A program made the position numbers and the translations under genes. Below the pieces are notes generated by a model, which was not told the origin of the DNA, searched no databases, and was given only the letters and a program-made list of their open reading frames with translations. A DNA stretch of 64,000 nt from Branchiostoma floridae. Its lineage: Eukaryota; Chordata; Leptocardii; Amphioxiformes; Branchiostomatidae. This document shows positions 1 through 64,000 of this stretch, piece by piece. Numbering within the stretch: position 1 is the stretch's first letter; each line of letters opens with the position of its first letter. The stretch spans positions 10,051,788-10,115,787 of the forward strand of contig NC_049988.1 in NCBI RefSeq assembly GCF_000003815.2, read 5' to 3'.

Positions 1-452
1 GTACAGGTGTCTGACATTAGAGAAACGACGTATTGTGTATCTTTGACAAATTTTCTTGTCAATATAAGATGTTTATTTTTTTAAACACATACACATGACA
101 AACCTAACAAACGTATTTCAAGCGTATTTGCCATGCATGAAATTTTAATTATAAAAATGATATGCTTTTACCTGCTGAGTATATAGATCTAGAATTTTTT
201 ATAATTCAAAGACTCCGCTACAATTATGTAGCCATCTGAGTATGTCCCATGGCGCTGTGTTTGACGTTTTGACATTAATAGTTATGAAAGCCCATTGTTT
301 GTTAGATAGTCACCGTAAACCATAGATGTCCGACCTTTCAAACCTCTTATAACTGTTATTAGATTAGTGAAATCAAACTGGATGGACTTAAGAATTGTTT
401 AAAGCTATCAAGAGTCTATTTGATATCGCATAACCCTAATTCTAACTTTTCC

Positions 453-998
453 NNNNNNNNNNNNNNNNNNNNNNNNNNNNNNNNNNNNNNNNNNNNNNNN
501 NNNNNNNNNNNNNNNNNNNNNNNNNNNNNNNNNNNNNNNNNNNNNNNNNNNNNNNNNNNNNNNNNNNNNNNNNNNNNNNNNNNNNNNNNNNNNNNNNNNN
601 NNNNNNNNNNNNNNNNNNNNNNNNNNNNNNNNNNNNNNNNNNNNNNNNNNNNNNNNNNNNNNNNNNNNNNNNNNNNNNNNNNNNNNNNNNNNNNNNNNNN
701 NNNNNNNNNNNNNNNNNNNNNNNNNNNNNNNNNNNNNNNNNNNNNNNNNNNNNNNNNNNNNNNNNNNNNNNNNNNNNNNNNNNNNNNNNNNNNNNNNNNN
801 NNNNNNNNNNNNNNNNNNNNNNNNNNNNNNNNNNNNNNNNNNNNNNNNNNNNNNNNNNNNNNNNNNNNNNNNNNNNNNNNNNNNNNNNNNNNNNNNNNNN
901 NNNNNNNNNNNNNNNNNNNNNNNNNNNNNNNNNNNNNNNNNNNNNNNNNNNNNNNNNNNNNNNNNNNNNNNNNNNNNNNNNNNNNNNNNNNNNNNNNN
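453..998. other. Assembly gap
   Basis: A run of 546 N characters. Nothing can be said about its content, and open frames drawn through it are artefacts. Confidence 0.99.
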
Positions 999-1460
999 AA
1001 GACAACTTGAGACACAAAGCGTAAAAATCGCCTGTGATCTATGAAATTCTTTGAGCGCTCTGGTCAAATCGCTCTGTCACAGAAATAGGTCTCAGTCCTA
1101 ACGGAATGGAGATGTGAGTACAACTGGGTAACTTATAGCCAAACTGCGAAGCTAGGCATGTTCCCTATAGATTGAATGCTGTAGTCAGACTTTGATTGAT
1201 GCTAATGTCAGTTTGGGTTAGCTTGTACACTTGTCTTGTTGAACCCTGTGGGTATTGCGGGCAGTTCATTCTAGACGACAACCCGCTATTACCGCGATCA
1301 ATATTTGATACATTATCGTCAAGATTTGTCTCAATGTATTAGTGTCACTGCAATGGTGAGTGATGGAGGGGGGTGGAGGTTTCAGAAAGGTGAAAAGGTT
1401 TCATTCTTCTAAATAGAGCCACGCTTACTGCATTTTGGGAGGATTTGCTAAGGCCTACAT

Positions 1461-2797
1461 CACTTTTCCAAACCAGGGCCAGGCCGGTGTGACAGCGATC
1501 TCGCCCCCCCGTGATCTCGCCCCCCCGGGGGCGAAATCACTAGCGATCTCGCCCCCCCGGGGCGAAATCACTAGCGATCTCGCCCTCCCCGGCTAGTGAT
1601 CTCGCCCCCCTACCTCGCCCCCCTTTAGCGATTTCGCCCCCCCCCAAAAAAAACGGGTTTACATGACATTTTAGAAGTTGATTGGTATAAATCACAAAAT
1701 GCAGTTTCAGAATGATATAAGTACACGAGTTTGATACATAACTCCATTCATAGTATCAATATTAACGTAATTACATGGTAATAAGATAGTTTCAGACAAG
1801 GAGGGTTGGTTCCCTTGTATTCCCATTATTGCATATACCTGAGTCTTGACATAAAATGTATTTCATTGTATTCACCTGTCCTCAAGCAACCTATATATCT
1901 CCAATATGAAGTCTCTACCATGAAGTGACCACAAAAGAACTATGTAATGTCTTTATTAATTATGCAAATATTAGGTATTAATTAGAATAACGCACATTTT
2001 GGTATATGCACCTGGCCAAGGGATATCTTCACCTCCAACATGACTGTTTTTTCTAGTATTTAGGAACTGATGCATTTACCCGTGTTTCTTAAGACTGGTA
2101 CTTTACCAGTGTTTGTGTAGCATTTAGCAACAGCTATATCAACTTGCGCGTAGATAGTGTTTATAATGAGAAACTATTATTCACGTGTGTTTTTGTTAGT
2201 GCTTTGGAAATGTTTCCAGCACAAGAAAGAAAACACTGTGACAAATTGAAAACATATAGCTGACGTATTCCGTACCATAGACGGTGTTGATTTATACGTT
2301 CGCAGTAGCACTGTTTTTATGCCACCTCAGCTGCAAAAATTGTCTTTTTCATTTCAATGTCATGTTTGCACCGAACAATATAGTATTGACTTTCGAGGTA
2401 TGACATCTTACGGTACGGTAATAAGGTGCCATATAGGTACCAGGTAACACACCAGATACGTTACTCCCCAGGTGCAGTATAGTACCAGGTAGCGCACCTG
2501 TAATATGTAGTAACCAGCTGCTCTTGGGGGGGGGGGGGCGAAAACGCTAAAGGGGGGCGAAAACGCTAGTGATCTCGCCCCCCGGGGGGGCGAAATCCCA
2601 GGGGGGGCGAGATCGCTGTCACACCGGGATGTTTGCGGAAACGAAAAATTAAAGTTTATGACAATAGATATGCAAAATGCATGCTGTTCAAAGGCATACT
2701 GTTTAATTATTTGTGGTTCGTTTTGTGTTTTGTGGACTTTTATATCACATTTTTCGTTCCCCAAAACAGCCCGGCCGGGCCCTGGTTCGGAAATGTG
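1461..2797. mobile_element. Outer inverted-repeat element, host of a nested transposon
   Basis: The segment at 1461-1487 (core TCCAAACCAGGGCC) is matched in inverted orientation at 2771-2797 (core GGGCCCTGGTTCGGA), with 24 of 27 positions agreeing. A sequence like the right end recurs at 54507-54535, which suggests a dispersed family. I read it as a non-autonomous DNA transposon interrupted by the 1484-2627 element. The two inverted repeats abut, so they could instead be the layered terminus of one element. No transposase frame is visible. Confidence 0.5.
1484..2627. mobile_element. Non-autonomous DNA transposon with perfect 27-bp terminal inverted repeats
   Basis: The left terminus at 1484-1510 begins CCGGTGTGACAGCGATCTCG and runs into a C tract. 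The right terminus at 2601-2627 is its exact reverse complement. Subterminal DNA on both sides holds further copies of GATCTCGCCCCCC and its complement (1500-1645 and 2525-2612), giving strongly strand-asymmetric C- and G-rich ends able to fold back. The interior is AT-rich with no long frame. No clear target-site duplication was seen. Confidence 0.75.
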
Positions 2798-5700
2798 AAA
2801 ATTTATTGCGGGCGTGGCTACCAACTAGCTTTCAACCAATCAGAGAATTGCCTAAAAGTTCTCTTTAGGTAGATACGATCCTCTCATTCGCCGTCTAAAT
2901 GCCACACTCATAACGCACTCGTTTAAGCCTTCCTAATGTATTTTGCACAAGCCATGGGCTAGGCTCTGCATGGGAGAATAATTGATATAGATACATCTTC
3001 CTCCTTCTTTTAGGTGAAGGTCGGCGTTCTTAGCATTTCAAGATACATCAACTTCAAAAAGTGCGCCAATCTATTCTACAAACAAAGAACCTATCCTAGC
3101 TGAGCTTAAGTGCTGACGGTATTGAGCTGGAGTTTTGCAGTTCAATCAGCATGTGTCAGCCAGGTCTAGCGCACACTGCCTCTTCCTACAGGTTGAGCCG
3201 ACCCCATGACCTACACAGCTCTCTATTTGGAAGGCAATAACAGAAGACATATTCCAGGGGCTTCAGACAATCAGCCTGGATACATCCATTTCCGTCGTCC
3301 TGTAGAATAGGTCTAGAATGCGATATGTCTCAAAGTTTCAAAGTTCAACAACTCTCCATTGGCAAACATACTGGGGTTACTGTGAGGCGCGGACCGTCGG
3401 TACTTTATCAAAAAGTAGATCTTATACTTTACAATGATTAACTGCGTAAGTGACCTTCTTGGTTGAACTCTACAAGATAAATGCAGCTTGAGTAATATCT
3501 CTGGCCCAGGTAACGCCCGCATTTCATCACTTATCATATCACATCATTGACCAATTATTGCGATAGTCCACCTAACGACCAGTTTACTGGGTACAGAATC
3601 GAAACGACTGAGAATTTCCGCAACCCTGATGCTTCTGCGCAAACCCATCAAACTAAGCCGATTGTTTGCTTTTACTGCTATATTACAGAAGTTTAATGTG
3701 TTTTGTTATTCCAGCGATAGCGGTTTGCAATTTAGATTGGCGAAGAGTCAAAAGTAATCGTAAAACAAGCGCAACCTTTCTGACAACTTGCAATATTCAT
3801 GAATATATATAGGTTATTCCATCTCTGAAACGCGTACTTTACAACTCTACTGTTCCAAACATTAGTTCTAAATCTACAATCTAGACGACGCGGCGGAATT
3901 ACTCAGACAATAAAACGGAATGAAGGACCCACATGTCGGCTCGGGAACTCGGATTGCGTGTTTTTTATGACGTACTGTAAAGCTGTTTGAAGGTTATGGG
4001 ACGTACATGACGTTCACACTAAGAACACTGTGTGAGACAAGGGGATAGCGTGACTCAACGTGTGATAGGACATACCCTTGACATTCATACATGATGCGTT
4101 AGATCTGTGTCGTGAAGAATATCTAATTCATGGTAATATTAGCTGACATACATTGCCCTATAGTTACGAGTTATGAGGATGCTGAGCATCACTTGATGAC
4201 AAATTGCTATATCTTTATCTCCCGTTGCCATCTCTGACCCTTTGTTATTTAGCTCCCACTTCTTGCGAGAAATTGCTTACGGTCAGGTTCACTACAGTGC
4301 ATACGGTCAAGATGTTCACTACAGTGTTTATGGTCAAGATCACTTTTACAACTCATCACCAAGGGATTTTAAGACGCCCACGTCAAGTTCAAAGGAGTCG
4401 TGACTTTGAAAGCTTGCCCTAGGCTCTGAGGCGTTGATGACGTAGTAGGACGGCTTAGAAACGCTTTGGTTGCCATGTTTGATTAGTGGCGAGGTGTTAT
4501 GAATATAAGCCTGTTCCCCTGGTGTTTGGTTAGGCCTGTGTGTATCATTAATCATCTCTGATAACCCTGACAGGGCTCGGAATACCACCTGCATATGCAG
4601 GTTAGTGCAGGTAAAATTGGAGCTAGCTGTGCAGGTATTTCTGATATGATGTCTACTTGAACCTAACCTGCACTGGTCCATGTACTGGGTTTTATACATA
4701 AATGTCCTATGAGGTAGGTGTATATGGATTGTTATCAGCTGTATTGACTGTCACCACCTATGAAGTATAAAAATAGCAATGGTTTCTGAACAAATTAAGT
4801 ATATGATCCATACTTCCTCAATTCATAGTGGTGCAGATAAACTTTGTAATTTCCAATGTTACCTGCAGATATGCAAAAAAAAACGTATTTCGAGCCCTGC
4901 CTGTGTATGAGCCACCACGTACCTGCCATGAGTACGCCATGAGTGGTACTGCCTGTTATAGTTAACTTTCAAACCCACAGAAAAGAAAATAGCCCCTGGA
5001 TTCATCTTTCCTCCCATGAGAGCCCAGGTCTCAGAATGGAATATATTTCCAGATGGTGCCATGATACTGTATAACATCAAATATCGAAGCCATTGCAAAG
5101 CGAAAACATTCTGTTTTCGACGCCCAGGAATGGACAGGAAACAATGTCTTTTCTTTCTCTTTTAATTTCCACGTGAACGCCACATGATAGGCCTGGTGAT
5201 ATCATTTTCCTTTCCAAGTAGATTTCGTTTCATCACTCATTTTACGTTGGACATTATATTGCTAATATGAATGTTCAGCTAAATATTGGAGTTGGGACTT
5301 CACCAGCGATTTGACGGGGAAACTTTAAACTAAAATATATGTGCTACGATTGTAGTCTCACTGGCTTGTAAATTAGACATAACGTTAACGATCATCATAT
5401 ATCGACCACATGCATTTGAAGAGCGAAGCATATGTGCATATATACTAAGAGGGAAATATATTTTCCATCACCACAATTCTACTCTATAGAAGAGTACTTA
5501 CTGTACAAGCAAGTGTTTGGCCTCACCTTTCGAGAGTCTTAGTAATACGAAAATCTCATTTAGAGTGAAGTTGAACATTCTAATACTTCTTTGCACATAT
5601 TGATGGAAGAAAATCCAGATGGAGTCGGCATATTACAGAGATATGTACGGCGATGGAAATACGGGGGATATGGCACTCATATCGGTTTTGAAGCCCCCAT

Positions 5701-8700
5701 CATCTCCAGCAGATGCATAAAGCCCTAGCTTGTAACACATAGCCAAACATAGCCTTCCGGCATTCTCCGACTATCATGGTTGGGAGTTAGTTGTTAGGAA
5801 GCTTATCTGGAGTTGTGAATGGGGCGGCAAGGCTGCCTACTAGTCTAATGTAGAGCTTTAGGTCTGTGGTCTCTGGTTGCCACGGCAACGGCCACTTTTC
5901 AAAATGGCGGATTGTCACCAACTGAAGTCCTTTTAAAATCTTGTCCAAAATAGACCCTACTTTAGACTCTGTAACTGTGACCAATTAATATTTCATTGAT
6001 TCTAGCATGTGTTATTACTTGCTGCGCCTCACTGCAAAAACATTTTGAGCGAAACATTATATCATTATTTTTATTAAGATATGGGTAATGACATATGTTA
6101 GAATCAATAAAATATCTGTTAAGAATGAGCGAATTGGAGCTAGAACCAGATGGATTCGAAGCTACTATAAAACCCAGCGCCGACACTGGTTGGGAGTGGT
6201 TCGGAGCAAAGTCATGGGAAGGTCATGGATGTGTGACAAGGGCTTAACCCACGAGTCGAGTTCATACCATCTAAGTACTAGTACTCCAGGCCACCATAGT
6301 GAGAACTGTTTCAGAGTGTGTTTGTGAAAGATCAAGTTTAATCTTATTTCCGGTACCCCATAGGGTGGACATGTAGCTGCGACTGTTTTCACAGCTGACG
6401 GGTTGTGTGGTTACGTATGTGCCACTCTGCTTTCGGGTAGTGTTGTTCTTTAGCTGCCAAAATGTCCGGTTTTGACAGTATCTGTTGGCAGTGTGAATAT
6501 CTCCGTAAAAGCGGTGATTATGTTTTCCGTGGCCGCGCGCGTGTCCTAATGTGTGAGGGCAAGAGTTCCCGACAATCAGGTGTTCAGTTGGATTCGATGA
6601 TGTTTTTGTATTAGGGTAAAGTTTGGTGTTGCAATTCCAAAAATGCAGTGGGCCTCCTAGTGGCATGTCTTGATACTGCAATGAAATATCCTATTCATTT
6701 TACTTTAGTCAAAGAACTTTATTAGCATTTGGCAGGCTTCATGTCAAATAACACGATATGAATTATCGCTAATTAACACATGTAACGTTAGATGTGATTT
6801 ATAAAGTTTTACAGACTTAAACAAAGTTTTTAAGTGTTTTAACAAAATTTCATTTTCTATTCTAGCCATCAATAATGGCGAGAATTTAATGTCTACTTAA
6901 TCCACTTGCATCTTAAAGGTCATATAAAAAGAGTAGCGACATCTATGTAATTCATCTTAATCAAGGTTTAAAGTATACTGTATTTCCAAAGCCGTTTACT
7001 GTGACATAGTAGTTTCCAGCATGTACATCTATCGATTTAGATTTGTAGAATAATTGTTAGCTTTTATTTACGTTTTACCGAAGTTTGCTACGGTTTAATA
7101 CATACAGCATTCGCGCATCACCAATGGTCCGTACTAGATGCACGTACTGTGCGAAACATCATAAGTACCTGGAGCTTTAAGTGGTTGAACAGCATGGTTG
7201 ATGAGTAGAAGTACGGCCAAATGGATGCAATCTATAAATGAGGGTGGCACACTTGACATTGGTGCGCGATATTCGCCATCTAATGCATCACTTGTCAGAA
7301 GTACATCCACTTACTACCCTGCTGTCGGGCATTAACGATGGGGGCTACAGATGCGGGTTGCGGGATTACCACTATTTATCATATTGAAGACAACGGTGAT
7401 GTCATGTGTGAAAAAGAATAACCCCTTAATAGCCTCAGCCTTTAAAAGTTGGCCCCAAATTTGGTAACCGTTACAGAGTGGTAATCCCCACTGCCTTGCG
7501 TTTTTCTGTGACGCCTGTTTGACTAGGATTCTGAAATTATTCTGCAGAGTGTCTAAACGTGAATCATATCGTTTCACCCCAACCTAATGTACTGGCGCCG
7601 GGAGATTCTATTAAGCCGAATGTGTATTCGTTACGGAGCTCTTGGGTCGATTTCTGAAATGCTGCAATCTCTAACTGACATGGCACACATGACAGACCGT
7701 TGGCTGAAGCTTACTAATTGGATTATCATGTGTCTAGCACTGATAAGAAGAGATTTGTCTCTTAAGTTTCTCCGGTTCTTTTCTTATACTTGCATAATGC
7801 ACACGTCGCAAACTTTATAGCCAATACGATAGTAGGACTTACTGTTCACAAAATAAAACAGATCAACTCCTGGAGATTTTGCACGGAAAACCTCCCATCG
7901 CCACAGGCACTACTGTGACTGTTATCACCAATGAATAAGCGTGTGCTGGTCTTATGTTATGGTATGTGGCAATAGACGATGGCTTACAATGATGGAAGCT
8001 GGCGAGGTGAAAGATTGTTATTTCCACGTGAACTGTTTAGAAGCGTATTGTTATCAAGATAAAGCTTTTCCACGTACGGTTGAGGAGGGACCCCATTTCA
8101 CACAGGATTAGTGCAGAAACGCGTCCTTTATCACTGAAAGGTCAAAAATTAATCATTAAAGTCAACTTAAGGAATGGTTCAGAACTAGTACAAGGGGGAA
8201 GTCAAGAGGACGATATCATATGTACGTGAGGAAGGGGGGCAAAGCCAAATCTCTAATTCTCCCTGTCATTCTGAACCGTTTCCAAGTCTATTCACCGTGA
8301 TAGAAATTCTGAAAGAAAACATGATATTGTGTTAAAGAAAAACGATCATGGACATCTGAAAAGTTACAATGTTACTGATAATGTACAACCTTTACAGGTG
8401 ACAATGACCTGTATTCGAGCTCTTTGGTATTTAGAATTATAAAAACTTGTACATGGATCTGCCAATGAATGTTTATAACCCTCCTCTAGTCACGAATTCC
8501 CTTGTACATTGAATTAACAGTTTGATATCCGATCCCTGTCCTTGGTGCTGAACGGTAGTCTCATGGTTGGGCTTTAAAAACCAGCGGTTAAAGCGTAAAC
8601 CTCTTACTTAACTATGTATAAGAAAAGATTACTGAAGTACTGGTTAAGTAGCAGGTATCAATGTGGAGTTGGATTACATTATATAGCAAGTGACAGGATA

Positions 8701-8857
8701 GAGCTGGGTGGGCTGGTGATCGTAGGCAGTAAAACTAAACAGAGCTGTGGTTTGTTAAGCTCAAATATGCCTTGAAAGTAAACATTCTATATTTATTTGC
8801 AAATGTTACCTTTCTAATTTCTAATATTCTAATATTCTATTGTTTTCACCCCCGTAG
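2798..8857. other. Intergenic DNA, no gene supported
   Basis: No frame here has coding character or convincing splice sites. A roughly 27-bp degenerate tandem repeat (core TTCACTACAGTG) lies near 4265-4335. Segments at 5775-5850 and 6165-6250 resemble 16885-17040 (shared ACCCAGCGCCGAC and CATGGTT.GGAGTTAGTTG), a degraded dispersed repeat. The missing signal-peptide exon of RAMP-like gene A should lie here, but I could not locate it. Confidence 0.5.
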
Positions 8858-9038
8858 TAATGTTCTTGTCACACACGATGGCTGCAGACGACTTTGTTGA
8901 CTTCTGCAGCGACATGACGATGTACGAGCTTTATTGTGACAGTTGTAAGTACTTCTTCCTGAAGGCCGTCCACGACACGGCGAACAGAACGCACGGCGAC
9001 CTGCCTCTGGTCCTGTGCAGCTGGCCTGACGTCATCCA
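8858..9038 (+). CDS. RAMP-like A, exon 2 (N-terminal half of ectodomain)
   Basis: Pyrimidine-rich acceptor ending CCCCGTAG and donor GTAAGT at 9039. Phase 1 in, phase 2 out, 181 nt. Encodes residues with the first RAMP cysteines and LCSWPDVI. Confidence 0.85.
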
Positions 9039-12000
9039 GTAAGTCAAAACATTTATTATTTGTCGATGAAGGTTAGACATCCAGGTAATAAGATACGCCA
9101 AAAAGTAGTTACTCAAGCAACTGGAGATGATTTTGGAAACGGTCAGACGTTTCAAACAACATCCGTTGTTTTCGTCAGTGACACTGAAGAAATTCTGTTG
9201 GAGAGGGTTTTCAAAACCCTGCAGCTTCAGTCTAAAACTATCACTTTTGACAATTTTAGAAAATCAGGAAATATAATGGTGGAACGTGGGGATGGAGTAA
9301 AGCAAAACACGTCACAACGTGAACTTCAAGGTCATTGACTGACTTTGTTGAGACAATATTGACAGTTGTCCCCCCTTCAGGCGCCTAATGACATAATCTC
9401 AGTGCAATAATGTTCCATTCGACCACATAGGTCACTGTTTAGATTGTGTCTGCTAGGTCAATATCAAAACACTTCGCGGCGACAGAAAGTCTCAGTTACA
9501 TGTATCAAGCGATTCTTTACGACACTGAGTAGTCTGTGTCTGGTTTAAAATTGAATCAAACATAAACAAGCTAATAAATTAGGTGAAGGTTCATTTGGAA
9601 AAGTGAATTTGTTCTTCATATCGTTAATTGTAGAAAATGGCGTTTTCTAGAGATTATGTCACACCAGGCAACATCATTCTAGGCAGTTAAAACAACTAGA
9701 GGTTAATATAGAATACAAAAACACGGTGTATTCCGTATCACCCCAGGTACCAACCCGACCGCGGCTTATTTTATGACAAACGGACCACTCAGATATTTAA
9801 TCTAAAGTTCAACCGTCCTAGACTCCCTCCCAACCCGGTAAAATCTTCAGTTCAGCGCGGTATACTCCGGCCTCCAGTGTACCAGGGCATTGGCTCGCGG
9901 ACGCCGGTGGACAAACGGTACAGAAACGACGCCTAGCGGAATTTGTAGGCAATGTTTTAGATGTAATGTTAACCATTAGGTTCATTAGGTTTCCCATTGG
10001 ACTGTGAATAGCGACATTTAGCGGTTATTAGGATTACGACAAATCCATGTAGTGCACCTACTGGCGAATTTCGTATTCAACACGCCCTTACATGTGTACT
10101 CTATGAGCCTGTTTACTTGTATTTAAGTTCGTTACGTTAACAGAGAAGCGATTTCCGTTCCCAATGCCTCAGACGACACTTCTGAAGGAACTATAAATCA
10201 CTGTTCAGAGGAATACTGCTAACGTTACATGTATTACTAAACTACGCTGACTATGGGGATATATTTGCCAGGGGAGTTTGGCCGGCGCAGTTCGTAAGAG
10301 GAAATGTAAACCTTCCCATGGACTGACTCACCAGGTCAATCATGCCCATTTATAACAAAGAATTCTTGGTGGAAGTTGGTCAAATATTTTCTGGCTGCAG
10401 TACCGTCAGTCGTTACTAGACGGCGCTTCAATACCGTCAAGCGGCGAACAGGTGTCACCTGTTTGTGGCGTGAATGGATGAATGGAGTATCAGAAGTTTG
10501 TTGCTCTTATTGAGGGATAACAGTACAGGTAGCTTCGCGGCATGATTGGGAATTACTCACGACTACGAGTCAAATGCACTGTCACGAACAAAAAGAAGCA
10601 AGTAGATTTCACTAAGTTGTAGAAAACCTGCGTAGCTCCACCAACATCTCGCTACTGCATACGTATGTGGAGATATGGGGCATGAGTAATCTCTGCCCGG
10701 AGTACAAGTAATGCAAAGTTGGCATAGCAATGAGGATACGGTCTCCAAGCAGATGTTGGGTTGAAAGAACGCGTAACATTTTCTGAGTGACGGCCGGGAT
10801 TCTCTGACAGTCCCTTACCCCCAATAAGCAGATGAATAGTTAACTAAACGTCCTGTTATGTTAAAAGAAACGGATGGTGTCCACATATATTCTCGTATTA
10901 CTTAAAACGCAAAAGACGTGATGTATACCTGAATATAGGTGGCGCTTCGACGGGCGGACATGGTGTTACCTGGGCTTCTCGCGCAGCACCTGAAATCCGT
11001 CCATTTATGTAAACTAATGTCTTAAATATAATTATAGATGTATGTAAAGAAGTCTGGACCTAATTTGAAAAGTTTTCACTGTGTTAAACCTACGGTCTCA
11101 CGTTTTACAAGTCAGGACCCCAAACCCTATCATAGCCTTTTCTGCAGTACCGCTCCCGGCCGCGTCCTGAAAAGTGGCTAAGGCGACCGTCAAATTGCCA
11201 AATTTCGGTGTTTTCGGGAATGGGGAAATCACGAAAGGCTCGCAAAGGGGTTTGAATTTCTTAGGCTTGTTTAACTTTGTTTTGATAATACGACCATTCA
11301 AAATCAAGAATGACAGTTAATAAGACATTGCACAAAGAAAACCATTGGATATTAGTCATATATGACACGTTTCTTGTACATACTAGTGGTTGAAGTGATC
11401 CGGTGCACATGTTCTGTAAAGTGTAACGTTCTCTAGGGCTACAGCATTCAGGTCTCATTCGTACTGTGTGAAACAAGAAGGCATTCAACAAATGGATTGC
11501 TCTATTCTCTGTTGATCCATTGACAGGTCCAATTTTCATATCAAAATGCTGTAGGGTGTGGATAAGTTAACGATGCAATATATGCTCGAACGCCAGGGGG
11601 AACCACTTGGTCACGCCGTCTTATGAAAGAAGCGAATATTTATTTATTACACCATCACCTGAAGCAACACAACCTACCTCCTAATAACAGAGCAATGATA
11701 TTAAGGATCTATTATTGACTTTATTCTGTGTGTTTGATTATTTTCATAATCCTTTTCAGCACTTTTCTCGATTTTTGCTCAGTGTTAGTGGTATCCAGTG
11801 AATGTCAGCCATGGCGTTACAATGATGAGGATTGTTTTTAACATTCTTTGTTCCCTTTCTTTCTCTTGTGTATCTTTCTGCAGGCCCTACTTCGAGTTGA
11901 CGAGATGCCACGGACGTGTTGCGAGCTTGATGAATTGCTCAGACCAAAGTTTACACATTCTTAGAGACGAATTCATGCTCAGTGTCCACCGGAATTTCTT

Positions 12001-12181
12001 TGCTCATTGCAACGGTACGCACAGTCAGCATGTCGACCCTGAAACGGACGAGTTCTTGGAGATGATTTCAGCAATATCCTCCGTGTCATTCGCTATTGTC
12101 ATCCTCATCATCGCTCTGTTAATCACCACGACATGTTCCCCAAGGAAATACATCAGATTCTGCTGTTCAAACGGACTGTAA
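8858..12181 (+). CDS. RAMP-like protein A (5' exon not found)
   Basis: Two exons, 8858-9038 and 11884-12181, joined in phase 2, encode a RAMP ectodomain, one transmembrane helix and a short basic tail. RAMPs are single-pass membrane partners that set ligand choice and trafficking of calcitonin-receptor-family class B GPCRs. The six RAMP cysteine positions are recognisable (..DFC, ELYC, VLC-SWP, LTRC, MNC, AHC), with one extra Cys in YCDSC. The second exon begins with the family hallmark PYFELTRC, aligned with R-SYRELADC of human RAMP1. Sequons NRT, NCS and NGT are present. A hydrophobic helix (SFAIVILIIALLI) precedes SPRKYIRF. The first exon starts in phase 1 after a CCCCGTAG acceptor, so a signal-peptide exon must lie upstream; the ATG at 8860 alone would give no signal peptide. 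The family call is sure; the receptor partner is unknown. Confidence 0.88.
10731..11605 (+). repeat. Diverged direct repeat, copy A
   Basis: Matches 14521-15405 in the same orientation over about 870 bp, in islands. Shared landmarks are GGTCTCCAAGCAGATGTTGG at the left, a perfect 49-nt block at 10936-10984, a block around CGGGAATGGGGAAATC, and GTGAAACAAGAAG near the right. Copy A lies in the large intron of RAMP-like A. It is probably an old transposon. Confidence 0.75.
11884..12181 (+). CDS. RAMP-like A, last exon (C-terminal ectodomain, TM, tail)
   Basis: Acceptor TTTCTGCAG, start in phase 2, stop TAA at 12179-12181. Encodes PYFELTRC through the membrane helix. This is the same cut point as in vertebrate RAMP genes, just before the R/Q-x-Y-x-x-L motif. 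Confidence 0.88.
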
Positions 12182-13186
12182 CTACTATCCAAAATGGCGA
12201 CAATCGAACATGGCGGCGTGAAACAAACAACATAACGACCAACCACAAGGCTCCTGTATACTGCTGAATTATTTCCTTCAAACAGAATTGTCACAGAACT
12301 GTACACGGACTGAGTTATATAGTTCTGTATACGTAGTTACCTGTTCAAATTTGTTATCTTCGATGGGTCGTCTTTTTCGAAAATTAAAACTTGTTTCGTG
12401 AAAAGTTTATTACCTCTGTAAAATGGCGTAATAGTGAACGTGTAATAATGTTACGAATGATGACTTTATTTATGGGAGAAACTTTACCGTGAAGAAAATG
12501 AAGTGAAGCCAAATGTTCTTGTATATATCACACGCTAAGGGTGAAGAGTATACAGTCATGATGCATTGGTTTATCAATTAGAAACTAAGAGGACAAGATA
12601 CTAGAAGCTGTTTCAGGAAGAAGATATCTTATCCATCCCACTCTGTAAGAGGAGAGACAAGATTGAAAAGCTGAACATTCCTCTAACAGTTAAACCTGTT
12701 TGCCTATTGATATTTCACTATTTGTACTTGGTTGAGGTTTCATTGTAGATACATGTTCATGTAAGTATGGGATATAAAAGGTTCAGTCCAACATTATGTG
12801 ATACAATGGAGTTAAAGAGTTTTATTGGTGTAAAACCCGTGATGTATATCTTTGTATTTTCATTACCATGCGTTTGTTTAAGGCAACAAAGCTGCGAATG
12901 ACACACATAGTAAAAGATGGAACGTATGCATCATGAATGCTGGCATCGTTCAATACTTCATCTGTAGTACGATACTTTCGATGGAAGAAACGATATGTGA
13001 GAGCAATGAAGGGAAGCTATTTTCGCACGTGATTTGAACAGTGCTTAGCGATGTGAGTTTTGTGTAAAAAGGTAACTCACATATGTCCAAAGTCTTACTA
13101 ACAAAGGTTCAGGTTTCAACATTGTTAAGTTGACATAACCTTTGATGTTTGTGAGCTTGGGTATGACGGCATACTCTATCTTTACA

Positions 13187-13192
13187 AATAAA
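13187..13192 (+). other. Possible polyadenylation signal for RAMP-like A
   Basis: AATAAA about 1 kb after the stop codon. An earlier ATTAAA lies near 12383. Either could end the transcript; neither is proven. Confidence 0.3.
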
Positions 13193-14520
13193 TATCTGTT
13201 ATTTCCAATCAATTGCTTCATGTTAGTTAATGTCCAGCACTGATTTCAATCATTTGTCTCAATCAATGCTTATGAACATAATTTATTCAACTCGCTGTTT
13301 TGGTGTCAGGACCACGAGTGAAAGAGACCCACTGTGGAAGAAGTCTTAACATTTTCGAGGAGTAAGTATCAATTCTAAAATGCCCTCTAATTGCCAAAGT
13401 ACTTGCCAAAACTTATTAGAAATGTTAAAGCTCTTGCCACTGAGAGCAGGCTTGGAAGTGAAGATGGAGTGGAGAGGAATTAAAGACATAGTTAAGTGAT
13501 CAGAATGACGAACACATGATTATATCTTTCTTTTCCTTGTCAGTCTGAAGTAGGACTAAGATGTCCCACAATGTTGTGACATAATCTTCCCAATCAAAGA
13601 AGATGACCTCTAAAACCCATATGACAACGTCAGATTGTCATAATAGAGTTGTTTTGTTGGGAAACAGTATTGTTAATGCCATTCATGATTTTATATGAAG
13701 TCAGACTTAAAACGTTTTGCTTGTGGAACAAAAATATATATGCACAACTCGCAGCCTTCGCCTCCCTTCATATCTCTTTTAATGTCAATCCGTAAACAAA
13801 GTCAAGTATACATTTCTCATAACAGAAGTTACACGGTATGATTGAAAGGAAAAAGTTGAACTGAGACTAATACCTGAATATTGATCTGAAGCAACTGATC
13901 ACTTCCGCTAAGCTTTCAGTTTGCACACGATGTCAGAAGTGAAGACAATGAAAGTACCAAAAAAAGTTTAACTATCGAAAAAAGCATTTTCAAAGCCAGA
14001 CATGGGTGTAGCATTTGGATAGTATGACAAAATTGATTGATTCCACAAAAGAATGTCTAGTAAACAATATGCTTGAAAGGTCATTATTTTTCGGTGCCGA
14101 TATACATTTCAACGATTTTACTGTTGAAATCAGTTCTAAGTCCTCATTAGATACTGGAACATGATGGCTGAATCATATCACACATCATATAAATATATTT
14201 TCTATGTGCTTATAAGTTGCAATATTATATATTTTCAGGACGATTTTGATAACATTGTACGTAGGTACCTGCACATTCAATCCCAAACATGCATATCTGC
14301 ATATATCCCGGGCTGAGGCCATACTAACTTGGTTTTGTAGAAGAAGAGTTATTGAAGACACAGAGCAATCGATTACATCATAAACCATAACGCTTATATC
14401 ATTGTTCTTTCATCAAAATGTTTTTGTCTTTGTTTTATCATTTTATATTCTAGTCTACATATTTTTATTACATAAGTGGAGGAACAGTGGAGTAAAAGCC
14501 CAAAGTTATCAGGAGAATTG

Positions 14521-15405
14521 ATGTGGATAAGGTCTCCAAGCAGATGTTGGGGTGAAAGAGCATAACGTTTTCCGAGTGATCATCCAGGCTTCTCTGACTT
14601 ATCCTTTCCCCAAATAAGCAGATAAACGGTTGAGTAAAAGGAAAATCTTGATGAAGGAAATCATCTAGTATCCACCTTTCTCTTTAATCCACTAATAACG
14701 TACAAGATGTGATGTATACATGAATGTAGGTGGCGCTTCGACGGGCGGACATGGTGTTACCTGGGCTTCTCGCGCGGCGCCTAAAATCGATCTTTTATAT
14801 GTCAATAAGTGTTTGAAAAGTAATTCTTTGTGTATATAAAGATGTCTAGACCTGTTTGGGAAAGTTATCACTGGCTTTGAACCTTCTTTCATGTATATTT
14901 TCGCCATCTACAAGTTGAGGCTTTAAACTCTATCATAGCCTAACCTGCAGTACCGCTCCCGGCCGTATCCTGAAAAGTGGCTTAGTAGACCGTCAAATTG
15001 TCAAATTTCGACGTTTTCGGGAATGGGGAAATCGCGAAAGGCTCGCAAAGGGGTTTAATTTTTCAATCATATTTGACTTTGTTTTCTATATTGTGAGCAT
15101 TTTGAAATCAAGAATGATGATATTCAAGCATTCCTGTCAATATTCAAGACATTTCACAAGCAAAACCATGAAATATCACTTCAGTATTCCACCAATAGAC
15201 CAACCAGTGTACATGCACATCTCTATAGCTTGTCTCGGTCAGTAGGGCTACCTACACCACATCCAAATCCCCAATCTTATCTTGTGAAACAAGAAGATGT
15301 TGGAATATCTTAGTTTGCCCATCAATAGATTAATTCTTCAATTCGAAATGATGTGTTTATGCCTCAAATAAGGCTGCAGTATAACGTTGAGCGCCTGGGG
15401 GCGTC
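14521..15405 (+). repeat. Diverged direct repeat, copy B
   Basis: Partner of 10731-11605. The perfectly shared 49-nt block is at 14727-14775 while flanking sequence differs at many positions. Lies downstream of RAMP-like A, so the two copies flank that gene's last exon. Confidence 0.75.
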
Positions 15406-17339
15406 TGATGTTTTTTTGGCGGCGGAAAAAATACTAGTAATACATCACAGATCAGATGAATTTTAGATGATGACCACTCCAAATAAAACGACGATAAACA
15501 TCAGTTCATGCTAGATGTAGCGTAAGAATAGAGTCATGGTCTAAAAGTACTATCAACCCAACTAGAATTAGTTCAGGATTCTGAATTTGCTTCGTCGTTC
15601 CGGATGGCATTTCAGGTGTAACAGACAGATGTAGTTTCCTTTCTCAATTTCCTTAAAGTAACAACAATGAGACTTTCTTCCCTTATGTGACACAAGCACG
15701 ATAGGAGAAGGAAAGAATACAAAACTAGACGACTACATGTAGACTTGTACAGTTGGATGTTATGACGTCGACTCAGGTGTGGTTGAACTATCGGGCATGC
15801 ACATCTGCATAGAGCCATGGTCTCCATCTCAACATGCACTGCAGAAAAATATGTGGGAAAGATATTATACAAATCAGAAAGTTTAGTGTACAGTTTTGTT
15901 ACGCACATGGATGAGAGGCACATGTTGGTGCACTATGTTTCATTCTACTTCCTTCCACCTATGTTTTATCTAGCACCGTGTCATCGAGCGTCACAAATAT
16001 GTTAGTACCAAAACATTACGTAACTTAGGAGGTGCCATGTCTTTATGTCTGCTGTCCTTTGTATGGAAACTGATTGAGAAGTAAAACATTCGTGTTCAAC
16101 GGCGTCACAACGTAACGCTGCATAGATACTTGACACAGTTACACAATGAAGTACTCGACAAGCGGCATTGTTACATAAGTGCAAGTATCCACTAGCAACA
16201 CCTGGAAGTGCCAGCAATCCACGATCAAGAGTCATCCTCCAAACAGCGGTCAGTCACTGTTATGTAGTCACACAAAGCCGATTATGTAAATCAACACCCT
16301 TACGTCACTCAAGTACCATTTTGAGAGGATCAAAATAGAAAATCCTTTGTTCAACGACGGCTAAGGCTGTTTTAGCTAGTCATGCCAAACGCACTTCAAT
16401 GGAAACATGAACAGAAAAGTTATCCGTCCTTTCTCACAATTCACATTGGCTACTTAGAATGTTCATCTACGTTTAGAGATGAAAAAAATGATCACAACCG
16501 TAACTACAGATTAGATTCACAATACGAGATAGATAGGTTTCTTGATTTATCATCGGAATGTGGTCTAATGTAGTCAAAAAATGGGCAAGTCCGTCTCTTT
16601 CCGTCCTTATAAGTGAACAATGTAACCAGTGGCCCATGACAGTGTCCGGGTACTTATAGGTGTGCCCGCGACTACACGCACGTCAAAGGTTCAGGTCAGG
16701 TTGGATCGACGGCCTATCACGATCGCCTGTTTAAAGCTAATTCATCATTTTTCCACTGTCAAAGCCATGGCTGCGCGAAGCGACTGGTGTCACTTTTACG
16801 TAAGTATGACTCAAGTTAGTTTATCGTAGTTGGGCAGTATAGCCGCTGTTACACATTGCCGATTGTAAACCACCCAACATTTTACAAACCATGGTTAGGA
16901 GTTAGTTGTAAGCAATGTCCTCTGTGGCCGGGATTTGGTCGGCAAGATTCCTATAAGTATCCCAACCCAGCGCCGACTTTAGTTGGGAGTTTATCGGGGG
17001 CAAACTTTGAAGTCACGGAGGCCCTGTGACAGGGGCTTACTTTACATAACTTTGTAAGACAGGGCACAATTTCTGAAGTAGGCTTTGGGTATGGGCAAAA
17101 TGTGCAAGTTACATAATGTTGTAACGGTTCAGGGAAAGGAGAGAGCTCGTCCCAGAAATGTCCATGTAAAGGCATACACGCGATGAAACTGATAGCCCGT
17201 TTCAGTAGAGAATAGCAAGAAAGGGCGCTCTTTTATAGCTGGACATGGATGGAAACTGAGTACAAAAGTAGCTAGAGTTTTAGAAATATTCGATATATCT
17301 ATAAATAGATATGATGGCGTCTTTGATATAATGTTTGCT
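15406..17339. other. Intergenic DNA, no gene supported
   Basis: Only short frames without coding character. A degraded repeat related to 5775-6250 lies at 16885-17040. Upstream exons of the coiled-coil gene may be in this stretch, but I could not identify them. Confidence 0.4.
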
Positions 17340-17534
17340 CACCTTTATCCGCGGGATAACCTATATTCGTTGTATTTGAAAGTAGCGAAATTGGGGATGT
17401 CAAATAGACGGACGGTATTTTCAAACCGCAATATTTTGAAAAAAGTGCAATCTTTACACCACCGTCCATAGACTTGGCATTCCTAAATACCCTGTTAGAT
17501 ACAGCGGATATAGGGTACCCCGCGGATAAAGGTG
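17340..17534. mobile_element. MITE, about 195 bp
   Basis: CACCTTTATCCGCGG at 17340-17354 is exactly inverted at 17520-17534. The similarity continues inward (GGATAACCTATA against TATAGGGTACC). No coding capacity. Typical short foldback DNA transposon. Confidence 0.75.
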
Positions 17535-17684
17535 AACTAGCGTTATATATATACAATTGTGTGTTCTTTGTATTTATTGTTGTCCCTTTTCATTAGGTAA
17601 AGAGCACGTTTATACCTAGAAAATAACCTAAGTTTTCAAGCAAAACGAGTTTGCTGACCTTGTGCTTTCCAAATCTATCTACAG

Positions 17685-18518
17685 ACAAGAGATGACGTCA
17701 TGAAAAAAGCTTCACTGCAGGTTAAGCTACAGCTCATCCGGAAACAGCTGGATGCGTTCGCAGTTCTAGAAAAGGAAGTGACGTCACATTTCTCAGAGGA
17801 CACGTTCCTTAACAACATCAGAAGACTGGAAAACACATATAGCAAGAGCCAACTTCAAAGTTTAGAAGTCGTCACCAACTTAGCGCTTTTCCGACAACTT
17901 TTGTTACGGTTACAACTGGACAACAACCATGGCAACAGGGATGTAGACGACAGGGGTGTTTTGGAGTACTTTGTGGACATTTTGCGTCTCATTGATGATA
18001 TGAAGAGGTTAAACAGGTATTTCACAGAGAGGGTGTACACACCACTTGTAGAGAACCTCTTTCCAGCTCACGGCATGGAAAAGGCAGCGACACCTCTCAC
18101 AGGTCACGCACAGGCGGTCACCGTCTTGTCTGAAAAAGGGAAGAAGACCCTACAGGCGAGAGCGATAGAGAACGGGACCCAGGCTTCAAAATGTGACGAA
18201 CGAACCGCCAAGTTTCTACGGACAGTTAAACGACTTTTTAAACTCGAGCAGCGGTGGAGCAGGCTGTCGTCTGACGGGCCGATCTCAGTCGTTCTCTTCG
18301 AGGCGGAGACGAACAAGAACAGCGAGGAGACCGATAGTGTCAGACCCTTCCATCTCATCTCTCGGCTGGTACCAGACCTGGTCGCGAAGGCGGGTAAAGC
18401 GGTGGCCATCACGGAGAAGTGGGTCACGCTGTTTGTTGGGATGTCCGAATGGGCTGGCAAAGACGAGAGGAGTAGTCGTGAGAGACAGATTGAAGAACTC
18501 CGCGGGAAAATTAGTAAG
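17685..18518 (+). CDS. Coiled-coil gene, exon with first recognised ATG
   Basis: Acceptor TATCTACAG and donor AAG|GTAGGC. The in-frame ATG is at 17700; an out-of-frame ATG at 17692 shares its TGACGTCA context. 273 codons from the ATG, ending in phase 0. Confidence 0.8.
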
Positions 18519-19475
18519 GTAGGCTGAATATCCACGTAACGTTACACACATGCGGGATGTGCTATATCATCATCACAGTAAACTTGTCTCCTGTATTGTA
18601 GTTGTACTGGGCGTGCATGTCTGACCTTTTATTATCCATGTACAATGTGCCTTATGAAGAAATAAACTGTTCTTAAAACTTCAAAAGATTAGACTCACAG
18701 GAATTTTCGACTGAATCGCTCAGTCCTCTGCAGCTGCCTGACCCACTGGACACGTGATTATAGATACGTGTGACGTCATGGGTCAAAGGTTGTTAGAAGT
18801 CGATGTCGCAACCCGTCCCGATTGAGAGAAGGTCAGTGGAGAAATGAGCAAATATCAGTCCAGTATTCTAAATATCAAGATTCAAGACACTTCAAAACTT
18901 TGTGGCCGGTCGTGTCCAGTGCTATTAGGTCAGATAGCCGAAAAATTCCTATGAGTAAAACATTTCATTTCTTCATAATGTATTTTAACAACTAGATAAA
19001 CTTTCATGCTAATAAAATGTTCCTTATTATGTTTTGTTACCATTGCTTGACAGACTTCACAGACCATCCAAGAGATTCATAATCCATTTTAACGGTTAGA
19101 TAAACTGTCATGCTAAAATAATGTTCCTTACTATGGTTTGTTACCATTGCCCGACAGACCTCACGAACCATCCAGGAGCTGGAGACGAAACTGGCGGACT
19201 ATCGGGAGGAGCTGGCCGGCCTGACAGCTAAGGACGCCCGCTATGACGAGCTGACGGAGGCGTTCCAGATGGCGTCCGTGTCGTCAGAGGAACTCAGCAC
19301 TGACATCAGTGATCTGGAGGAAACAGAGAAGAAGGTAAATGGGTGTTGTTGATTTCTCGGATAATCTTTGCATATTTCTCGGTGATAATTTTCATAGCGC
19401 CTGCTTTGTGTGCACTCTTTCACTCTCTGTGTCTTTGTCCTTCTGTGTGTGTGTGCCTCACTTTCTCTCTGTTTC

Positions 19476-19509
<34 letters not shown>

Positions 19510-19522
19510 TGTCACGGTGTGT

Positions 19523-19567
<45 letters not shown>

Positions 19568-19570
19568 CGC

Positions 19571-19608
<38 letters not shown>

Positions 19609-20492
19609 GTGTGTGGTGGCTGTGTGTGGCTGTGTGTGGCTGTGACAGTCAGGCTGTGTCGCTGTGTGTGTGTGCGCGCGCGTGCGTGCTTGTGTGTATG
19701 TGTATCGCGATCCCTCTCTCACTCTTGCTTTCTGCCCCCTTCTCTCTCTCTCACTCTCCCCGGCCCACATAACGTTATATCATACACATCTATGGAATGA
19801 TGGACTGCTACAGATGACCAAGCAGCTAGAAGAATTCTCGAGGCGGAAGGATATAAAGGAGTACGAGGAACTGAAAGAAGAGGCGGGGCACATCCAGCAG
19901 AAATTACAGTCGACAAGGTAAGCAGTTATTGGTGAGTAAACCCGAACTTGAGCAACTCCTGTTTTTAGATATACCATTTACTATTATGTTCAACATTGTT
20001 TCCATGTTGGTGTTCATTTCAAGGTTGGAGGTGACTTAGCTAGGGGAAGAATGTCAAGTGTACGTAGAAAAAAGTTGTATGGCGGGGAAACCAGTACGGT
20101 ATCTTTGAAATAATATTGGACTAGTTAAATTCACACTTAAAAAAAAGGGAAAAGACAGGATTTCATCAAAGAAACTAAAGTAGAACAGGCAACATTTTGA
20201 GATGTCCGTCTGTTTCAGACAGGATCTGAAGTTGGCATCCTATCGCAGCGCCCTCCTGCGAGACGACATGGAACTGCTGCTGAACGTGCTTCCCAGCTTC
20301 CAGCGACTCGGCATCGGGGTCAAACAGAAGATGGCCAACATAGAGGAAAAACTGAAAATGGAAAGAGAAAGGCAGCAAAAACTGGAGGAAGAATTGCAAA
20401 GTCTGGACCTAAACAGTAAACGAAGCGATATAGCTGATGCGTATGTGACGTTAGGAACAATTTTGGTATCTATTGAAGTTAAAGATGTTTAG
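17685..20492 (+). CDS. Unrecognised helical/coiled-coil protein, four exons
   Basis: Exons 17685-18518, 19158-19334, 19814-19917 and 20219-20492 splice without a frame break (phases 0, 0, 2). From the ATG at 17700 the product is 457 aa; the frame is open back to an acceptor at 17684, so more N-terminal exons are possible. I do not recognise the family. The first 273 residues are mostly helical, with Leu-rich amphipathic stretches ([25 protein letters not shown]). Residues about 274-366 are charged coiled coil ([20 protein letters not shown]-type heptads). A second coiled coil near residues 412-430 ([19 protein letters not shown]) is followed by a short hydrophobic end. There is no signal peptide or membrane helix, so it is probably intracellular. 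Coding strength is shown by clean splicing of four exons and GC-richer codon use than the introns. Confidence 0.8.
18973..19180 (+). repeat. 104-bp tandem duplication including a decoy splice acceptor
   Basis: Units at 18973-19076 and 19077-19180 share TTCATAAT..ATTTTAAC, GTTCCTTA.TATG and the acceptor plus the first coding bases of the next exon (CCATCCA.GAG). In the first unit the reading frame reaches TAA soon after the copied acceptor at 19053, so it is a non-functional decoy. Confidence 0.75.
19158..19334 (+). CDS. Coiled-coil gene, exon 2 of those seen
   Basis: Acceptor CCCGACAG, donor AAG|GTAAAT, 59 codons, phase 0 at both ends. Encodes a charged coiled coil ([16 protein letters not shown]). 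Confidence 0.82.
19437..19712. repeat. (GT)n microsatellite with GC and CT segments
   Basis: Long alternating TG tract broken by GTTT, a GCGCGCGC run near 19560 and TGGC motifs, followed by a CT-rich tract. It sits in an intron of the coiled-coil gene and produces spurious Cys-Val frames. Confidence 0.95.
19814..19917 (+). CDS. Coiled-coil gene, exon 3 of those seen
   Basis: Acceptor GACTGCTACAG, donor GTAAGC, 104 nt, phase 0 in and phase 2 out. Encodes [20 protein letters not shown] and further charged heptads. Confidence 0.82.
20219..20492 (+). CDS. Coiled-coil gene, terminal exon
   Basis: Acceptor CTGTTTCAG, phase 2 in, stop TAG at 20490-20492. Encodes a Leu-rich helix, then a [14 protein letters not shown] coiled coil. 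Confidence 0.82.
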
Positions 20493-20552
20493 TTTAATGT
20501 TCAAAATATTTAGTGTGTGCTTTGCTGTGATCTGAATGTTGCTTTGTTGTAA

Positions 20553-20558
20553 AATAAA
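20553..20558 (+). other. Polyadenylation signal of the coiled-coil gene
   Basis: AATAAA 61 bases after the stop codon, a suitable distance for a short 3' UTR. Confidence 0.6.
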
Positions 20559-22298
20559 GGTATTTGGCACGTTTGGCATCTGAAGTCACATGTAGATTGA
20601 CGGAAACACGTTCCCCACCATACACTAGCGCCCTCTATTGAAGTTCATTAGAACTGCATATTATGTTGGCAGCACATACCAACTATCCTTTCCGGACTAG
20701 CAGAACAGCTGCGCAGTGTTTTTAATCCGAAATTGGCAACCTACCACGCCACGTACGGGCTTAAGCCTGTGCTGACCGATTTAGATAAGACTAGATAACC
20801 TCTCTGTCTCCTCGTTGCTTAAGACTGGTAAACTGTGGCTCGAAACTTTCTTAATTGATGCATGTCGTCCGAATTATGAAGTTGTAAGATAGGTCATTGT
20901 ACAACGTTACTCCCTTTCCTGACCTTACAGGTGATTAAAATTTGTTAACAAAATTAAAAATAAAAATAAAAACGTTCCAAAATCCTTTCATCGTGTCAGG
21001 GATCCTTATAAAGTGGGAAACAAACTAGCACGAACTAACATCGAAAGATTAATACAAGTTATGACGTTGCATTTTATACTGACGAGGGGCATGGGGGTGG
21101 GGGAGATTGACAGCAGAGTATTTATCGGCTGTGATGAAAAAAAGAACGCCTATAAGGAAGATAGATATCCGGCTGGAAGCTCAGTCGTGCTGCCTATGCT
21201 GTGACATTGTAGTGTGACCCGCTGGATTCCCCGGATTAAACGATGGTATCGTTTGCCGAGACGTCAATCAATCTGGTACATGTAAGGTCCGCTGAGAAAA
21301 CAACAACAGGACATACATCCTTCTGTTGGAGGAGCCTCTACTGGTTTCTAACTGTGTATAACCTTTACGGTAAGCAACAACCTTACCTGCGCCGTAACAC
21401 TCAAGGTAGGAGCAGTTTTATTATCATCTTATGTCATTTATTTTCATTGAAAACAAGACCATATGTACATGCGTAGGGTTGTGGGGTCACCGCCTGTGTA
21501 ATACATAGTCCATAAAACAGGGTTCATGAGTTATTTTATTTGCACATTCACATCAGTCAAATGCACTGCGTGTGTGTTTGTGTTTTCAGTTTCAACCAAA
21601 CCAACAGTTGTTTTATTATCATATATTGTTATCATCCAACCCTGGTGTTGTGTAGGTGACCTCTGGCATGTCCTAGATCGATGAGCATGAGAGGTTGAAC
21701 ATTGACACCCAACTGATGCGCAGGTTTGGGCTACAGCAAATTTACCCCGCTGTCACTCAGTTTGTCGTGTCGTAATACACTACATGTCATGGCGGTATGA
21801 CAAATTCTGGGGTAGCCCTGTCGGGATATAAAAGATTAGCGCTGGAGTTAGAATGTTTTTGGAACATACGGTGTGTTGTCCTGTGGGTAGTACAGCTTAT
21901 AGTACATGTGTATGGTCCTGTCCAAAATGACTGGCATGTCTAAGTCGACCCAGGTTTCCATGCTGTAGCCCTTCCATCTTGAGTCTTGCCGCAGTGTAGC
22001 TCAGCTCCGTACATTTTAACTCCCATTCTGAAAAACAGCCCTCAGTTGAGGCTGAAAAGGGTACGCTACTTAATATCCATTTAACGCCTTCTAAAGAACG
22101 GCCCTAGCGTGCCGGCAGACCACTTGACCTTTTCCTGCCTCCAGGGAACTGACAGAGTACTCACAGGCGCACAGGTTACAAGTACATTAAGTTCTCCAGT
22201 GCGGTGTTACCAGGAATAGAATAATGGCTCGCTACTAAGAGAAAGTGCTCAGACCGTCTTTGTACCAAACTGGCTACTTACCGTGCAATCTAGATTAG

Positions 22299-22382
22299 TC
22301 TAGTTGATAGAATATCCTTCAAACAGTTTGAGAGGCATAAAAAGTGTTGACGGTCCACTGTTTGAAGAATATTCTATTAACT
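22299..22382. repeat. Foldback (hairpin) sequence
   Basis: TAGTTGATAGAATATCCTTC near 22299 is nearly inverted by GAAGAATATTCTATTAACT at 22364-22382, with ACTGTTTGAA / TTCAAACAGT extending the stem. Probably a small MITE remnant. Confidence 0.6.
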
Positions 22383-22521
22383 GTATCCAAGGATACGTGA
22401 CTGATGAACCTCTTCAACTATAATTAGTCTAGCTGAACATATAGTAAAGGTATCAAATCGGCTGTAACTATGGCTATCTGTGAAATGGCCCTTAGCCTTG
22501 TTGTTAGCCGAACAAATATGG

Positions 22522-22667
22522 CTTTTAGCCAGGGCCGGCAGAGAATCTGTTCGGCAGCCAAGGCAGGTCTTCCCGAGGACCTAAGATCTAAGATAAGCAC
22601 TCCTGGTATTGTCATGTAGGGAGAGTTTGCCTGCATATCTAGATTCTCTTCCGGCCCTGGCTAAAAG
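22522..22667. mobile_element. Short MITE with inverted ends
   Basis: CTTTTAGCCAGGGCCGG at 22522-22538 followed by AGAGAATCT is inverted at 22641-22667 (AGATTCTCT, CCGGCCCTGGCTAAAAG) with one or two differences. 146 bp in total, no coding capacity. Confidence 0.7.
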
Positions 22668-25569
22668 TCTAATTTCCAGAGAAGAATATCAACGATGATA
22701 GTACTATTTTTTACCTTTATACAAACATGAGAAAACAAGGTCTTTACGATTTTCTGAAATTGTCTTGTGAGTCTTTCGCTTCCAAGTCATTTCGAACTGA
22801 AGTCTTTTGGCAACTTGACAAGCTAAGTGCCTTGAAACTACGCCCAGGACAGATCATTGCAACTCGGCGTGGACTTTCCTTGTCCGTAGCCGCTATACAT
22901 CAGACTCTGATGCCTGCGAATGATTGATTGATTGACTCTCAATGTCAGTGGCTGATTTCCAAGCAGATGTTAGGAGGAGAGGTCATAACGTATTCTTACT
23001 GCACTTTTCTCTCACACACATCAAGTCGGTAACGTTTTCTTATTTTTTCTCAGCGTCTGCTTGGATATTATATCATGCAGGATATCATAATACTGCGTTA
23101 TCATACGATTGTAATTGCTTGTAAATGATTAATTGCATAGTGGAAAAATGCGTGGGATAAGAAATACAGGAACTGATGCTATGTGTTAAATATTATTTTT
23201 TAAATACGTACTTGTCCGTTAGATATTATTTTTATACATACGCATCCCTGATGACTAATTTCCCATGTCATTTTAAAAGGCTACGTTGCTTAATCTTTCC
23301 TACGTCACATAGGTATTCAGACTAGGCGAGTTTACTTCCAGACTTGTTTTAGTAGAAAAAATGACAGTCGTATTCCAGCTCACGCGTATTTCATGAAACT
23401 TTTCAAGTTCGAACTTGCATTGATAAAAGTTAGAATACATTGTTGTGTTTTGAATACTACCATTTCTATACTAGCGCTTCGGATACTATCCTAGCTGAAC
23501 CCAATCGAATTCTTACAGTTTTTGACCCACCCACCGAACATAAAGCTTTACTAGCCAAACAAACACCGGCCATAACCCCTCAAAAAACAAAGACGTACAT
23601 TAATTCAATAAACAATCACGTCTCACGATTATTGGCTGCTGTATTTCTGGGACGTTGTGCCGTTCCGTACATAACGTTACTTGTACAGCCTTCTGCAAAA
23701 GAACATTGAAGATCTCAATCTATAAAAATAACCCATGAAAAGAAGTTTTGAATGAATTAGTCCCTGACTCTTTGTAGCCATGCGAATACCCTGGAAACAA
23801 ATCGGATCTCCCACAAATGACGTCACTGTGGTTTCTACTCTTTAGAATTACGTCATGGTCAAGAGCAAAGTCCAAAATCATATCACACCGTGTGGGTCTC
23901 TTTTGTATCACAAAGAAACCACATTAACTTTTCTATCGGCATCTTTCTTAAAATCTTCACTTCTACCGGGAAAGTATTTATGTGTACTAAACATTGGAAA
24001 CAATATGACGTTATGTTTAAAAATTTACATCAGTACTATACATGAATAACTTAAAAAAATCAAGCGATACCAATCCCCCCCACACACCTAATAATGGATC
24101 AATCTTCTTTGTAACAAAATATTGTCCCACCCAGCTGTACAATACGTTCACATCATGAAAGTCATGAATTCTTGTCAAACCTGGAATATGAACGTCATGC
24201 ATATCGGTGGAAAATCTGACAAAAAATTATCGAATATTACCTGAGAAAAAAACTCAAAGATACCCACCCCAGAACTACATTGGTGGGTGCCCTATTCTAC
24301 TGCGCATGGTATTACTGGTCCGCACTCCGCTGAGCTTATACAGAAAGACTGTTTCTCAGAGGTCTTACTTCTTCCTGTGGCCGACTGTGGCACTCTTTAC
24401 ACGACCAACTACAGTATATTGTTTAACAAACCAGTATACAGAGGCAACGAGGGGAAAATATTCAGCAAAAGGTATGTGACCTTTACATATAGTTTGACAT
24501 GTTCTGAGCCTGTAGGTCAAATAGCACACGATACTAATATCTTAGCTATTAACAGTATAAGCGGTGATATAGCTTTAACGTTAACGTTTACTTTTTTTAA
24601 CGTGTAATTTAACGGTAGTAGTCAAAATGGTAGTCGTTTCACTCAACTTGGTGAAATCCATAGAGGGAAAGAAATTTGGGACAGAAGAAGAATCATATAT
24701 GTGACGACAACTAAGATCCATATTACTGTAACGGTTCATATTGGAACTTGAACATAATATTTTATTCTTGTGCAATACGTATCAAGCGACAGGTTGTAGA
24801 TTGAAGCTATTTCAGGATATTTCATTAGCTACATAGGGGATCCACGATTTGAAGGAGTGTGTTTTGAGTAGTTTGACACCCTCTGTCTAGTTCATGATGC
24901 CGTTCTTGAGAACCTGTCACATCTACTGTGCATTATCGCCACCTATTTCACGCCGGTATTGTCGTCAGTTAGCCACACAGTGAGTTGACTCTCACCTACT
25001 TTAATTTTTCATGATTCTTCATGTCATTTCTGGACCGATTCCAAGACCAGGTTCTAACGAAATGCTGCGTGCATGAGGAGATAAGCACAAGTGGTTTTTA
25101 CGCTCTGACAAAACCGATTTGTTCACCTGTCTCTCTAGAATGTCTGTGATGTCATATCTGTTGAAACTTGCTGTTGCGTAAACAACAGCACTGACAAAGG
25201 GGATATCTAGGGTTGTCGAGCTTTCACTTAGACCCAGAACCTAACGTTTTAGGAATGCCACAGTGCCGTATTGTGTAAAGCTTTAGAACTCCAATTATAT
25301 AGACTTTAAAATGTTGTATTGTAACCATTCTCCATACTTTTGTAGGTTGATCGCAGAACGTGTTTGATACATATTTCATATAAAATTTAGATAGCCACTT
25401 TTCTAAGTTGTCCAGTTAATTGACTGGGAATGAAGATTGCTTTTAGATTAATGCATAAAAGATTATTATAGGCTTTTGGATGCCTTCCTGTATTATATAT
25501 TGTACGAGGCAATCTAGTCTTCGGACTACCATCTTGTGCTTTGTGTGTGTTGTTGTTATCTCAACCAGT

Positions 25570-25600
<31 letters not shown>

Positions 25601-25682
25601 GTCTCTGTCCCTCTCTCCGTCTGTCTTTCTCTCCCTCTCTCAATTTCTCTCTCTCTCCATCTCTCTCACTCTTTCTCTTTCA
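25570..25682. repeat. (CT)n microsatellite
   Basis: Pure and interrupted CT tract with GTCTGTCT variants. Confidence 0.95.
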
Positions 25683-26519
25683 ACCTACACAATACTATAT
25701 ACAGTGTCCAATCCTATTCAAGATAAATCTGCTGCGTTGGAAAAGTAGGAAAATATATTTTGTCCGAATTTTGAGAACAGAAAAAGAGAGGAAAAGATTA
25801 GTGGTACTCAGTCCTTCATTCTACACGTGCCGTTCAAATGGATACTTCTGAAGAATTTTGTGCCAAAAGCAAATTCTTAAGCCGTAACACCACCGATCCG
25901 ACATCCAAGGTCCTCGCAAGAAGCCCGAGACGGAAAACAAGGTCTGGACGGGAAGATATGCTCCAAACATCGTAAATCATGGTCGCACTGGGGCGGTAAT
26001 ATTGTACTGCCATGTTGGGTACGTGGAGATATGTTCAGGGCTTAAAAAAACATACATCGAGAAGACTGGTTGACTTACAGATCTAAAACTGCCACGTATA
26101 TATTTCACCTGCGCTTTAGTCATATCAAACTGTCGTGGAATGTATTACTGACAACGTTACGAAATAACTTATATTAATCCCATGTTTGATTGAGAAAAAA
26201 GGTGATTAAATTTTGATAGAGATCGAAACTATCACACTAATTTAAGATTAAATCTTGAAACTTTGGCACAGGTCCAACGAAGTTTTAAGTCGGGGAAAAT
26301 AGTGATGTAAGATTATGTATTGTGAGAGTCAAGTTTGTTGATGTTGTTGTCTCTTTTAATAGAGAGTAGAAATAGGGTCATACGGTGTATTACAGACCGC
26401 TTGGGTTATACCGCCCCTTACGGGATGGTATACTCTTTCTTCTATCTAAATACAAGACGGGAATGCGCTTCAATTCCTCGGTTTCTGGCCTCATGTGCCT
26501 TTGTGCGTGATATCGGTTA

Positions 26520-27230
26520 TTACCTCCATGAAATGTCATGGAATGGAGGCTATATTTTCTGTTATGTGTCTCTGTCTGTGTAGATGATTACTCAAGAACG
26601 GCTGGATGGATTGGTTTCATACTTGTTGTGTTGGTGGGGTGTGATGAAAGCTCGAATCGATGAGATCTTGGGAGCCGTATCTGTCGTTATAATCGATGTA
26701 ATAATATCAGAAATCACCCCTATATTTGAGATATATTGGTACAGGCATCGTGCTGTATGTGTTTGTTAATGGGCTTAGCTGCAAGCAGATAGTGAGGTGA
26801 CAGCTGTTTGGGGAACCCCCAGTAGTTTTATTTATGTCTGCTTAGGACTGTTTGAAATATTTGTAACAGTTGGTACAGTAGTTACCTCCATGAAATGTCA
26901 TGGAGGTTATATTTTCTGTTATGTGTCTCTGTCTGTGTACAAGATTACTCAAGAACGGCTGGATGGATTGGTTTCATACTTGTTGTGTTGGTGGGCTGTG
27001 ATGAAATATCGAATCGATGTGATTTTGGGCGCCGTATCTGTCGTTATAATTGATGTAATAATATCAGAAATCCCCCCTATATCTGCGATATATTGGAACA
27101 GGCATCGTGCTTTAAGTGTTTGTTAATGGGCTTAGCTCCAAGCAGATAGTGAGGTGATTTGTATGACAGCTGTTTGGGGAACCCCGAGTTTTTTTAATAT
27201 GATAATTAGTTTTATTTATGTCTGCTTAGG
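26520..27230 (+). repeat. Tandem duplication inside the transposon, 362-bp period
   Basis: The left part of the element (from TTACCTCCATGAAATGTCAT) is repeated from 26882, including CAAGAACGGCTGGATGG and GCAAGCAGATAGTGAGGTGA / TCCAAGCAGATAGTGAGGTGA. Small differences separate the copies. Confidence 0.85.
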
Positions 27231-27972
27231 ATATCATGGAGATGTGAAGCGTAAGTATAATTGTAAGAAGTTGAGGTACATTTAACGGTAATGCTTAACA
27301 GGTATGGATGTCTCACATACTGTACTGCTGATTTGAGTGACACGGTGATTAAAATGCCATTAGGTCCTCTCATCTTAGATGGGTTGGGTGTCAGAAGTTT
27401 TATGGGCGATACAGATGTTCTGATTTCGTTATGATAAGGGACAGTTGTTAGTTGTCTCTTTCGTAGCCAATGGTACTTGTTTTTTAGCAGACGGGGTTGG
27501 CGCCAAGTATTCATCTTACAGTTGATGTAGGGTTATCAGAGGAAAGTGTGCATCTCATTTTTGTACCGTGTGAATAGCTGATGTTATGACATATTGGTGG
27601 AAAATCAAATCACCATCTGACTAAAGTTGGCCACATCCCTTCTTCTTTCCGAGTTTCCCATCTTCCTCCCACCACACCGCTCTGAGGCACATAGTCGAAC
27701 CTCAATAATGCTGACAACCTGAGACAGTTTAAATGCCAAACATCAAGCTTAAGGAACACCACGCTACCATATGCCGTCGACCTCTTAAACGCACATTACA
27801 CAATTATGTCATAATGTCACATTTTGATAATAACTAATCAGATGGACATCCTCTGTGTCATTAAATAAATACACCACTACTTTCCCATAACATTTATAAC
27901 CATTACTCTCAAATACAACCGACTATAAACATACATACCATCCACAAAAAAGCAATAAATATTTCATGGAGG
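26523..27972. mobile_element. TA-flanked inverted-repeat transposon, about 1.45 kb
   Basis: CCTCCATGAAAT at 26523-26534 is exactly inverted as ATTTCATGGAGG at 27961-27972, and both ends are bordered by TA (26521-26522 and 27973-27974). This fits a non-autonomous Tc1/mariner-type element with a TA duplication. The left end is itself palindromic (CTCCATGA-AATG-TCATGGA). No transposase frame is seen. Confidence 0.55.
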
Positions 27973-28147
27973 TATGAGGTCCCCGAACTCTAGTTCATTC
28001 TGTAGAGATCTACTTACGTATGGTTTGGCCTGTGTCGGCGCAACTTGGGTGTTTTTTCCAGCTAGTTAAAGTATAGTCAGCTTATCGACTGCTACTTAAA
28101 CTCGAGTGTTTTCATCGACTTTGGATTTTTCCATTGTGTAGACCTAC

Positions 28148-28534
28148 TTGACGTGTAAAGGTGGCAAACAGACTCCAAAGCTCACGGCTACAGTAGCCGT
28201 ATCACATTCCAATGTTGTTACAATCACAGCCTTTCAGCCTGCTGCGAACCACTTGTACTATCAACAGACGGTGAACCCAAACCTGAGTCCCAAACTTCCC
28301 GCGCCAAACATATGCGGCGCACGTTGTGAATGCCTCCCACTATCCGACGAACTCTGGCTGAACCTCGCGGTTGAAGGACGCGGACAGTTACAAGGACGCT
28401 CCGTCCATAAATTGTGCTTGACCTCCGTGACACTTACTGACCACATTGTAGATGACATGCATTACTATCAGAAGCCTCGTCAACATGGTTTTTCGGACTG
28501 TACGAAACGTCTATGGTTTTCCCTGACGATATAG
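28148..28534 (+). other. Unassigned 128-codon open frame
   Basis: Starts ATGACGTGTAAAG..-like context after TTGTGTAGACCTACTTG and ends at TAG-type stop near 28534. I see no domain, no signal peptide and no splice partner. Slightly GC-richer than its surroundings. Probably chance or a decayed repeat; listed only so that the stretch is documented. Confidence 0.1.
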
Positions 28535-30133
28535 TGACAAACACGACTCTCGAAAGGCTGCGCTTGGAGGCTAGACGTTGAAGTGTTGGCGCAGTAAAAG
28601 TTGGAATGTGTGGGTTTTACCATGAAGCATTGTGAAGGTATACTTCTTGGGTCACGTTCTCACCGATACTGATATTGCTTGATTAATCAGACCCTGGGAA
28701 AAGTTGCTCACCGCCCTACGTGATCTGAATTTTCGCTCTGTGCACGTTCTGTACTTTTTCCGTTGTCTTTCAAGACGTACTCTGTCTCTGATATGTTCAC
28801 GAAGTGCCGTGGGTTCTAGAACTTCCTTAACTTGAGTAAGATACGGGCTAAACTGATTGCTACTGACTCCACTCAACCTTTCTTAAAGAACAACGCCCCT
28901 GATAAGAAATAGTGTATCCGAGTTCCGAACTCGGACGAGTCACGGATCCAGAAGTGGGATTACTAATACTGTAGAAGTCGTTTAATTGCACACTCCATTT
29001 GCCAGTGTATTTCGTGCAATTATCCGGACGGTGCAACAATACGAAGTTAGAGCACTGGTTTGGGATTTTGCAAGCCCGTGTAATTAACAGAAGTGTGCAG
29101 TAATCCCTTGTGCAATTAACTGGTTTCTACTGTAACTACATTAAGTTGATTGGAAATGAATGGAGTCGTAAATAACAACCAGAGAAGCCTGCAATGTTTT
29201 AGAATGAAATGATGTGAAACCAAACGGCACAAATGTTTTTTTTTGCGTGTGTATTTAACTACTCTAGTAAACAGAGACTGAGAAACCCATCGACCTTCAG
29301 TACGGCTTCACCACGTTATTTGTTCATCTATATGTGCCCGCCTGACTGTGTCCGGGATACGTGCCCTTCAAACAAACGAAAACCGTTTTGGAGAGGTGCC
29401 CTTGATACAACACGGCTGAAGGTTGGGTGACCTCTGCAGCTCCATTATCGCATTAAGTCTTTTCTGTGTTTGATTAACCAAAAATCGATGTCTTATGCCC
29501 CTTTACGGGAAAAGTTGTTAGAAGGTCTTTATCGTTTCTGTTTGTTCTAAAACTAGCCTTGATCAATTCGATTGATTAAAACAAGTAATGAAAATGAAGT
29601 CATCTTACGACAGAAATGGTCATACTTTCTAGATCTGCAATAGAAATAGTATCATATTCAATCATCAACTTATTGTAGTGATAAAAAGTAAGGTACACAG
29701 TTACATCGTGTGTTTTAGGAATCCTTAAAGCATACAAGAATCTACAACAATATGTCTATTACTATGCAGAGGTAGATCTTTAAAACAATTCTCGCTTTGA
29801 GAGGAGTGTGCCTTTTTGGTGTTCTCTCTAAATCTAATATATAAGTAGTGGGGGTTTGCAAGATTCTACAAAGAAACAAGTGTGAAGCAATCCCTATGCG
29901 TTGCAGTGAATGTGCCTGAGGGTAAAATGTTGACATGTTAAGTGCTGACCGACGGAGAACCCACAACACATTTTTAAGGCTTACTGTTATGGACGAACCC
30001 ATCCATGCTGTATACATGTACGGCGTGCCTGGCCATTTCCCTCCACATCCGAATCAGAGGCCCAGAGTTCATTTTCATAAGGTCTAGACTAGTACTGGCT
30101 AGTGCGTGTCAGTCTGGTGTTATCTCTCTAAAG

Positions 30134-30372
30134 GTGGTATCCCACCGCACTTGGGGCACCGGCGTGGCACTGCGGGGTTCGTTCACTGCGTCACTATCAA
30201 TTGTGTTATTTTCGCCGATTTTTAAAAAAATCAGATATTTCGTAATACTTAAAAGTATGACTTAGAAGACAACAAACACACACAGAACGTAAGTAAATTC
30301 GTTGAAATTTGTTGAATAATTTTTCGAACCCCACATTGCCGCACCGGTGCCCCAAGTGCAGTGAGATACCAC
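30134..30372. mobile_element. MITE family copy 1
   Basis: GTGGTATCCCACCGCACTTG at the left is inverted at the right (CCAAGTGCAGTGAGATACCAC), a terminal repeat of about 29 bp also containing GGGGCACCGG. The related copy is at 37623-37849. No coding capacity. Confidence 0.8.
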
Positions 30373-31170
30373 TGTGACATTAACACGTCTGGTGATAATA
30401 TCTTCTTCTGAGCATAACAGGACTTCGGGAATTATCTGATATCTCATTGGTGTTTATAGTAACATGTAGATGTAGATATTCTATGCAGTAATCTATCTAT
30501 AGTTATTTATCTTTTCTCAGTTCAAATGAACATCGGAATTACATTTTCGGTTAAACGTTAACCGGAAAACTATGTCATAGGCAAATTGAAGGCATCAAGG
30601 TATACTAGCACACCTGGTATCTAAAAACAAAACACTACTCCTCGAATATAGCCAGTGGCGACTAATTTTTTCAAGATACTTGACTTTTTTCGTTTTATTT
30701 GATACAGTGCTTTTACCGCTATCTCTTGGTGTACGATTTCTAGTATGCTCCCAAATAATTAGGGAATAAGAATTGCAGTCCGAACTTGAACTAGATTTTA
30801 GATATCACGATTGTACATCACAACGTAGTCAACATTGTGCACGGAGAACTGGTATGGTATATTTTCTAAAAGTGGCCTCTGGTTGTGTGAGAGTGTCTCT
30901 AAACCCAGACACAGCGGTGTCAGAACACCATTAAACGAGTCACTTCTCTATTTCATCAAAGCCTCTCATAAACCTTCATCATGTGGCGCCTTGTCTATCT
31001 CCTAGCCTCTCGGCTCTGATTCCAGAGGGACGGCGAGCATCGCAGTTTCCATTACGTTCTGTATTAAGAAGCATAGCCAATATAAAACTGCCCAAGGCTT
31101 GCAATTTCAAGCCGAGATGACTCCATTTGTAAAAGCCGTGAGACGTTTGTAAAAGAATATAGTTTATATG

Positions 31171-31470
31171 GTTTTAAGATCATGTTTCTATGACATGAAT
31201 TTGCCCCAAAGTAGCACAAATGAATGAATGTTCGTCTAAGCTATAGTTGTTTCTAATTTTTCATTTCCAATTGCGCAATCAATTTCCCAACTGCTACTTA
31301 TGGTTTCTGTTGTACTTAGACTTTCCTCTCAAGCCTGCTTTAAAATCATATTTCTAAGACATGAATTTACGAAAGTAGCACAAATGAAGGAACGCTCGTA
31401 TGAGCTGTAGTTGTTTCCAATCTTACGACCATCTCCAATTGCGCGATCCATTTTCCAGACCGCAAACCAC
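31171..31470 (+). repeat. Imperfect tandem duplication
   Basis: 31171-31343 and 31344-31470 share AAGTAGCACAAATGAA and CAATTGCGC.ATC. A further fragment of the unit (TTTCTGTTGTACTTAGACTT) recurs at 32555-32575. Confidence 0.65.
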
Positions 31471-32920
31471 TAATTCCTCTAACGGCTCTGTTTAGTCATA
31501 CATACATAATTCATTGAGATTCCGCTTTGTACAAAGCTGGGTAAATCCACAGGGTATGTAGTTTTAAGTCCTTGGGTGAGGGTCTAACATTACAGCTCTG
31601 TGAACATGTTTTATGGTTGCTGTGTTATATATGGGATCCCTCTCTACCCTCTTTAGCTACCCATCCATAAAACGGCAGCATTGACCATACGATGGCATCG
31701 TTCATTCTTCAGTCTAGCTAGGAGAGGTCGCCTCAGAGGTCGCGCTTTTAGCTCTTACATGTATCTTCGCTTAGGCGCGCCTCAAGACTCTCACGTGCTC
31801 CAATTTTTTATTACACAATCACAGAAGAAAATGGCACGCATTTTTCTTCTACGTGACGTGTCCCGATCTGTTTCTTTTTTTCCTGTCTCTCCTTTCTCTC
31901 TTTCTCTCTCCCTCCGTTTTTAACGACGAGTATTACGTGCTTCGTCATATATAAAAGATGCTCCCGTAGTGTAAATAATGAACAACAGAAAGCTGATATA
32001 TAAACCTATCCTGTGAAGAGGGCGATAGGTTTAATTGAACAAAGATATAACGCACAGGACTGATTTGCTATCTGACTTGTTCTCCGTTTCGAAAAATGAA
32101 GTTTTCTACTGCAGAGTCTTTCGTTATAAATATCTCTTCCGCGAGTGCGAACGACATTAGTTTTCTGACAGCCACTTGTCGCTATAAAGTGTGCATTTAG
32201 TGATGTTCTTGACATTTTTCGCTGGGAGGTTACAGAGACTCTCTTTAGCCTCCTTGTCTGTAGTAATTACGCACGGTGACCGCGTCCCAACTGATGAAGT
32301 AGCGATGCCACTTGTGTAATGAAATCTTTCCATGCGTTCATTACTTATTTCCACAGAATATCTATATAGCTAAGTTATTTGCAGTTTTCCCTCATACATT
32401 TCCGCTATTCTCTTCATGTAATTCCAATACGTGTGAAGTAAAATCAGAGGAGAAATGTGTGTAGATAGAGACATATGTGGACTGACCCTGTTGTTTTGAA
32501 GGATCACATTGACGTACGTTAGTTGACGTGGATACCTGTAGACCATTACTTATGCTTTCTGTTGTACTTAGACTTGCCTCTCCAGCCTGCTACTTTGAGA
32601 TACCATATATGGTCATGATGGGCCTCTTACAAAAAAACTGACGTCTTCACCGTATGGGAGTGATGCGGCCCTTGACAGGGCAAACCGACCCAGCAATCGC
32701 TCAGTGCAGTGCCGGATTAATAACCTGCTGTTCCGAAGGGATAACGTTTAAACAGCGCCGAACGTAGTCTGTTGGAGAATTGGACTATACCTTTTGTTCA
32801 CAGAAGTCAGTAACCGCTGGACTACGATCCCGGAGAATTATGTTTTATAAATTCATCAGTTGTGCTTGTCGGTATTTTCATGAATAATCCATTTTCCATT
32901 TTCTTTTCATATTTTACAGT

Positions 32921-33020
32921 ATGTCCATGAGGATCGCAAGCTACAAACGAACCGCGGTGCTGGGGTTACTGTGGATAACGATGGCCGAGGCGATAGGAGA
33001 TGTTATGACCCTGGAGGAAG
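32921..33020 (+). CDS. RAMP-like B, signal-peptide exon
   Basis: ATG at 32921 just after an acceptor-like ATTTTACAG; donor GTAAGT at 33021. 100 nt, ends in phase 1. Encodes the signal peptide and VMTLEE. Confidence 0.88.
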
Positions 33021-35331
33021 GTAAGTTTCCTACAGAACGTAGTATGTCAAGTCTGTAACGGGATCAGAAGTGTTTAGCCATCCCCAAAACTCATTGTCTA
33101 TGCTGGCGATTGTATATGTACCTTTAATGGACGGTATCTGTATCTGTATCCATATGCATCTGTATCTATATCCATATGCATCTGTATCTATACAGCACGC
33201 CCTTCTGTGTAACACACCAGTTTTGTAGGTGCATGGTAGCAGTTGGTTATGTTACGGTTATTTGTCACACCTGACCTTGCACAACTAGCTTACTGTATGT
33301 TGTTTAATGCTATGAAATGAAGATGTCTCTACGATATTAAATGGCAACGAGTTCCACTCGACGATAGTCCATGTGAAAAAACGAACTTTTGAACAAAACA
33401 ATCCTAGATTGGTGACTCTAACACTTGAAGTCATGGCTATTTCTTGCGATTTTTCACGAAAAAGCTCATTTCATGACTACGTTGATCGATTCTGATAAAG
33501 GTATATGATATAGGTAGTTTATCTATTTATTAGTTTGGCTGTTCAGCACGCACAGCCAGGGCTGCCCAACTAGCCTGTGGCTATTTCAAACGACTAGCCC
33601 TGCTGATAAAACAGAGACAATACAAATGGGATTTAACAAAGACAGGAAAGGGTATTTATCGGGAGGTTTGTGGAAAAATTCCTGGCATTATCGTTACAAT
33701 GTTCCATGCTGCTGAATGGGTTTCGACGATTAAGCAACATCCTTAGACGACAACAGGAATAAAGTACTGTGCCTATAATGCTGACAGATAAGGCAGAATT
33801 ATTTCAAGAATCTATTGAGAGCCAAAATGTTGTATAGCTCCGTCCTTGGCGCTGAAAGGTATTCAATTGCAGCAATCATTATAATTAAGGCGTGCATTGT
33901 TCCATTAATACTTTACCAAGACATGTTGTCGATCCCCAGCGTCTGTTGGACAAAGATAGGCTTAACCCGGGTTCATGGAACGCACATTTCTACCCGTTAA
34001 GTGGGTAACCATAGCTATCACCATCCAGACAGAGTGCCTGTATCCTGTGTGATACGCACGACAATAGCAGGGATTAGAGAACGGTCATAAATTCCAAACA
34101 CAAAATGTTCTGGACAATTTGATTTCCGGCAATGAAATGCAGACAAACTGTCTATATAGTATACCCTTTCAGCTGAGAACATGGCATGTTTTTCGCAGTG
34201 AAACCGCACTTTTTCGTACAGAACTAAATGTCACATACTATGACATGTATCAATGGCAACGTATCACAATTCCAACTATGTGTCATAATTGATTGTCATG
34301 TGACAGACCTCAACCATTATGTACCTCATTATAAACAATTGCGGCCGTAAGTGGCAGTAATTTCTGTGACACATGCACAAAAATTATAGCATGTTATTTC
34401 AGTAAGGATTTTTTTAGTAGAACGGACAAATGCTCACTCCTTTGGTATCGGGCCATGACGTTTTGTGTCTCTGCGAATTTGAATAAATGTTGTTTTTTTA
34501 CAGTGACGTCTGCAGTGGAAGCTGCAGAGGCTTGGCGGGAATGCCCGGATGCTGAAACCTACAAGGCTTACATGACGTCATGTGTTCTCACCTTTGCTGA
34601 GGACGTCAGTTTGCTTGGGAACGACACCAGATGTGTTTGGCCAGAACCGTCCCTGCCAGCCTTGCGGTAAGGTTCTGTTACTCCAGCTCCCCCTGTTGAA
34701 CATTGCCCGCACTGCACTCCCATGAACGTAAAGACTACCGTTGTCGCTCTAATAGGTTACATTGGTGAACTAAACGTCAAAGATTGAAAAGACAAAAAAG
34801 TACCTCAGATTTTCAAACCTATTAGCATAATTGGAAGATGGCCAGAAATGATATGTATATCAACGGAAGCCTTTGACACATTGCCATATAAAATCTGAGT
34901 CTTATGTTTTGTTGGTCATTCTTCAAAACGAAAATATCAAAATCACATAGGTGTTGCTAAATTCAATAGAAAACGTACAGTAAAGGGGAAGGGGGGCTCA
35001 CATGCATCGAAAATGATGCGTAAAGCAACTGCATAGTCTTTTTTTTCTGAAAGAGCTTCCTTTGCTCTCCAGGCCCTACCAGAGACTAACAGACTGCGCC
35101 AAGCTGGTTGGACAACTCACCGACTGTCGCGACGCCGTGGTGCTGAACAGGTTCATGCTGGCCCTCCACAGAATAGTGTACGTGGGCTGTCCCAGACCCC
35201 CGGAGCACATGCTGGAAGCCCCACCACACATCATAGCCTGTTTCGTTACCTTGACAACCACCATGACAATCGCGGTCGCCATCATGCTTTCCTTGTCAAG
35301 AAATCCACCAATCAAGATACGCCGTACATAA
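32921..35331 (+). CDS. RAMP-like protein B, complete coding region
   Basis: Exons 32921-33020, 34504-34666 and 35073-35331 (phases 1 and 2) encode 173 aa. Residues 1-26 form a signal peptide (AVLGLLWITMAEA core). The ectodomain has all six RAMP cysteines at 47, 60, 77, 96, 106 and 127. By the known human RAMP1 disulfides (C27-C82, C40-C72, C57-C104) these should pair 47-106, 60-96 and 77-127. The last exon opens with RPYQRLTDC, matching RSYRELADC of RAMP1. One membrane helix at about 141-162 is followed by the 11-residue tail SRNPPIKIRRT. Length, exon count and phases match vertebrate RAMPs (about 150-175 aa). It should act as a membrane partner of a calcitonin-family receptor. The ATG lies two bases after a TTTTACAG acceptor, so a non-coding 5' exon is expected. 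Confidence 0.92.
33135..33191 (+). repeat. Short tandem repeat in intron
   Basis: Units of about 24 bp built from ATCTGTATC and CATATGC, in intron 1 of RAMP-like B. Confidence 0.8.
34504..34666 (+). CDS. RAMP-like B, exon 2 (N-terminal ectodomain)
   Basis: Acceptor TTTTTTTACAG, donor GTAAGG at 34667, phase 1 in and 2 out. Carries the first three RAMP cysteines and RCVWPEP. Confidence 0.9.
35073..35331 (+). CDS. RAMP-like B, terminal exon
   Basis: Acceptor TTTGCTCTCCAG, stop TAA at 35329-35331. Carries RPYQRLTDC, the last cysteines, the membrane helix and the basic tail. Confidence 0.92.
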
Positions 35332-35826
35332 TTCCTTTAGCACTACTATCAATTTTGAAAGACAATCCAGTAACACAAAAGAAATGTGTTTGTGTGTTTT
35401 TGCAAAGTTTATGAATACAAAGTTTTATGTTATGTACAATATTTATGTAAAAAAAATCCATATCATATATAGCCAAATCTGTGTACCCTCTCAAAAATCT
35501 CTACCAGACGAAATGTATGTAATAGTGGTCCGAATTATTCTGTTCGTCTCCGATATCATAAATTGCGATGGATGAAACTATTAAATTGGCTGTAAAGTGA
35601 GAAATGCGATCGTCCAAAATGAACACAGACTTAGTCACTGTCCAAGTACTTACTAATACTAATACTAAAGTAATAGAAAGTATGGGTTTAAGCGTGATAG
35701 AGCCACCTAGTGGAATTACAGAGAACCTCACCCATGTGAAATATCGCCATTTGTACCATGTGCCATAGCAATATTACATAAAATATTTATCAAAGCAATT
35801 TTGGCCTATAGATCGTATATCATGTC

Positions 35827-35832
35827 AATAAA
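35827..35832 (+). other. Polyadenylation signal of RAMP-like B
   Basis: AATAAA about 500 bases after the stop codon. Confidence 0.5.
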
Positions 35833-36383
35833 CCATTGGTGTATTTAAACTTGTTACTTGAGTCTGTGTGCCTCTTGTCATAAGTTCATAACTTGTACCA
35901 TAAGGTTGCTTTACAGAATTAATAACACTCAACATAAACAAACTACATATTAATTGTCTCAGAAACAGATTAAACGTGATTTTTCAATATCAGATATCAC
36001 TGCTGTCAATATACTGTGGGAAGATATATGACTGTTTCGTGTATTCCAATAACATTCTCCCGATACGCTTATACTTTGTTTGTTTTTCCTTAGTAATACG
36101 CAACGAATATCACTTTCATATAAAAGATCATTATTCCAACACCATGATACGATCTTGCTTATGAAAGGGAGTCTTTAAAAGCAGTGCTGTACGTGCAGGC
36201 CTTGGCAACCCGGACTTGCGGAGTGCGTGTCACATTTTTCGGGACACTCTCGACTTAATTGCACCGTTTCGTAACCGCCGCTTGAGTCGTGTTTAACCCT
36301 GCGGGCTTTGTGTTAAACTCTCCGCTGGTGAAGAGGGACAACGGTCGTTCCTGGTGATAATAATCCGTACAGGTGGGACCCGC

Positions 36384-36483
36384 GTGAATCTGTCAATTAT
36401 TCGGGCGACGATAGCACATCTTCTGTCACTGAACGCCGTGTTGGCTATAGCGTCAAGCGTCACCAATTATACAGGATATACAG
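36384..36483 (+). pseudogene. Orphan RAMP-type signal-peptide exon lacking ATG
   Basis: The frame from GTG at 36384 to donor GTAAGA at 36484 is 100 nt and ends in phase 1, the same length and phase as the signal-peptide exon of RAMP-like B. It reads as a signal peptide (NLSIIRATIAHLLSLNAVLA then SS). An ATG would be expected where GTG stands; no in-frame ATG exists back to a TAA stop near 36294. Possibilities: relic first exon of a lost RAMP gene, an alternative or 5'-UTR exon of RAMP-like C, or a sequencing or allelic change. Confidence 0.4.
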
Positions 36484-37622
36484 GTAAGAAAACACATCCT
36501 TTAGTGTAAATATCAGTGTGCCTAAAAGGCACATCCGCCAACGGGGATTATTCGGCGCCATTTAATGTCATGCATTATTGAAATAGTTGGTTTATTGTGG
36601 CGTGCTGACTGCGGCTGTGGTAGTAACGCTTTTAGTAGTGTCAATATTTTATAATATTTTATAATATGGCTGAATTCTATTTCACAAAGCTCGTTTTAGT
36701 GTGTTAATTACATCTTAAATAATCTCAAGACGATATAAAATAAGGCGGGAAGAATGGAGGGAATGACAAAAGAAATATGTGGCAACTCCAAGTCCCTTTC
36801 CTTGTTAGGAAGAGGTCGGTTTACTTTAAGGACATCATTTGCATTCCGAAAGCAAAAACCCATTTTAAGACATCTTGATATATAGCTAATATTCACAAAC
36901 TGGCTAGTGTTCAGGAGGTATAAAACCATATTTTTATATCATGCACTCTAACAACATTCAACATAGACTTGATGACGCCTTTTCATCGTGATTGCTTAAT
37001 GGAAAGCTCATATACTAATCTGCCCAATCTTCACTCTGATTTACCCTTGACTCGTCTAATCAACATTGACTACGATGTAAGATTGTCTCGGGTAAGGGTT
37101 TTAAGGGCTGGTATCTTAACACAGACTTTTTAGCCGTCTGCCTTGCTGCCCTAGCTTGGTTTAATATGAAATATTCATGAGAAAAGACGAGTCAGTCCGA
37201 TACAAAAACGTTTTAAGTGCTAGAGATGTATCGATCTGTGTAGCACTGAAACGCTTGACTGATCATGGATGTTTTGATGTATATTTCACTATCAATACAA
37301 AGCAGGACAGCTCTTCAATCCTTGCTACATTGGATGTTTTCATGTATATTTACTGTCAACACAAAATAGGACAGTGCTACAGTACTAATGCTTCATTCCG
37401 TGCCACATTGTGAGCAAACAAAGGTTACACACTTATCATCATGCCCCAACAAGGCAGCCACTCAACTATTCTTTTCGATACAATCATTATGTACAATGTA
37501 CACGTTTCCTAGCTCAACTGGAGCTGATCCCTGGTAATAAAATAAAGTACAGCTTTACAGATACAGATGTGGAGTTTATGAGACAAAGATTTCCTGCTGT
37601 AACCGCTACGGTAAAGTCTTAT

Positions 37623-37849
37623 GGTGGTATCTCACTGCACTTGTGGTACCGGTGGGGCACTGCGGGGTACGAAAGATACTCAACGAATTTCAGAGATAAT
37701 GAACGATTTTCTCAAGTTTTGTGTATTTGTTGTCTTCTAAGCCATACTTATACGTATTACGCAATATCTGAATTATGAAGAAATCGGCGAAAATAACACA
37801 ACCGTACTGCAGTGCCACATCGGTTCCCCAATTGCAGTGAGATACCACC
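37623..37849. mobile_element. MITE family copy 2
   Basis: Related to 30134-30372: GGTGGTATCTCACTGCACTT at the left, inverted at the right end (GCAGTGAGATACCACC). Internal GGGGCACTGCGGGGT is shared as well. Confidence 0.8.
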
Positions 37850-37989
37850 TTTATTGCTTCGGAGAAGTGAGCTGAAAAAGGCATGCTTGTTGAAATATGC
37901 TTAAGCTGCTGGGAGATGATATTATTCTTCCCTAATTATGACAGAAGTGAGTGATTTGCATTTAATATTTGATGATTGTCACGTCCTGC

Positions 37990-38345
37990 TGCTTATGCCT
38001 CATCATAAGCATGTGGTAACTCTTGGAGGAGAGCAAGTGTAGCCATGCTTCAGCATAAACCTGCGTTAATTCAGAGGGGAGAGATAGGACAAAGAAGAGT
38101 CATTCTTCAGCATAAATTTAAACCTGTGTTAACTCTGAGGGGAGAGATAGAACAAAGTGGAGTCATGCATCATTATAAACCTGCGCTAATTTAGAGGGGA
38201 GAGATGGAACAAGGTGGAGTCATGCTTCAGCATAAACCTACGATGATTTAGAGGGGAGAGATAGAACAAGGTGGATTCATGCTTCCTCATGCCTCATCAT
38301 AGACATGTGTTAACTCTGAGGGGAGAGATAGGGAAAAGACGTACC
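37990..38345 (+). repeat. Minisatellite, about six units of 57-63 bp
   Basis: Imperfect units containing CTTCAGCATAAACCTGCG and GAGGGGAGAGATAG.ACAA. It lies upstream of RAMP-like C. Confidence 0.85.
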
Positions 38346-39534
38346 CATACTGAGCTGAATGAATACGTGCTTCTTTAAAATCCCCATGGATGACGCATGG
38401 CAGTGACTCGTCATTGTTGTATGCTGAACCTCACCCTCGTCTGAGCCCTTCTGTACCGCCCATTGATGAATGCATGTAGGGGCTTAACTAAGCTCAAGGA
38501 CATCCATTCATTTTGACGTCCAGTATATTCCATGCACTTTGAGCGGTAATGGAATGCAGATGTCTACATTTGATGCAAATGAATGTGAAACTCATATGAT
38601 ACATCATCTAAAGATGCTGAGGCGTGAAAACAACGCCAGAAGGTCATAAAGAAGTTAATTACCTAATCTGTCATCTTTGGGATAATATGATCAGAGGTAA
38701 AATGATAACTATTGCCCTTGTTTCGCAGTATTGTACATTTTCAAAGAATAAATCCCCTTGGCTATATTGGCGTTTGGGCCGTGTTATCTTTCCAAGCAGA
38801 GACACAAAAAAACAAGATTACTCGTACCAACATTATTGCGTGGGTAAATTTTTACTGTATGAAATTATTCAAATCCACTGCGACTCAATTTTCACGTCCT
38901 CGCATATACCGTGAGATGAACTGTATTTATTACAATCAGTCTTTTAATGAAGACCATTAAACTTTAAATGATTGTAGCTTCGTTTGAGAGCAGTTTGTCT
39001 AGTCAATCAAAGGTAAACCGTTCGAACTGTCGACTCTCTTCAAGTTAGAACATTTGACATTTACCGAGGGAAACGACGTCGATTATCACCACAGGCGGCC
39101 GCGCCAGGCAGTCGCACGTCTTTCATTAGTTCTGGATGACGAGTTTTGCCCTAAGCGTACCTAACGCAGGTACAGCCGGTACAGATGGATAAATGCTTCA
39201 CAGAATGATGGAAATGGGCTCAGCGGTCTGCCTGGCACGTTAATCGGACCATTCAGGCTTGATGGAGGCAACACCTGCGTCGTGGGAAGCCTTGAATACT
39301 GCATCCGTACTTCTAAGCACTGGCTTAGATGTACCCGTGACCTAAGCCGGGATTCTTGTACGTGCAGTTGGCCGTAAGGATTTCCAACTGAAGGTTTGCA
39401 ACGTTCAAATTTGCTTGAGTGAAAAGGTAGGCACATAGATTTCTGTTTTATGTGGATGAATACAGCATCTGATTAATTCTACAGTATGCACTGAATCTTT
39501 GTGGTTTATCTACAGACAGTGAAATATCTCCAGC

Positions 39535-39580
39535 ATGTTGGACATAGAGGCATACCAGCTGGCCATTGCCTTGCTCTCGG
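39535..39580 (+). CDS. RAMP-like C, exon 1 (signal peptide start)
   Basis: Follows acceptor TTATCTACAG at 39516, so a non-coding exon lies upstream. In-frame TGA at 39520 fixes the ATG at 39535. Donor GTAAGT at 39581, 15 codons plus one base. Confidence 0.7.
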
Positions 39581-41098
39581 GTAAGTTAAATCGTTGATAT
39601 GTTTATAATCAGCAGCGCCCTTGGAGAGAACAGCCCGAACACCGAATCAAGTGGTTAAATAATGTCCTAAAACAGTTACCTTTTCTGACTTCAGGGTTGG
39701 TCGTCTGTTGATATCATTTGCAGAAAATATCTGAAAATACTAGACAATACCAGGATGCTTTATCAGCAGTGCATGACAAAAACATTCACAGAAAATACCA
39801 ATGAAAAACTAACATGGTGCTCTCATCTTTTCTTGGAAAATACCAATGAAATACTAACATGGTTCTCTCATATTTTCCTGGAAAATACCAATGGAAAATT
39901 AACATGGTTCTCTCATCTTTTCTTGGAAAATACCAATGAAAAACTAACATGGTGCTCTCATCTTTTCTTGGAAAATACCAATGAAATACTAACATGGTGC
40001 TCTCATCTTTTCTTGGAAAATACCAATGAAATACTAACATGGTGCTCTCATATTTTCCTGGAAAATACCAATGAAAAACTAACATGGTGCTCTCATATTT
40101 TCCTGGAAAATACCAATGAAAAACTAACACGGTGCTCTCATCTTTTCCTAGTAATGGTGATAGGGATAAAAGGCGACTGTAACATGACGTCATTCCATGT
40201 GGAGCTAATAAAGTCAGTCGACTCCTTCATCTCTGAGTCCCATGATACAGCAACGGAGACTGGCGACGGCCACATCTCCCCATACTGCAGGTAATTAAGT
40301 AGATGGAGAGAACTTGTCCTCTGTTATAAATTTTAACGTAAACATTAAGGGACCGTCAAGACATATCACGTCATATCACGTACCGCTTTGTATTAACACT
40401 TATTTTTCTTGAATTTGAAATAATCACAAGAGACCCCCCTGGCAATTAGATATGCAATTATACGTTACCAAAACGAACGAGCCACGGGGATCCGACTGGA
40501 AAGCTTTCCCAACGGCCATGACCGGTTTTCTATCGATCGCATGATCTGTACGACCCGGGTCCCATGCATCTCCTGAGAATACATTAACCCCTGGGCTTAC
40601 TCGATTCATGCGTCTGCATCTGGTGGGTATCTCCTCACTACAGGCGCTATACTGACGTGCTGACCTGCTCAGAGATGTTACTACAAGGAATGCCATGGTG
40701 TAACTCATCGGAAATACAAGAAGCGTTCCCGACGATGCGAGAGGCCGGGCAAGTGGCTGAAGAGTGTGGACTGCACCGCAACTTCACTTGGTACAATTCT
40801 ACTGCGGGTACGAATATGATTTCTTCTAAACATGTATCAATATTCACACTGTTGAAATAATTTAACCGTAATAATCAATATGAACTTTCAAGTTCATAAG
40901 TGGGACCGCGTGGCTTAGTGGTATTGTGTTTGCCTCGTGACCGAGAGGTTGCGGGATCGAATCCGCCTGCCGTGCTGCCGATCTTGTGCCCTTGGGAAAG
41001 GCACTTTACACGAACTTTCCTCACTTTACTCAAGTGAAAATGAGTCGCCCCTCGGATAGGACTTTAAATGGAGCAAAGACTGAGTAGTCGGCCCACCC

Positions 41099-41132
<34 letters not shown>

Positions 41133-42293
41133 GAACTTTCAATGATCTAGTAGTGTTATTAATCTCTCAGTTATTGGCAAATGTCAAATTGTCATTTCCC
41201 CAGATTCAGCCAACAATCATCGGAAAATGTCAAATTGGCCATGGTAATGTTTCTTATAAGTATGCTATGTTCGAGCGTGTTTTTTTATTCGGGTGTATTT
41301 CAATTTTCTGTTTTGGTCCTAACTAGAAGATGATGACTTCCTACACGAAGATGTCATGATTAGATGCAGAGAGTGGATCTACCAAGGATACCTGCACACG
41401 TGCACGGAGAGATTCGCCAGAACTATCTCAACTGTTGAACAGACGGAACTGTGTGTTTGGCCTGGTGAGCAGGTGCAGTAAGTACCCATCGTCATGGACA
41501 GTTTAAAAACATCGTTGTCAAAAAAAATCTCTCTGCTAACAAAGTGTTAATGATTTGATGGTGACAATATGTGTTTGAAATAGTTCCGTCCGTCGTTCTG
41601 TTATGGAAACCGAATGACCGGGTACATTACAGAAGTTTGACTTTTACGGACACTTTAACTAGAGACTCTGGTATTAATTTTGATAAATCAATGTTAGATA
41701 AGGTTTCATGGATTGAATTACGCATTAGCTAATTTATAGGTCGATAATGTATGTAGAAACTATATGTATGTATGTATGTTTGGTACTACTTGTTCATATA
41801 TGTGGCACCAACTCTACATCAAGAAGATTGTTATCAGTTGTTTGTACTTTGTTCTTCATAGTTTTTAATTTCTTTTTGATTTATAAAATTTGTTGTCGGT
41901 TGTTAACAGTTGTTTTGGGGTTTGTTTACAATTGTTTTCGTGCTGTCAATGATTGTCTTTTAACAAAATGTGCCTCTGTTGCTTAGGCCATACACGGAGC
42001 TTGCAGCCTGCGCACATCATGCCGGGAAGCTAACCTTTAACCTCGACAGCCTTCAGTATGACGACTTCATGAAAGGGATTCACCAAAAGTTCTACCGCCA
42101 TTGTCACGACTGGAGGAACCGAGGCGAGTTCGACCCTCCCAGCGACATCTTGGCTGCGTGTGTGGCGGCACCGACTGTGGCAGCTCTGGTAGCCGCCATC
42201 TTGTTAGCAACCTGGGATTTAATACTCGGTCGGAAACAAAAGATGCCAGTAACAACAGACACACATGACGATGACGCAGGGTATGAACAATAG
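39535..42293 (+). CDS. RAMP-like protein C with two tandem RAMP ectodomains
   Basis: Five exons (39535-39580, 40152-40290, 40644-40807, 41327-41477, 41987-42293; phases 1, 2, 1, 2) give an unbroken 268-aa frame. Residues 1-23 are a signal peptide (YQLAIALLSVMVIGIKG). Domain 1 (about 24-115) has Cys 25, 61, 70, 81, 103 and the motif RRYTDVLTC. Domain 2 (about 125-215) has Cys 130, 142, 159, 175, 206, CVWPGEQ and QPYTELAAC. A membrane helix spans about 221-243, then a 25-residue tail rich in Asp (HDDDAGYEQ). Known RAMPs have one ectodomain. The exon phases show a duplicated exon pair joined through a phase-1 intron. Each domain lacks one cysteine of the RAMP1 set (the C40 position in domain 1, the C82 position in domain 2). 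A SINE lies in the intron between the domains. Confidence 0.85.
39791..40150 (+). repeat. Minisatellite of eight 45-bp units ending at a splice acceptor
   Basis: Units start GAAAATACCAATGAAA and end CTCTCATCTTTTC.TG. 45 bp is divisible by three, and the frame stays open through all units (15-residue repeat ENTNEKLTWCSHLFL) into exon 2. The final unit carries a change to TTTTCCTAG, which is the acceptor of exon 2. Confidence 0.95.
40152..40290 (+). CDS. RAMP-like C, exon 2 (domain 1, N-terminal half)
   Basis: Acceptor TCTTTTCCTAG made by the last minisatellite unit, donor GTAATT at 40291, phase 1 in and 2 out. Encodes the end of the signal peptide, GDCNMTSFHVEL and PYC. Confidence 0.8.
40644..40807 (+). 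CDS. RAMP-like C, exon 3 (domain 1, C-terminal half)
   Basis: Acceptor CTCACTACAG, donor GTACGA at 40808, phase 2 in and 1 out. Encodes RRYTDVLTC, PWCNSS and EECGLHRNFTWYNST. It stops before any membrane helix, unlike the last exons of genes A and B. Confidence 0.82.
40901..41131 (+). mobile_element. tRNA-derived SINE
   Basis: The head has an A box (TGGCTTAGTGG near 40911) and a B box (GGATCGAATCC near 40955) with tRNA-like spacing. A body containing CCCTTGGGAAAGGCACTTTA and GTCGGCCCACCC follows, then an (AAT)n tail. GAACTTTCAA occurs at 40882-40891 and again at 41133-41142, a likely target-site duplication. It lies in the intron between the two RAMP domains of gene C. Confidence 0.8.
41327..41477 (+). 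CDS. RAMP-like C, exon 4 (domain 2, N-terminal half)
   Basis: Acceptor GGTCCTAACTAG, donor GTAAGT at 41478, phase 1 in and 2 out. Starts with the acidic linker EDDDFLHED, then IRC, LHTC and LCVWPGEQ. Confidence 0.85.
41987..42293 (+). CDS. RAMP-like C, terminal exon (domain 2, TM, tail)
   Basis: Acceptor TCTGTTGCTTAG, stop TAG at 42291-42293. Encodes PYTELAAC, FYRHC, the membrane helix and the acidic tail. LTFNLD stands where other RAMPs have a Cys. Confidence 0.9.
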
Positions 42294-42643
42294 GACGATA
42301 TTCGATGTTAAACAAACAAAATATGTGCAAATACAAACAATAGAATGCAACGTATGTTAGAGTAAGCACTATATATGCAATATGTCGATTTCTCTCATAA
42401 AATAACATTATTTGTGACATGACAACGTATGAACTAGCTGAATTCATTTCAAGATAAAGAAAAGGTTCAAAATATGTAGTAATATAATTTGAAACATCTT
42501 TTTAACATAAATATAACTTGATCAATAGAAAAAAAGAATATATATCTATATCTATGTTATTGTATAAAATAATCAGATTCTATCTTAACATTTCAAAAAT
42601 CGTTACTTCAAACTAGAGAGAATGGCTAATATGATAATGCTCT

Positions 42644-42649
42644 AATAAA
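42644..42649 (+). other. Possible polyadenylation signal of RAMP-like C
   Basis: AATAAA 351 bases after the stop codon, close to the convergent mucin gene's stop at 42802. Confidence 0.4.
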
Positions 42650-42801
42650 TAATGATAATAAATCTAACTGTTTCGTACATATACCTACTTGCTCGCCTAC
42701 TTAAGTTCATGTTATCCATATTTCATTCAAGACATTATCTCACTGCCATATAAACGGCAAAATAAATTTGCTACTCTTCTATATATAGTCTTCTCTTCGA
42801 G

Positions 42802-42849
42802 TTAGTCGTCGAGCGGTACGAAAGCGTGTCGAGGACGACTGATCTTGAA
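42802..42849 (-). CDS. Cytoplasmic tail, terminal exon
   Basis: Acceptor TTCTTTTACAG, phase 0, [15 protein letters not shown] then TAA. No PDZ-binding C-terminus, unlike some vertebrate membrane mucins. Confidence 0.72.
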   Translation of the reverse strand, partial: FKISRPRHAFVPLDD

Positions 42850-45800
42850 CTGTAAAAGAATATCCTGAATTAGCGATTGTCGAAAACAAACATTGAATGA
42901 GACATTTTGATTGCAAAATCGTAACTCCCTTTAGTAGTTATGTGTTGGTGTCCTTTGAATTTTAGAACATTTAAGTATTATGTAAACATAGCGAAAAGAA
43001 TGGTGAATAAAAAAATGCTTATCAAACAGTTTCTCTTGCGATATGTGGAAAAGGACATTCACTACATTGTGCTCGGGTCTTCATGCCAAAACATCATATA
43101 CAGACTCTCAGACATATTTGACTCCATCACCAAGACACCATGTGGGTGGAGCCTGATTCTGATACTTACCGCGTCATCCTTGCCAAATATCTCCTGGTAC
43201 AGTTTCTCATCGTGCTCAGGAGTCTTCTCATCCGGGACCTCGCGGAGGGGGTTGGCCCTGAGTAATAGCCAGAAGTACACAGCTGTATAAAGTGTTTGCT
43301 TCTTAGAAAACAAAAGCTGTTTATCTACGTTGTGAGAAGTACAATCAAGCATAAAAGTGTGAAGATCCAAGCTGAAAGGACGGAGATAAGGGTGGAATGG
43401 AAGGTGACGTCCCAACGACAGAGCCTTGGGTTAAACGGAGTCAGATACTGAGTGGTGTAAACAAATTGAAAAGTTCAAATTTTGTACAGTTATACAATCT
43501 CTGTGCGCTAAGAGTATGCGTGTGGGGGCTGGGGTGAACTGGAATTGCTAAGATGTGGAGCAATATGCTAAATGTCTCCTGGGAGGACCGAGTGAGGAAC
43601 TCCACTATGTACCTGGTCGGACACTATGTACGACATACAGATCTGGTAGCCAACCAGCTTATCCTCTTGGGGCCAACAGAGAGAAAGCTAAAAAGGGGAA
43701 GAAAGTGTACTACCTTCATCAACAGCCTTAAAAGGGACACACAAATCAGTAACAACACCACAGCAGAGCTTCGCTCCCTCATGGAGGACAAGGCTGAGTG
43801 GAGAGGAAGGATCCATTGTGACCCGTGATGACATCCCTGATGTCCACGTTCAAGGTTCAAGGAGCAATATCTTTTTCCCTACCTTCCCGGGAAGTACCGC
43901 GTCACAACCAGCTGCCCTCCGGGCGGCCTGCCACCTGACGCCGAGCTGGAACTGGTATCGTCCCTGACATCTGTGTACCTGTTCAGGACAAACACGTTAA
44001 CTTCGAGTTCCTTTGAGAGGTGCCATGTACAACATTCAACAAACGTTTTCATTTATATGCTGGCCATTAGCGCCCCAATAACTAAATTAAACCACGACGT
44101 GTAGATGTTTTGGTAGCTTTATCAACCAAAGGTGGTGCAAACTATCGGCAATCTGATACTTGATGATTGCCTTTATTGTACATCAATGACCTATCGGGGT
44201 TAGTATAGGCATACAGATACACACATGGTGAAATTGAGATGGATTCTAACACTAATCTAAAACGTGGGTTCTAAAACTACTCTGATACATTTGTTCGGCG
44301 TCTTCTCGTCTTTTAGTTATGTTAAAAATGTAGCTTTGCGAGGTGTTTGATATAGTATGAATGATTTACATGATGCGACTGTGCATTTGCTTTGATCATG
44401 AAATTGAGTCAACCCACCCAAAGCCTGAGTGTAGTTGACATGAACTTACTTTCTACCGCGGGACCTCAGCCACAAGTACCGCGCTAGGAGCAGGAGCAGC
44501 AGAATCAGCAGGAACGCCGCCAGTGCTGTCAACACTATACCAGCGATACTTAGTGCAGGGTCTGAGAAAATAGAGAAAAACAGTCTGAGAATAGTATATA
44601 CAACAATGGAGATAACTGTGCATATGCAGAATGTACACGTCAATATCAGGAATATGGGCAGTTGTTATTCACAATTATGAAATTGGTCATTTCGCAATCA
44701 GTGTCATCAGTACATACCTTGATTTTCGCACAGCGATCCGGAATACCCCGTAGGACAGCTGAAGAAAAAAAAAATGAAGACGTTATTTTCTACCACATTC
44801 CCTACGTACAGGAAAAGAAGCGAATGTGAACTTAATAGGTGTCCAATGGTATTTGGATATCAAGTATCAGGTAGCGTTTTAGTTTTAACTAAAAAAAAAG
44901 TATACATATATTTCTAAAATTGCAAGAATTAACAATAACATCACAATAAGACGTTTTTCTACATTCAAAGCTGGTAATCGACCAGATTACCACCATTGCA
45001 GATTGTATATGATAACGTTCCTCGTACATGTACCCACATGTAGTAAAACAGACAGGCGTTCATCTGTTTAGTATGCTTTAAACTTCATTGGCTCATTATT
45101 CTACCTGAGTAAAGGTCATCAAAACATATGGCCAGAAACAAAGTCCGAAGTTTATTGTCAGGAAACATAATCAAACCGTTACTTACTCACAAACTCTGTC
45201 AAAGCCATCTTCTCTGCAGGTTCCATCATTCTCACAAAACCCAACATGGCACAACTCTGCAAGCAAAGATGTCATTTTCGATGAAATGTACGTGTATTTG
45301 TAAATGGACGATCCATATCAAACATGTAAAGCTATCTGAATTAAACATGTGCCTTTGCAATGGTATCAATTGTTAACCCCAATAAAGAATCTTATCCAGC
45401 GTTGAAAACGATACCGTTGTACTACGGATTCAATAGACAGCTTTACGGGCAATTAATGGAAAGAAAACCCTTCTTGCATCTCAATACAACTTTGTTTAAA
45501 AGAATGAGTCTGTCCTGTCGTACCCCTCACAGCATGGCCGTCGAAGTTAAGACCACTGGCGTTGTCAAAGTCATTGAACATTTCGATCAGGTGGTGGTGT
45601 TCCGTGTGGTTGGGGAAAGTTACTACGTGTACCACGTGTAAGCTGCCATCGTAGAAGCGTGTGATCGCCAGGCTGAGTACATCTACCCGATGAGTCCTGT
45701 AGAATTGCCGAATCTAGAAATATTTCAAACAGAAATGTCAGTAACATAATAGCACATATTGGCAGTGGCGTACGTTTATCATAAAAGGTGGAGAAAGATC

Positions 45801-48800
45801 ATCTGAGAGAAATTATTGACTTACTACTTTATCGTATCTGTTTGCCAATGTCTGGAAATCCATAGAGGAGCAATCATTCAGCGCTGGGCGCCAGCCCTCG
45901 CCGATCACCAACAGCTCGACCTCAAGGGTGTCAAACACTGCAAACCAAACCAGAATGAATTACGTCAAATTTAGAAAAAAAATCTTAGACAACGTGATTT
46001 AAAATATCGACTACCTTGTATAACTATTCACAGGGCAATAAAGCATGGTTTTAGTCCGCATTCGTATGCTCAGTTTCAGTTTAAATTGTGTTTATTCTTA
46101 TAACGTTAACTAGTTCTCTTGAAGCTGAAATGTAGTGCTGCCACCGAGGTTGGTCTACGACAGTCCGCTACCAAACGAGTGTCCCTCAATGCTTTTGATA
46201 TTTTTGATATCCAAAGGAGGATAGGTATATCATATGTATATGTATCCTATTGCAAAAAACAAGACGTTCGTCCCTGATCTTTATTTTTGTGTGGTACACG
46301 ACTTATGAATAATACGTGGTGACCAGAACAGAAAATATCTAGTTATCAGTCTCAACAATTACTTTCAGAACTTCCAACAAAAGAAATTGAGGAAGACCGA
46401 AATTGCAAACTACAAAATGGTTCTCGACCAGCTGGGGAAATTAGCCTCAAGTAAGCGGAAACCCTTGGCCAGAATGACCCTGAGATGTGAAGGCTTGCCA
46501 CTAGTTACGGGAGGATCTAAGTCTAAGTAACTAGGACTCGAAATCTTAATCACTGACATGGTTCACAGTATGTGCCGTTCCCCCTCCAGCCGTTCCGGCA
46601 TCTGCACTGCCCTTGTCCTTGACCTTGACCTTGTCCTTGTCCTTGACCTCTAATGAAGTCTGCGTGACGACTGCACTGACAGGACACAGCTGTGGACGGT
46701 AAACCTGGTCAGTAAATCCGTGTGCTGCAATTATCTGTCATGACATGTATCATTCGGTATATCTAACTCTATATCATCAACCAATATGAATACAATACCC
46801 AGTGTCACTTTCACCATGTCAATCCATATTGTAGAAAAGGACTGCTAACAGAGTAAGACCGAGCAGCTGTACACAAATCGTCTTACCAGGGAGTTCTGGA
46901 GCAGAAGTACTGGGTGCAATGGTGCTGGGAGTAGGTGTTGACGTTGGGGCCTCACTCGGTGTCGGCGTTGGGCTCTCACTCGGTGTCGGCGTTGGGCTCT
47001 CACTCGGTGTCGGCGTTGGGCTCTCACTCGGTGTCGGCGTTGGGGCCTCACTTGGTGTTGGCGTTGGGGTCTCACTCGGTGTCGGAGTTGGGGTCTCACT
47101 TGGTGTCGGAGTTGGTGCCTCGCTCGGTGTTGGAGTTGGTGCCTCACTCGGTGTTGGCGTTGGGGCCTCGCTCGGTGTTGGAGTTGGGGCCTTACTCGGT
47201 GTCGGAGTTGGGGCCTCACTTGGTGACGGAGTTGGGGCCTCACTCGGTGTTGGCGTTGGGATCTCACTCGGTGTCGGAGTTGGGACTTCACTCGGTGTTG
47301 GGGTTGGGGCCTCACTTGGTGTCGGAGTTGGAGCTGCACTCGGTGTTGGAGTTGGAGCTGCACTCGGTGTTGGAGTTGGGGCTGCACTCGGTGTTGGAGT
47401 TAGGGCCTCACTCGGTGTCAGAGTTAGGGCCTCACTCGGTGTTGGCGTTGGGGCCTCACTCGGTGTTGGCGTTGGGGCCTCACTCGGTGTTGGAGTTGGA
47501 ACTGCACTCGGTGTTGGAGTAGGAGCGGTGGTAGTCACTGTTTCAACTGGGGCAACGGTACTCAGTGATGGGCTTGGTATGATGATACTGGGCGTTGGTG
47601 TTGGGACGCCGCTTGGTGTTGGGCTAATGATGGCACTGGGCGTCGGGCTCGGTTCGATGATGCTTGGTGTTGGGCTTACTGCCGTGAGAGGAGGTGTTGG
47701 ACTAGGGACAACGCCGGGTGATGGGCTTGGTGCGATAGTACTTGCCGCAGCACTAGGTGTTAAGCTTGGTGTAATAATATCTGACGTTGGGCTTGGTGCG
47801 ATGGTGTCTCGTGTTGGGCTTGGGACGATAGAAGCCGGCGTTGGACTTGGTGTAATGGCACTTTGTGTTGGCCTTGGTGCAACCGTAGTGGGGCTTGGTG
47901 TGAGGATGGACTCCGTTGGACTTGGTGCGATGGTAGTTGGTGCTGGGCTTGGTGCAACAGTAGTTGGTACTGGGCTTGGTGTGAGGATTGACTCTGTTGG
48001 ACTTGGTGCGAAGGTAGCTTGTGTTGGGCTTGGTGTAAGGATAGACTCTGTTGGACTTGGTGTGACGGTAGTTGGTGTGATGATAGAATCTGTTGGACTT
48101 GGTGCGACGGTAGCTTGTGTTGGGCTTGGGGTGATGGCTGTTGGTGTCAAGATGATAGCTACAAATGGAAAACAGTTATTTCAAACTTTTGTTTGAAAAT
48201 CGGAGATACCCAAAGTAGACAATGTTAATGCCCTCCTTCACTGGGAAAGGAATTAAATAAAGGAAATTGTGGTAGTTATCCACGATTTCATGCACCATTG
48301 CTAGTTCAGATGATTGGTCATAGAGAAGAATACCTGTGCAATCAAACCCATTTCCTGTGTATCCATCTAAGCATTCACAACTGAAGGACCCGTCTGTGTT
48401 GGTGCAGGTGGCGTTGTCGTGACATGGACCGGTCAAACATTCATCGACATCTGTAAAATAAGGCGAAAAAATCAACAAATGCAAATCATTCTTTGATTAA
48501 GAATATCAAAAGAGTCTATTACAGAAAACAGTATCACTTTAACAATGCCTCAGACAATCATTTACCTGTGCAACTGAACCCATCTCCCGTGTACCCATCA
48601 GTACAGTTACACACAAACGACCCGTCCGTGTTGGTGCAGGTGGCGTTGTCGCTACAAGGGCTGTTCAAACATTCATCGACATCTGTAAAATTAGGAGAAA
48701 ATCTCAATAAATACATTTTGCTGACTTAATCATTCTTTGATATCAAAAAAGTTTGATAAGGAGAAGACAGTATCATTTTACCTTGCCTCAGACAATCATT

Positions 48801-51800
48801 TACCTGTGCAACTGAATCCATCCCCGGTGTACCCGACTGAGCAGTTACACACAAACGACCCGTCCGTGTTGGTGCAGGTGGTGTTGTCGTCGCACGGACC
48901 GTTCAAACATTCATCGACATCTGTAAAATTAGGATCTCAATAAATACATTTAGCTGACTTAATCATTCCTTGATATATGAGAATATCAAAAGAGTATATG
49001 CAGGAGAGGACAGTATCAATTTCTCTGCCTCAGAAAAGCATTTACCTGCACAGCTAAATCCATCCCCAGTGTATCCACTGCTGCAGTTACATACAAACGA
49101 CCCGTCCGTGTTGGTGCAGGTGGCGTTTTCATGGCAGGGAGATGTCAAACATTCGTCAACATCTGCAAAGGATGACGAGTCAACATGAAAGCTAGAGAAT
49201 TAAGGCCATTTTTGTCACAAGTATCATATCGTCTTTTAAATGTTACGATCTTACGACAATTTCCTTTACCCTGCAACCACACATATTTACGTACCTGCAC
49301 AGCTAAATCCGTCCCCAGTGTATCCATCAGTACAGTTACACACAAACGACCCGTCCGTGTTGGTGCAGGTGGCGTTGTCGCTACAGGGGCTGTTCAGACA
49401 TTCATCAACATCTGTGAAACGTATGTATTGTATAATTATAACTAGTGATTTCAAGACTTCGTTTTCACACTTTATACATGATATTTTGAAGTATTCAATC
49501 ATCATCTCTCTGAAGAAGTCCTCGGTACCATCACGCCAGTATAGCTTATGTTATGGCAATATAACAAACAGAAAACACTAAGTAAAACACATCTGGCACA
49601 CCTGTACATGTGAACCCATCTCCTGTGTATCCAACTGAGCAGTTACACACAAACGACCCGTCCGTGTTGGTGCAGGTGGCGTTGTCGTCGCAAGGAGAGT
49701 TCAGGCATTCATCAACATCTGTAGACAAGACTGGCAATTAACATCATTTCCTGATTTCATATACAACACAAGCCATTTGCCACAATGAATAATGGTTTAA
49801 ATGGTTATTACTGCACTTTTCACACCTGTACAGTTGAAGCCGTCCCCACTGTACCCATCAGTACAGTTACACACAAACGACCCGTCCGTGTTGGTGCAGG
49901 TGGCGTTGTCGCTACAGGGGCTGTTCAGACACTCATCAACATCTGCGAAAGACAAAGTATATCAAAGGCAATTCTGAACATTTGGGATCTTAAATATATC
50001 GACAGTCCAACCACCACCATTGTATGAAGAACCATTCATTCCAAGGACAAAATATGTCTGCCCACCTGTACAGTTGAAGCCGTCCCCACTGTACCCATCC
50101 GTACAGTTACACACAAACGACCCGTCCGTGTTGGTGCAGGTGGCGTTGTCGCTACAGGGGCTGTTCAGGCATTCATCAATATCTGCGGAGGAATATATAC
50201 GTCATTCAGTGACAAATTGTTTTACCATATGAACGAATCAAATTAATAATGCTTTATTTCGTTCCATACGCGATTTATCCATATACATTTCTGTAAAAGA
50301 TTATCACTTGTTTTTATTTGTCTAGTATAGTTAGCATTGACGTAGTTTTCTCTACAAAGAAGATAATAGTATTTTATGTTATTGTGAAATAGGCAGTATT
50401 GTACCTGTGCAAATAAACCCATCTCCGGTGTATCCGACTGTGCAATTGCATACAAACGACCCGTCCGTGTTTGTGCAAGTGGCGTTGTCGTCACAAGGAG
50501 AGTTCAGGCATTCATCAACATCTGAATAAGGTATAAAGAACAACGATCAGGGAGCGTTTGCATTGTTCAGCAAATAGAGGGATCTAACAGCAGTAACTTT
50601 ACAAACAAAAGCACTGAAGACATTGCTAAGAATCACATCTTTGCCCACCTGTACAGTTGAAGCCGTCCCCACTGTACCCATCCGTACAGTTACACACAAA
50701 CGACCCGTCCGTGTTGGTGCAGGTGGCGTTGTCGCTACAAGGGCTGTTCAGGCATTCATCAATATCTGCGGAGGAATATTTACGTCATTCAGTGACGTAG
50801 GAAAATTATGTTTACCATAAAAAATTTAAAAAATGCTACTTTATCTCGTTCCATACGTGATATTTTATCCTTAGACATTTCTGTTAAAGATGATCACTTC
50901 TTTTCTATGTCTAGTCAAGTTAGCACTGATGTAGTTTGTTCTACTTAAAAGACAATAGCATTCCATTCTTCTTGTGAAAAAGACAGTACACTGAGTATTG
51001 TACCTGTGCAATTGAAGCCATCCCCGGTGTACCCGACTGTGCAATTGCACACAAACGCCCCGTTCGTGTTGGTGCAGGTGGCGTTGTCGCTACAAGGGCT
51101 GTTCAGGCATTCATCAACATCTAACGAGGAAAAACAATGTATATACGTTATTCATAGGACATAGGACAATTAAGTTTACCATGTAAAAAGTCTACTTTAT
51201 TTCGTTCCACACGTGTTTTTTTTTTCGTACAAATCTCTACAAAATCTGATCACATCTGTTTTTGGTCTAGTAAAGTTAACATTAGTGCAGTTTATTCTAC
51301 TTGAGATTTAAGAAATGATTCCGTTTGATTGTGAAAAAGACAGTATTGTACCTGTGCAATTGAACCCATCTCCGGTGTACCCGACTGTGCAATTACACAC
51401 AAACGACCCGACCGTGTTGGTGCAGGTGGCGTTGTCGCTACAGGGGCTGTTCAGGCATTCATCAACATCTGATGAAGATATAAAGAACGACGATCAGAGG
51501 GCATGTTCATTGTTCATCACAGATGTAACGGCAGTAACTTTAGAGAATAAGACCTGTTGTAAGGACATCGCGTCTCTACACACCTGTACAGTTGAACCCA
51601 TCTCCACTGTACCCATCAGTACAGTTACACACAAACGACCCGTCCGTGTTGGTGCAGGTGGCGTTGTCGCTACAAGGGCTGTTCAAACATTCATCGATAT
51701 CTGTAAAATACAAAGAATATAAAAGACAATTTTAAACATTTGGAATCCTAAGTATAACGACAGTCCTTCTACCATCATTGTATGCAGAACCACTGTAAGG

Positions 51801-54800
51801 ACTGAATTTTTCTACACACCTGTACAGTTTAAGCCGTTCCCACTGTACCCATCAGTACAGTTACACACAAACGACCCGTCCGTGTTGGTGCAGGTGGCGT
51901 TGTCACTACAAGGGCTGTTCAGGCATTCATCGACATCTGTAAAATACAAAGAATATCAAAGGCAATTCTGAACATTTGGGATCTTAAGCATATCGTGAGT
52001 CCATTTACCACCATTGCATACAGAACAATTGCAAGGCGAAAATATGTCTACATACCTGTACAGTTGAAGCCGTCCCCACTGTACCCATCCGTACAGTTAC
52101 ACACAAACGACCCGTCCGTGTTGGTGCAGGTGGCGTTGTCGCTACAAGGGCTGTTCAGACATTCATCGATATCTGTTGAGAATGGAAAACGTATGTGACT
52201 GGGATATTCTTTTTCATTGAAAACAGCCTTAGGTTATTACTTCTATTTTGGGTAATGAAAATTGAAACATCTGTGCTTGTGTTAAGGGGATTTGCGGTAC
52301 CATTATTACCTTTAACCTCTAACATACCTGTACAATTAAACCCGTCTCCTGTGTATCCATTTGAGCAGTCACAACTGAAAGACCCGTCTGCGTTGGTGCA
52401 GGTGGCGTTGTCGTGGCAGGGAGCGTCCATACATTCGTTGACATCTGTAAAAATACGTAGTTCAGTCAGTTCAGTTCAGTCAAAATACGTAGACAAAACG
52501 TATCATTATTCATCTGTAGATTATAAGCTAGAACACTAAAAAAAAATCATTACCGACAAAAAGTATTGCTGATGCCAGTATGTGTCTACATACCTGTACA
52601 ATTGAAACCGTTCCCAGCGTATCCAACATTACAGTCGCACTCAAACGACCCGTCCGTGTTGGTACAGGTAGCGTTGTCGTGGCACGGTGCGTCTAAACAC
52701 TCATCAACATCTGTGGAGACATATGATCATGTTAGCGAAAGACTATAAACTCGTTGGGTATCACATAAATCATTTTTTCTGTTGGAATGTATGGAATTTT
52801 CTAGTAAGGATCCCGGGCCCGTTACACTCAAAACCGATTCAGTTGTCGAGGCAGACGTACCAACACAGTGGGTCCCGTTTCCTGTATATCCGGTATTGCA
52901 GAAGCATTCAAACCACAGGAAGGTGTCGTTGCATGTGGCATTGGAATGACAATCGTGGAGACCAATATCACACTGGTTGATTCCAGCCAACAGTGCTGAA
53001 AATAGAAGACAGTAAAAAGATATCTTTCATTGGCGAATTGCTGAAACATTAGTATGGTATTGAGGTAAACACATTGAAATACTAAACAAGAGTAGACACA
53101 TTATTTGTCACTTTCGTGTTATATGGTTTGCAATAGATTCACTGTTGTTATTATCATCACGGATAAATTCCATCATTTGAATCTCTAGGCAATGTACGTT
53201 GTGTTACAGACTGAGAAGCATTCTGAATACCTTTCCTGCATTTCGTAATAAGAAGCTTGGACTGTTCTAATGAATATCACCCTGAAGAGAATTATCTCAT
53301 TGAGTTAGTCCCAAAATATAACAACAACAGTCAGATGTTATGAATGGTCTTTTTTATGCTAAATCGTGTGACAGGTCAAACACAATCAGCAAAATCGTGC
53401 CACAAGAAAAAGACTACTCACCCTCATCTCCAATGACATATAGAGCAGGATCTACTGATTCATTGCCAAAGAAGCCGTCCTGTGTGTGGTTTGTGTATAA
53501 TCCTTTAAACTCTGGGACGACCTGTTCTGTCAGGTTGACTTGAACCACTGGTATCACACTGCCTGGCCTGTAGGAACAGAGACGAGACTGTCCAAAGAGA
53601 TCTGATATGATTTGTACTATGATATATTTCACACAATTTTTAGGTTATTACATTCCTGGCTAAATGCATTTTAGGACGAAATGATTATAACCTAAAGCTA
53701 TAGTGATTATAATGAGGCTAAATGATAGTTTTGGCTTCTGCAAAGTGTTGATAATATGCGTTGATTGCAATTTGTTATCTGGAAGATACTAGTAGCTGAT
53801 AGTGATATATCAGAAACGGAAATAGCCAACACGAACCTTAAAGCTATGACTGCAATACCCACAATCCATCTGGCGATTCCTCTGTTGATTCTCCATAGCT
53901 GTAAAGACAGTAAATTTCATACAATAACTGAAATGCACAAATAAGTCTATGATATCTACTTTTCGGCATCTGTGCTTCGCCTTTAGATTTCTCTTGTTAC
54001 AAGTTACTTGAAAGGCCCACGGACTATAAGTAAAGAACTGGAATCTATAGAAACTATAGTGAGTTTTGAATTAAACTGGAAGGCTTGGTGATAACCATTC
54101 ATGGTTGGTTATGTTATTTGAGCGAGACTTTTGGAATAATTACAATGCCTAATTATTGAGTTGTTTATCAGAAATGCTACGGTCATAAGGCATTGGTACT
54201 AACCGTATTGAGTATGAAGTCGATGAGTGTCCGCCTCAGTCCGGAGTCTCTAAACACTGCTATCCATCGCGGGTTTAAGAAGATGAAGGCCAGATGTATG
54301 GTGACGACTCCTGACGGTAATGGTGTGGGAAAAAGAGGTTAGTTGTGCAACACAATAGTTAAATATTCATTACTGGGGCCACAGTTCCAAACCAAGATTG
54401 CGGGACCAAAACGTATTACATAACAACAAAAAAACACAAAACGTAGAAAAAATAAGCATAGTTTGTGTGTATTTCTAAGAGCATATTTCTATCTTTCGTT
54501 TCAGCAAAAGGCCCGACCGGGCTCCGGTTTGGAAATGGTTCACCATAATTCACCAGTACGATTGATCGTGAAAATTATTAGAAATCATAACACTGCTGTA
54601 ATTGACGTACAACTTGTGTAAACTTTGATTTTGATACGTTTTGTGTGACGTTGCAAGGAGAAACTAGTCTAGATCTCTAGTATACAGCACTTTTGGTTCG
54701 ATTCAGGATACACATCATGCTTACGGTGACATTCCAAGGCTCCATCCCCAAGAAACCCGTCCTTGCATGCGCAGCCTACGACACCATTCCCCGTGACAAT

Positions 54801-57800
54801 ACAGTCAGCATTTGCATCGCATTGGGGAGGTTTGACTACACAGATTCTCGATGTAGCTGTAAGATAAAAATGGAAGTATTATCGAAAATGTCGTCAATTG
54901 TAACAGTATGAAGATTTTAGTTGATTAGCTTATTTGCATCACTTTACCCGGCCTGCAACAATTATGTTTTTGGCGACGCCTGATGGGCGAGCCTAATAGT
55001 ATAGTGTGCGACCGTTTGTTACATTTAATGATGATAGATAAGATTTTCTAAATGTCATAATGTTTGAAGTTGTTCATTTATATCATTATTTACCCAGACT
55101 CCAGAGGTAACGGGTTCGAGACCGCTGATTTATCTCGATGTTGTGCTGTTGGGAAAGAGACTTAAAACGACTTTCCTCACTTCACTCACTACACGTGAAA
55201 ATGAGTACCTAGCTTCGGTTAGGGCCGTCCTTCGGATAGGGCGTTAAATGGAGGTCATGTTTGAGGAGAGCCACACCTTCCTGGTGTGAGTGGTTCAACC
55301 CTTCAGTCCTATGGCCGCACATGGGCAATTACTGTCATATTGAGGTCACCTGAGTGGCGCCGAATGGCAGCCACTCCAGACCCTTGCGATTTAGGCTTGC
55401 TTATTGTAAGCTCCTCGCAACTCAGCCCCTGGCTGCGAAGTGATAGTAGTCGGCCCACCTAATACCTTACCTGTGCAGTTAACGCCGTCTCCTTCAAACC
55501 CATCGGTACAGTTGCAGGAGAACGCCCCGTCAGTGTTTGTGCAGGTCGCGTTGACATGGCACGGAGATGGAGACGCTGCACATTCGTCAATATCTGAAAC
55601 CCAAACAACATACCTCATTCCTTGTCGTGGTCATGAGAAATACAATGAAATCTAAGCACAGTTGTTTTTACTTTTTTAAATTACTAGACTAAAGGAGATT
55701 TAGTCCTAAACGTATCGCGTCATCAGTGAAAGTTAGCTCAAAATTAAGCATTTGACTTCCTAAGAAAATCATTTACTACGGAAAAAATATTTTGACACAG
55801 TCTGGAGATGCATCATTTATAGCAACAATGCTAAATGATATAAAGTGACAAGCGGATGAATGGATTAAATCTGATTTTCATAACATTTTGTGCTGGGTGA
55901 AGAAGGCAACCTTGTTTGAGTAACATTGTAGATATCGTTACCTGTACAATTAGTCCCATCTCCTGTATAACCAGCCTTGCAGGTGCAGTCAAATGACCCC
56001 TCAGTGTTGGTGCAGTTTGCATTCAGATCACAGGTGGAGTTATCAGCACATTCGTTCACGTCTGAAATATCACAAATACTTTTACATCACACTTTCAGTT
56101 ACTTAATGTAGCACCCCGTTAACGTGTGACACAGCAACATTACAGAATATATTCACTGAATGAAACCTGGAGATTCGCCTTCCTTCACTTAGATGTCTGG
56201 TGCAATGCGTCCTACTAGATTGTGTTTCCTGAAATGCAACAAGATAATGAAAGCTATACAATTTATACGCAAACCATTCAGTAGGCTGAAAGTAAAACTG
56301 ACAGTAAGCTAAAGCGCAAAAACGCAACTGCCAATACAAGCAGTACAATTTCGAGGTACTCAGCTGACTCTGCCAGCGCATTGCCCCATGACTCATCAAG
56401 TGCCATTGTCAGGCAGCAGGGTTGATAAGCACTAGATTTCTAATTCATATATTTGCACATATAATACACATATTTGCAAAGCAAGATAAATCATCTAATG
56501 GCAATGAGGAACAATATGTACAGCTCAAGCAGTAGCCATCCAATAACCATGCGTTGCAACAGCTCCGAGTAACAGCTCCGTGCGTTGCAACAGTTATATC
56601 TAAGACTTGTCTTTCTTACCCGAGCAATTAAAGCCGTCCCCTTGGTAACCATCAAAACATTCACATATGTAGGAGCCATCGGTGTTAGTACAGGTCGCAT
56701 TTGTGTCGCAGGGAGAATCCTGACATTCATCTGTGTCTGAAGGGGTTAGTCAATGGAGAAATGGCTCAGGAGGGAAGAAGAGCTTATAATACAATGAAAT
56801 ATGTTATACGAAAGAGCTCCTATTAGAAATATTTCTGCCATAAGGCGGGATCGGAAAATATAGTGACGCATCAAGTGCCAATTCTATTGCGTGGATCTAG
56901 CAAACCCAGTAAACTACAGTGGTCCTACAAACTAGTTGCCACATTGTCAGGCAGCAATGTTGATAAGCACCTGGTGATTTCTAATTCATACCATATTTCC
57001 AAAGCAAGATAAATCATCTAATGACAATGTGGAACAACATATGTACAGCTCAAGCAGTAGCAATCATTGATGATAATATCATGCGTTGCAACAGTTCCAT
57101 GTAACAGCTCAATGCGTTGCAAGAGTCATATCTAAGACTTGTAATTCTTACCCGAGCAGTTAAAGCCGTCCCCTTGGTAACCATCAAAACATTGACATAT
57201 GAAGGAGCCATCGGTGTTAGTACAGGTCGCATTTGTGTCGCAGGGAGAATCCTGACATTCATCTGTGTCTGAAGGGGTTAGTCAATGGAGAAATTTTCAG
57301 AAAGGAGGAAAATTTTATGATACAATGGAATATTTTATACGAAAGAGCTCCTATAAGAAACGTTCCTGCCATAAGGCGGGGGTCGGAAAATATAGTGATT
57401 CATCAAGCGCCAATCTATTGCGTGGATCTAGCAAACCCAGCAAAAGTGGTCATACAAACTAGTTACCACACTGTCAGGCAGCAATGTTGATAAGCACATG
57501 GTGATTTCTAATTCATACCATATTTCCAAAGCAAGATAAATCATCTAATGACAATGAGGAACAACATGTACCGCTCAAGCAGTAGCTATCCTAACCATGC
57601 GTAGCAACAGCTCCATGAAACAGCTCCGTGCTTTGCAACAACTCCAACAGCTCCGTGCGTTGCAACAGCTACATGTTACAGCTACGTGCGTTGCAACAGC
57701 TCTATGTAACAGCTCCACGCATTGCAACAGTCATATCTAAGACTTGTATTTCTTACCCGAGCAGTTAAAGCCGTCCCCTTGGTAACCATCAAAACATTCA

Positions 57801-60800
57801 CATATGAAGGAGCCATCGGTGTTAGTACAGGTCGCATTTGTGTCGCAGGGAGAATCCTGACATTCAACTGTGTCTGAAGGGGTTAATCAGTGGAGAAATG
57901 GCTCAGGAAGGAGGAAAATTTCATAATACAATGAAATATGTTATATGAAAACATAAGAAGCATTTCTACCACATGGCGGGGTTGGAAAATATAAGGGTTA
58001 TATCAACATTTCAATAAAGTACTATTTGTGATAATGGTGAAAGGCAGAAAGGATGTCAACATCCGGTCTAGTTACTACGTCTACTGTTGCCAGCAAAAAT
58101 TGTGTTTTAAGTAAGCAAATACCTTGCCTGTATACCAAAATGCATACTTCTATGTAGCCACTATGTTTCTACGCAAAACAAGTGTTGTGTGCCAAAAGCT
58201 ACACAGTTACGAACCACACTGGATACGGCCATGGATAAGAAGCTAACCACTTCTTCTGGCAGTAAATAGTAGACACACTGCAGCGACACCCATTACTGCC
58301 TTTATGAGACTTACACCAGACAAAGGGCAACAATGATACCCTGAATAATTAGTAATACCCTGTGCAATTTTCACCATCTCCATCATAGCCCACTAAGCAA
58401 TCACAAGTGTAGGAACCAATTGTGTTGGTGCAGGTTGCATTGTCGTGGCAGCTCGTACTGTTCAAACATTCGTCAATGTCTGGAACGAAAACGACATCAA
58501 CATGTTACCCTTCTAGTCCTATCTACAAGTTTAAGTTACTGTACAGTAAAACTGTGCGTTAAAGGGCCAACGAAAATCAATGGCGCCAGACAATTATGAT
58601 CTCGCATCGATTCAGCTTAGCCAAGCGCTAAATAGCCTAATGACCTAATCCTACGCCCATGTGCATTTCTGCAGAAGCAATAGCTTGCCTGATGCCTAAA
58701 TCCATCATCCACGCCAAACACTATGTGATTTAAAACACCGAAGAATATTTCCTTCAGCTGTAGCAGTCAAGTGTCGCCACACTGGAATGTGTCTCGTATC
58801 AACGTAGACTATTCTAGAAAATCATCAAGCAACAATGACTATTCTATAAGATATTGCTAGCAAATAAAAGGCAATCCGGTGCACGTTTTGAGGACAAGAA
58901 AGTACACCGTGCCAAGACAGCAACACGCGCAACTACGGGCAATGCGCAAACGAAGCAGCTCTACTCAAACTCTAACAAAATCATAAGCAAAGTAAATTCA
59001 TCTGAACCTGTGCAGTTAAATCCGTCTCCTTTGTACCCATCTTGACACATACATGCGTAAGACCCGTCAGAGTTTGTACAGGTCGCATTTGCATGGCACG
59101 GATTGGCTAGGCACTCATCTAATTCAGCTGTATTAGAATGGGCCATCGCCTTCTCGCCAAAGAAAGAAAGATATTAAGATTTTGTACTACAAAATAACAT
59201 TATCTATAAAAGTTATTGGTATTAGGTGTACTTCTTACCCGTGCAATTAAAACCATCCCCGTCATATCCCACTAAACAATCACAATCGAAAGAACCGATT
59301 GTGTTGGTGCAGGTTGCGTTGTCGTGGCAGGTGGTGGTGTTCAAACATTCGTCAATGTCTGCAAATAGAATCACTTATCATGTTGATGGACGTAATAACA
59401 ACCGAATTTCAACCATAAGTTATAGTGGTAAAGCACGTCAAAGAACCAATGTAAATAAGTTCAAGACAACAATAATTCCTCTGAGATCAAAGCAAGCAAG
59501 CCAAGCAGTCGAAAAAAATATCATCATCTCGATGCCTATGGATGATCAGCACATTCTCCTAGAAACTACTGCCTACCGGGCGTTAAAAGCTTTGATCTCT
59601 AGATCTACTAATTACTACAACTAATCCCTCCAAAATGAAGCTGCAATGAGTAACTACCACCAGCATCTTGAGTAACAAATAAGCTGCAAGACAAGGGAAT
59701 CAAGGATGTCTTCATTTTTGCTGACACTACTTCAGGGAATATTGATGGTATCAGCAGATTTAATTAAGCGCGCCATTTTTGAACGAAAGGAATTGCAAAG
59801 CTCTGAGAAGGCAAAGCAACATGAGCAACCACAGGCGCACTATACTCCCAACTGATATATCTGTGCAGCTCTGCTCTAACTCTAGCCAAATTGTACTTCA
59901 ACGAAAAGTCGTCTGAACCTGTGCAGTTGACTCCATCTCCTTCGTACCCAACTTGACACGTACATATGTAAGACCCGTTTGTGTTCGTGCAACTCGCGTT
60001 AGCATGGCAAATGTCTGTCTGCTCGCACTCATCGATGTCTATAAGAGAGAAACGGTATTTCCAGTACAGTAACAGAATCATCAGCGCCACAAAGTACACC
60101 CTGTATGTATCGCTAAGTTAATATCGTCACTCTCCCGGATGGGTAGGTCGACATCTGGCACTCATCAGTGTCTATTATTATGTAAAATTGTTTGTGATAT
60201 GAAAGGCAGCCGAACATACCATGTACCTGGGTCGAATAAAGGAGTAAAAAGAAGAAAACCTTTTGCAAAACAAGTATGCAAGACACATTTTGTAAGTATG
60301 TAGTTAAAAATGAATTGTCAAAGGTAGCGCTGATTTATGCTGATCATTCACTTGAACACACAGCATCTTGTGATTTGGGACACCACAATGTAAGAATAAC
60401 AAGCTGTTTAATCTATGAACCAGAAGCAGTTGCATCAGCTAGCACAGATGTACTTCTTACCAGTGCAGTTGAATCCATTCCCTTCATACCCATCCATGCA
60501 GTGACATCTGAAAGACCCATGTGTGTTGGTACAGATCGCATTAGGGTCACAGGGAGAATCCCGGCATTCGCCTATGTCTGTATGCGGAGAGTAAAATGTA
60601 GAAAAATAAAGTCCCTCAAGCAAAAACACCGATAATGTAATGATCATTTCAGAAGCCCATTGCTGATTACCATAGATAGATGTAATGGTGCAAGTCTAAA
60701 TACTTACACCATTACATCTATCTATGGTAATCTGTTTTTCCGAATAGCATCCAACCGTACCGAGCAATTGCAAGCAAAATGAATCGCATCGCAGGGCAGC

Positions 60801-63800
60801 AAAGACTATGTCACCAATAGATATGAGGATGGTACAAGCTCACATCTATGCTATTCTCCACTACTTATGTATGCGACCGATAGGTGTTGCTAAAAGCCAA
60901 AAACAAAAAGACCATCTTTGGCTATGCCCAGCAGAAAATTGATGGCTTGATATGGCATAGAAACTGCGATTCAGACCTATATCATAAATGAGCAACATAT
61001 AAAACATTCGCAGTCGACAGCCCATCTACCATTAGCCAAAGATCAAACCTCACAATATAAATATATGTTCCAATGTGCCTAAGCTGCAGCCGCAAAACGA
61101 CAAGCCTTATGTTAACCTGTGCAGTTGAACCCGTCTCCTTGGAAACCAAAGTCGCACGTGCATATGAAAGACCCGTCCGTATTGGCGCAGGTCGCGTTGT
61201 CATGACAAGGATTGGTCTGGCACTCATCCGTATCTTCAAAGAAAAGACATTGAAAGTCAATGATGTGTCCGTTACTTGAAAAAAAAACAGCAGCACTTCG
61301 TACTGCATCATTACATGTGTTCCCTCTCCTACTCACCCAGAGAGGATAGAACTGTTGAAAACATTTTATCATATCCAAACAACTACATATGATAATAAAA
61401 CAAGATAAATGAATTGCTAAATCTACTTGGTATCAGCTGTACATCTTACCCGTGCAATTGAAGCCATCACCATCATAGCCCACTAAACAATCACAATCAA
61501 AAGAACCGATTGTGTTGGTGCAGGTTGCATTGTCGTGGCAGCTCGTGCTGTTCAAACATTCATCAATGTCTGTAAAGAAAACAGCCATCAAATTTGTGTA
61601 ATGATAGCAAAATGTTATTCTTATATCTGAGTTGAAGTTGACTTCACCAGAGTCAAAGGTCCAGTGTAAGTCAAAGTTGCAAGAAAGCGATGATACCACA
61701 AGACAAAACCACAGCACGAAAAAATTTCATCTCAATCGGGTTGATCAGCGCATTCTCTAAGAAGCAATTGCCGACCGGCATTTTAAACTCTCATCTACGC
61801 CACAACTAATCTACGCGATTTGAAACTGTAAAGTGTACCCTTTTTTTAAGTAACAGCCAAGTGATAAAGCATGGGATGTCTTCTATTACGGGAAATAAGA
61901 TGTGATCCAGCTCACCAATGTTGAATTTAATGAATTACACAGCTTTAAGAAAGCAACGAGCGCAACTACAGTACAACGAGTCAGTTTATAAAACTGTGCA
62001 GCTTTGCTCTAGCTCTAAGCAAATAATCATTTGAAACTTTGTCTGAACCTGTGCAGTTGACTCCGTCTCCTTCGTACCCAACATGACACGTGCATATGTA
62101 AGACCCGTTTGTGTTCGTGCAACTCGCGTTAGCATGGCAAAGATCGGTCTGCTGCTGGCACTCATCGATGTCTATGATTGTAAATGAAAAATACAACGTA
62201 ATAAATTCTATCTTCATTATACATGTATGACAATCACATTTGAAATAATAAAAAAATAGTGCTGGGTTATACCGATCCATACTTTACAAGACTAGAAAAC
62301 ACGGGATCATTTGGCTCTGATACAAACTTATCTAAATCTGGTTGTGTATCGTACCCGTGCAGTTAAATCCATCCCCTTCATACCCATCAATGCAGTGACA
62401 TCTGAAAGACCCATGTGTGTTGGTGCAGATCGCATTCGTGTCACAGGGAGAATTCCGGCATTCACCTATGTCTGTATGTGGAAAGTCAGTATGAAAAAGA
62501 AATACCTTCTAAAGGAAAAAAAATGGCCAGTAGACATAATGCAGACAAAACAAACGCCAATCGCTCTTGGTTTATGTATACGAAGAGTACCTTTCCTGTA
62601 CAGAGCACAGCCTTGCAATACTATACTACACCACTACATCCAGGGCCAGGATTGGTGCAAAGAAGCAATTGCAACTGATACCCAACCATACCTAGCAGTT
62701 GTCTGTGCAGAGAACATGTTCCCAAGAGGTTGCGCGTTTCCTAGAGCTATGACATATATGTGGCGATCGCAACTATTGATACATGTAATAGACACACATT
62801 TCTAAAAGATATCTAAAAGAAACGAGCAGCGCAAAACTCAGAAGCAGAAGTTGCTGCAGACCATTGAGGATCACACCTTTATTAAAATCGACTTTTCAAA
62901 AGAGCAGGAGCTGAAAATAAACACCACAAATGATCATAACCTGTGCAGTTAAAACCGTCTCCTTCGTATCCAAAGTCGCACGTGCACGTGTAGGACCCGT
63001 CAGTGTTGGTGCAGGTCGCATTCTCGTGGCAAATCGTTGTGTTCAAACATTCGTCAATGTCTGTAAACATAACGAGCTATCAAGATAGTGTTCGTGGCCC
63101 TACTTAGCCGAAAATTGGAAGATACGGCAACGAAACTTCAATGCTGTTCATTGCCGTGTTCCAACACAACAAAGAGAATCTGTAGTCGTTAAACCATGCG
63201 CCTACAGGGAAAGTACACATAATTTTAGACTGATAACTTTTCAAAAGTGCGGAAGCTGTAAAAAAAGAGAAATGATCAGAACCTGTGCAGTTAAAACCGT
63301 CTCCTTCGTATCCAATGTCGCACGTGCATGTGTAGGACCCGTCAGTGTTGGTGCAGGTCGCATTCTCGTGGCAAATCGTTGAGTTCGAACATTCGTCAAT
63401 GTCTGTAAAGAGAACAAGCTATCAAGATAATGGTCGTACGTATATACTGACAGCAAGATGCTATCCTTCTCTCTATAATGAGAGGTGGTTGAAAGGACTA
63501 GTGTAAACAAGCATGCGCAGCGTCTATGTCATCCAGGTCCAGGATTGGTGCAAACAAGCAACGGATATCCAACCATTACCAGCAGTTGCCTGTGCAGAGA
63601 ACATATTCCCACTATGTTGTAGAGTGCTTCTGTGGCATCTATTGCAATGATAACTACTTATATATATGATCGACACGCATTTCTAAAATAGAGAGCTAAC
63701 CGAAACAAAAAGAGCAAAGCATCGACTAAGCAAACCATGGAGAGATACGGCGATGGAACTGCAATGTTGTGCTCCAAATGCTACTGGGCAACACTAAGAA

Positions 63801-64000
63801 TCCGCATACACCATATAGGCAGATAGGCAAAGAGAGCACACCCTATTCTAGACTGATACCTTTTCAAAAGTGCCGAAGCTGCAAAGAAAAGGCAAATGTT
63901 AAGAACCTGTGCAGTTAAAACCGTCTCCTTCGTATCCAAAGTCGCACGTGCACGCGTAGGACCCGTCTGTGTTGGTGCAGGTCGCATTTTCGTGGCATAT
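42802..64000 (-). CDS. Giant EGF/SEA transmembrane mucin, 5' end outside window
   Basis: I resolve 48 exons, all compatible in phase except one. Order: 17 EGF exons (63907 down to 55471), an atypical EGF (54725), SEA domain 1 (54204, 53837, 53422), an EGF (52861), 17 cbEGF exons (52594 down to 48334), a 424-residue Pro/Ser/Thr domain (46887-48158), an EGF (46558), SEA domain 2 (45825, 45524), an EGF split in two (45187, 44718), a transmembrane helix (44450) and the tail (43170, 42802). The end PTS-EGF-SEA-EGF-TM-tail is the layout of membrane mucins MUC3/12/13/17, cell-surface glycoproteins whose SEA domain self-cleaves and stays associated. EGF exons are symmetric (phase 1-1), which lets the array expand or skip without frame loss. 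Nearly every EGF has an NAT sequon and the Asp/Asn-hydroxylation pattern C-x-N-x4-F/Y-x-C-x-C. The signal peptide is beyond the edge. Function in lancelets is inference. Confidence 0.85.
43170..43257 (-). CDS. Cytoplasmic tail exon 1
   Basis: 88 nt, phase 2 in, 0 out, acceptor ATTACTCAG, donor [26 protein letters not shown] and QEIFGKDDA; acidic, with a possible Tyr phosphorylation site. Confidence 0.78.
43500..43835 (+). mobile_element. Non-LTR retrotransposon remnant (3' end of RT frame)
   Basis: The + frame contains [20 protein letters not shown] and [15 protein letters not shown]. These resemble the GKR-x-x-GRP and D..-WR endings common to LINE reverse-transcriptase proteins. Truncated, no RT core. 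It lies in a mucin-gene intron, antisense. Confidence 0.5.
44450..44561 (-). CDS. Transmembrane exon
   Basis: 112 nt, acceptor TTTTCTCAG, donor GTAAGT, phase 1 in, 2 out. [20 protein letters not shown] and a Leu run form a strong membrane helix, then [12 protein letters not shown] as stop-transfer. Confidence 0.88.
44718..44758 (-). CDS. Juxtamembrane EGF, second half
   Basis: 41-nt microexon, acceptor TTTCTTCAG, donor GTATGT, phase 2 in, 1 out. [13 protein letters not shown] completes the six-Cys EGF. Confidence 0.78.
45187..45256 (-). CDS. Juxtamembrane EGF, first half
   Basis: 70 nt, phase 1 in, 2 out, donor [26 protein letters not shown]. An upstream GT would break the frame into the next exon. 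Confidence 0.78.
45524..45713 (-). CDS. SEA domain 2, second exon
   Basis: Acceptor ATTTCTAG, donor GTACGA, phase 0 in, 1 out. [20 protein letters not shown], then [12 protein letters not shown] and sequons NHT and NAS. GSL stands where cleaving SEA domains have GSV or similar, so cleavage is uncertain. Confidence 0.78.
45825..45937 (-). CDS. SEA domain 2, first exon
   Basis: Acceptor GGTTTGCAG, donor GTAAGT, phase 1 in, 0 out. [20 protein letters not shown] then [11 protein letters not shown]: first half of a SEA domain. Confidence 0.75.
46558..46689 (-). CDS. EGF exon with Gly-Gln repeat
   Basis: 132 nt, phase 1-1, acceptor [19 protein letters not shown], then a (GQ) run, then [16 protein letters not shown]. 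Six hexanucleotide units at 46611-46646 encode the run. Only five Cys, with Phe in HADF where a Cys is usual. I chose donor T|GTCAGT because the nearer GTGAAC would remove the final Cys. Confidence 0.7.
46887..48158 (-). CDS. Mucin (Pro/Ser/Thr) domain exon
   Basis: One exon of 1272 nt (acceptor CATTTGTAG, donor G|GTAAGA, phase 1-1) encoding 424 residues of almost only Pro, Thr, Ser, Ala, Glu, Ile and Val. The N-terminal part has irregular PSPT-containing repeats (TVAPSPT, SILTPSP); the C-terminal part has regular 8-residue TPTPSEAP repeats. No Cys. This is expected to be densely O-glycosylated and extended. The long Gly-Val frame on the opposite strand is its antisense shadow. Confidence 0.9.
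46930..47520 (-). repeat. 24-bp coding minisatellite in mucin domain
   Basis: About 24-25 tandem copies, on the + strand CACTCGGTGT.GG.GTTGG, with changes mostly preserving the 8-residue frame. Likely to vary in copy number between individuals. Confidence 0.92.
48334..48450 (-). CDS. cbEGF block B exon 17
   Basis: 117 nt, phase 1-1; [16 protein letters not shown] and [12 protein letters not shown]. Last EGF before the mucin domain. Confidence 0.88.
48566..48682 (-). CDS. cbEGF block B exon 16
   Basis: 117 nt, phase 1-1; SPCSDNATC and [12 protein letters not shown]. Confidence 0.88.
48804..48920 (-). CDS. cbEGF block B exon 15
   Basis: 117 nt, phase 1-1; GPCDDNTTC and [15 protein letters not shown] replaces the usual NAT sequon. 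Confidence 0.88.
49046..49162 (-). CDS. cbEGF block B exon 14
   Basis: 117 nt, phase 1-1; [16 protein letters not shown] and [14 protein letters not shown]. Confidence 0.88.
49295..49411 (-). CDS. cbEGF block B exon 13
   Basis: 117 nt, phase 1-1; [14 protein letters not shown]. Confidence 0.88.
49602..49718 (-). CDS. cbEGF block B exon 12
   Basis: 117 nt, phase 1-1; SPCDDNATC and [12 protein letters not shown]. Confidence 0.88.
49826..49942 (-). CDS. cbEGF block B exon 11
   Basis: 117 nt, phase 1-1; consensus type with DVDEC start. Confidence 0.88.
50066..50182 (-). CDS. cbEGF block B exon 10
   Basis: 117 nt, phase 1-1; consensus type, DIDEC start, YSGDGFNC end. Confidence 0.88.
50405..50521 (-). 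CDS. cbEGF block B exon 9
   Basis: 117 nt, phase 1-1; [16 protein letters not shown] and [12 protein letters not shown]. Confidence 0.88.
50649..50765 (-). CDS. cbEGF block B exon 8
   Basis: 117 nt, phase 1-1; protein identical to exons 3 and 5, one base different from block B exon 10. Confidence 0.88.
51004..51120 (-). CDS. cbEGF block B exon 7
   Basis: 117 nt, phase 1-1, acceptor [18 protein letters not shown] and [12 protein letters not shown]. Confidence 0.87.
51352..51468 (-). CDS. cbEGF block B exon 6
   Basis: 117 nt, phase 1-1; [10 protein letters not shown] and [12 protein letters not shown]. Confidence 0.88.
51584..51700 (-). CDS. cbEGF block B exon 5
   Basis: 117 nt, phase 1-1; protein identical to block B exon 3. 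Confidence 0.88.
51820..51936 (-). CDS. cbEGF block B exon 4
   Basis: 117 nt, phase 1-1; consensus type with YSGNGLNC at the end. Confidence 0.88.
52056..52172 (-). CDS. cbEGF block B exon 3
   Basis: 117 nt, phase 1-1; [16 protein letters not shown] and [12 protein letters not shown], the block's consensus type. Confidence 0.88.
52328..52444 (-). CDS. cbEGF block B exon 2
   Basis: 117 nt, phase 1-1; [16 protein letters not shown] and [12 protein letters not shown]. Confidence 0.88.
52594..52710 (-). CDS. cbEGF block B exon 1
   Basis: 117 nt, phase 1-1; [16 protein letters not shown] and [12 protein letters not shown]. Confidence 0.88.
52861..52995 (-). CDS. EGF exon after SEA domain 1
   Basis: 135 nt, phase 1-1; [33 protein letters not shown]. 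Six Cys. Confidence 0.82.
53422..53567 (-). CDS. SEA domain 1, last exon with GSV motif
   Basis: Acceptor GTTCCTACAG, phase 2 in, 1 out. [18 protein letters not shown] matches the SEA strand containing the G|SVVV-type autoproteolysis site. Sequons NLT, NHT and NES follow. Confidence 0.75.
53837..53898 (-). CDS. SEA domain 1, middle exon
   Basis: 62 nt, phase 0 in, 2 out. [20 protein letters not shown] leads into the cleavage-site strand. Small, but both neighbours require its phases. Confidence 0.7.
54204..54310 (-). CDS. SEA domain 1, first exon
   Basis: Phase 1 in, 0 out. [20 protein letters not shown] then [14 protein letters not shown]: the first strand and helix of a SEA domain. Confidence 0.72.
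54372..54540. repeat. Repeat remnant related to the 1461-2797 element
   Basis: TTCGTTTCAGC, GCCCGACCGGGCTCCGGTTT and GGAAATG at 54495-54535 resemble 2750-2796. CAGTTCCAAACC at 54380 resembles the opposite end. Intronic. Confidence 0.45.
54725..54856 (-). CDS. Atypical EGF exon before SEA domain 1
   Basis: 132 nt, phase 1-1, acceptor [39 protein letters not shown] and LEC. Six Cys with a longer third loop and no calcium motif. Confidence 0.75.
55096..55470 (+). mobile_element. 5'-truncated tRNA-derived SINE
   Basis: Retains the B box GGGTTCGAGACC near 55118 and a body related to the 40901 SINE (TTGGGAAAGA.ACTT, ACTTTCCTCACTTCACTC, TAGTCGGCCCACC). It has an added middle section with GTGTGAGTGGTTCAACCC. 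Its end abuts an EGF exon. Confidence 0.65.
55471..55593 (-). CDS. cbEGF exon 17
   Basis: 123 nt, phase 1-1; [25 protein letters not shown] and [15 protein letters not shown] ends directly beside its donor. Confidence 0.88.
55942..56061 (-). CDS. cbEGF exon 16
   Basis: 120 nt, phase 1-1; [17 protein letters not shown] and [12 protein letters not shown]. Confidence 0.88.
56620..56736 (-). CDS. cbEGF exon 15
   Basis: 117 nt, phase 1-1; [22 protein letters not shown] and [13 protein letters not shown]. Confidence 0.88.
57152..57268 (-). CDS. cbEGF exon 14
   Basis: 117 nt, phase 1-1; [16 protein letters not shown] and [16 protein letters not shown]. Nearly identical to exons 13 and 15. Confidence 0.88.
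57595..57730. repeat. Intronic minisatellite
   Basis: Repeated GCGTTGCAACAGCTCC and ..GTAACAGCTCC motifs of roughly 20-43 bp. The matching introns at 56560-56600 and 57080-57130 hold fewer copies. Confidence 0.8.
57757..57873 (-). CDS. EGF exon 13
   Basis: 117 nt, phase 1-1; [16 protein letters not shown] and [14 protein letters not shown]. Val replaces the second Asp of the calcium motif found in its copies 14 and 15. Confidence 0.85.
58359..58479 (-). CDS. EGF exon 12 with out-of-phase donor
   Basis: [35 protein letters not shown]. The only GT donor reads TGCACAGG|GTATTA, one base later than in sibling exons, making 121 nt, so inclusion would shift the frame of exon 13. Reading on into the intron gives an early TAA. 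It may be skipped, decayed or a sequence error. Confidence 0.6.
59008..59127 (-). CDS. EGF exon 11
   Basis: 120 nt, phase 1-1, acceptor ATACAG; begins [17 protein letters not shown], with [14 protein letters not shown]. The first residue of the calcium motif is Glu rather than Asp. Confidence 0.85.
59239..59358 (-). CDS. cbEGF exon 10
   Basis: 120 nt, phase 1-1; [35 protein letters not shown]. Confidence 0.88.
59919..60038 (-). CDS. cbEGF exon 9
   Basis: 120 nt, phase 1-1; [17 protein letters not shown] and [12 protein letters not shown]. Confidence 0.88.
60461..60577 (-). CDS. EGF exon 8, altered calcium motif
   Basis: 117 nt, phase 1-1; [20 protein letters not shown] and [12 protein letters not shown]. 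Same Gly substitution as exon 4. Confidence 0.87.
60665..60732. repeat. Perfect 26-bp inverted repeat with 16-nt loop
   Basis: GATTACCATAGATAGATGTA then ATGGTG at 60665-60690 is exactly inverted at 60707-60732. Intronic, between EGF exons 7 and 8. Confidence 0.95.
61117..61233 (-). CDS. cbEGF exon 7
   Basis: 117 nt, phase 1-1; [20 protein letters not shown] and [12 protein letters not shown]. Confidence 0.88.
61450..61569 (-). CDS. cbEGF exon 6
   Basis: 120 nt, phase 1-1; [27 protein letters not shown] and [10 protein letters not shown]. Paralogue of exons 10 and 12. Confidence 0.88.
62049..62171 (-). CDS. cbEGF exon 5
   Basis: 123 nt, phase 1-1; [18 protein letters not shown] and [12 protein letters not shown]. 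Paralogue of exon 9 with one extra residue in the first loop. Confidence 0.88.
62355..62471 (-). CDS. EGF exon 4, altered calcium motif
   Basis: 117 nt, phase 1-1; [20 protein letters not shown] then [14 protein letters not shown]. Gly replaces Asp in D-x-D-E, as in exon 8. Confidence 0.87.
62941..63060 (-). CDS. cbEGF exon 3
   Basis: 120 nt, phase 1-1; [17 protein letters not shown] and [12 protein letters not shown]. Closest in type to exon 7. Confidence 0.88.
63283..63402 (-). CDS. cbEGF exon 2
   Basis: 120 nt, phase 1-1, six Cys; [17 protein letters not shown] and [12 protein letters not shown]. Calcium-binding D-x-D-E present. Confidence 0.88.
63907..64000 (-). CDS. EGF exon 1 of window (partial)
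   Basis: C-terminal part of an EGF domain: [18 protein letters not shown] then [12 protein letters not shown], donor GTTCTT. The start of the exon lies past the window edge. Confidence 0.85.

Follow-up and report, generated by a model that had tools for sequence, protein, structure and literature searches.

RAMPs decide which peptide is answered by a calcitonin-family receptor, and to our knowledge each of them carries a single ectodomain. A locus of the lancelet Branchiostoma floridae raises the question of whether a RAMP can carry two ectodomains in tandem and, if so, where the additional one came from and what it would do for the receptor. The window that we analysed is a stretch of 64,000 nucleotides (C10:10051788-10115787) of a 513-Mb genome, and all exon coordinates are given as positions in it.

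A five-exon gene encodes one signal peptide and one membrane helix

The gene under study, hereafter gene C, consists of five plus-strand exons whose borders are all GT-AG and which join in frame into 268 amino acids plus a stop codon, exactly as a sequence-only reading of this DNA had proposed. First, exon 1 (39535..39580), whose assignment is based among other things on MLDIEAYQLAIALLS, provides the start codon together with the first half of the signal peptide. It ends in phase 1 at a donor (CGG/GTAAGT, 10.3 bits) that outranks all but 0.12% of the GT of the window. Second, exon 2 (40152..40290, phase 1 to 2) holds the remaining signal peptide and the first half of domain 1, the second half of which is encoded by exon 3 (40644..40807, phase 2 to 1). 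Exon 3 has no membrane helix, and domain 1 indeed ends in phase 1 before any helix, another point that the earlier reading had made. Third, exon 4 (41327..41477, phase 1 to 2) encodes the first half of domain 2, and exon 5 (41987..42293) encodes its second half followed by the membrane helix, a tail of about 21 residues and the stop codon. The ends of exons 1 to 4, read from the sequence, follow the phases 1-2-1-2. A second AG located 3 nt downstream of the exon 4 acceptor is an alternative acceptor.

By sliding a 19-residue window along the predicted protein, we found a mean hydropathy of at least 1.6 only at starts 1-4, 9 and 218-231, the best value elsewhere being 0.34. On this hydropathy basis, gene C has the N-terminal signal peptide and single membrane helix of a RAMP, in agreement with the earlier claim of one of each. 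The protein also carries four N-glycosylation sequons (residues 26, 82, 108 and 113), all in domain 1 or the linker.

Codon usage was scored with a table of 1099 codons of this window. The in-frame scores of exons 2, 3, 4 and 5 (-0.13, -0.27, 0.05 and -0.21, respectively) were each better than those of either other frame of the same exon, and exons 2 and 3 once joined outscored 95 out of 95 overlapping open stretches of 303 nt taken from 20.5-34.0 kb, a region presumed to be non-coding. GC at third positions reaches 0.56-0.64 in exons 2 and 3, with an overall GC of 0.33-0.44 in introns. Two repeats occupy the introns of gene C. A 45-bp minisatellite of 7.9 copies (39791..40147) extends in intron 1 up to the exon 2 acceptor, and a SINE-like high-copy insert (40895..41130) ending in an (AAT)n tail (41099-41130) makes up nearly half of intron 3; at least 41 matches to this insert, itself included, were found with 85-100% identity over about 180 bp when the 40 best of 2158 candidates were scored. 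Neither Rfam (E up to 0.01) nor ARAGORN returned a match on this stretch.

Exon 3 ends in phase 1, as does exon 1, so that exon 1 can also be joined in frame to exon 4. Exons 2 and 3 (303 nt, phase 1 to 1) might therefore be an in-frame cassette, with a single-domain form (exons 1-4-5) and a two-domain form both being made, and exon 1 is indeed the top signal-peptide candidate for exon 4. However, exon 2 holds half of the signal peptide, and the peak 10-residue hydropathy falls from 2.97 when exon 1 is joined to exon 2 to 1.57 when it is joined to exon 4. We consider the production of both forms doubtful, with a real chance of being true.

Domain 2 is a RAMP and belongs to a family of at least seven genes

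By using PF04901 and searches of the genome with single proteins, we located at least seven RAMP genes, each of them on C10 and in plus orientation, a number that is a lower bound because these searches score the best candidates only. Genes A and B lie with gene C within the window, and the four others lie on the same contig at 8.27 Mb (gene G), 9.97 Mb (gene F), 10.02 Mb (gene D) and 12.91 Mb (gene E). In gene A, exon 2 (8858..9038) and exon 3 (11884..12181), the latter encoding the second half of the ectodomain, the membrane helix and the stop, together match Pfam RAMP with an E of 2.9e-11. In gene B, the signal-peptide exon (32921..33020, with a start at 32921 or 32927 and a donor of 12.4 bits, in the top 0.02%) is followed by exon 2 (34504..34666) and exon 3 (35073..35331), which match with an E of 4.1e-8. 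All six genes other than gene C score above the Pfam RAMP cut-off. A signal-peptide exon is clear in genes B and C; several candidates compete in genes A and D, gene F has a probable one, though sought from an incorrect acceptor position, gene E has one weak candidate, and none above threshold was found for gene G.

As in gene C, the ectodomain of the six genes is entered and interrupted by introns of the same phases. Unlike gene C, these genes appear to have one ectodomain that leads directly into the membrane helix, a single-domain status that rests on this ectodomain-to-helix continuity, the signal-peptide exons being unsettled for some of them. With two domains, gene C may stand apart from the six further RAMP genes that we located.

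Judged by its sequence, domain 2 is certainly a RAMP. Pfam RAMP (PF04901) matches residues 140-238 with an E of 8.8e-14, the protein reaching 51.9 bits compared to a curated cut-off of 27, and human RAMP1 matches domain 2 with an E of 2.3e-9. Among eight aligned third exons (from genes C, A, B, D and E and three human sequences), the columns Y3, C9, H33 and C40 are invariant, and domain 2 retains all four. It also has the conserved ectodomain cysteines, at residues 130, 142, 159, 175 and 206, which we take to correspond to C27, C40, C57, C72 and C104 (RAMP1 numbering); five of the six ectodomain cysteines of human RAMP1 are thus kept in the alignment. The equivalent of C82 is absent from domain 2, from gene G and from human RAMP2, so that on this point domain 2 differs from RAMP1 and resembles human RAMP2. 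More generally, gene C resembles vertebrate RAMP1-3 (PF04901) in its signal peptide, Cys-rich ectodomain, single membrane helix and short tail, and differs from them by the extra ectodomain in front.

Domain 1 is probably a very divergent RAMP ectodomain

The claim of two RAMP domains made by the sequence-only reading stands for domain 2, and profile searches did not extend it to domain 1. Searching Pfam with residues 1-116 alone gave no RAMP match at a maximal E of 10, HMMER filters dropping most matches above about 0.1. With a RAMP profile built from eight domains excluding domain 1, the latter scored 1.8 bits. Of 1000 shuffles made, 973 were reported with a score, and 112 of these did as well. 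BLASTP between domain 1 and gene A gave an E of 0.063. In the genome, the exon 2 translation matched only exon 2 itself, and the exon 3 translation had two other matches only (E 2.8 and 3.0), both near C10:5.686 Mb; we discarded these as relatives of domain 1 once they turned out to be reading frames within a tandem repeat array. The best Pfam match of domain 1 was DUF1397, with an E of 0.013 that lies below its cut-off, and we rejected this identity given that score and a genome search with the PF07165 profile that found no match, its 14 controls being silent too.

In comparison, the anatomy of the exons points to RAMPs. First, after the split codon, exon 3 begins with RRYTDVLTC, placing Y at position 3 and C at position 9. 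Its cysteines are located at 9, 20 and 42; in the eight other third exons a cysteine is found at 9 (8/8), at 19 (6/8) and at 40-43 (8/8). Permutation of the cysteine positions together with Y3 gave a frequency of 2.5e-5 in 400,000 cases. Second, when aligned from the exon start, exon 3 reached a z of 5.7, with 1 of 3000 shuffles as good, compared to z values of 11.9-18.5 for the eight accepted third exons, each left out in turn from the same anchored alignment. Third, we searched 8 sequences with a signature of the third exon, which hit 6 open sites, each of them a RAMP exon and one of them domain 1. When the frame was not demanded, both strands of ten sequences (153,106 bases) yielded 7 matches. 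This signature was drafted after domain 1 had been seen, and it misses genes A and G. Fourth, entry in phase 1 and a phase 2 intron just before Y-x5-C are found in both domains of gene C and in genes A, B, D, E, F and G, this combination being a feature of the lancelet genes.

If domain 1 is a RAMP ectodomain, it is a degenerate one. Its cysteines are at residues 25, 61, 70, 81 and 103, the equivalent of C40 is missing, and the conserved run of the third helix is absent in register. The end of the domain can be aligned in two ways, either with its last cysteine on the last RAMP cysteine or with LHRNF on the HRxF motif of the family after an insertion. We also considered a disulfide between the two orphan cysteines C70 and C130, an argument that is weak because gene G lacks the C82 equivalent as well.

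Domain 1 could instead be an unrelated Cys-containing module inserted at phase 1, in line with the failure of Pfam and of the RAMP profile to match it, with DUF1397 being its best match and with the silence of PF07165 across the genome. However, such a module would have to show RAMP-like exon anatomy and cysteine spacing, and its exon 2 would have to start like those of genes A and D. We find this rather unlikely. Because of the RAMP exon anatomy (phases 1 and 2, Y3, C9 and the cysteine spacing), domain 1 is probably a very divergent RAMP ectodomain. Provided that it has a RAMP fold and that exon 3 is spliced to exon 4, gene C would depart from the rule of one ectodomain per RAMP, with two exon pairs ahead of the helix.

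A possible gene fusion, somewhat favoured over an internal duplication

From the phases 1-2-1-2, the sequence-only reading had concluded that the exon pair encoding the ectodomain was duplicated within one gene. The pattern itself is real. As a proof of duplication it does not hold, because it would result from any module whose two borders are in phase 1. We therefore compared each domain with the other RAMP genes.

Domain 2 groups in the tree with gene G, located 1.8 Mb away (supports 85/84 and 89/86), and both share the loss of C82 and a CxWPG motif; domain 1 has a branch of 3.05 and no placement. When both exons were compared, gene A came out nearest to domain 1, with a z of 3.22 and 8 of 2000 shuffles doing as well, which weakens to roughly 3% given that gene A is the best of seven. 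For domain 2 there was no excess of likeness, with a z of 0.15 that 861 of 2000 shuffles matched. The z values for the others were 2.19 (D), 1.42 (E), 1.01 (F), 0.02 (B) and -0.88 (G), and six accepted pairs gave 2.6 to 13.9 under this comparison. Local alignment of domain 1 with gene A reached a z of 2.19 (185 of 5000 shuffles as good). Exon 2 alone followed the same trend, with a z of 3.0 to gene A (32 of 5000 shuffles as good) and -0.93 to domain 2. Exon 3 alone was about equally close to gene D (z 3.10), domain 2 (z 2.94, 32 of 5000 shuffles as good) and gene A (z 2.85), so that the preference of domain 1 for gene A stems from exon 2. In addition, exon 2 of gene C opens with TAATG and signal-peptide residues, as do the second exons of genes A (TAATG) and D (TGATG); this type of start is absent in genes B, E, F and G and in exon 4 of gene C.

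Thus, the grouping of domain 2 with gene G, the proximity of domain 1 to gene A over both exons and the start of exon 2 suggest that a fusion of an A-like and a G-like RAMP gene fits somewhat better than an internal duplication. The latter would account for the phases and for the likeness of exon 3 to the third exon of domain 2, but it agrees poorly with the comparison over both exons, with exon 2 alone and with the tree, and we judge it unlikely.

One gene or two

A fused gene requires that exon 3 be spliced to exon 4, and this junction has the weakest donor (40807, 5.3 bits, top 3.4%) and the weakest acceptor (41327, 5.6 bits, top 6.5% of AG) of gene C. Improbable as we find it, exons 1-3 could belong to one gene ending with a membrane exon within intron 3, exons 4-5 being a separate RAMP. 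Intron 3 has an open frame (41163-41333) containing a hydrophobic run that terminates in TRR-stop, and the splice that could lead to it, from donor 40763 to acceptor 41204, sums to 10.6 bits compared to 10.9 for the exon 3-4 splice. But this splice truncates exon 3, and TM-like frames are common: in 13.5 kb that we treated as non-coding, the plus strand contains 1.85 of them per kb. As for a signal peptide in front of exon 4, the candidate 37883-37946 (donor 8.1 bits, hydropathy 1.83) sits upstream of exon 1, and three others begin in intron 3, namely 41181-41292, 41241-41292 and 41181-41259 (donor 3.4 bits, hydropathy 2.5-2.65); yet the donor at 41292 would give an intron of 34 nt, and the one at 41259 (67-nt intron) yields only a short hydrophobic run. 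None of these signal-peptide exons is convincing, nor is the membrane exon in intron 3. Moreover, neither AATAAA nor ATTAAA occurs in intron 3, which argues against a gene ending there; past exon 5, four such signals lie within one kilobase. The SINE-like insert that fills nearly half of intron 3 is also in keeping with one gene. The joining of exon 3 to exon 4 has support from the sequence but is not proven. The alternatives considered for gene C overlap, and their probabilities do not sum to one.

A possible role for a two-domain RAMP

On balance, we favour the view that the product of gene C is a type I RAMP that crosses the membrane once and carries two ectodomains in tandem, the gene having most likely arisen by fusion of an A-like and a G-like RAMP gene. 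The A-like gene would have supplied exons 1-3 and lost its membrane helix, and the G-like gene would have supplied exons 4-5 and lost its signal-peptide exon, the two being joined within a group of RAMP genes on the same strand.

Three RAMP-like proteins of Branchiostoma floridae, Bf-RAMP-LP1-3, have been cloned; according to excerpts of a review (PMC6283891), they escort a lancelet receptor to the cell surface, as seen with COS-7 cells, and set peptide potency. They belong to the same family as gene C and, in these excerpts, are described with a membrane domain and four conserved cysteines, a second ectodomain going unmentioned. None of the literature matches listed describes a two-domain RAMP; some of them, set aside, concern CRISPR "RAMP" proteins, a different subject. 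Since the cloned proteins act as escorts (excerpts of PMC6283891), domain 2 and the helix of gene C would likewise be expected to bind a lancelet receptor of the calcitonin/CGRP type and carry it to the cell surface.

In human complexes, as described in excerpts of another paper (PMC4504005), the end of the peptide adjoins helix 2 of the RAMP and the loop between helices 2 and 3, and the RAMP moves jointly with the first helix of the receptor. Domain 1 might act as an outer cap that alters peptide access or selectivity and binds no second receptor; this is what we would expect from its lack of the conserved third-helix run in register, its missing C40 cysteine and the location of all sequons in domain 1 or the linker. 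The proposal of the sequence-only reading that a tandem RAMP could bridge two receptors is disfavoured for a related reason, domain 1 lacking much of the receptor-facing helix, with no third-helix run in register, as well as the cysteine at the C40 position. Tentatively, a fused two-domain RAMP could use a glycosylated, degenerate fold as a cap and give its receptor a selectivity beyond that of any single-domain RAMP.

If true, a natural two-domain RAMP would be a test of the effect of an added domain on receptor choice. Moreover, at least seven genes compared to three cloned proteins (excerpts of PMC6283891) suggest that the lancelet RAMP family is larger, and the number of lancelet RAMP genes bears on the origin of vertebrate RAMPs.

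Repeats in the introns of the five-exon RAMP gene

Intron 1 of the five-exon RAMP gene (gene C) contains a 45-bp minisatellite of 7.9 copies (window 39791-40147), which adjoins the real acceptor of exon 2. Within the repeat unit are a branch-like site, CTAAC, and a pyrimidine tract that ends in GG, and the reading frame through the array is open and continues into exon 2. Within intron 3 we found a high-copy SINE-like repeat with an (AAT)n tail (40895-41130); among the matches listed, other copies are mostly 92-97% identical to it. By eye the repeat resembles a tRNA, a likeness that neither ARAGORN nor Rfam confirmed.

Other open frames and a repeat array

On the minus strand, EGF-like repeat exons are spread across much of positions 44400-63900 of the window. 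Together with a TP-rich open frame of 453 aa (46819-48180) and a hydrophobic frame near 44446-44664, both on the same strand, these exons probably form a single large EGF-repeat protein gene. A plus-strand open frame of 289 aa (17658-18527) lies between RAMP genes A and B. Elsewhere on the contig, C10:5682000-5691900 (locus L010) is a tandem repeat array, whose minus-strand frames weakly mimic exon 3 of gene C, in its domain 1, a probable RAMP ectodomain.

RAMP genes on the contig

At least seven RAMP genes were located, all on contig C10 (8.27-12.91 Mb; loci L022, L021, L006, the window and L005), and the seven share the same strand. In gene F (L021 6744-7195), the third exon is split by an additional phase 2 intron between the HK and FYADC codons. 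The seven genes located here contrast with the three amphioxus RAMP-like proteins that a review (PMC6283891) reports as cloned.
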